From the NCBI GenBank assembly GCA_903833055.1, contig CAILDU010000201.1, forward strand, positions 1 to 38,459: a DNA stretch of 38,459 bases. The letters are read 5' to 3'. Below, piece after piece: positions 1 to 38,459 of this stretch. The first letter of the stretch is position 1. Each line of letters begins with the position of its first letter. The notes under the pieces are model-generated. The model worked only from the letters and a program-made list of their open reading frames with translations. It made no database searches and had not been told where the DNA came from. This DNA is from an uncultured Verrucomicrobia subdivision 3 bacterium. Its GTDB lineage: Bacteria > Verrucomicrobiota > Verrucomicrobiia > Limisphaerales > UBA11358. The position numbers and the translations under genes are program-made.

Positions 1-381
1 GCTTTACAGTCGCCGCTTACCAATGCTATCTGGTTCTGGCTAGGACAGGGCTACCAGTGCAATACCTACACCGTCAACGTCCCAAGCACGACCGCATTTT
101 TTATTTTGGGAACGCCGCAGGACACCGACGGCGATGGTTTGAGCGATGCCTACGAAAATCTCATCAGCCATACCGACCCTAATGTAGCACAGTCTGACGC
201 CTACGGCGTTCCGTATGCTTGGTATATCGAAAATGGGTTAAGTGTTTCGTCAGCGTTGCAAGACCCGGATCATGACGCCCTGTTAAATTATCAGGAGTAT
301 TTTTATGGCACACGACCAACGATATCGGAAGGCTTTACCGTTTGGGTGAGCCAGCCGGGAACTTCTAGCAACCTGCCTTAA
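1..381 (+). CDS. C-terminal end of a calcium-repeat (thrombospondin type 3-like) protein, 5' truncated
   Basis: The frame is open from base 1 to the TAA at 379-381, so the gene begins outside the window. A TTG at 106 is only an internal codon. The visible 126 residues contain an Asp-rich loop, DTDGDGLSDAYE, starting around residue 39, and a second looser one, DPDHDALLNYQEY. These match the DxDxDGxxDxxE calcium-binding pattern of thrombospondin type 3 repeats, common near the C-termini of exported Verrucomicrobiota and Planctomycetota proteins. No catalytic domain is visible. It ends 11 bases before the Rhs gene, so co-transcription is likely. The function of the whole protein cannot be told from this fragment; an extracellular, calcium-stabilised structural tail is the inference. 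Confidence 0.75.
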   Translation, partial: ALQSPLTNAIWFWLGQGYQCNTYTVNVPSTTAFFILGTPQDTDGDGLSDAYENLISHTDPNVAQSDAYGVPYAWYIENGLSVSSALQDPDHDALLNYQEYFYGTRPTISEGFTVWVSQPGTSSNLP

Positions 382-392
382 TTTAATTTCGC

Positions 393-3300
393 ATGACAAC
401 CATTAAAAATCTCCTTTGCCTTCTCGTCATCGGTCTGTGCAGTGCGACCGCTTACGCAGGTTTTCCGGTGAATTTCCCGACACCACCACCGCCTTGTCCC
501 TACTGTCCTTGTCCGCCGGGATTTGGTGGTTCCGGTGGCTCATCTGGTTCTGGTGGTAGCGGCTGTCCAACTTGCGGGAATGTTTGGAATGTAGGAGGTG
601 CAACCGGCGGGATGCCGGACTGGAAAGTGAACGAGCCTAACATTGACTTGCGTTTGCACGACGAGCCGCTGGCGTATCAGTCAAGTGTTTCGCGGATGTC
701 ATTTCAAATTGACTACTGGCAGCGGGACGACCGCGAAATTGCCACCAATGTGTTTACAACGGGGCTGGGCTGGGAATGCTCATGGAAATCTTATGTTATC
801 CCGGACGGTGACGCGGCAACGCTTTATGGGGCGGGCGGGGGTGAGATGGTGTTTCCTGACCTGTTGGATCCGTCACCTAGTTATTATTACAATCTGCAAA
901 TGCAGGCGCTTACTGATACCAATGGCAATCTGTCCGGCTATGCAGTGTTTTATTCTTCCGGCGCAGAGGACGTTTATGGATTTCTGGCGACAGACACCAG
1001 CGGCAACGTCAATCAGGCTTATTTGAGCCAAAAGATTGACGCGCACGGACACACCACCACGTTTATCTATGCACCTTACAATTCCACCAACGGCGTGGTG
1101 CAATTGAACTATGTGATTGATCCCGACGGCAAGACTAACACACTTTCCTACACCACCAACGGGAGCTACAACTGCCTGATTTCGCAGGTGCAAGACCCTT
1201 ATGGACACACGGTGAGTTTCTCCTACGATACCGATGGTTATCTGACCAACGTGACGGATGTGGCTGGGCTTTCCAGTTCGTTTGGTTATGCAAATGTTGC
1301 CGTTGGCACAGACTGGGTTGGGTATGTGACAGACCATTGGCTTGATCAGTTGACCACGCCCTATGGCACGACCAGTTTTACTTTTACCGACGAAGGTTTG
1401 GAATTGGACTGGTATGATTTATTCTATGAGATTTATTACGGTTATGTGAGCAGCATTGTCCGTTCGGTGGTTATCACTGAACCCAATGGCAGTCACCAGA
1501 TGTTTGCTTACGATGGCTACGCTTCGTTCGCCCCTTCCAATGTTGACTGGAGCCATGTGCCATCCAGCACGCCGGATGGTTCGTTGCTTGATGATGGTGC
1601 GTATATGATTTATCGGAACAGCTTTTATTGGGGACGCCAGCAGTTCGCCAATCTTACCGGCACGTTCCTTGCCACGGGCGCAACCAATTGGGATTTGACA
1701 CAGTTGACGCCGACAGATTTTCTAAAAGGCCGCTGGCAACACTGGTTGCATTCTTCTGGTGGCGGACAGTCGGACGCGCTTTCCATGGAACAAGACCCCA
1801 GCCCGGACGGTATCAATCCCGGCGAAATGACTTGGTTCACTTATCCCGGCCAACCAGCGAATTACGACAGCAACGGGAAATTAGTTTCTTATTATCAAGG
1901 AACATCGGATTTGCCTACGCTGACAATCAAAGTTTTGCCGGATGGATCGCAGTGGTATGAGCAGTATCAAATGGATCAATGGGGTAATCGCACAGAAATC
2001 AACAGCACCTATTCATCAGGCGGAAGTGTTCTCACGCGCACCAACAGCTATGTCTATTCCGCCGATGGCACAGACTTACTTGAAATTATCGGCCCGGATG
2101 GCATAACCAATGCCGCCTATGGTTACGATAGCCAGCATCAGGTTTTATTCCTTACCAATGCCTTGAGCGAGGTGACAAGCTATACCTACACTACTAACGA
2201 GCAACCCGCCAGCATCACGCAACCTAGTGGATTGGTCACTACTTACACTTACGGCGCGGATAATTTTCTGACGCAGCAGATAGCTGTGGGTTATTTCACC
2301 AACAGTTATACCTATGCCAACGGGCTGATTTATACCTATACCGACGCGCGCGGCCTGACGGTGACAGACAGTTGGGATGCTCTGCAACGACTCACCAATA
2401 TTTCCTATCCCGATAGCACTTCGGTTGCCTACACCTACAATAAGCTTGACTTGGAAAAAATCGTTGACCGCATGGGTTTCACTACGTCCTATGGCTACAA
2501 TGCCATTCGCCAGAAGATTGCTGAAACGAACGCGCTTAGTAATGTGACCAGCTACTCTTATTGCGACTGCGGCGCGCTGGAATTCGTCACCGACCCACTC
2601 GGCCACGTCACGCATTTCACGCATGACAATCAGGGTAATCAGGTTGGTGTCGTTTATCCCGACGGTTATAGCGTCACGAATCAATATAACTTGCTCCGGC
2701 AACTGACACAGCGCACTGACAGTTCTGGTGCAATTCTGAATTACATTTACAACAATCAGGGTTTGCCTACGACCATCAGTAATGCAGTCGGTTTAGTTGG
2801 CGACTACGCTTTCGATATTGATGACAGGATTACAAACAACCTAGATATCAACGGTGTGAGCGTGGGCATGACCTATGACAATCTTGGAAGATTACTAACC
2901 CGCAGGTATCCTGATGGTGGCGTAGAAAATTACGGCTACACGCAAAATGTATATGGCACGACTAGTTTCACTAACCAGATTGGCAGCGTAAAGCTTTTCG
3001 GCTACGATGCCATGAATCGTAAGACAAGTGAGGCATACGCAGGAACCACAACAAATTATTTCGATTATAGCGGTGGCAGCGATTTGCTTGCTTTGACCAA
3101 TGGCAAGGGGCAGGCAACAATTTGGCACTATGATTCGTATGGCCGAATGACCAATAAAGTAGATGCGTTGAATCATTCTATTTTCAATTATGCTTACGAT
3201 GCCGACAATCGGTTGACGAGCCGATGGACGCCGGAAAACGGCAATACGTTTTTTACTTACGATGCAACAGGTAATCCGATACAGATCGGCTGCGCCCAAT

Positions 3301-5270
3301 TTACAAATAGCTATTCTTACGACGCATTGAATCATTTGACGAACATGGTGGATTCCATCGGCGCAACACATTTTGCCTATGATGCCGTCGGCCAGTTATT
3401 GAACTCGGGCGGTTTGTGGGCTAATGATCCGGTGAGTTGCATCTACACCAATCGTTTAAGAGTTGGTTTGGGTGTAGGTTCAGCTTGGAGTCAAATTTAC
3501 AGTTACGATCTGGCGCGTCGGATTATTTCATTGAGTTCCCCGGCGGGTGCTTTTGGATATAACTACAATGTCGCCCCAGCATCTGCCTTGGTTTCTGCTA
3601 TCAATCTGCCTAACGGCGCTACCATAACCAATGGCTACGATGACGCGGCACGTCTTACACAGTCAACATTAAACAATCATTGGGGACACGTCTTGGACGG
3701 CTATGGTTACGAATACGATTTGCTTGGCGAGCGAACCAACATATTGAAAAACATCGGATTGACAGGTTCGACCATTACGGCGGGATACGACTCTATCGGC
3801 GAGTTGACCTCATGGATGGCAAAAGAAATGAATGGTGCGCCACGTTTGAACGAACAGCTAGGCTGGTCTTATGATGCAGCGGGCAATTTGCAGTCACGAA
3901 CAAATGGCGGCTTGGTTCAGATTTTCCAGACGGATGCGTTGAATGAGCTTACAAATGTAACACGCATTGGCGTGCTAACGGTAAGCGGAAACACGCCCGC
4001 GCCAGCCACGAATGTAACTGTGAACGGACAGGTTGCACAGATTTACAGTGACTTCACATTTGCCAGCACCAATCATACGCTTGCGAATGGCAATAACGTC
4101 TTCACAAATATAGCGCAAAATATTTATGGCATGACTGTGACCAATACAATCACTTCCTATCTGCCAACGCCTGTCGCCCTCGCTTATGATGCCAATGGAA
4201 ATCTAACGAATGATGGCCTGAAATCATTCAACTATGATGCCGAAAACCAACTAACAAATGTAGCCGTAGCCGGACAATGGAAATTATCCATCGTGTATGA
4301 TGGATTAAATCGGCGAAGAATTGTGAAAAATTATAGTTGGAGCGGCAGCGTGTGGGTCAAGACTAATGAGGTGCGCTACATTTATGATGGCAATTTGGTC
4401 ATTCAGGAACGTGACACTAATAATAATTCATTGGTGACTTATACTCGTGGGCTCGACTTGAGTCATTCACTGCGTGGTGCTGGCGGGGTCGGCAGTTTGT
4501 TGGCAAGGACAGATGGAATTGGTTCAACTTATTATCACGCTGACGGTAATGGTAATATAACTGGACTTATTGACGGAAATGAAAATGTGGTTGCGCGATA
4601 CGGTTATAGCCCATTTGGCAAGCTTCTTGGTCAATGGGGTTCAATGGCAAACGCCAATGAAATGCGGTTCTCAAGCAAAGAGTGGGATTCAAATTCAGGA
4701 TTGTATTACTACCTTTACCGTTTCTATGACCCCAATGTGCAACGCTGGATAAATAGAGATCCAATTGCGGAACGAGGGGGAATAAATCTCTATGAATTTG
4801 TATTAAACAACCCGGTTTATGTTTTCGACGTTTATGGTTTGGCGTGGTCTAACGATCCCGGCGGGTGTCCTACTGGAACACATCCAGATAAAAATAGTTC
4901 CGATTGTTTTGATCTTGGAATGGGACGCGCATGTCCTTGTGTCCCAGATAACCCTCCGCCCCCGCCCCCGCCACAAAATAATCCGCCGCAGAACGATCCG
5001 ACGGCATGTTCAAGTTCTCCAACATTGCCACCTACGCCAGCACCGCCATCGCCACCGGCTCCGCCAGTTGCGCCAGCACCTACTCCAGCACCGCCATCGC
5101 CGCCCTACAACCCGCCTTATAATCCAATTTATAATTCGCCTAATCCGCCTCCAAGAAGGCCAGCACCACCGTATCAACAAGGCCCATTCCCTTATCCTTG
5201 GCCTTATGGCCCTATTATTAAAACCGGGCCATGGGTTTCAAGCCCAACTGGTCCAATGTATGGCTACTAA
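393..5270 (+). CDS. Exported Rhs/YD-repeat protein with proline-rich C-terminal tail
   Basis: The 1,625-residue protein starts with a signal peptide (MTTIKNLLCLLVIGLCSATAYA). A proline-, cysteine- and glycine-rich stretch follows (about residues 24-70), then a long run of YD repeats of the type YTYTTNEQPASITQPSG or YDALNHLTNMVD through most of the length. The RHS-associated core is at about residues 1380-1485: YHADGNGNITGLID, YSPFGKLLG, GLYYYLYRFYDPNVQRWINRDPI, NLYEFVLNNPV. In the Rhs family this core closes a beta-barrel shell and is followed by a variable, often toxic, C-terminus. Here the last ~140 residues are a Cys-containing segment followed by a tract dominated by Pro, Ala, Ser and Tyr, with no toxin domain I recognise. 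The small membrane protein downstream may be a partner. The region looks more AT-rich than the enzyme genes further on. Family assignment is secure; role is unknown. Confidence 0.9.
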   Translation: MTTIKNLLCLLVIGLCSATAYAGFPVNFPTPPPPCPYCPCPPGFGGSGGSSGSGGSGCPTCGNVWNVGGATGGMPDWKVNEPNIDLRLHDEPLAYQSSVSRMSFQIDYWQRDDREIATNVFTTGLGWECSWKSYVIPDGDAATLYGAGGGEMVFPDLLDPSPSYYYNLQMQALTDTNGNLSGYAVFYSSGAEDVYGFLATDTSGNVNQAYLSQKIDAHGHTTTFIYAPYNSTNGVVQLNYVIDPDGKTNTLSYTTNGSYNCLISQVQDPYGHTVSFSYDTDGYLTNVTDVAGLSSSFGYANVAVGTDWVGYVTDHWLDQLTTPYGTTSFTFTDEGLELDWYDLFYEIYYGYVSSIVRSVVITEPNGSHQMFAYDGYASFAPSNVDWSHVPSSTPDGSLLDDGAYMIYRNSFYWGRQQFANLTGTFLATGATNWDLTQLTPTDFLKGRWQHWLHSSGGGQSDALSMEQDPSPDGINPGEMTWFTYPGQPANYDSNGKLVSYYQGTSDLPTLTIKVLPDGSQWYEQYQMDQWGNRTEINSTYSSGGSVLTRTNSYVYSADGTDLLEIIGPDGITNAAYGYDSQHQVLFLTNALSEVTSYTYTTNEQPASITQPSGLVTTYTYGADNFLTQQIAVGYFTNSYTYANGLIYTYTDARGLTVTDSWDALQRLTNISYPDSTSVAYTYNKLDLEKIVDRMGFTTSYGYNAIRQKIAETNALSNVTSYSYCDCGALEFVTDPLGHVTHFTHDNQGNQVGVVYPDGYSVTNQYNLLRQLTQRTDSSGAILNYIYNNQGLPTTISNAVGLVGDYAFDIDDRITNNLDINGVSVGMTYDNLGRLLTRRYPDGGVENYGYTQNVYGTTSFTNQIGSVKLFGYDAMNRKTSEAYAGTTTNYFDYSGGSDLLALTNGKGQATIWHYDSYGRMTNKVDALNHSIFNYAYDADNRLTSRWTPENGNTFFTYDATGNPIQIGCAQFTNSYSYDALNHLTNMVDSIGATHFAYDAVGQLLNSGGLWANDPVSCIYTNRLRVGLGVGSAWSQIYSYDLARRIISLSSPAGAFGYNYNVAPASALVSAINLPNGATITNGYDDAARLTQSTLNNHWGHVLDGYGYEYDLLGERTNILKNIGLTGSTITAGYDSIGELTSWMAKEMNGAPRLNEQLGWSYDAAGNLQSRTNGGLVQIFQTDALNELTNVTRIGVLTVSGNTPAPATNVTVNGQVAQIYSDFTFASTNHTLANGNNVFTNIAQNIYGMTVTNTITSYLPTPVALAYDANGNLTNDGLKSFNYDAENQLTNVAVAGQWKLSIVYDGLNRRRIVKNYSWSGSVWVKTNEVRYIYDGNLVIQERDTNNNSLVTYTRGLDLSHSLRGAGGVGSLLARTDGIGSTYYHADGNGNITGLIDGNENVVARYGYSPFGKLLGQWGSMANANEMRFSSKEWDSNSGLYYYLYRFYDPNVQRWINRDPIAERGGINLYEFVLNNPVYVFDVYGLAWSNDPGGCPTGTHPDKNSSDCFDLGMGRACPCVPDNPPPPPPPQNNPPQNDPTACSSSPTLPPTPAPPSPPAPPVAPAPTPAPPSPPYNPPYNPIYNSPNPPPRRPAPPYQQGPFPYPWPYGPIIKTGPWVSSPTGPMYGY

Positions 5271-5291
5271 AACTGATAATTGATTACGTCT

Positions 5292-5708
5292 ATGTTAAAA
5301 CTATGTCTATGGGTTGTCGTTGGCGTCCTTGTGATTGTTTTAGGTAGTTATATCTTGTTTGGTGCCCACAAAGAGCTTACTGATGCCAAGATTCGCCAAA
5401 AGATAGTTGGAGTTTGGATACGCGAAGATACTAACAGTGAAGGCACTACTACAATTGCTTCAGATGGAGTTTTCTTATCTACATCCAGAAGCGTCATGGC
5501 TAATTCTAACATTACGAAGACATGGATATATGAAGGAACATGGCAAGTTAAGGGTGGAGTATTTATTTTAACAATCACAAAGGCTAGCGGATTTCACCAG
5601 CATGAAGCCGTAGGTAGCGTGGATAATTTTAAGATTGTCAGCCTGAATGATGAAGAGTTAGTTTGCCAAGTCAACAACCAGACAATCGTGCATAAACGTA
5701 AAAAATAA
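5292..5708 (+). CDS. Small membrane-anchored protein of unknown function downstream of the Rhs gene
   Basis: This encodes 138 residues from ATG 5292. A TTG at 5280 in frame is possible but less likely. Residues 1-22 (MLKLCLWVVVGVLVIVLGSYIL) form one hydrophobic segment, either an uncleaved signal anchor or a signal peptide. The rest alternates short strands: IVGVWIREDTN, GTTTIASDGVFLS, WIYEGTWQVKGGVFILTITKA, FKIVSLNDEELVCQV. The W-x-R/E, G-T-W-x-V and I-V-S-L-x-x-x-E-L pattern resembles lipocalin-like small beta-barrels, but I cannot name a family. It starts 21 bases after the Rhs stop, in the position where an immunity or accessory protein would lie; that role is inferred from position only. 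Confidence 0.65.
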   Translation: MLKLCLWVVVGVLVIVLGSYILFGAHKELTDAKIRQKIVGVWIREDTNSEGTTTIASDGVFLSTSRSVMANSNITKTWIYEGTWQVKGGVFILTITKASGFHQHEAVGSVDNFKIVSLNDEELVCQVNNQTIVHKRKK

Positions 5709-5900
5709 CCTCTAATTGTGGAGCTTTTATGTATGTTGGCAAAAATCATTCCATCCGAAACGCCACCCCCAGCCCCACCGCGTCAAAAATATCTATGCGG
5801 GTATTTTCATTCGTCCAGGGTTTTCGTTTAGCGGCAAATACACTGTTAGCTAGTTAGGAATGGGGTGGCCTTTTTTGTTGTGGAATATATAACTATGCAA
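5709..5900. other. Intergenic stretch without a recognisable gene
   Basis: No supported coding frame, RNA gene or strong terminator was found. An 8-base pair of complementary segments (GCCACCCC at 5762 and GGGGTGGC at 5862), the second followed by CTTTTTTG, could form a long-range stem, but the 92-base separation makes this weak. Confidence 0.4.
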
Positions 5901-6140
5901 TCACGGCATATTTTGATTCTGACACAAATTTTGATCAATCTCCGGGTCGAGCATGGATTTCAACATATCCTGTAGTTCTGAATCCATAAATTCAAAATCA
6001 TCAGGAATATCTAGAACCTCAATACGCGGCAGTTCCAATCCAGAAAACCGTGATTCGATCCAGGTTTTGTGCGGCCTTTCCATCACAAATACTACGTCTT
6101 TGCGACATAGCTCGTAGTGATGCCTAACAATAATTCGCCC
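5901..6140 (-). pseudogene. Remnant of a low-molecular-weight protein tyrosine phosphatase-like protein (N-terminus lost)
   Basis: Reading the minus strand from about 6140 to the TGA at 5901 gives a sequence that matches the C-terminal two-thirds of the ~105-residue low-molecular-weight protein tyrosine phosphatase family. It contains CRKDVVFVMERPHKTWI, then LDIPDDFEFMDSELQDML, which correspond to the family's ADxIFVMExxH and LDIPDDYEFMDPELxxLL blocks. The frame is closed by a TAA at 6165-6167. No CxxxxxR phosphate-binding loop, which carries the catalytic cysteine in this family, is present upstream in any minus-strand frame I read. The fragment therefore cannot be an active phosphatase. A GTG at 6084 could start a 61-residue product, but this would begin in mid-domain. 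It is best read as a decayed gene. Confidence 0.7.
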
Positions 6141-6294
6141 GCCGTTTTTGTGGTCGGTCAGGTTTTAAATTTTGCAACTATGCTAGACGTAAATCGCCTC
6201 TGTCCAGCGCATTCATGCAGGCGCGCTGTCATTACTTCATTTTCTCCGGCGTGTGGTGGAAATTTAATTTGATGCCGCAGTTGCCGCGCGCGCG

Positions 6295-6343
6295 CCCGCC
6301 AACGCAAAATACTGATTGAATGGCTGATTTGCGTTTGGGCGGG
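6295..6343. terminator. Imperfect hairpin followed by a T-rich run
   Basis: The arm at 6295-6308 (CCCGCCAACGCAAA) pairs with 6328-6343 (TTTGCGTTTGGGCGGG), with a two-base bulge and a 19-base loop. On the plus strand it is followed by TTCGTTTTT. It could be a plus-strand terminator, or a folded leader just before the ATACGAC element and the GH43 remnant. The loop is longer than usual. Confidence 0.4.
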
Positions 6344-6352
6344 TTCGTTTTT

Positions 6353-6373
6353 AATACGACATTTGACTGATTG
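6353..6373. promoter_or_regulatory. ATACGAC element upstream of the GH43 remnant
   Basis: AATACGACATTTGACTGATT matches the element upstream of the response regulator gene (37042-37061) at 19 of 20 positions. It shares the core ATACGACATTT with a palindrome in the GH115/adhesin divergent region. It lies 25 bases upstream of the ATG at 6398. The internal TTGACT could be a -35 box, but no clear -10 is seen. It is inferred to be a regulator binding site. Confidence 0.5.
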
Positions 6374-6397
6374 CTGCGCCAGCGGCTTTTCCCAATA

Positions 6398-6945
6398 ATG
6401 AAGGCACTTATGCCAATGCTCGTTTTCACCAAGCTACGCCCAGTTGTGGTTTTATGCGCCGCCATTTTACTAAGCGGTTGCCATTCGCATTCGCCGGTGG
6501 CTGCGGCTGGATTGCCCGCAGAGAAAATGATTGCGACGCAAAGCGTGCCAACGGCAACGGCGAAGCGCCACGCGATCTCGTCATCCTCGACCAGCAAGGC
6601 CAACCACTCAAAGCCGGCGATCACGACCGCCGTTTCTTCGAAGCGTCATGGATGCATAAACACAACGGAAAGTATTATTTCTCCTACTCAACTGGTGACA
6701 CGCACCTCCTGTGCTACGCCACGAGCGACACGCTTTACGGTCCCTATACCTATCAAGGCGTCATCCTCACGCCGGTGGTCGGCTGGACCACGCACCACTC
6801 CATCTGCGAGTTTAAGGGCAAGTGGTATCTGTTCTACCATGACTCCAAACCCTCCGGCGGCCGCACGTGGCTGCGTAGCCTGAAAGTGGTCGAACTCGAA
6901 TATCTCCCCGACGGCTCCATCAAGACCATCACCGGCCAACCTTGA
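6398..6945 (+). pseudogene. Broken GH43 glycoside hydrolase: lipoprotein signal peptide and C-terminal part in different frames
   Basis: From ATG 6398 the frame encodes a lipoprotein signal peptide (MKALMPMLVFTKLRPVVVLCAAILLSGC, lipobox LSGC). This frame then runs into nonsense-like sequence. From about 6560 the +1 register frame carries the C-terminal part of a GH43 beta-propeller hydrolase: RRFFEASWMHKHNGKYYFSYS, then GVILTPVVGWTTHHSICEFKGKWYLFYHD, then LRSLKVVELEYLPDGSI, to the stop at 6943-6945. The FEASW glutamate corresponds to the family's general acid. The N-terminal blades with the catalytic base and the pKa-modulating aspartate are missing, roughly 150 or more residues against a usual ~320. 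Both a deletion and a frame change are therefore needed. GH43 members are beta-xylosidases or arabinofuranosidases, which fits the neighbouring xylan genes. Confidence 0.75.
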
Positions 6946-6959
6946 AGGTAAAAATTTAT

Positions 6960-7053
6960 AACCACGGATAAATACAGATGAACACCGATAAAATTTCAGC
7001 GGCCGCGCCATCAACGTTTTCCCATCAGTGTTTATCCGTGTCCATCCGTGGTT
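6960..7053. repeat. Imperfect inverted copy of a dispersed ACCACGGAT-type repeat
   Basis: The left arm 6960-6989 (AACCACGGATAAATACAGAT and on) and the right arm 7024-7053 (ending CATCCGTGGTT) are imperfect reverse complements about 30 bases long around a 34-base loop. A single related copy occurs at 38372-38402. The arms consist of a degenerate internal period (ACGGAT, ACAGAT, ACCGAT). The element ends 10 bases before the symporter ATG and could affect its leader. Confidence 0.75.
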
Positions 7054-7062
7054 AAAATAAAA

Positions 7063-8568
7063 ATGAACCCCCAAAAACTCTCCTTCTTCGAGAAAGCCGG
7101 TTACAGCTGCGCCGACGCGGCGGCGAACTTCGTCTTCATGACGATGATCCTGTTCCAGCTGAACTTTTACACGGACACCTTCGGCCTGACCGCCAGCGCC
7201 GCCGCCGCCATCCTGCTGTGGCCGCGATTGTGGGACGCCATCTTTGATCCCATCATGGGCGTGCTCGCCGACCGCACCAAAACCCGCTGGGGCCGGTTCC
7301 GGCCGTGGATTCTCTGGACCGCCGTGCCGTGGGCTGTCGTCATGGTGCTGGCTTACACCACGCCCAAAGGCTGGAGCATGGCAATGCTCATCGCCTACGC
7401 CGGCATCACGAACACACTGTTGATGACGCTGTATTCGATGAACAACATGCCGTATTCCGCTTTGGGCGGCGTCATGACCGCAGATTTGGATGAACGCGCC
7501 CGCCTGAACTCCTTCCGCTTCATCGCCGTCAACATCGCGCAGTTTATCGTCGGTGGCTTCACGCTGCCGCTCGTGGCGAAGTTCGCCGTCGGTCACGACC
7601 GCGCCCACGGCTGGCAGATCACGATGACCATCTGGGCGGTGCTCTGCCTCGTGTTGTTCATGGTCACGTTCTTCAGCACGAAAGAACGCATCCAACCCGT
7701 AAACGAAACCAAGTCCTCGCCGCTGCAAGACTTCGCTGATTTAATCAAGAACAGTCCGTGGCGCGTCATGGCCCTGATGACTCTGGTGCACTTCGCCATC
7801 CTCTCGTTCCGCGGCGGTGCCCTCTACAACTACTACCATCACTACGCCGACAAAGCCGCGATGTTCGACTTCGTGGAAAAGCTGGGCCTCACTGCGCCGA
7901 CGCTAGCCGAAGGCGCCGCCAAACCGGGTGGCATCCTGGAATGGCTCGGCTATATCGTCCACGGCACGCGCGACCAACTCGCCACCTCGAACGTGGCCGA
8001 CGTATTCAACAGCGTCGTCAACATGGTCGGCACGCTGACGACCATCACGGTCATCCTGCTTTCGGCCTCATTCGCGCATCGCTTCGGCAAGAAAGCCGTG
8101 GCCGTCGTTGGCTTTGCGCTCTCGACCGTTAATGCTTTCGCGTTCTACTTCCTCAAGCCAACGGACGTTTACGGCATGATGGCTTTGACCATCGTGGGCT
8201 CGATGGTGTATGCGCCGACGATCCCGCTGGTGTGGGCAATCTTCGCGGACGTGGCGGATTATTCAGAATGGAAAACGGGTCGCCGCTTCACCGGCATGGT
8301 GTTCGCCACGATTGGCTTCGCCTTGAAAGCCGGCCTCGCACTCGGCTCGGCGTCGTTCCTCTGGCTCATGGCCGGCCTGTTCAAATACGACACGCAAAAA
8401 CCAGCCGCGCCGGAAGCCGTGGCTGGCTACCACGCGCTGACTGGCATCGCCGTAGGTGTCATGTTCGCCATTTGCACCGTTCTGCTTATCACCTACAAGT
8501 TGAACAAACGCACGACGATTGAAATGGCCGATGAACTCGCCGCGCGCCGCCAAAAAGCCGCCGCCTGA
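7063..8568 (+). CDS. GPH-family sugar:cation symporter (MFS)
   Basis: The 501-residue membrane protein has about 12 hydrophobic segments, typical of the glycoside-pentoside-hexuronide:cation symporters (MelB, XylP, XynB, UidB relatives). The family signature is visible at about residues 64-86: DPIMGVLADRTKTRWGRFRPW, with a second block MPYSALGGVMTADLDERARLNSFR. ATG 7063 is preferred over GTG 7048, which lies inside the inverted repeat. The stop is 6 bases before the GH10 xylanase, so the two are almost certainly one operon. This suggests import of xylose, xylo-oligosaccharides or (methyl)glucuronate-bearing products across the inner membrane. The exact substrate cannot be read from the sequence. 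Confidence 0.9.
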   Translation: MNPQKLSFFEKAGYSCADAAANFVFMTMILFQLNFYTDTFGLTASAAAAILLWPRLWDAIFDPIMGVLADRTKTRWGRFRPWILWTAVPWAVVMVLAYTTPKGWSMAMLIAYAGITNTLLMTLYSMNNMPYSALGGVMTADLDERARLNSFRFIAVNIAQFIVGGFTLPLVAKFAVGHDRAHGWQITMTIWAVLCLVLFMVTFFSTKERIQPVNETKSSPLQDFADLIKNSPWRVMALMTLVHFAILSFRGGALYNYYHHYADKAAMFDFVEKLGLTAPTLAEGAAKPGGILEWLGYIVHGTRDQLATSNVADVFNSVVNMVGTLTTITVILLSASFAHRFGKKAVAVVGFALSTVNAFAFYFLKPTDVYGMMALTIVGSMVYAPTIPLVWAIFADVADYSEWKTGRRFTGMVFATIGFALKAGLALGSASFLWLMAGLFKYDTQKPAAPEAVAGYHALTGIAVGVMFAICTVLLITYKLNKRTTIEMADELAARRQKAAA

Positions 8569-8574
8569 AAGCCC

Positions 8575-9726
8575 ATGAAACTTTTATATCTAACTGGATT
8601 TATGGGAATCGTTCTGGCGACGGCGAGTTGCGCGCAGACGACGTTGAAGGAAGCCTTCAAAAATGATTTTCTGATTGGCGCAGCCGTGAGTCCGGCGCAA
8701 TTCTGCGAATCCAATCAGGTGGAAGCCGCGCTGGTGAAAGCGCAGTTTAATTCTATTTCACCGGAGAACGTGATGAAGTGGGAGGTCATTCATCCCGAAC
8801 CGGGCCAATATGATTTTGCGCTCGCAGATCGCTACGTCGAATTCGGCGTGACGAATCAGCTGGCAATCATTGGCCACAATTTAATCTGGCACAGCCAGAC
8901 GCCGGACTGGGTTTTTCGCGATGCCAAAAGCAATTACGTGGATCGTGACACGCTGCTGGCACGGATGCGTGAACATATTTTCGCTGTGGCCGGTCGTTAC
9001 CGAGGGAAGATTATCGGCTGGGACGTCGTCAACGAAGCGTTGGCCGATAACGGCACGTTGCGCGATTCGCCTTGGCGCAAAATCATCGGCGACGATTATA
9101 TCGCCAAGGCCTTTGAATTTGCGCACGAGGCTGACCCGCAGGCCGAATTATATTACAACGATTTTTCCCTCGAAAACGAACCCAAGCAAGCTGGCGCGGT
9201 TGCCCTGATAAAAAATTTGCAGGCGGCGGGCGTGAAAATTTGTGGTGTAGGACTGCAAGGCCATTACAGCTTGGAGAAACCGACCCTGCAAAAAATAGAC
9301 AAGGCCATTTCTACATTTGCAAAACTGGGACTTAAAGTGATGGTCACCGAATTAGATGTGAACGTTCTGCCGTCGCCGGGGCACGCGTTGAGTGCCGAGG
9401 TTTCGGAACGTTACCGGATGAGCGCAGGTTTGAATCCTTATACCAACGGTCTGCCGGCGGACGTGCAGCAGCAGCTCGCGCAACGCTACGCTGATTTGTT
9501 TTCCATATTTCTCAAACATCGCGTCAGCATCAGCCGCGTGACGTTTTGGGGGGTGACGGATGGTAATTCCTGGCTCAACGATTGGCCGGTTCAAGGGCGA
9601 ACGAATTATCCACTGCTTTTTAATCGCGAGAGCAAGCCGAAGCCGGCGTTTGATGCCGTCCTAAAAACGGCACAAGGAAAAACCGCCATCAAACTTTCGG
9701 CGGGCGAATCGGCTTTGGCGCGTTAG
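8575..9726 (+). CDS. GH10 endo-beta-1,4-xylanase, exported
   Basis: The 383-residue protein has an N-terminal signal peptide (MKLLYLTGFMGIVLATASCAQ). The lipobox-like TASC lacks the usual aliphatic -3 residue, so signal peptidase I cleavage after SCA is likelier. A single GH10 (beta/alpha)8 domain fills the rest. Hallmarks are SPENVMKWE (61-69), GHNLIWHSQTPDW (100-112), WDVVNEAL with the acid/base Glu154, GLQGHY (226-231), VTELDV with the nucleophile Glu259, and the late FWGVTDGNSWL. No carbohydrate-binding module is attached. It would cleave internal xylan linkages, leaving substituted xylo-oligosaccharides. It follows the symporter by 6 bases. Its TAG stop overlaps the stop of the convergent mannonate dehydratase gene. 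Confidence 0.95.
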   Translation: MKLLYLTGFMGIVLATASCAQTTLKEAFKNDFLIGAAVSPAQFCESNQVEAALVKAQFNSISPENVMKWEVIHPEPGQYDFALADRYVEFGVTNQLAIIGHNLIWHSQTPDWVFRDAKSNYVDRDTLLARMREHIFAVAGRYRGKIIGWDVVNEALADNGTLRDSPWRKIIGDDYIAKAFEFAHEADPQAELYYNDFSLENEPKQAGAVALIKNLQAAGVKICGVGLQGHYSLEKPTLQKIDKAISTFAKLGLKVMVTELDVNVLPSPGHALSAEVSERYRMSAGLNPYTNGLPADVQQQLAQRYADLFSIFLKHRVSISRVTFWGVTDGNSWLNDWPVQGRTNYPLLFNRESKPKPAFDAVLKTAQGKTAIKLSAGESALAR

Positions 9727-10790
9727 CCTTCGAGCGTCTTCAATCCCGCCCGCAAAAAGCCGAGCGCGTAAGCCATGCCCGCGTGCCACGGTGCGGCGCA
9801 ACTCATTTGCGGCGCGTGGTCAGGAATGATGACGCCGGTGAAATTATTTTTCTGCAAAATTTTCAACACACGCAGCACGTCCACTTCGCCATCGTCAATG
9901 AAGGTTTCTTTATAGTGCGGAACCTTGTCGCGGACATTTCGCAGATGGACGTAGCCGAGTTTTTTTTGGCGACTGTAAGTTTCCACCGCGTCATAAACAT
10001 TGCCGTCCTGCATTTCCGCAATCGTGCCAACGCAAAATTCCAGCGCGTTGCGCGGGCTGGGCCTCAGGTCAATCAACTTCTGGTAAAGCTGCGGCTGATA
10101 AACGAGTCGCGGCTGCGCGCGCACAAAGGGCAGGGGCGGATCGTCGGGATGCGCGGCCATCGTGACACCCGCGGCTTCAGCCACTGGAATAATTTCATCG
10201 AGAAAAAATTTCAGGCGCGACCAAAGCTGCTCGTGCGTGGCGGACGGCGCATTTCCCAGTGCGGCATTTTTATCGAAGACCATGTTCCACACCATGCCAT
10301 TCGGTAGCGGCTTGTCGAGCGGGCCGTCCATGCCCACGGCCTCGGCCTCGCCGCGCGCGAATTTTCCTTTCACGCGACCGGCAACTCCGGCGATGGAAAA
10401 GTTGTAGCCGAAAACTGGAATACCCGACGCGCCGACGTTGCGGATGATGGTTTTTACAGTTTCGATCTGCTGTAATTTTTTCGGGCCATCGAGCAAGATG
10501 TCGTGCCAATGCGCCGGATCAAAATTTTCAATCGCCTCCAGCTCGAGGCCGTGGGCGTTGATTTCTTTTTTGATGGCGGCGAGTTCTTCAAACGTCCAGA
10601 GCTTGTCCGGGTCGCCCGCCAAACCCCAGCCCGAATCGTCGCCACACGGCTGGTCGCCGGGTTGATTGCTGCGCGACGAGCGGAAATAATCCACGAGATG
10701 AATGACCAGATGTGTGCAGCCACATTGTTTCGCAAAACGATAATGTTCCGCGTTGAGTTGGTGCCGGTAAAGTCCGAGGCCGAGTTTCAT
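9723..10790 (-). CDS. uxuA: Mannonate dehydratase
   Basis: The 355-residue cytoplasmic protein has no signal peptide and starts MKLGLGLYRHQLNAEHYRFAKQCG. It shows the xylose-isomerase-like TIM barrel of UxuA (EC 4.2.1.8), which converts D-mannonate to 2-keto-3-deoxygluconate. Visible family blocks are WGLAGDPDKLWTFEEL, IPVFGYNFSIAGV, AAHPDDPPLP with the conserved His-Pro-Asp-Asp, LEFCVGTIAEM with the metal-ligand cysteine, YVHLRNV, and IPDHAPQM near the end. It begins 48 bases after the GH115 stop on the same strand, so it is probably co-transcribed with it. The pairing makes sense: GH115 releases (methyl)glucuronate and UxuA acts later in that branch. The isomerase (UxuC) and reductase (UxuB) are not in the window. 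Confidence 0.93.
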   Translation of the reverse strand: MKLGLGLYRHQLNAEHYRFAKQCGCTHLVIHLVDYFRSSRSNQPGDQPCGDDSGWGLAGDPDKLWTFEELAAIKKEINAHGLELEAIENFDPAHWHDILLDGPKKLQQIETVKTIIRNVGASGIPVFGYNFSIAGVAGRVKGKFARGEAEAVGMDGPLDKPLPNGMVWNMVFDKNAALGNAPSATHEQLWSRLKFFLDEIIPVAEAAGVTMAAHPDDPPLPFVRAQPRLVYQPQLYQKLIDLRPSPRNALEFCVGTIAEMQDGNVYDAVETYSRQKKLGYVHLRNVRDKVPHYKETFIDDGEVDVLRVLKILQKNNFTGVIIPDHAPQMSCAAPWHAGMAYALGFLRAGLKTLEG

Positions 10791-10838
10791 TTTGAATTAA
10801 AGATACAGATTGCGCCCGCGCGGGAAAAGCCATGTTGG

Positions 10839-13835
10839 TCAGTTGTGAAAACTTTCCGGCGGGCCGAGATAACTCGGTTTCACGCCGCCAGTGTTAACAA
10901 CAATTTTTTCCACGACGACGGCGGGGTCAATCATCCAGATTTTCAACGTGTGATAGCCGGCGGTGGCAAGCGTGTGCGTGGAGGTGATGTGACGGCAGTT
11001 ATTTTTAACCGACTCGGCCCAATCGTGATTATTGTTCGCCCCCGCCGTGTAATCCGCAGGAACAAGCGTCACGACTTGCGGTGTTTCATCATCAAAGGAA
11101 ACCGCGTAACGCAGTGCGCGACCATGAATAAAATTCAGTGTCGCGCCGACGGTGGATTCGACTTCGACTATGCCTGGATTGAACAAATACATTTTGTATT
11201 CGAGGCTGGGCGAATCTTTTCTTGGTGTCGCCTGCTCGTCGACGGGCGCGTCCGCGCGCATGGCGGAAAGCGTGTGGCCGTAATTCGTAATTTTTATCCA
11301 GCGGTTCGCGCCCGCAGCCAAATTTTTGGTGAAATGTTCCGCTTCGATGGCAACGCAGCCGTCGCTTTCCACAAATCCTTGCAGCGATTCGCGCGTTGGT
11401 TCGGGTGGATTGAACACGGTGAAATTCACCGTCACGTCACTGCCCGCGCCGGAAATTTTCACTGCGCCGCTGCTTGTGCCGCTGGGTGCTTGGCTCCAAT
11501 CCACAAAAATCCACAGCCGCAGGTCCTTTTTAATTTGGGCGCTCAGGCTATTTCCATCCATCCCGTCAGGAAAAGGATTACCGATATGAATCCACGGCTG
11601 GCTGGTGCTGGCGGAAAATTCAAACGGTATTTTTCCCTTATTGAAAATGTCAACGTAGCGGCGCTGCTGATTCAACGAATCAAACGGCGGCAGGAAAATT
11701 TCTCCGTTCGTTGCCGCGGTTTCCGAACCCTCAACTGCTACGCCCATCGTTGCTGCTTTCGGGATGCTAATTTTCGCCAGATGAATTGCGTCTAAATTAT
11801 TTCGCTTAGGCTCGTTCCAATTCGTGTAGCCGATATAGGGTTGATCCATAAAATGCTTCCATTTGCCGCCAGCAAATTGGTTGTTGAAGTAACTCATCAA
11901 GCGGGTTTGCGCGGTGAACAGTGCGCGGGTTTGTGCGGCAAAATCATTCGCGCTGGCGCGGCCTTGCTGCGCATACAAATTGTTTTTCGCGGCGGCGAGA
12001 TAGAGCGCGTTTAATCCCGCGCTCGCCTTGGTCGGGAATAAAACGAGTTCGTAAAATGCGTCGCGGCTTGCTGACGGTAATTGTTCATAAACTTTTTCGG
12101 CGCGGTCGGCGAGCGCTTCATAATCAGCGACGACTTTTTCAAACTCGCCGTAATTGACGAGGCTGTAAGTTTCCGCCTCTAGCAACTCGGGTTTGCGGCG
12201 GCCATTAAATTTCGTGTAGGTTGAAATGATGCTGGCAATTTCGTCGGCGTGCGTGGGGCCGAATTCGCGCTCGGCCCAGAGCTGTGTGAACTCTTCCAAA
12301 TTTTCATTTGTCCAACGCGACGTGTCCCACGCCAGACTCATGAAAAATTCCAGAGGAAATTCGCAACCCTTCAAATGGCCGACGTTCACAATCCAAATCC
12401 GATCCGCGCCATATTGTTTGGCGAGCGACATTTGATCCCAAATTTTCGGAATCGGGCTGGTGTTGAGCCACTGGTAATTGCGTGGGCTGCCGTGGTAATC
12501 GAAGTGATAGTAAACGCCCGCGCCACCGCTGCGTTGGCGTTCCTCGGCACTCGGCAGGCGACGGACGTTGCCCCAATTATCTTCTGCCCACAGCAACGTC
12601 ACGTCGTCTGGCGCGCGCATGCCGGCGTTGTAAAAATCCATCACCTCTTTGTAAAGACACCAGAGCTGCGGCACTTTCGTCACGTCGGGATTCACTTCAT
12701 CGGCGATTATTTTTCGTTGCACGCCGACGATTTTTTCCAGCAGTTCCATGTTGGCTTCCGGACCGCCCTCGGCCATCGGCGTATCATTCGCGCCGCGTAA
12801 ACCGATGGTGATGATGTTTTCGTAATTTTTATTGCGCGCGATACCTTCATGCCAAAAGTTGGAGACGATTTCCGGATGCTGGGCGTAATTCCAACTGCCA
12901 ATGGTTTTTTGATAACGGCGGTCCCATTCCTTTTGCGCCCGCAACATGGGTTCCTGATGTGAATTGCCCATCACGATACCGTATTCATCTGCGAGCGCGG
13001 GATTGTTCGTGTCATCTTCGTTAAAAGCGTTATTCCACATCGCCGGCCACAAATAGTTGGCGCGAATGCGCAACAGCAGTTCAAAAAGATTCGTGTAAAA
13101 ACCCCGTCCGTAATTGGCGACGTTGGGGTGGCCGGGAACTGTGCCGAATTTTTCTTTGACCCAGCCGGTCAAATCCGGCGCTTCGTCGTTCAAAAAAATG
13201 CCGCGATATTTTACCGATGGCGGGCCTTGAACGAATTTTCCAGCGCGCACAAAAAGTTGGTCGTGATGTGGCGGCGGCACATCCGCCCAATAATGCCAAG
13301 GCGAAACACCGATTTGTTCCGACAAATCGTAAATGCCGTAAATCGTGCCGCGCTTGTCGCTGCCGCAGATGACGAGCGCATTTTCAATTCCCGGAAACGG
13401 CTGCGGCACGACTTGGAGAAAAAACGATTCCCATTTGCCAGCGATTTCCAAGGCATTAATTTTCTTTTCGCGAATCAGTTGGTCGATGAATTTGCTTTTC
13501 CCAATTGTGCCGATGATGACAACGTTTTTGCCGGTAGACTTTGTTTCGTTAAAAACTTGAGACCGGTGATGGGTGACGCGATGGAGGTCAGTCACCAGAT
13601 CATCCGCCGCGCGCACCACTCCTGGCCAATCATTTGTGTCGATGAGAATCGTTGCGGCTTGGCCGTCACATAAAGCAAAGCTGTTTGGGGTGAAGCGAGT
13701 CGCGACGTAATTCGTTTCACCGAGTGCGAAGATGTTTTGCGAGGAAAGGACGATAAAAACGAACAGCACACCCAGTTTGCCGGGTCGCAAATAAGCGGCG
13801 GAATTGAGCTGATTTAGCATTTTGGAATAAGACAT
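10839..13835 (-). CDS. GH115 xylan alpha-1,2-glucuronidase, exported
   Basis: The 998-residue protein has a hydrophobic export signal at about residues 18-38 (KLGVLFVFIVLSSQNIFALGE). It then follows the GH115 layout: an N-terminal domain with VVIIGTIGKS and GSDKRGTIYGIYDLSEQIGVSPWHYWADVPP, and a catalytic barrel with KYRGIFLNDEAPDLTGW, ANYLWPAMWNNAFNEDD, GNSHQEPMLRAQKEW, LLWAEDNWGNVRRLP and FDYHGSPRNYQWLN. A C-terminal jelly-roll segment contains VAIEAEHFTKN. The family removes (4-O-methyl)glucuronic acid from internal and terminal xylose residues, unlike GH67. The start at 13835 is followed by an alternative ATG at 13820; neither has a clear ribosome site. It is transcribed divergently from the adhesin-like gene across a region with two palindromes, and leads into uxuA. 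Confidence 0.94.
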   Translation of the reverse strand: MSYSKMLNQLNSAAYLRPGKLGVLFVFIVLSSQNIFALGETNYVATRFTPNSFALCDGQAATILIDTNDWPGVVRAADDLVTDLHRVTHHRSQVFNETKSTGKNVVIIGTIGKSKFIDQLIREKKINALEIAGKWESFFLQVVPQPFPGIENALVICGSDKRGTIYGIYDLSEQIGVSPWHYWADVPPPHHDQLFVRAGKFVQGPPSVKYRGIFLNDEAPDLTGWVKEKFGTVPGHPNVANYGRGFYTNLFELLLRIRANYLWPAMWNNAFNEDDTNNPALADEYGIVMGNSHQEPMLRAQKEWDRRYQKTIGSWNYAQHPEIVSNFWHEGIARNKNYENIITIGLRGANDTPMAEGGPEANMELLEKIVGVQRKIIADEVNPDVTKVPQLWCLYKEVMDFYNAGMRAPDDVTLLWAEDNWGNVRRLPSAEERQRSGGAGVYYHFDYHGSPRNYQWLNTSPIPKIWDQMSLAKQYGADRIWIVNVGHLKGCEFPLEFFMSLAWDTSRWTNENLEEFTQLWAEREFGPTHADEIASIISTYTKFNGRRKPELLEAETYSLVNYGEFEKVVADYEALADRAEKVYEQLPSASRDAFYELVLFPTKASAGLNALYLAAAKNNLYAQQGRASANDFAAQTRALFTAQTRLMSYFNNQFAGGKWKHFMDQPYIGYTNWNEPKRNNLDAIHLAKISIPKAATMGVAVEGSETAATNGEIFLPPFDSLNQQRRYVDIFNKGKIPFEFSASTSQPWIHIGNPFPDGMDGNSLSAQIKKDLRLWIFVDWSQAPSGTSSGAVKISGAGSDVTVNFTVFNPPEPTRESLQGFVESDGCVAIEAEHFTKNLAAGANRWIKITNYGHTLSAMRADAPVDEQATPRKDSPSLEYKMYLFNPGIVEVESTVGATLNFIHGRALRYAVSFDDETPQVVTLVPADYTAGANNNHDWAESVKNNCRHITSTHTLATAGYHTLKIWMIDPAVVVEKIVVNTGGVKPSYLGPPESFHN

Positions 13836-13860
13836 TCTCGGTCATGACCAAGGACTTGAC

Positions 13861-13880
13861 CATACGACATTTATCGTATG
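13861..13880. promoter_or_regulatory. Palindromic operator candidate 1 (CATACGA-N6-TCGTATG)
   Basis: This is a perfect 7-base inverted repeat around CATTTA, 25 bases upstream of the GH115 start and 151 bases upstream of the adhesin start. Its left half, ATACGACATTT, is identical to the element before the GH43 remnant. TTGACC immediately to the left (13856-13861) could be a -35 box for rightward transcription, though no good -10 was found. Confidence 0.6.
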
Positions 13881-13926
13881 CAGAGAAGAATGGACGGTTT
13901 TGGTCGGTCGCGCTGGATGGGATAAA

Positions 13927-13944
13927 ATACGACGAATGTCGTAT
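13927..13944. promoter_or_regulatory. Palindromic operator candidate 2 (ATACGAC-N4-GTCGTAT)
   Basis: This is a perfect 7-base inverted repeat around GAAT. Its reverse complement reads ATACGACATTCGTCGTAT, so it shares ATACGACATT with candidate 1 and with the element at 6353. It sits about 65 bases from candidate 1, centre to centre, roughly six helical turns, which would suit a pair of dimers or looping. Confidence 0.6.
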
Positions 13945-14020
13945 AGTATTTGGAGCTGGCTTCAAGCAGAGTATGACGAAATCCATTTTTACCCAGAGCG
14001 CCTTTTTATCATTTCGCCAA

Positions 14021-14030
14021 CCCCCCCCCC
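14021..14030 (+). repeat. C10 homopolymer tract just before the adhesin start codon
   Basis: Ten consecutive cytosines end one base before ATG 14032. The tract replaces any Shine-Dalgarno sequence for that start. Such tracts are prone to length change and are the classical basis of phase variation in surface-protein genes. The length could also be a sequencing artefact. Confidence 0.7.
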
Positions 14031-14031
14031 A

Positions 14032-17000
14032 ATGAAAACCACAGCCACCAATAGAATGAAAACCAAACAATCCATGAAAATTGGAAATTTAATCACCAAA
14101 TTGATTGTCTGCATCAGCCTTTTCTCCGCGAGCGCGGCGATGGCTGTTAGCACCTATTTGTGGACCGGTGGTGCTGGCACCACCAACTTGCTGACCGGAG
14201 CCAACTGGAGCCCAGCACCCAGCTCTTTCAACAACGCGGGTGATATTTTTATTTTCACTAATAATGTCACGAGCTATGGAACATTGGCTGTGATTAGTGG
14301 TGGGAATTGGGGGCCAGCGAGCAGTTCTACCACACCGGGTGGTGCGGTGGTGTATTATGAAGGAACCAACAATTTAACCATCCAAGCGCCGGACAATTCG
14401 TCGCGCTGGAACATGGGCAATCTTTCGATTTCCAACGGTGCGGGTATTTTCACCATGGGTGCTGCTTCGGGTATAACGGTTTGCGGCTTTCGCGAGAGCG
14501 CGATGACATTTCTGAATAACTCCACCAATCCAGCGACAATCAAATCCACATGTAATTTCTTCAACGGTGGTGGTATTGGCAATCGCAATATCACCTTCAG
14601 TGGAACAGGTGACTGGGTGGCAGAAGGAGCCATTATCAGCTCGGCGGCCTCACCTAACGGCTTTGGTGGGTCTGAAGCAACCGCCTCCATTACCAAAAAC
14701 GGCAGCGGTAAGCTGTCGCTCAACGGGCTGAACAATATGGGTAGTAATCCGATTCAAAATAATTCCGCCGTAATTCTTAATGCCGGCACACTTTCTTTGG
14801 GCAATGCTAATGCGATGGGATCAGGAACCGGCGCTTTGACCATCACCGGAGGTAGTTTGGATAGTTCAGTAGCGAATCTGGTTATTGCTAATAATAATCC
14901 GGAAAACTGGAATGGAGATTTCACATTTATTGGCACGCAGAATTTAAATATTGGTTCCGGTGCAGTGACGTTGAATGCCAACCGCATTGTAACAATCAGT
15001 GCAAACACTTTGGAGGTAGATGGTGTAGTTGGTGGTGCTTTCAGTCTTACCAAGTCTGGTGCGGGAACATTATATTTGAATCATGCCAACGCCTATTCCG
15101 GCGGCACGACCATCAGTAACGGCATAGTTAAATTGGGCGTGAGTGGTGCGCTTACCAATGCTGGCAATGTGACAGTCTATGGCACGTTGGATCTCAATGG
15201 TAACAGTGTCACGAGTCTCAACTTGAGCGGAACTGGAATCGTGGACACGGTTTCTGGTGGCACGCCGACCTTGACCGTGAGCAATACTAGTAGCACGACT
15301 TTCTCTGGTGTGATTAAAAATACCAGCGGCACTTTGGCGTTGACCAAAGGTGGCAGCAGCACGCTGACATTGGCTGGCGCGAATACTTACACCGGCAACA
15401 CGGCAGTCAATGCGGGCACGTTGTTGGTCAATGGCAGCATTGGGGCGGGCGCAGTGACCGTCGCCAGCGGTGCGACGCTCGGCGGCACGAATACGATTGG
15501 CGGAAATGTGAACTGGCAATCTGGTTCAGCGGCGTTATTCACCGTGACTCCGACCACGGCGAGTGGTTCCAATGCGACACCGCTGATTGTTTCCGGCAAT
15601 GTGACGTTGAACGCAAATACGATGACAGTGAATGTTCCCGGAGCGACTCCGCTGGCGGCTGGCACTTATAAGTTGATGACCTATAATACCAGTGGCAGCA
15701 GCGGCGCCTTTAGTGTTGGCGCACCGACTTTCACCGGCGCCGGTGTTGGTTCAGGAACGGCTTCTAGCATTTCTACTAGCGGTGGAGCGGTGACACTTAC
15801 GGTGGTCTTTACCGGTCTGAGTGCTACTTGGACGAATAATGGTAGTGGTAACTGGTCAACGGTAACAGATTGGAGCAGCAATCCGAGTTATCCTCATGTC
15901 GCCGGTGATTCAGCGACGTTGGGTGTTGGTTCTGCTTACACCACGGCCACGGTTGATACGGCAGTATCCTTGGCGGCGCTGGCCTTCACCAATGCCAACT
16001 CATTCCTCGTGGCGGATTCTGGTAATGCATTGACCTTTACCAATCCGTTTGGCGGCGCACTTATCAACGTAACGGCAGGTTCCTCCAACGCCATTGCCGC
16101 CGCCGTCATTTTGGGCACCAACTTGACAACGTCCGTCGCCTCCGGAACTTCGCTGACGTTTACCAACATCATCAGCAATAGCGGGGGAGCTAAAACATTG
16201 ACTGTGAGTGGTGCGGGCACAACCGTGCTGTCTGCTACCAATACCTATGGCCCGTCGGCTGGCGGCGTAGGCACAACTTTTGGCGGTGGCATCTTGAAAC
16301 TGGGCAACAACAATTCCTTGGGTGCGGGTGACGTAAGCATGTCGGGCAGTGGCACGATTCAGGCGGGCGCGGCGCTGACATTGTCCAACAACATTATTGA
16401 TGGCTCTGGCACAACCACGCTGGATAATAACGGCAACAATGTGACATTGGCTGGCGTGATTAGTGGTGCCGGTGCTTTTGCGAAAAGCAGCGCGGGCACG
16501 TTGAGTTTGAATAGTTCTAACAGTTATGCCGGCGACACGACCCTTAACGCCGGAACCGTTGTTCTGAACAATGCCTACGGAATTCCCGGCGGCACGAATT
16601 ATGGCAACGTAACTCTTAATTCAAATGCCGTCCTCAATTTGAATGGCAATAACGTGGTGCTCAATGGTCTGGGTTCATCCACCAATACCGCAATCGTTGA
16701 TACGCTTTCAGGTGGTTCTGTGACCCTCACGGTTGGTGAAAGTGGGGCGAGCGCCACCTTCTTGGGCAGCATTTCTAATTCGTCCGGCAGTTTGACTTTA
16801 GTGAAGGATGGCAACGGCGTAGAGACGCTCGCTGGCGTCAATGGTTATACTGGTGGCACCACGATTAACGCCGGAACTTTGCAGCTCGGCAACGGTGGAA
16901 TCAGTGGCAACTTAGGTTCTGGCGCGTTGTTGGACAATGGCCTGTTGGGATTCAATTTGACCGGAGCCAAAATCTTTACTAACGACATCAATGGTAGTGG

Positions 17001-20000
17001 TGGTGTGCTTTTGAACAATGCCAGCCTCTCGCTTTGGCTGACTGGTAATAATGGCTTCACCGGTGGAATCACCAATTTTGGCGGGGCGCTTTGGGTTTCC
17101 AATTCCGCGACTGGATTGGGTGTCGGGCCGAAGACGGTTCTGTGTGCCAGTCCTAACGCCACGATTCATTTGGATGGCAGTCTGGGCGGCTTGAGTTTGG
17201 ATAGTTCCATTGCTCTCTACTTGAGCGGCAGTGCCGGTGTCTTGTTTAACGAAGCGGGGAACAACACGGTTTCCGGAATCGTCGGAATGGTGAATGGCAA
17301 TGGCAATCCGTATATCGTCGTGAACAGTGGCACGCTCACACTTGCCGGTGGAGTTAGCACGGTTGCTGGCAACAACCCTCGCACCTTGGTGTTGGGTGGT
17401 GTGGGCAACGGACTTATTTCTGGAAAAGTTACTGAAGCGGCTCCGGGCAGTCCGCAAGCATCCCTCACCAAACAAGATGCCGGAACTTGGACTTTGAGTT
17501 ACGCCGGTAATGACTACAGCGGAGTAACGACCGTTAGTGGTGGCACACTCATTATTGATGCTGCCGGATCCTATTCGGGTAGCGGAGCCATAGTGGTTAC
17601 CAACAGTGGAACTTTAAATTTCAACGGGACGGATAATGGTAACGGCGTCATCACAGTTAATAACGGTGGAATCCTGAATTTCAACGGGACGGATAGCGGC
17701 AACGGAACCATCACGGTCAATAGCGGTGGAACGTTGAACTTCAATGGGAATGATTATGGAACAGGTGGGGTGACGGTCGCTACGAATGGTATTTGTGGTG
17801 GTGTGGGCACAATCTTCTCAACGCCATCAGGCCCGACATTGGCATACCAATTGGGAGCGAAAGGTGCGTTCACCACTTCTGCCGGCGGTTCAACCCCGTT
17901 GACAGTTTATGGCAACGTCACATTGAACAACAACTCACTTACGGTGTTTGTCGATGGCGGCACACCTTTGTCTCCCGGCACATACACCTTGTTGAGCGAA
18001 GGTAATCCCGGAACTTACAGCATCAGCGGCGCCTTCTCGAGCGCGGCGACCATCGCTGGCGCAGGCATTGTGTCTGGGTCAAGAGCGGCCGTTGTCAGCA
18101 GCAGCTCGCAAGTATCGCTGGTCGTGTCACTCAATAGCACTTGGACCAACAATGCGAATGGCAACTGGACTACCGGAGCTAACTGGGACAGTAATCCCAC
18201 CTATCCGAACGCTGCCGCGCAAGTGGCTACGCTGGGAGTTGGTTCCAGCCTGATTACGGTCAACTTGGATGCCAGCGAGACGGTTGGCGGGGTTGCTTTC
18301 ACCAACGCTAATTCCTTTGCCGTCACCAACGCGGCTAATGTTCTGACCTTGGACAATAATGGCAACGGTGCGAGCATCAGCGTGGCAGCCGGCACGGCCA
18401 ATTCAATTGCCACCGGAGTTTCCTTAAATGATGCCACGGCAGTCAGCACGGTGGCTGGCACGGCACTCGCAATTTCCGGCAGTATCAACGGCGGCTCCGC
18501 TTTGACTGCGACGGGCAATGGCGTGTTGACGTTATCGGGAGCAAATAGTTATAGCGGCACGACCACGCTGGGCGGCGGGACACTGGTGCTGGGTAGCACG
18601 ACTGCCATCGGCTCCGGCACACTCACGATTAGCGGCGGCACATTAGATAGCTCCGTAGCGAATCTGGTCAATGCGAATAACAACGCGCAAAACTGGAACG
18701 GAAGTTTTGGCTTCGCCGGATCGCAGAGCCTGAACCTCGGCAGCGGGGCGGTGACACTGGGGAACAATCTCACAGTCACGGTCAATACCAACAAGTTGAT
18801 TGTGGGCGGGGCCATTAGTGGTGCCTATACGCTAACATTGGGTGGAACCAACAACGGCACACTTGAACTAGATGCCGCCAATGGATTCACGGGCTTGACG
18901 ATTGTGTCCGGAACCGTGGCCTTGGGCGACGACAACGCGCTTGGCACGGCCACGCAGATTCAATTATCACCGGCAGCCATCACACCAGCGGCGACCAACC
19001 TGACTATCATGTCAAAAGATTCCACAGCGCATACGATTACCAATGGATTCAGTGCTAATGGTTTTGACGGCCCTTACATCCTCGGTGGAGCGGGCAATCT
19101 AAACTTCAGCGGAACGATTGCCACAGGCAATGGCCAGAAGCGGTTTACGGTGAACAATACCACGACTTTCAGCGGCTTTGTCACGGACAATGGCGCTCCC
19201 AGTGGTCCGATTATTAAAGACGGTTCCGGCACGCTGGTGATTAGCGGCAGCAACACGTTGACGAAGCAATTCACACTCAATGCCGGCACGCTGGCCTTGG
19301 GCAGCACGAATGCGATAGGTTCAGGCGCCTTGACTATCAGTGGCGGTGGCTTGGATAGCACCGTAGCCAACTTGACCAATGCCAATAACAACGCGCAAAC
19401 CTGGGGCGGCAACTTCTACTTTGCTGGTTCCCAGAATTTGAATCTGGGCACAGGCAGCGTCACCATGAGCGCCAACCGGACCATCACAGTCAGCAATAAT
19501 ACGTTTACGGTAGGAGGTGCCATTAGCGGCGCGGGCGCGCTGACCAAGGCTGGCGCTGGCAAATTGGTTCTCGCGGGTGCGAATACATTAACCAATAACA
19601 CAACGGTTAGCGCGGGCACATTGGAAATTGTCCAAGCGACGCTGGCAACTAACTCAACGGTCTCCATCAGTAACAGTGCCGTGTTGAAATTGGACTTCGC
19701 GGTGACGAACAAAGTTGGCGCACTGGTTCTGAATGGCGTCACCCAGTCCGGCGGCGTTTATGGCAGTAGCACGCCGGGCGGCTACATCACCGGCACTGGC
19801 TATTTGCAAGTGGCGCAGACGGGTCCATCTGGACCGGCGAGCATTACGAGCAGCGTCACCGGCGGCGGTTCGACCTTGAGCCTCGCGTGGCCGTCAGGTC
19901 AGGGCTGGCGACTCCAGATGCAGACGAATAGTCTTGCGACCGGCCTCGGCACGAACTGGATTTATATTACGGATGGAAGTTTGAGCAGCACCAACATCAC

Positions 20001-20049
20001 GATTGATGCGAACAAACCCACCGTGTTCTATCGTTTGACTTATCCGTGA
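14032..20049 (+). CDS. Giant secreted adhesin-like protein with autotransporter-associated beta-strand repeats
   Basis: This encodes about 2,005 residues from ATG 14032. ATGs at 14056 and 14074 are alternatives, and the last directly precedes the signal peptide [24 protein letters not shown]. The body is a long beta-solenoid of autotransporter-associated beta-strand repeats of the type [20 protein letters not shown] followed by [11 protein letters not shown]. At least nine are visible, for example [53 protein letters not shown] and [18 protein letters not shown] ~115-residue module (…[18 protein letters not shown]…) occurs three times. A WTNN-GNW segment occurs twice. The last ~70 residues ([11 protein letters not shown] … VFYRLTYP) form a separate small domain. 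No outer-membrane autotransporter barrel is present. Likely surface-exposed or released; xylan binding is inferred only from the neighbours. Confidence 0.85.
14790..15138 (+). repeat. Intragenic ~115-codon module, copy 1 of 3
   Basis: This copy encodes [20 protein letters not shown] and on to [12 protein letters not shown]. Related copies lie at about 18585-18927 and 19290-19629. They share [12 protein letters not shown]-x-x-NW and GSGAVTL blocks. The boundaries are approximate. Confidence 0.7.
17602..17778 (+). repeat. Three tandem 57/60-bp repeats inside the adhesin-like gene
   Basis: Consecutive units encode [39 protein letters not shown] and [20 protein letters not shown]. They are the clearest recent tandem duplication in the gene and a likely site of copy-number change. 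Confidence 0.85.
18585..18927 (+). repeat. Intragenic ~115-codon module, copy 2 of 3
   Basis: This copy encodes [20 protein letters not shown] and on, related to copies at about 14790 and 19290. It differs from copy 3 mainly in the second half. The boundaries are approximate. Confidence 0.7.
19290..19629 (+). repeat. Intragenic ~115-codon module, copy 3 of 3
   Basis: This copy encodes [20 protein letters not shown] and on to [11 protein letters not shown]. It is closest to copy 2 in its first half (SSVANL/STVANL, NANNNAQ, GSQ-LNLG). The boundaries are approximate. Confidence 0.7.
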
Positions 20050-20064
20050 TTGGGGAAACGGACG

Positions 20065-20097
20065 GGGCTGCCGCAATAAGGGTTGTTGCGGCAGCCC
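20065..20097 (+). terminator. Strong hairpin terminator after the adhesin-like gene
   Basis: A perfect 12-base stem, GGGCTGCCGCAA (20065-20076) with TTGCGGCAGCCC (20086-20097), encloses a 9-base loop 15 bases after the stop codon. The following TCAATTTAG is only weakly T-rich. It separates the adhesin transcript from the pseudopilin gene, at least partly. Confidence 0.75.
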
Positions 20098-20140
20098 TCA
20101 ATTTAGATTACTGACTGTTAACTACGCCGTGAAAATTAAA

Positions 20141-20941
20141 ATGAAATTATTTAAAACGAAGTCCGCTTCCGGATTCACCTTGATTGAATTGTTGGTGGTC
20201 ATCGCCATCATCGCAATTCTGGCGGCCATGCTGTTGCCCGCACTTGCCTCCGCCAAAGAGAAGGCCAAGCGCATCGCATGTGTGAGCAATTTGAAGCAGA
20301 TAGGACTGGGAGCCACCATGTATGCCGGGGATTACAATGATTTGGTTCCGCCCGCAAACACGAATGGAACCAGCACAAGCATTTTTGTGGTGAACGCAAT
20401 TAAGACCAATGTGGTTGATGCTGTGAATTCCTACCTGAAAATCCAACCCAATAGCCCTTCGGTTTGGGTTTGTCCCGATCGTTCATCTACTCCATCTCCC
20501 GGACTTCCATATCAAGTTAATGATCAATGGCTCATCGGTTACTGCTATTTTGGAGGAATGAAAACTTGGACAGCCTCGCCGACTGGCACATCTTACAGTC
20601 CAGTAAAACTAGCTGCCGCAAAACCTTTCTGGGCCTTGGGAGCCGATAACAATATGAAAAATGTGGCGGGAAATCAGTGGGCTGGCCAGTATGCGGCGGC
20701 GAACATTCCGGCATATTTATGGGAATATGGCAGTATTCCGCCGCATCCTGTAAAAGGTGGTGACCCCGCTGGCGGCAATGAAGTGTTTGCCGATGGTTCG
20801 GCAACTTGGTGCCAATTTGCCAATATGTATCGGTTCAATTCCTACATCACTGCGCTTGGCGTTACTTTAGATTCCTATTGGTATCAGGACACGCAGGATT
20901 TTGATGCCGCCTTTCAAGCCCGGTTGTCAACTTTGAAGTGA
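20141..20941 (+). CDS. Type II secretion/type IV pilin-like pseudopilin (prepilin-type N-terminus)
   Basis: This encodes 266 residues from ATG 20141; GTG 20129 would add four. The leader [11 protein letters not shown] is followed by [32 protein letters not shown], the prepilin peptidase site (cleavage after Gly, methylated Phe, Glu5) and hydrophobic helix. The C-terminal part contains [22 protein letters not shown], a version of the His…Asp-Gly motif found in the large pseudopilin group of Verrucomicrobiota and Planctomycetota (DUF1559-like). These genomes usually encode many such proteins, often beside secreted proteins, and their exact roles are unclear. It lies between the adhesin-like gene and the GH30 gene, so a role in presenting or exporting surface xylan-binding proteins is possible but unproven. 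Confidence 0.88.
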
Positions 20942-21030
20942 ACGGAAAAAATGATTTGCGTCCAACTCCGGCTTGGAATTGGAGACACCAACCTTGATGG
21001 CTTTTTAATCAGTCCATCGCCAACCAACGA

Positions 21031-24000
21031 GTGAATGGATCAAGCAAATTCAACGTGAACGCAAGGCTGCCGAAATTTTTCTTCGGCGGCCTTTTGCGTC
21101 TGCTTGTATGCGGATTCATTCTGGCATCAACCATTTTTGTTCGCGCGCAATCTCCAGTTTCGCTCGTGAAATTTGAAGCCGAGTCCGGCACGCTCGGTTC
21201 GGACTGGGCAGTGAGCAACAGCACCAGTCCCGCCTACATCACCATCACCACGGACTTCGCGGGAAATTACCCCAGCAACGCGACGCGTGTGGCGACTTAC
21301 ACCGTGACCTTTTCAGCGGCGGGAACGTATCAACTTTATGCCCATGTACGGGTCGGTTCCGGTGGAGCCAACGATGACAGCCTGTTTTACGGCAATGGCT
21401 TTGGCGTGAAAAATCCGACAAACAGTTCCGACTGGATTTTGGTCAACAGTCTGGCCAGCGTGGGCTTCACCAACGCGACGAACATCGTCACCGGCGGCGG
21501 CACGGTCGGCAGCGGAATTTGGAAGTGGATCAACCTTTCGCAATTCCTCGGGCAAAACGGTTTCATCGTGAACGCGGGAAATCTGACGCAGACATTTCAG
21601 ATTGGCGCGCGCGAAAATGGCCTGGACATGGACGCCTTTGTTTTCGGCATGGTCAACTACACGTTCACCGTTTCCAATCTCGACAACGGCACGGACGGCA
21701 CAGCACCGCCGCCGCCGCTTTGCTCGCTCGCGTGGACGAACACGCAACAGCGGATTGACGGCTTCGGTTTTTCCAGCGCGTGGTGCGGCCAGTTGAGCGC
21801 AGCAAAAAACAACGCGCTCTACAACACGCTGGGCATGTCCATCCTGCGCGTGCGCATTGACGAATCGGGCGCGTGGAGTCAGGAAACTGCAAACGCGGCA
21901 GCGGCGCACGCTGCTGGTATCAAAGTGCTCGGCTCGCCGTGGTCGGCGCCAACCAACTGGATTAGCAACGGCACAAATAGCGGCGGTTATCTGCTGCCGA
22001 GTCACTACGGAGATTATGTAAACTGGCTGAACAGCGCCTGCACGAACATGGTTTTGGATTACGTTTCAATTCAAAACGAGCCGGACTTCAGCGCGTGGAT
22101 GAATTGGAGTTCCACGCAGATGTTCAACTTCATGAAAACCAACGCGCCGGGAATTGTGAAGCCCATCGTCATGCCGGAAGCGTTTCAATTTAACGACAGC
22201 TTTTCGGATCCGATCATCAACGATCCCGTGGCGGGAACCAATTTCGCCATCTTCGGCGGACATTTTTACGGCGGCGGAAATTATGTCCACACCAACGCCA
22301 TCGCGCACGGCAAGCCGGTCTGGATGACGGAACATTATCTCGATGGCGGCACGACAAATTTTCCCGTCTGCCTGAATTGGGCCAAGGAAATCAGCGACGC
22401 GATGAACAACCAGTTCAACGCCTATATCGCGTGGTGGGCCTACGACAACGACACCAACATCAATCTCGCCAACCAGAGCGGCATCATTTTCAAGGACGGC
22501 TACACGCTGGGACATTTTTCAAAATTCATCCGTCCCGGTTTTTACCGCGTCGGCGCGACTAACACCATCGGCAGCGCGGACATCAGCGCCTTCAAGGACA
22601 TCGCGTCCAGCAACTACGTCATCGTCGCCGTCAATCGCGGCAACACGGTCGTCACGCAGCAGTTCAATTTCACCGGCTTCCCCGCGTCGGCGGTCACGCC
22701 GTGGATTACCTCCGCGTCGCAGTCGCTCGCGGTGCAGACACCCATCACGAACGTGACTTCAACTTTCACTTACTCAATTCAGCCGTCGAACATCGTGACG
22801 TTCGTTGGTAGCGTGCCGCCATTGACACCAACAAACTTCACCGCCGCGCCGGGCAAAAACAAAATTGATTTGGGCTGGAATGCTGCCACCGGCGCGACGA
22901 GTTACAACGTCAAGCGCGCGACCAACAGCGGCGGGCCTTTTGTCACGTTGACGAACGTGACCGCCGCCAGTTTCAGCGACACCAATGTCGCCTTCGGCAC
23001 GATTTATTTTTACGTCGTCTCCGCCGTGAACATCAGCGGCGAGAGTGCTAACAGTTTATCGGTGAGCGCGCAGGCCTTGCAGTATTTCACCGCGCTGCCA
23101 TTGGCCGATGCGTATGTCGAAAGCGGCGGCAATGCTACCACGAATTTTGGAACCTCCACGAACTTGCTGGTGAAAAACAACGTCACCGTCGCGACGCGCA
23201 ACGCCTATCTCCTGTTCGATGTTCACTCTCTGACCAATCTGCGAACCGCGACTGTGACGCTCGTGCCGAACCGAGTGGACGACCCGACGGTGAAAATGTA
23301 TTACGAAATCGCTTCGACGAACTGGACGGAAAACGGAATCACCTGGAATAACCAGCCCGGCGGAACCGGTGTTTTTCTCACGACCAACACCATCGCGGTC
23401 GGTATGCCGGTGGTGCTTGATGTGACCGGCACGGCGGCGAATGCGGCGACGAATGGCGGATTGCTTTCGCTCCGCATCACGCAGCCGACCAATTCGTTCA
23501 ATGGCCTGATTCAATTTTCCTCCAAGGAACATCCGACGAACAGTTGGCGGCCCGTGCTGGAATTTTCCTATTTCACCAACAGCGCGCCGGTCCTCACGCC
23601 GGTTGCGAGCCAAACCATCGGCGCCGGCGTGACATTGAATCTGACGAACTCCGCGACCGACACCGACGTGCCAGCGCAGTCACTGACGTTCACGCTGCTC
23701 GCCGCGCCAACGAACGCGACGCTCGTTTCGCTCAATGTAAGCAATGCGATTTTCACTTGGCGTCCGCTCATCGCGCAGGCCGCGAGCACGAACATGGTGC
23801 AGGTGAAAGTCTCTGACAGTGGCACGCCGACCTTGAGTGCGACAAATAATTTTATCATCACCGTTAACCCCGCCAGTCAGCCCGTGTTGAGATCCATTAC
23901 GCTCGGTAGTCAGGTGAGTTTATCGGCGACGGGCTTGCTGGGGCCGGATTATTCGCTGCTCGTTTCGTCGAACCTCATCAACTGGCAAATCTTTTTTACG

Positions 24001-24087
24001 ACCAATCCCGCAACGATGCCGGTCACGTTCACCGACACCAACAAAAATTCTGCCGCGCGTTTCTATCGCCTCCAACTTGGTCCGTAA
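21031..24087 (+). CDS. Multidomain GH30 (subfamily 8-like) glucuronoxylanase
   Basis: This encodes 1,018 residues from GTG 21031, with the export signal at about residues 21-40 (LLRLLVCGFILASTIFVRAQ). Domains in order: a CBM35/CBM6-like beta-sandwich (about 46-215, FEAESGTLGSDW); GH30 barrel and side sandwich (about 233-595), with QRIDGFGFSSAW, acid/base Glu350 in SIQNEPDF and nucleophile Glu434 in WMTEHYL; a fibronectin type III domain (about 600-685); a DNRLRE/CBM96-like domain (686-850, DAYVESGGNATTNFG, NWTENGITWNNQPGG); an Ig/cadherin-like domain (850-948); and a C-terminal domain ending RFYRLQLGP. GH30_8 enzymes cut xylan next to (methyl)glucuronosyl branches, complementing GH10 and GH115. 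A terminator-like hairpin lies inside the first codons, so the true start may be downstream (TTG 21094). Confidence 0.9.
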   Translation: MNGSSKFNVNARLPKFFFGGLLRLLVCGFILASTIFVRAQSPVSLVKFEAESGTLGSDWAVSNSTSPAYITITTDFAGNYPSNATRVATYTVTFSAAGTYQLYAHVRVGSGGANDDSLFYGNGFGVKNPTNSSDWILVNSLASVGFTNATNIVTGGGTVGSGIWKWINLSQFLGQNGFIVNAGNLTQTFQIGARENGLDMDAFVFGMVNYTFTVSNLDNGTDGTAPPPPLCSLAWTNTQQRIDGFGFSSAWCGQLSAAKNNALYNTLGMSILRVRIDESGAWSQETANAAAAHAAGIKVLGSPWSAPTNWISNGTNSGGYLLPSHYGDYVNWLNSACTNMVLDYVSIQNEPDFSAWMNWSSTQMFNFMKTNAPGIVKPIVMPEAFQFNDSFSDPIINDPVAGTNFAIFGGHFYGGGNYVHTNAIAHGKPVWMTEHYLDGGTTNFPVCLNWAKEISDAMNNQFNAYIAWWAYDNDTNINLANQSGIIFKDGYTLGHFSKFIRPGFYRVGATNTIGSADISAFKDIASSNYVIVAVNRGNTVVTQQFNFTGFPASAVTPWITSASQSLAVQTPITNVTSTFTYSIQPSNIVTFVGSVPPLTPTNFTAAPGKNKIDLGWNAATGATSYNVKRATNSGGPFVTLTNVTAASFSDTNVAFGTIYFYVVSAVNISGESANSLSVSAQALQYFTALPLADAYVESGGNATTNFGTSTNLLVKNNVTVATRNAYLLFDVHSLTNLRTATVTLVPNRVDDPTVKMYYEIASTNWTENGITWNNQPGGTGVFLTTNTIAVGMPVVLDVTGTAANAATNGGLLSLRITQPTNSFNGLIQFSSKEHPTNSWRPVLEFSYFTNSAPVLTPVASQTIGAGVTLNLTNSATDTDVPAQSLTFTLLAAPTNATLVSLNVSNAIFTWRPLIAQAASTNMVQVKVSDSGTPTLSATNNFIITVNPASQPVLRSITLGSQVSLSATGLLGPDYSLLVSSNLINWQIFFTTNPATMPVTFTDTNKNSAARFYRLQLGP
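21063..21093 (+). terminator. Terminator-like hairpin overlapping the start of the GH30 gene
   Basis: AAGGCTGCCGAA (21063-21074) pairs with TTCGGCGGCCTT (21082-21093) through one G-T wobble around a 7-base loop, followed by TTG. It could end the pseudopilin transcript or attenuate GH30. The T-run is short. Confidence 0.45.
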
Positions 24088-24094
24088 TCGAATC

Positions 24095-25336
24095 ATGCCC
24101 AATAAATTTTCCACTTTGTTTTTTCAATGGCTGACCGCGACCGCAATTTTGATTTGCATTCAACGTTCCGCGTTTACGGCGGAATCTTGGGTTGCGACTT
24201 GGGGCTGCGCGCCGCAATTGGTTGAAGCCGGCAATCTGCCGCCCGTGCCGCTCGCGAATTGCACGCTGCGACAATTTGTCCGCACGAGCATTGGCGGAAA
24301 AATTCTGCGCGTCCGTTTCGCCAACATTTTTGGAACGAACTTCGTGGCCATCCGCGCTGCGCATGTCGCGCTCGCTGCCGGAAAAGGTAGCGCTGGCAAT
24401 GGCGAAATTAATTCCGCCACCGACAAGCCGCTTACATTTCATGGCTCTTCTGAAGTAATCATCCCGCGCGGCGAAACCATTTTTTCTGACCCGATTAAAT
24501 TTGATTTGCCTGCGCTAGCGGATGTCGCGGTGAGTATTTATTTCGGAGACATCTCGGTCGCGAGCATCACTGGCCATCCCGGCTCCCGCACCACGTCATT
24601 CATTATTGCGAGCAATTTTGTTTCCGCCGCGAGTCTGCCGGACGCAAAAAAAACGGCGCATTGGTATATCGTCACCGGAATTGAGATGCAGGCGAACGAT
24701 GCCGGCAAAAGCATTGTCGTTATTGGAGACTCCATCACTGATGGGCGCGGCTCGACCACGGATGGCAACGACCGATGGCCGGACATACTTGCGCGGCGAC
24801 TCGCGACGAATGCGCCAACGGCTGGCGTTGGTTTGGTGAACATGGGCATCGGCGGCAACGCAATTTTTGGCGGACTTGGGCCGGCAGCAATAAAACGATT
24901 TGATCGTGATGTGCTGAATCAAAATGGTGCACGTTACTTGATTGTGTTTGAAGGCGTGAACGACATCGGCGGTGTGAGTGATGCCAGTGCCCCGACGATG
25001 TTGACGAATCTCATCAATGCCTACACGCAGTTTGCCATCAAAGCTAAAGCTCATGGACTGCGTGCTTATGGTGCGACCATCACGCCGTTCGGCGGGAACG
25101 GCTATTACTCGGCTACGCACGAAGCCATCCGCCAGTCGGTCAATGCGTGGCTTCGCACCAACGCCGTTTTCGACGGCGTGATTGACTTCGACGTTGCCGT
25201 GCGCAATCCCGTGACGCTCACAAATTTTCAAGCGGCCTTTTTCCCCGGCAAAAATGCCGGCGATTGGTTGCACCTGAACCCGCTCGGTTACCAAGCGATG
25301 GGAATGGCAGTTGATTTGAATCTGTTTGTGCCTTGA
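24095..25336 (+). CDS. Exported SGNH/GDSL-family esterase, candidate acetylxylan esterase
   Basis: This encodes 413 residues from ATG 24095, 7 bases after the GH30 stop. TTG 24077 would overlap it. A signal peptide (MPNKFSTLFFQWLTATAILICIQRSAFTAE) precedes an N-terminal beta-rich domain (about 30-200; WVATWGCAPQLVE, RQFVRTSIGGKILRVRFAN). The SGNH hydrolase domain has block I GDSITDG with nucleophile Ser213, block II MGIGGNAI, block III FEGVNDIGG, and block V DWLHLNPLGY with Asp390 and His393. All catalytic elements are intact. This two-domain type (ATW…GDSITDG) is frequent in plant-polysaccharide loci, where members act on acyl groups of cell-wall glycans. Removal of acetyl from xylan is inferred from the neighbours; another ester is possible. 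Confidence 0.85.
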   Translation: MPNKFSTLFFQWLTATAILICIQRSAFTAESWVATWGCAPQLVEAGNLPPVPLANCTLRQFVRTSIGGKILRVRFANIFGTNFVAIRAAHVALAAGKGSAGNGEINSATDKPLTFHGSSEVIIPRGETIFSDPIKFDLPALADVAVSIYFGDISVASITGHPGSRTTSFIIASNFVSAASLPDAKKTAHWYIVTGIEMQANDAGKSIVVIGDSITDGRGSTTDGNDRWPDILARRLATNAPTAGVGLVNMGIGGNAIFGGLGPAAIKRFDRDVLNQNGARYLIVFEGVNDIGGVSDASAPTMLTNLINAYTQFAIKAKAHGLRAYGATITPFGGNGYYSATHEAIRQSVNAWLRTNAVFDGVIDFDVAVRNPVTLTNFQAAFFPGKNAGDWLHLNPLGYQAMGMAVDLNLFVP

Positions 25337-25342
25337 TAATTC

Positions 25343-28075
25343 ATGTTGTCACCGATGAAATGCTCTGCCCTTGCCACTTTGTTCGCGCTTGTCGCCGCCA
25401 TCACCACGGCAGCGAACACGCCGCGCGAACGCATTTCCATCAATGAAAACTGGCGTTTCACCAAAGGTGATCCGAACGGAGATCCTACCGGTTTGATTTA
25501 TGACGTGCGGCCGGAAGTGAAAGATAAAAAGGATGACAAGGCGGCGGACAGCGAACCGACCGCGGCGGAAAAAATTGCGGCGACGAATCGAGTCGTGCTC
25601 AAGCCGTGGATTTTGCCGACGGCAAATGCGTTTATTGCTGACCCTGCGAAACGTCACACGCGTCCGGCGGAAAATATCGCGACGAATGTTTCTTACACTC
25701 AGTGCGACTTTGACGACAGAGCTTGGCAGAGCGTGAATCTTCCGCACGATTGGGCGATTGCTGGGCCGTTTGATGTTGACGGAAAAAATGTGGGCGGTGG
25801 CATGGGTCGGTTGCCGAGTCCGGGCATTGGTTGGTATCGCAAGCAACTCGACATCCCAGCGAGCGACGCGGACAAATCCATCTTTCTCGATGTGGATGGC
25901 GCGATGTCTTACGCGATGGTTTGGCTCAACGGTCACCTAGTCGGCGGTTGGCCGTATGGCTATGCGTCGTGGCGTGTTGACCTGACGCCATTCGTTGTAG
26001 CGGGTGGCACGAACCAACTGGCGATTCGCTTGGACAATCCGCCTGACTCATCGCGCTGGTATCCCGGCGGTGGGATTTATCGCAACGTCTGGCTGACCAA
26101 AACACAGCCGGTGCATGTAGGTCAATGGGGAACACAACTGACCACGCCGGAAATTTCCTGCGACCGCGCCACGGTGAATTTGAAGGTGACGGTAAATAAT
26201 GATTCCAAGCAATCCGCGAAGATAAGCGTGACCACGGAAATTTTTGCGCTGGATAAAAATGACAAACCCACTGGCGACGCTGTTGCGAAGATTGCGCCGG
26301 TAGATTTGAAAATCGGCGCAGGCGAAAGTGGGGTTACGGCTGGTGCGAGCTACGTCACCAATCCAAAATTTTGGGGCCCGCCGCCGACACAGCAGCCAAA
26401 TCGTTACGTTGCCGTCACGACGATTTTTCAAAACGGGCAAGTAATTGACCATTACGAGACCCGCTTCGGCATTCGCGATATTCGCTTTGATCCCGACCAA
26501 GGGATTTTAGTCAACGGCGAGCGCATTCCGCTGCGCGGCGTCAATCAGCACCACGATTTGGGAGCGCTGGGCACCGCTTTCAATGTTCGTGCCGCGCAAC
26601 GGCAGTTGGAAATCCTCCGCGAAATGGGCTGCAACGCGATTCGCCTGAGCCACAATCCGCCTGCTCCGGAGTTGTTGGAGCTGACGGATAAAATGGGGTT
26701 TCTCGTGATTGACGAAATCTTTGATTGTTGGGAGCGGAAAAAAACGCCGTTGGATTTCCATCTTATTTTTTCGGATTGGTCGGAACCGGATTTGCGCACG
26801 CTCATCCGTCGTGACCGGAATCATCCGTCGGTGTTTCTGTGGAGCGTTGGCAACGAAGTTGGCGAGCAATACACCGGCGCGGACGGCGCGAAAGTGGCGC
26901 AACGTCTCGTTGCCATTGCGCACACCGAAGACGCCACGCGTCCTACGACTACCGCGATGAATTTTGCTAAACCGAATATGCCGTTGCCCGCCGTCGTGGA
27001 TGTCATCGGCCTGAATTATCAGGGCGAGGGCATTCGCGACACGCTGCCGACCAATGAAATCAAAGGCATTCGCACGCCGCCGCAATATCCGAGCTTTCAC
27101 GCTGCCTTCACCAACAAAATGATTTTCAGCACGGAATCCGCCGCCGCCTTGAGTTCGCGCGGAGAATATTTCTTTCCAGTTTTCAATGGCATCAGTGCGC
27201 CGGTGAAAAATGGTGCCGGCGGCGATTCAAAAAAGCAGCAAGTCAGCGCGTATGAACTCTACGCGGCGGATTTCGGCTCGTCGGCGGATAAAGTTTTTGC
27301 CGCACAAGATCGCAATCCATTTGTCGCGGGCGAATTTGTTTGGAGCGGTTGGGATTATCTTGGCGAGCCGACGCCTTATTACGGCGCGCGCAGTTCGTAT
27401 TTTGGCATAATAGACTTGGCCGGATTCAAAAAAGATCGCTTCTATCTTTACCAATCGCGCTGGCGTCCGAATTTTCCGCTGGCGCATATTTTGCCGCACT
27501 GGACTTGGCCGGAACGCGTCGGTCAGGTTACGCCGGTTCACGTTTTCACTTCCGGCGACGAGGTGGAACTATTTCTGAACGGCCAATCGCTGGGACGAAA
27601 AAAGAAAGGCGCTTATGAATATCGCCTGCGCTGGGACGGTGTGATTTATGAGCCGGGCACACTCAAAGTTGTCGCCTATAAAAATGGAAAGCCGTGGGCG
27701 ACGGATGAAGTAAAAACTGCGAGCGAACCAGTAAAATTAAAATTGGAATCTGACCGCGACGTGATTCGCGCAGACGGAAAAGATCTGGCTTTTGTCACCG
27801 TGACCGTGACGGATAAAAATGGTTTGACTGCGCCGCGCGCGGATAATCGAATTCATTTTGAGATTGAAGGGCCGGGTGAAATCGTGGCGATGGACAACGG
27901 CGACCCAGCGAGTTTTGAATCATTTCAATCGCACAATCGCAAGGCGTTCAACGGACATTGCTTGGTGATTGTTCGTGCCAAGACCGGACACGCCGGCCAG
28001 ATAAAACTTAACGCGCTGGCGGAAGGTTTAAAGATCGATTCGGTTTTCATTACCACTACATTGCCAAACAAATAA
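25343..28075 (+). CDS. GH2 glycoside hydrolase (beta-galactosidase-like), exported
   Basis: This encodes 910 residues from ATG 25343; ATG 25355 directly precedes the signal peptide core MKCSALATLFALVAAITTA. Layout: sugar-binding jelly roll (NENWRFTKGD, NLPHDWAIAGPFD, GGIYRNVWL) with a charged insertion around residues 50-115, an Ig-like domain, and a TIM barrel with RGVNQHHDLGALG, acid/base Glu505 in WSVGNEVGEQ and nucleophile Glu598 in IFSTESAA. C-terminal DUF4982-like (VELFLNGQSLGRKKKG) and Ig-like domains follow. This LacZ-like GH2 branch usually has beta-galactosidase activity, but other beta-glycosidase activities occur, so the target here, perhaps galactose on xylan side chains, is uncertain. 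It starts 6 bases after the esterase and ends 5 before GH51, indicating an operon. Confidence 0.9.
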   Translation: MLSPMKCSALATLFALVAAITTAANTPRERISINENWRFTKGDPNGDPTGLIYDVRPEVKDKKDDKAADSEPTAAEKIAATNRVVLKPWILPTANAFIADPAKRHTRPAENIATNVSYTQCDFDDRAWQSVNLPHDWAIAGPFDVDGKNVGGGMGRLPSPGIGWYRKQLDIPASDADKSIFLDVDGAMSYAMVWLNGHLVGGWPYGYASWRVDLTPFVVAGGTNQLAIRLDNPPDSSRWYPGGGIYRNVWLTKTQPVHVGQWGTQLTTPEISCDRATVNLKVTVNNDSKQSAKISVTTEIFALDKNDKPTGDAVAKIAPVDLKIGAGESGVTAGASYVTNPKFWGPPPTQQPNRYVAVTTIFQNGQVIDHYETRFGIRDIRFDPDQGILVNGERIPLRGVNQHHDLGALGTAFNVRAAQRQLEILREMGCNAIRLSHNPPAPELLELTDKMGFLVIDEIFDCWERKKTPLDFHLIFSDWSEPDLRTLIRRDRNHPSVFLWSVGNEVGEQYTGADGAKVAQRLVAIAHTEDATRPTTTAMNFAKPNMPLPAVVDVIGLNYQGEGIRDTLPTNEIKGIRTPPQYPSFHAAFTNKMIFSTESAAALSSRGEYFFPVFNGISAPVKNGAGGDSKKQQVSAYELYAADFGSSADKVFAAQDRNPFVAGEFVWSGWDYLGEPTPYYGARSSYFGIIDLAGFKKDRFYLYQSRWRPNFPLAHILPHWTWPERVGQVTPVHVFTSGDEVELFLNGQSLGRKKKGAYEYRLRWDGVIYEPGTLKVVAYKNGKPWATDEVKTASEPVKLKLESDRDVIRADGKDLAFVTVTVTDKNGLTAPRADNRIHFEIEGPGEIVAMDNGDPASFESFQSHNRKAFNGHCLVIVRAKTGHAGQIKLNALAEGLKIDSVFITTTLPNK

Positions 28076-28080
28076 ACTTT

Positions 28081-30027
28081 ATGAAAAAACTTAATGCTTT
28101 TTTAATTTTCGCGACCTTTGCGGTCGCCGGCTTTGCTGCCAGTCCGACTTTCACGGTGGACGCAAGCCGTTCCGTTGGACAAGTCAGTCCGACGCTTTAT
28201 GGTTTAATGACCGAGGAAATTAATCATAGTTATGACGGCGGCCTTTACGCCGAGCTGATTCAGAACCGTGCGTTTCTCGACAGTGAAAAGTCACCGGTTC
28301 ACTGGTCAGTCGTGAATGACAAAAATTCCGCCGCCGCCATCGCGCTCGACTCTTCCAATGTTTTTAATGACAAGCTCACAGCCAGCTTGCGGCTGACGGT
28401 GACGCAGGCGGATAAGAAAAATTCTGCCGGTGTGGCCAATGATGGCTATTGGGGAATTCCCGTGCAGCCGAAAACAACGTATCGCGCGATGATTATTGCG
28501 CGAGCGGACGCCAATTTTTCCGGGCCGGTCACAGTTTCAATTGTGAGCGACGACGGAAAAAAAGTTTTTGCGACGGAAAAGTTTTCCGGACTCACGACGG
28601 TTTGGAAAAAGTTTGATGTGACGCTCAAAACGGGCAGGGGAACGCCGACGGCGCAGGCGCGTTTTGTCATCACACTGAATCAGCCAGGAACAATCTGGCT
28701 TGGCTTGGTCTCACTATTTCCGCCGACGTGGAACGATCAACCGAATGGTTTCCGGAAAGATCTGATGCAAATGTTGGTGGGCTTGAATCCAAAATTCTTA
28801 CGTTTCCCTGGCGGGAATTATGTTGAAGGTGACACGGTAGAGACGCGGTTTGATTGGAAGAAAACGATTGGCCCGATTGAGGAACGTCACGGTCATCCGT
28901 GTCCGTGGGGTTATCGCTCGACGGATGGTTTGGGGCTTTTGGAATTTTTGCAGTGGTGCGAGGATATGAAATCTGAACCGGTGCTGGCCGTTTACGCCGG
29001 TTATTCGCTCAAGGGAATGCACGTCAATCCCGGTGCTGATCTCGAGCCGTTCGTGCAGGACGCGCTCGATGAAATCGAATACGTCACTGGCGACACGAAC
29101 ACGACTTGGGGCGCGCAGCGTGCGAAGGACGGTCATCCCGCGCCGTTCATTTTGCACTACGTCGAAGTCGGTAACGAAGATTGGTTCGACAAATCAAAAA
29201 GCTACGACGCGCGGTTTGCGCAGTTTCACGACGCCATCAAAGCCAAGTATCCACAGCTTAAAACTATTTCCACCATTGGCGATGATCAGCCCGAAAAAAC
29301 GCGCGTCAAGAGCCGCAAGCCCGATATGATAGACGGACATTACTACCGCTCGGTAGACGCGTTTATTCAAATGTCGCCGGATTACGCGAAAAATTATGAC
29401 CGCAACGGCCCGGAAATTTTCGTCGGTGAATGGGCGGCGTATGAAACGCCGTTCGTGCCGTGGGACAAACGTTCGCAGAAGGAACCGCCCACACCAAATC
29501 TGAAGGCGGCGATTGGCGACGGCGTTTTCATGGCGGCGATGGAGCGAAATTCCGATTTAATTAAGATGCAATGTTACGCGCCACTTTTCGTGAACGTGAA
29601 TCCGGGCGCGCGTCAGTGGCGTCCGGACATGATTGGTTACGATGCGATTTCCGCTTATGGTTCGCCGAGCTATTATGCGTTTCAAATGTTCAGCCGAAAT
29701 GTGGGTGACGAAATACTTGCCACGGCATCAGCCGAAACTGCGGTTCAAGGTTGCGCAACGCGCGACAGTCGGACGGGCGAAATCATCGTCAAGCTCGTGA
29801 ATCCGCAGCCCACGGTTGAGACGTTGAAGCTTGAGCTTAAAGGCGTCGGCGCGCTCGGCGCGACGGCGGAGGTAATTACCTTGTCAGGTAGTCCGGAGGA
29901 CACGAATGCGATCAATCGTCCCCGCCACGTTGTGCCCGTCACGCGGAAGCTGCGCGACGTGAAAGCGCAATTCACTTACACATTGCCAGCGAACAGTATC
30001 GTTGTGCTCAAGTTCCATGCGCATTAA
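28081..30027 (+). CDS. GH51 alpha-L-arabinofuranosidase, exported
   Basis: This 648-residue protein has a signal peptide (MKKLNAFLIFATFAVAGFAA). The family's opening VSPTLYGLMTEEINHSYDGGLYAELIQNRAFLD is followed by an inserted carbohydrate-binding-like sandwich (about residues 75-225). The catalytic barrel has LRFPGGNYVEGD, HYVEVGNEDWFD with acid/base Glu366, and EIFVGEWAAYE with nucleophile Glu450. The C-terminal beta-sandwich closes the protein. GH51 enzymes release arabinofuranose from arabinoxylan and arabinan. This type, with an N-terminal insertion and export signal, is common in Bacteroidota and Verrucomicrobiota. It follows GH2 by 5 bases and has no visible start-site anomaly. Confidence 0.94.
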   Translation: MKKLNAFLIFATFAVAGFAASPTFTVDASRSVGQVSPTLYGLMTEEINHSYDGGLYAELIQNRAFLDSEKSPVHWSVVNDKNSAAAIALDSSNVFNDKLTASLRLTVTQADKKNSAGVANDGYWGIPVQPKTTYRAMIIARADANFSGPVTVSIVSDDGKKVFATEKFSGLTTVWKKFDVTLKTGRGTPTAQARFVITLNQPGTIWLGLVSLFPPTWNDQPNGFRKDLMQMLVGLNPKFLRFPGGNYVEGDTVETRFDWKKTIGPIEERHGHPCPWGYRSTDGLGLLEFLQWCEDMKSEPVLAVYAGYSLKGMHVNPGADLEPFVQDALDEIEYVTGDTNTTWGAQRAKDGHPAPFILHYVEVGNEDWFDKSKSYDARFAQFHDAIKAKYPQLKTISTIGDDQPEKTRVKSRKPDMIDGHYYRSVDAFIQMSPDYAKNYDRNGPEIFVGEWAAYETPFVPWDKRSQKEPPTPNLKAAIGDGVFMAAMERNSDLIKMQCYAPLFVNVNPGARQWRPDMIGYDAISAYGSPSYYAFQMFSRNVGDEILATASAETAVQGCATRDSRTGEIIVKLVNPQPTVETLKLELKGVGALGATAEVITLSGSPEDTNAINRPRHVVPVTRKLRDVKAQFTYTLPANSIVVLKFHAH

Positions 30028-30089
30028 TAAAATCTTAAACGACGGCATCCACGCAGTGCGAAGGCTGCGGCGGGCCAAGCTCTAGCCAG

Positions 30090-30104
30090 CCAGTATAAAA
30101 CTGG
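30090..30104 (+). terminator. Short hairpin between GH51 and the next esterase gene
   Basis: CCAGT-ATAAA-ACTGG is a 5-bp perfect stem, and CTTTTTATT follows 5 bases later. It is weak; it may be a partial terminator or processing site in a long transcript. Confidence 0.3.
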
Positions 30105-30130
30105 TGCAACTTTTTATTACCATTTTAAAA

Positions 30131-32110
30131 ATGAAATCAAACCGACTGATGAATATCGTTCGTTCGCGCATTCTCCTAATTGTGACGAGCGTGGTTTTGG
30201 TAGTTACAGCAGCAGGCGCAGTTGCAGCGGACACCTCCACCCCGCCGTTTGTGAGTCCGATGTTCGGCGACAACATGGTTCTGCAACGCGGTAAGCCCAA
30301 CACGATTTGGGGTTGGGCTAAAGCGGGACAGGAAATCCGGATAACCATCGCCAGCAATACGGCCAAGACGGTGACGAAAGATGATGGCCGTTGGTCGGTC
30401 GAAATCGTGCCGCCAGCTCCCGGTGGGCCATACACCATCACGATTGATGGGCCGCAACACGTCGAATTTCATGAGGTGCTGGTGGGCGATGTCTGGCTGT
30501 GCGGTGGCCAATCGAATATGGAATTTGGATTAGGCCGGGCGCGCAATGGAGCCGAGGAAATCAAAATGGCGGAACATCCGGAAATACGTTTGTTCATGGT
30601 TAATAAGCAGATTGCTTACGCGCCGGTAGCAACGCCGCAAGGCGTTTGGAAAATTTGTTCACCGCAAACCATCAGTGCTGACGGTTGGGGCGGCTTCTCG
30701 GCGGTGGCTTACTTTTTTGGACGGCGATTGCAACAGGAAATTCACGTGCCAATCGGACTGGTGCAGGATTGTGTTGGTGGCACGCCAGCGGAAGCATGGA
30801 CGAGTGCTGAAGCGCTGCGTCCGCTCAAGGATTTCAATGCCACGTTGGATGAAGTAGATCGGCTACGCGCCAAGGGCGGTCCGCAATACGGCAATTATAT
30901 TTCGCATTGGTATGACGAGTTTGACGCTGGCCAGAAGGATAACGCTTGGTTTGCGCGCAGACTTGATGAACGCGACTGGCAAACGGTGACTATCCCCGGC
31001 GGCTTCCGCGAACTCGGCGTTCCCGCGACGCCGGCGGTTTGCTATTTCCGTAAAACCATTGTGCTACCCGATCCGCTGCCGGCAGGTGGCGCGAAAATTC
31101 AGCTTGGCGTTATCGAACGGATGGATACGACGCAAATTAACGGCCATTGGGTCGGAGCGAGTGCGTGGGTGGAAAATCCGCGCACATACAAAATTGATGA
31201 CGGCATTCTTGTGCCGGGCACAAACGTTATTGCGATTCGCGTTTTCAAAACGCAGTCCAACGGCGGTTTCCAATCCAAGCCGGAAGAACTCAAATTGGTG
31301 CTCGGCGAAAAAACCGAAATTCCGCTCGCGGGTGAATGGAAAGGCAAACTTTCGGTGGACGCGCGTCCGCCGCATCCGCTGCCCGCCGGTTTTGAAAATT
31401 GGCCCACGATGCCCGCCGTTCTTTACAACGGCATGATTGCCCCCGTCGCGCCATTGGCGATCTGTGGTGCGATTTGGTATCAAGGTGAAGCCAATGCGGG
31501 CCGCGCCGCGCAATATCAAAAGTTGTTGCCAGCCATGATCGCCGACTGGCGAAAAACTTTTGGGCAGGGGGATTTTCCGTTTTACATCGTGAGCCTCGCG
31601 GCGTTCATGGCGCACAAGGATAATCCTGGCGATGATGGGTGGGCGGAGTTGCGCGAGGCACAGGATATCACCGCTCGCACAGTGACAAACTCGGGTTTAG
31701 CTGTGGCCATTGATGTGGGCGATGCCAAAGACATTCATCCCAAGGATAAAAAGGAAGTCGGCAAACGGCTCGCGTTGCTTGCGCTGGTCAAGCATTACGG
31801 CGAAAAATTTTCCTGCTCCGGCCCGCAGTTCGCTGCGGTGGAAAAAATTCCCGGCGCACTGAAAATTCATTTTGATCACGCGGATGGCGGGTTGGTGGTC
31901 AAAGGCGACAAGCTGGAAGAATTTGCCATCTGCGGCGAAGATCGGAAATGGCATTGGGCCGATGCCAAGATTGAAGGAGATACGATTATTGTTTCGTGTG
32001 CTGAAGTGCCCCAACCAATTTTCGTGCGCTACGCGTGGCAGGCCAACCCGAAAGCAGTTCTATTTAATGGCGTCGGATTGCCTGCGGTTCCGTTCCGCAC
32101 GGATCACTGA
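30131..32110 (+). CDS. Sialate O-acetylesterase-type (SASA/CE20-like) esterase, exported
   Basis: This encodes 659 residues from ATG 30131; GTG 30104 is an unlikely earlier start, and ATG 30149 is an alternative. A signal peptide (IVRSRILLIVTSVVLVVTAAGAVAA) is followed by a beta-sandwich (MFGDNMVLQRGKPNTIWGWA), then the SGNH domain: WLCGGQSNMEFGL with nucleophile Ser128, IGLVQDCVGGTPAEAW, GAIWYQGEANAG, and DIHPKDKKEVGKRLA with Asp534 and His536. A jelly-roll-like segment (about residues 275-410) is inserted between the two halves of the hydrolase fold, as in CE20-type esterases. In hemicellulose loci such proteins deacetylate xylan or xyloglucan; sialic acid is an unlikely substrate here. It is structurally unrelated in layout to the other SGNH esterase upstream. 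Confidence 0.88.
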   Translation: MKSNRLMNIVRSRILLIVTSVVLVVTAAGAVAADTSTPPFVSPMFGDNMVLQRGKPNTIWGWAKAGQEIRITIASNTAKTVTKDDGRWSVEIVPPAPGGPYTITIDGPQHVEFHEVLVGDVWLCGGQSNMEFGLGRARNGAEEIKMAEHPEIRLFMVNKQIAYAPVATPQGVWKICSPQTISADGWGGFSAVAYFFGRRLQQEIHVPIGLVQDCVGGTPAEAWTSAEALRPLKDFNATLDEVDRLRAKGGPQYGNYISHWYDEFDAGQKDNAWFARRLDERDWQTVTIPGGFRELGVPATPAVCYFRKTIVLPDPLPAGGAKIQLGVIERMDTTQINGHWVGASAWVENPRTYKIDDGILVPGTNVIAIRVFKTQSNGGFQSKPEELKLVLGEKTEIPLAGEWKGKLSVDARPPHPLPAGFENWPTMPAVLYNGMIAPVAPLAICGAIWYQGEANAGRAAQYQKLLPAMIADWRKTFGQGDFPFYIVSLAAFMAHKDNPGDDGWAELREAQDITARTVTNSGLAVAIDVGDAKDIHPKDKKEVGKRLALLALVKHYGEKFSCSGPQFAAVEKIPGALKIHFDHADGGLVVKGDKLEEFAICGEDRKWHWADAKIEGDTIIVSCAEVPQPIFVRYAWQANPKAVLFNGVGLPAVPFRTDH

Positions 32111-32152
32111 TGGCAGGTTGCGCGTTGTCGCAACGGCAAGACTTGAAAGTTT

Positions 32153-33775
32153 ATGAATTTAAAATCCGTTTCGAATTTTATATATCTGGCCGCAGCGTTT
32201 GGCTTGGTAGCTGTGGCCTGTGCGAATGGAGCGGAATCCGCTCCGCCCTCTAACATTTCATCGAACCGCGTCATTAGCGCCGACGTTAAACAAGTCAAAA
32301 AGCCGCGCTCGCTGGTCTGGCAGGATTGCATCGGCGCGGGGCGCGTCGCCGAAGGTTTGCGCGCTGGCTGGCGTCAGCAGCTCGAGGAATGTCATCACGA
32401 AATCGGTTTCAAATACATTCGCATGCACGGCTTGTTGCAGGACGAACTTGGCGTTTATTCCGAAGGCGCGGACGGCCAACCACGTTACAACTGGCAATAC
32501 GTTGACGACGTTTATGATTTTCTTTTAAGAATCGGCCTGAAGCCATTTGTGGAATTTGGTTTCATGCCGAATGCCCTCGCTTCCGGCAAAGGAAAAATTT
32601 TCTGGTGGCAGGCGAACGTCACCCCGCCGAATAATTACGCCAAGTGGGATGCTCTTATCACCGCGCTCGTCAAACACTGGCAGGATCGCTACGGCGAAAG
32701 GGAAGTGAAAACGTGGCGCTTCGAGGTTTGGAACGAGCCGAATTATCCCGGCTTTTGGCATCCGCCGACCAATACCCCGCCGCGTGACGCCTATTTTGAA
32801 CTCTACGAACACACGGCGCGGGCAGTGAAAAGTGTTGGCACCAATTATCTCGTTGGCGGGCCAGCGGGGGCTGGGCCGGTGTGGACGAAGGAACTCATTG
32901 AACTGTGTCAGCAAAAAATTCTGCCGCTTGATTTCATCAGCTACCACGCTTACGGACTCGGCGGCGGACCGAGCGGATTGGATGAATACGGCAATCAAAA
33001 ATTATATCTTTCACCTGATATTCATTCCGTCGCCGGCATCGTAAATAGCCAGCGAACCATCATCGAAAAATCCGCGCAGCCGGAATTGCCGATTCACATC
33101 ACCGAATGGAGCGCGTCATATTCGCCGCGCGATCCGATTCACGATTCATATTTTTCCGCCGCGTTCATTCTTGAGCAGTTGCGCCGCACCGAGGCCGTCA
33201 GTTCGATGAGCTATTGGACGTTCACCGATATCTTTGAAGAAAATGGCCCATCGCCGCGGCCGTTTCACGGCGGGTTTGGGTTGATAAACTACGAGGGCAT
33301 ACGCAAGCCGGCGTTCTGGGCGTATAAATTTCTGGCGCAACTCGGCGACACGGAATTACAAAACGCGGACACGTCGTCTTACGTTTGCACGGACAAAAAT
33401 GGCGGCGCGCAAGTTTTGCTGTGGGACATCACGCATCCAACCGACGGCAAGGTGAGCAATCAGGATTGTTTTTTCAAGTCGCAGCCGACGCGCGAAAAAG
33501 GAGAAGTTACGGTGAAGTTAAAAAATCTTTCACCCGGAAATTATCGTCTGCGGATTTATCAAATCGGCTATCAACAAAACGATCCGTATTCGCGTTATCT
33601 GGAAATGGGCAGTCCGACTGATTTAAGTCGCGAGGCCGTGGCTGAACTAAAAAATTTATCTGCTGGAAAACCAGTTTCCGAAAAGACAGTGATGGTTGGT
33701 GGCAACGGCGAATTTGAGACGGCCTTGCCGCTGCGCGAGAACGATGTTTATTTTGTTTCGCTAGAACGCGAATGA
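32153..33775 (+). CDS. GH39 beta-xylosidase-like hydrolase, exported
   Basis: This 540-residue protein begins MNLKSVSNFIYLAAAFGLVAVACANGAES, an export signal. Its VACAN segment leaves a weak possibility of lipidation. The GH39 barrel shows IGAGRVAEGLRAGWRQQLEE, FKYIRMHGLLQDELGVY, FEVWNEPNYPGFW with acid/base Glu195, DFISYHAYG, HITEWSASYSPRDPIHDSY with nucleophile Glu318, and MSYWTFTDIFEENGPSPRPFHGGFGL. A small C-terminal beta-sandwich follows. This is the beta-xylosidase pattern; it would turn xylo-oligosaccharides into xylose outside the cytoplasm. The gene starts 42 bases after the esterase stop, and a weak GTTGCG/CGCAAC hairpin lies between them. Confidence 0.92.
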   Translation: MNLKSVSNFIYLAAAFGLVAVACANGAESAPPSNISSNRVISADVKQVKKPRSLVWQDCIGAGRVAEGLRAGWRQQLEECHHEIGFKYIRMHGLLQDELGVYSEGADGQPRYNWQYVDDVYDFLLRIGLKPFVEFGFMPNALASGKGKIFWWQANVTPPNNYAKWDALITALVKHWQDRYGEREVKTWRFEVWNEPNYPGFWHPPTNTPPRDAYFELYEHTARAVKSVGTNYLVGGPAGAGPVWTKELIELCQQKILPLDFISYHAYGLGGGPSGLDEYGNQKLYLSPDIHSVAGIVNSQRTIIEKSAQPELPIHITEWSASYSPRDPIHDSYFSAAFILEQLRRTEAVSSMSYWTFTDIFEENGPSPRPFHGGFGLINYEGIRKPAFWAYKFLAQLGDTELQNADTSSYVCTDKNGGAQVLLWDITHPTDGKVSNQDCFFKSQPTREKGEVTVKLKNLSPGNYRLRIYQIGYQQNDPYSRYLEMGSPTDLSREAVAELKNLSAGKPVSEKTVMVGGNGEFETALPLRENDVYFVSLERE

Positions 33776-33871
33776 TTTCGCGACCAATCCATGGAGCAAA
33801 AATCAGTTTTTTACAGCGGCGACTTTGTTTGACCGATCACAAAGGAATGTGCATTTTCTGCAACCAAAGCC

Positions 33872-36800
33872 ATGCGAAATGATTCACACCGATCCGACCG
33901 CAGGGATTTTTTTAGAATCTGGTTCGTGTGGTGGTGGCTGCTGGCGGTTGCGGTCGGGTCGGCTTCGGCGCAGAACTTACCCGCGATTACTAATCTGCAG
34001 CAGTTGACGCAAACCTTGAATTCTCATCCGCGGGGCTATGGCGATGTGCATCTGGAAATGACGGTTTGTGCCGCGAGCCGGCCGAAAGTTGGCGTGCTGA
34101 TCGTGCAGGATAAAACGGGAACGGAATTGTTGGAACTGGGTAATTTCGGACGAGCGATTCTGCCCGGCGAACGCATCAGCATTCAAGGCTGGTATGATTT
34201 TTTCCGCAAACGGGAAATGGGCATTGAAATTACCAAGTCACCGCTGGTGGACAATGATGGCATCCACTTTCCGCGAACATGGACGGCCAACGCCACGCTC
34301 AAGGCTGGGATGGCGCCGCTGCGGCTGGACTGGTTTCACGGCTTGCGCGATTTCAATCTGGAGGTTTATTGCTACGCGTCGAACGGGCCGCCGGTAAATC
34401 TCATGGCGTCAAATTTTTGGCATGCGGTCGTGGATGAAACGTCCGGCCAGACGAATTTTTTGCCCGGTTTACATGCCGAAGGTTACGAAGGCTATTGGGA
34501 GGCCGTGCCGGATTTTGAATTGCTGCAACCAGTTAAAATCGGGCTGGTAACAAACTTTGACGTTGGCTTCAGAACGCGCGATGAGCGAGTGGGCATCCGT
34601 TACGCCGGCTACTGGAACGTGCCGCAGGACGGGCAATATAATTTTCGGGTGCGCTCGGATGATGGGAGCTTGCTGTTTCTCGATAAGCTGGAAATGCGGG
34701 TCACCCACGTCGGCACGACCACGATTCCGATTCCCCGTCCTGGTCTCTATGGTGAAACGATGCGCAGTCTGGCCGACCGGCGGTGGATGACGCTGGAAGG
34801 TCGGGTTGGTTTCGTCACAAAAAAAGGTGAGGGGATTGAATTTGATTTGCACTCAGACCGGGATGTAATTCCCGTTCGAGTCGCGGATGCCGCTGGCCTT
34901 GACCCATCGCGTTTGCAGAATGCGCGCGTCAAAGTTGTCGGCGTTGGCCGAGCGGTGCTGACGGCGGATCAACGGTTGGTGCTGGGGAAATTATTTATGG
35001 CCAGCGCCAAGGAAATTCAGTTGGTCGAGGAAGCGCCCGGCAGCAAATCCTCATTGCCGCTCACGACGGTGAGGCAGGTGCAAGGCTTGCAGATTGAAGA
35101 TGCGCGGCGTGCGTTGCCGGTGCGACTTTGCGGAGTGATTACGGATGCCAAGAATTCTGTGTTTGATCGCTGGGTATCATTTCAAGACGACACGCGCGGA
35201 ATTTTTGTGAGCCTGACTTTGGTTTCCAACACACTGCCGGCCTTTGGCGAATTTTGGGAAGTGCAAGGCCACAGCGGAGCCGGTGATTTTGCGCCGGTCG
35301 TAATTGCCGATAAGATGACTCTTTTAGGCGCTGGCCGATTGCCCGAGCCGGTGCGCCCGACGTGGACCGAACTGCTGAATGGCAGCAAAGATGTTCAATG
35401 GGCGGAACTGCAAGGATTGGTCACCGATGTGCAAAGTAACCGCGTCACGCTGCTCCTGCCCGAAGGTCGGCTGGAAGTTCAAATGGATGGTTATGACCAA
35501 GCGGAGCTAAAGCCGTTCCAAAAAAATGTCGCCCGAATTCGCGGTGTGCTCTACGCCGTTTGGAATGCGAACAACCGCGAAGTGCGCGTTGGCAGTGTGC
35601 GGATGCGCAACGCCACCATCAGCGTGGATATGCCCGCGCTGGCGGATCCGTTTGCCGCCGTGGAAAAAACGCCGCGTGACCTTTTGCTGTTCGACGCGCA
35701 AGCCACGCCATTTCGTTGTGTGAAAGTGCGCGGACAAATTATCTACGCCGATGCGACGCAGCTTTTTTTGCAGCAAGACGGAGCCGGACTCCGGCTGTTG
35801 CCCGCCGACAAAACCGACGTATGTGCAGGCGATTTGGTGGAAGCCGCTGGTTATCCTGACATTGGCCGACCAGCTTTGTTGTTGCGGGAAGTTTTAGTGC
35901 GTAAAACGGGCGCGGCCGCATTGCCACCCGCACGCAAACTGGCGGAATCCGAATTGGCGCGGGAAAATCTGGATTCAACGCGGGTGCAGGTGAGCGGAAA
36001 ACTGCTGGGCTGGCATTTGGAGCAAGGCGCGCTGGTTTTGGAAATGCAATCCGGCACCCATTTGTATCTGGCGCGGCTGTCACCTGAAGAATCATCGCAA
36101 CTTTCGTTGCGCGTTGGCAGCCGTCTGGCGCTGGCGGGCGTGTATGTGGCGCAGGGTCGCAACCTGCAATCCGGCATGGAAGCCGAATCGTTTGAACTAT
36201 TGTTGAATTCAGCTGCGGACATTGTCGTGCTTTCGCAACCTTCCTGGTGGACGCTGCAGCGAATGCTGATTCTCGTTGGTATGTTGCTGGCGGTTTTGAT
36301 TTTTACCGCCGCCTGGATTACGCAATTGCGACGACAGGTTGAAATGCGCACCGCGCAGCTCCAGCGTGAAACCCGTGAGCGCGAGCGCATCGAGCGCCGC
36401 CATGCGCTGGAATCCGAGCGTTCGCGCATCGCCCGCGATTTGCACGACGACCTCGGTTCCAGCCTCACCGAAATCAGCGTGCTCGCCAGCACCGGCCAAC
36501 GCCCGACTAGCGCGGAAGGCAGTCACGCCAATTTGTTCCAGTCCATCGCTGGTAAGGCGCGCAACCTCATCGCGGCATTGGATGTCATCGTGTGGGCGGT
36601 TGATCCCGAGGATAATTCACTCCAATCACTCGCCGATTATTTGTGCGGCTACGCCGATGAATTTTTTTCCAATACCAACCTCTCGTGCCGTTTCAAGGTG
36701 CCTGTCGTTTTCCCGCAAATTACTTTGGAAGGGCGCGTGCGGCATGATTTGCATATGGCCGTGAAGGAAGCGCTCAATAACATTGTGCGCCACGCGGAAG

Positions 36801-37042
36801 CGACCGAGGTGGAATTTAAGATGGCGGTTGCCGATGGAATGCTGGAGATTGAAATTGCCGATAATGGCAAAGGCTTTGCCGGCGCGCCGGAAAAAGATGG
36901 TCACGGTTTAAAAAATTTACCCACGCGACTTAAGGGTATTGGCGGCGATTGCACCATTGAATCGCGTCTCGGTGGTGGCACTACGGTGAAAATATCTTTG
37001 CCGGTGCCGAAGGCGGGCGGAGCCAAAGCCGAACCGAATTGA
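33872..37042 (+). CDS. NarX/LuxR-type sensor histidine kinase with PA14-containing periplasmic region
   Basis: The 1,056-residue membrane kinase has an N-terminal hydrophobic segment (about 16-34, IWFVWWWLLAVAVGSASA). A very large extracytoplasmic region follows: OB-like beta domains (about 50-130 and several between 340 and 790) and a PA14 domain (about 195-330; VGIRYAGYWNVPQDGQYNFRVRSDDGSLLFLD). There is one transmembrane helix at about 798-818 (MLILVGMLLAVLIFTAAWI), then a coiled linker. The HisKA_3 helix RSRIARDLHDDLGSSLTEI has phosphoacceptor His858, and the HATPase has EALNNIVRHAEA (N box) and IADNGKGFAG (G1). PA14 domains often bind carbohydrate, so sensing xylan fragments is a fair inference. 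Its TGA overlaps the ATACGAC element. Its partner regulator follows. Confidence 0.9.
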   Translation: MRNDSHRSDRRDFFRIWFVWWWLLAVAVGSASAQNLPAITNLQQLTQTLNSHPRGYGDVHLEMTVCAASRPKVGVLIVQDKTGTELLELGNFGRAILPGERISIQGWYDFFRKREMGIEITKSPLVDNDGIHFPRTWTANATLKAGMAPLRLDWFHGLRDFNLEVYCYASNGPPVNLMASNFWHAVVDETSGQTNFLPGLHAEGYEGYWEAVPDFELLQPVKIGLVTNFDVGFRTRDERVGIRYAGYWNVPQDGQYNFRVRSDDGSLLFLDKLEMRVTHVGTTTIPIPRPGLYGETMRSLADRRWMTLEGRVGFVTKKGEGIEFDLHSDRDVIPVRVADAAGLDPSRLQNARVKVVGVGRAVLTADQRLVLGKLFMASAKEIQLVEEAPGSKSSLPLTTVRQVQGLQIEDARRALPVRLCGVITDAKNSVFDRWVSFQDDTRGIFVSLTLVSNTLPAFGEFWEVQGHSGAGDFAPVVIADKMTLLGAGRLPEPVRPTWTELLNGSKDVQWAELQGLVTDVQSNRVTLLLPEGRLEVQMDGYDQAELKPFQKNVARIRGVLYAVWNANNREVRVGSVRMRNATISVDMPALADPFAAVEKTPRDLLLFDAQATPFRCVKVRGQIIYADATQLFLQQDGAGLRLLPADKTDVCAGDLVEAAGYPDIGRPALLLREVLVRKTGAAALPPARKLAESELARENLDSTRVQVSGKLLGWHLEQGALVLEMQSGTHLYLARLSPEESSQLSLRVGSRLALAGVYVAQGRNLQSGMEAESFELLLNSAADIVVLSQPSWWTLQRMLILVGMLLAVLIFTAAWITQLRRQVEMRTAQLQRETRERERIERRHALESERSRIARDLHDDLGSSLTEISVLASTGQRPTSAEGSHANLFQSIAGKARNLIAALDVIVWAVDPEDNSLQSLADYLCGYADEFFSNTNLSCRFKVPVVFPQITLEGRVRHDLHMAVKEALNNIVRHAEATEVEFKMAVADGMLEIEIADNGKGFAGAPEKDGHGLKNLPTRLKGIGGDCTIESRLGGGTTVKISLPVPKAGGAKAEPN

Positions 37043-37061
37043 ATACGACGTTTGACTGATT
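37042..37061. promoter_or_regulatory. ATACGAC element upstream of the response regulator gene
   Basis: AATACGACGTTTGACTGATT differs at one base from the element at 6353, though flanking bases show no similarity. It overlaps the kinase stop codon and lies 70-89 bases before the regulator ATG. Its position would allow autoregulation or a separate promoter for the regulator. Confidence 0.5.
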
Positions 37062-37130
37062 TTATATTTACCGCCGTGATTTAGAATTGTCATCAAACCA
37101 CATTGCATTTCGCAATTTGAGAGAGATGGC

Positions 37131-37835
37131 ATGACGGCACAACTAGCACCAAGCATTGAACTGATGACGAAGGTCGCCATAGTCGAAGACAACGCCACGT
37201 TGCGCAAATATCTGGCGGAGATGGTAGGCAATACGCCCGGCCACCGTTGCGTTTGCACCTGTGCGTCGGCGGAGGAAGCGGTCGTGGAAATCCCCCTGCA
37301 CAAGCCGAACGTCGTGCTCATGGATATTCATTTGCCAGGCGAATCCGGTATTGCCTGCACTGCGCGTCTGCGGGAAAAGATGCCGGATTTGCAGGTCATC
37401 ATGTTGACCGTTTACAAGGACATCAAAATGATTTTTCAGGCACTCAAGGCGGGCGCTTGTGGCTATGTGCTAAAACGTTCCGACGAAAAGGAAATTCTTG
37501 ATGCCATCGCCGAAGTTCGTTCCGGTGGTGCGCCGATGACCAGCGAAATCGCCCGCATGGTGGTGCGCTCGTTCATGGAGGCGCCCAAAACGTCGGATCC
37601 AAATGACACGGATCAATTATCAAGCCGCGAGCTGGAAATCCTCGCGCTGGTGGCCGAGGGTTGCCCGAACAAGGAGATTGCCACCCGCCTTTTCATCAGC
37701 AACAGCACGGTGCGGACGCACTTGATGCACATTTACGAAAAACTTCACGTTCGCTGTCGCACCGAGGCCGCAGCAAAATACCTTCGTTCTAAACCGCCCA
37801 GCTTGCCGTCGCGTCCAGATGCTCGCGCAAACTAA
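37131..37835 (+). CDS. NarL/FixJ-family response regulator
   Basis: The 234-residue protein starts at ATG 37131, preceded by a purine-rich GAGAGAGATGG that serves as the ribosome site. ATG 37164 is a second in-frame option right at the receiver domain. The receiver domain has VAIVEDNATLRKYL, LMDIHLPGESGI with phosphoacceptor Asp65, and VIMLTVYKD and GYVLKRSD with the conserved Thr and Lys. The C-terminal LuxR-type helix-turn-helix is LSSRELEILALVAEGCPNKEIATRLFISNSTVRTHLMHIYEKL. It follows the sensor kinase by 88 bases and is presumably its partner, acting as transcriptional regulator of the adjacent xylan genes. The ATACGAC elements are candidate binding sites. Confidence 0.93.
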   Translation: MTAQLAPSIELMTKVAIVEDNATLRKYLAEMVGNTPGHRCVCTCASAEEAVVEIPLHKPNVVLMDIHLPGESGIACTARLREKMPDLQVIMLTVYKDIKMIFQALKAGACGYVLKRSDEKEILDAIAEVRSGGAPMTSEIARMVVRSFMEAPKTSDPNDTDQLSSRELEILALVAEGCPNKEIATRLFISNSTVRTHLMHIYEKLHVRCRTEAAAKYLRSKPPSLPSRPDARAN

Positions 37836-37913
37836 ACTTTGAAAACAGCTTCAGTTTCATTGGTCTAACGTAGCCAGATAAAGCGTAGTCGTGGACGCAG
37901 TTGAGGGCTGGCC

Positions 37914-38339
37914 TCAAACCCGCTTTTCATCCGCGTCGAGCATGTCCACGAAACATTGCACGTCGTCTCGGTGGGCGATGCCAGCCTGTTCCTTCCGCAT
38001 CTTCAAGCGCGCCTTGGCGGCTTCGTCATTCGCGAGCGGGCGGCTCAAAACATCCTGCCAGTGCGCCGTTTTTTCGGCGGCGGTGCGCTTCACATTTTTG
38101 CGAACCCAGTCGCACACTTCGCCATCGGTGATGGAATTTTTCACGACCTCGACAAATTGTTCGTGCGTCAGGCCGGCGGCCTTGAGCCAGAAACCGTCAA
38201 ACGCCTTACCGAGATTTTCCTGGTAGTCGGCGTGCAATTTGCCCGCGAGGTGCAGACGGATTTTGTCAACGTAACGCGGCAGGTAGCTCCAGCCGTCCAT
38301 GGTTTCGCGCGGGCTGCGGGGATAAATGATTTCGCTCAT
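37914..38339 (-). CDS. DUF5069-family protein
   Basis: This encodes 141 residues from ATG 38339, with AAGGAT nine bases upstream as a ribosome site; TTG 38357 would add six residues. The sequence opens IIYPRSPRETMDGWSYLPRYVDKIRLHLAG and continues GKAFDGFWLKAAGLTHEQFVEVVKNSITDGEVCDWV. This is the pattern of the DUF5069 family of small soluble proteins, common in Verrucomicrobiota and Planctomycetota and of unknown function. It has no signal peptide and no membrane segment. It is convergent with the response regulator and shows no link to the xylan locus beyond adjacency. Confidence 0.8.
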   Translation of the reverse strand: MSEIIYPRSPRETMDGWSYLPRYVDKIRLHLAGKLHADYQENLGKAFDGFWLKAAGLTHEQFVEVVKNSITDGEVCDWVRKNVKRTAAEKTAHWQDVLSRPLANDEAAKARLKMRKEQAGIAHRDDVQCFVDMLDADEKRV

Positions 38340-38371
38340 GCGAAAATCATCCTTCAACCCGCAAAAAAATC

Positions 38372-38402
38372 AACCACAGATAAACACGGATGCACACGGA
38401 TT
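38372..38402. repeat. Second copy of the dispersed ACCAC(A/G)GAT repeat
   Basis: AACCACAGATAAACACGGAT, continuing with GCACACGGATT, is closely similar to the left arm of the inverted repeat at 6960-6989. It lies 33 bases upstream of the DUF5069 start, in intergenic sequence. No inverted partner is seen before the window ends. Confidence 0.7.
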
Positions 38403-38459
38403 ATATTTCACAAGCCGGTCACGTCCGGCTGCGCGTGCCTTGCCATTTAATTTTGCCCA

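Follow-up and report, generated by a model that had tools for sequence, protein, structure and literature searches.

Two perfect palindromes that lie between a GH115 alpha-glucuronidase gene and a giant repeat-protein gene in the window (here, the whole 38,459-nucleotide stretch of DNA analysed) are very probably operators of the locus's own NarL-type response regulator (RR; 37131-37835). Judged by sequence comparison, this regulator would activate both divergent transcripts and would also regulate its own gene. The genes of this xylan-type locus run in the order MFS_2, GH10, UxuA-like, GH115, giant PATR / TIGR02601 repeat protein and pseudopilin-like protein, followed later by CBM96, GDSL, GH2, GH51, SASA esterase and GH39 genes and then by a histidine kinase (HK) and a LuxR/NarL-type RR. 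The features that carry the argument are:

10839..13835 (start probably 13820), minus strand, GH115 alpha-glucuronidase gene (PF15979, 8.6e-149)
14032..20049, plus strand, giant PATR / TIGR02601 beta-strand-repeat protein of 2005 aa; an adhesin role is only putative
20129..20941, plus strand, pseudopilin-like protein (N_methyl, DUF1559), a type that often adjoins PATR genes in relatives
33872..37042, plus strand, histidine kinase with a large extracytoplasmic sensor and a HisKA_3 core
37131..37835, plus strand, NarL/FixJ-type RR, a predicted DNA-binding protein with recognition helix TVRTHLMH
13861..13880, minus strand, predicted operator 1, CATACGACATTTATCGTATG; toward GH115 it reads ATACGATAAATGTCGTAT, and the identical sequence stands at the GH115-side site of genomes G013, G026 and G024
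13927..13944, plus strand, predicted operator 2, ATACGACGAATGTCGTAT in the direction of the PATR gene; the perfect consensus also occurs in G010, G026 and G079

Both elements, CATACGA-CATTTA-TCGTATG (13861-13880) and ATACGAC-GAAT-GTCGTAT (13927-13944), are perfect inverted repeats with identical arms in the register ATACGA-N6-TCGTAT; compared with ATACGAC-N4-GTCGTAT, the first has one base changed. Their centres, at 13870.5 and 13935.5, are 65 bp apart. The original prediction had described a perfect pair with one half-site and centres about 65 bases apart, and this was exactly what was found. Its setting between divergent genes for xylan side-chain removal and a giant surface protein agrees with the gap between the minus-strand GH115 gene (start 13835 or, more probably, 13820) and the plus-strand PATR-repeat gene (start about 14032), but the name adhesin goes further than the protein itself, which shows PATR / TIGR02601 beta-strand repeats only. 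Just before the start codon of the PATR gene (14032), where a ribosome site would be expected, stands a run of ten C residues (14021-14030), which may be a slippage tract or an assembly artefact. Near the contig edge, at 393-5270, the window also encodes an RHS-repeat protein that is apparently unrelated to the xylan genes.

A lone palindrome of this size is unremarkable, since the window holds five perfect 7-bp-arm palindromes of the 7-4-7 type and five of the 7-6-7 type; for a second copy with the same arms in the 196-bp divergent gap, the chance expectation is about 9e-6. Perfect inverted repeats could also make short stems, and single palindromes are common by chance, but the idea that these are RNA hairpins, terminators or chance repeats is scarcely credible: a T run is absent after the stems, the sites lie upstream of predicted promoters, and conservation and clustering, described below, are far above controls. 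A literature match of the same heptamers to miRNA stem-loop primers was set aside as coincidence.

It had been proposed to scan the genome with an ATACGAC palindrome matrix and to see whether hits concentrate upstream of xylan genes. The source genome (2.75 Mb scanned, 86% complete) contains perfect ATACGAN6TCGTAT only at 13861-13880 and 13927-13944, with one further site at one mismatch and no control matches, and in relatives the sites cluster in one xylan locus per genome. Within the family the pattern is present in 7/49 genomes. Each of the seven has all its copies on a single contig, and the control gave no match in any of them. All seven encode an RR ortholog of at least 79% identity next to an HK ortholog, and the sites fall within this HK/RR locus except in G013, where HK and RR are on a separate short contig. 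Across the order, the 14-base palindrome occurs in 13 of 320 genomes versus three for the control pattern, and 12 of the 13 are at xylan-type loci; the match in G279 is within coding sequence and was treated as chance. The order-level genomes G079, G081, G083, G124 and G261 belong to other families. Outside the order the palindrome was found in 1/386 genomes against 2/388 for the control, which is background; the single perfect ATACGACN4GTCGTAT there (G563:C44:68968, L246) is likewise at background rate.

Genes directly downstream of the sites encode GH115, GH8, GH62-esterase, GH95, GH3, GH43, GH51, malectin proteins and PATR giants. The divergent GH115/PATR gap with at least two sites is found again in G026, G079, G081 and G124, three other families of the order included, the giant gene in these four being identified from its size and position. 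At G009:C33, a PATR-repeat giant with fn3 and a glucuronoyl esterase domain (L038, 1510-6288; PF22244, 2.8e-57) is transcribed divergently from the kinase gene, and a single operator separates the two; this is a minimal form of the system.

Two weaker sites were found in the window:

37043..37060, plus strand, degenerate operator ATACGACGTTTGACTGAT between the kinase and RR genes, predicted to serve autoregulation; 19 RR promoters have a counterpart
6354..6371, plus strand, degenerate operator ATACGACATTTGACTGAT; a truncated GH43-type unit and the MFS/GH10 genes follow it

The first begins at the base that follows the kinase stop codon, ahead of the RR gene, and the two have 17 of 18 bases in common. 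A third weaker site, on contig C205, falls within a related copy of the region around 6354. In the window this region, 6118-6947, is a deletion remnant: C205 has the longer form, with two stretches separated by about 1.1 kb that match 6118-6564 at 90% and 6558-6947 at 83% identity. In the remnant, the beginning of a lipoprotein gene is joined to the final part of a GH43-like gene.

The RR consists of a receiver domain (PF00072, 2e-24) followed by a GerE (LuxR-type) HTH (PF00196, 4.9e-19), the domain order of a NarL/FixJ-type RR. The adjoining kinase carries PF07730 (HisKA_3) and PF02518 (HATPase), as a cognate kinase of such an RR should, and the HK/RR pairing is kept at most RR loci of relatives. 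The kinase is predicted to combine a signal sequence with an extracytoplasmic part of about 750 residues, mostly beta in the model, a long transmembrane helix and a DesK-like kinase core (mean pLDDT 74); the extracytoplasmic part gives a weak PA14 match. When the kinase alignment was used to search named genomes, most matches were generic kinases, and the best named ones came from Verrucomicrobia subdivision 3 / Limisphaerales.

Which protein reads the palindromes is indicated by the way in which the half-site follows the recognition helix. RRs with helix TVRTHLMH (or TVRTHLTH) go with ATACGAC, and ATATGAC accompanies seven RRs whose helix is TVRIHLSH or TVRIHLGH. At the RR's own promoter, the half-site of TVRIHL(S/G)H proteins is (A/G)TATGA(C/T) in 7/7, and that of the 12 TVRTHL(M/T)H proteins with a site is ATACGA(C/T) in 11 and ATAGGAC in one. 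An own-promoter site was not seen for four C-type RRs (TVRTHLMH helix), those of G020, G014, G081 C68 and G165, which form a separate sub-clade. Perfect ATATGAC-N4-GTCATAT occurs in 5/7 genomes with a TVRIHL-class RR and in no others (hypergeometric 1.1e-5), and one mixed site occurs in G017, a genome without a close RR. G043 and G038 have both systems, each on its own contig and accompanied by its matching motif. The two switched residues align ungapped with V189 and K192 of NarL (numbered as the 215-residue chain plus one), which presumably touch DNA bases. As the TVRIHL RRs are a single clade in the RR tree (support 95/81), the co-variation reflects one evolutionary specificity switch and not many independent cases; within that one switch, the operator co-occurs and co-varies with the RR as the regulon of one transcription factor would. 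G032 may hold a third class, with a TVRSHLLH RR and ATCAGCC-type palindromes at G032:C11 57028 and 57958 (L105), near the RR and upstream of a giant gene.

The same data bear on whether another transcription factor, such as a sugar sensor of LacI, GntR or AraC type whose gene lies elsewhere, binds the sites while the kinase and RR are co-regulated passengers. Sugar-responsive repressors often bind perfect palindromes of similar size. RR orthologs were also detected in G124, G081, G079 and G165; none was detected in two genomes with sites, G083 and G261, perhaps through genome incompleteness. We nevertheless consider such a factor quite unlikely: the half-site tracks the RR helix even in the two-system genomes, the loci repeatedly contain the RR and no unrelated regulator was seen to recur in them, and C-type RRs are present in all seven family genomes with the perfect site, which is found in none of the 37 family genomes that lack one (hypergeometric 9e-6). 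Control by the RR remains the preferred reading. That one regulator serves both transcripts, as first suggested, is supported by the clustering at xylan genes, the recurrent GH115/PATR pair and the co-variation of half-site and helix; the window's response regulator, then named as the suspect, gains support from sites that adjoin RR orthologs and change with their recognition helix.

The position of the sites points to activation. At 19 of the 26 unambiguous sites, a TANNNT hexamer begins 21-23 nt past the 18-bp site when read toward the gene. Unambiguous sites are those with a gene on one side only, a choice that avoids the hand-assigned orientation used for sites between divergent genes. The reverse direction gives two, and locally shifted positions gave a mean of 0.44 and a maximum of 4 in 2000 trials. 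All 19 RR promoters with a site have TANNNT at 21-22 nt. If TANNNT is taken as the -10 element, the operator centre falls at about -42.5 to -43.5, the position of a class II activator, so that the sequences at 19/26 sites have an operator near -42 at a fixed -10 distance. NarL activates the Escherichia coli ogt promoter from -44.5 and -77.5 (PMC7419079). The hexamers predicted in the window are:

13834..13839, minus strand, GAGAAT, predicted -10 of GH115, 22 nt past operator 1; a weak consensus match
13967..13972, plus strand, CAGAGT, predicted -10 of the PATR gene, 22 nt past operator 2; weak
37082..37087, plus strand, TAGAAT, predicted -10 of the RR gene, 21 nt past the operator

Because the predicted GH115 hexamer and the first ATG of this ORF (13835) overlap, translation is more likely to start at 13820. 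TTGACT within ATACGACRTTTGACTGAT was ruled out as an ordinary -35 because its spacing to the -10 does not fit. Given the fixed offset, each palindrome appears to serve its own promoter, the one at 13862 GH115 and the one at 13927 the PATR gene. The two had been called paired, and their placement under one regulator is supported; instead of a single paired operator, there appear to be two sites, one for each promoter at about -43.

An unlikely alternative is that the RR binds but represses, or that both sites cooperate through a loop. The 65 bp separation is about six helical turns, and paired-site spacings in relatives fit helical phasing weakly (p about 0.04, seven pairs). Yet those spacings range from 51 to 117 bp, the 21-23 nt distance to the hexamer is fixed at single sites too, and the operator lies upstream of the -10, at the position of an activator, and not over it, all of which argue against this alternative.

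For such an activator, we infer RR binding, phosphorylation, activation and a xylan signal as follows. The membrane kinase (33872-37042) would sense a xylan-derived signal through its extracytoplasmic sensor and phosphorylate the RR; that its ligand may be a xylan breakdown product is suggested by gene content only. An RR dimer on each operator, centred near -43 from the transcript start, would bring RNA polymerase to a promoter that lacks a good -35. In this reading, operator 1 would activate GH115 and operator 2 the oppositely oriented giant PATR-repeat gene, perhaps along with the pseudopilin and downstream enzymes, while the 37043 site would give feedback on the RR gene and the 6354 site would act on the duplicated GH43/MFS unit.

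Among known systems, NarX/NarL is close in kind. The NarL operator is a heptamer pair, and the window RR matches NarL structures 1je8 and 8u3b ungapped, but it scores 130.6 bits against the NCBIfam NarL equivalog cut-off of 250 bits and is thus a NarL/FixJ family member, not NarL. Both systems combine a HisKA_3 kinase with a NarL-type RR (REC and GerE), and NarL activates from about -44 at ogt (PMC7419079); unlike it, the window system has the operator ATACGAC-N4-GTCGTAT, targets xylan enzymes and a giant repeat protein, and has a kinase which, unlike NarX, carries a large extracytoplasmic sensor. The hybrid two-component systems (HTCS) of Bacteroides polysaccharide utilisation loci unite kinase and RR in one protein, and their HTH is of the AraC type; in the window these are two separate proteins, and the HTH is of the GerE type. 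In HTCS loci a sensor kinase controls polysaccharide utilisation genes (PMC11253607), a feature that the predicted window system shares. No Pfam match to a SusC/SusD pair was obtained among the window proteins scanned, and the locus is accordingly not of the HTCS / SusCD kind. The 18-bp tra box and 20-bp lux box are palindromes read by a dimer of GerE domains of LuxR-type proteins and so resemble the present case in joining a palindrome to a GerE-domain regulator; they differ in sequence, and the window RR has a receiver domain in place of an autoinducer-binding domain.

A literature search found no published description of a verrucomicrobial xylan regulon. The present analysis provides a predicted motif, cognate regulator and promoter architecture for glycan-degradation loci of largely uncultured, probably verrucomicrobial polymer degraders, and the motif may allow xylan regulons to be predicted from sequence. 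More tentatively, and at somewhat less than even probability, the order may possess paralogous xylan two-component systems whose regulons are kept apart by two helix residues (T/M with ATACGAC, I/S with ATATGAC and perhaps S/L with ATCAGCC), with enzymes and a giant PATR-repeat/pseudopilin module, maybe a substrate-contact or enzyme-display device, as common core output. The natural two-residue switch between paralogous RRs, both of which are present in some genomes, would offer a test of DNA reading by NarL-type proteins and of the insulation of duplicated pathways, and the regulon would link xylan use with the giant PATR proteins, so far unexplained.
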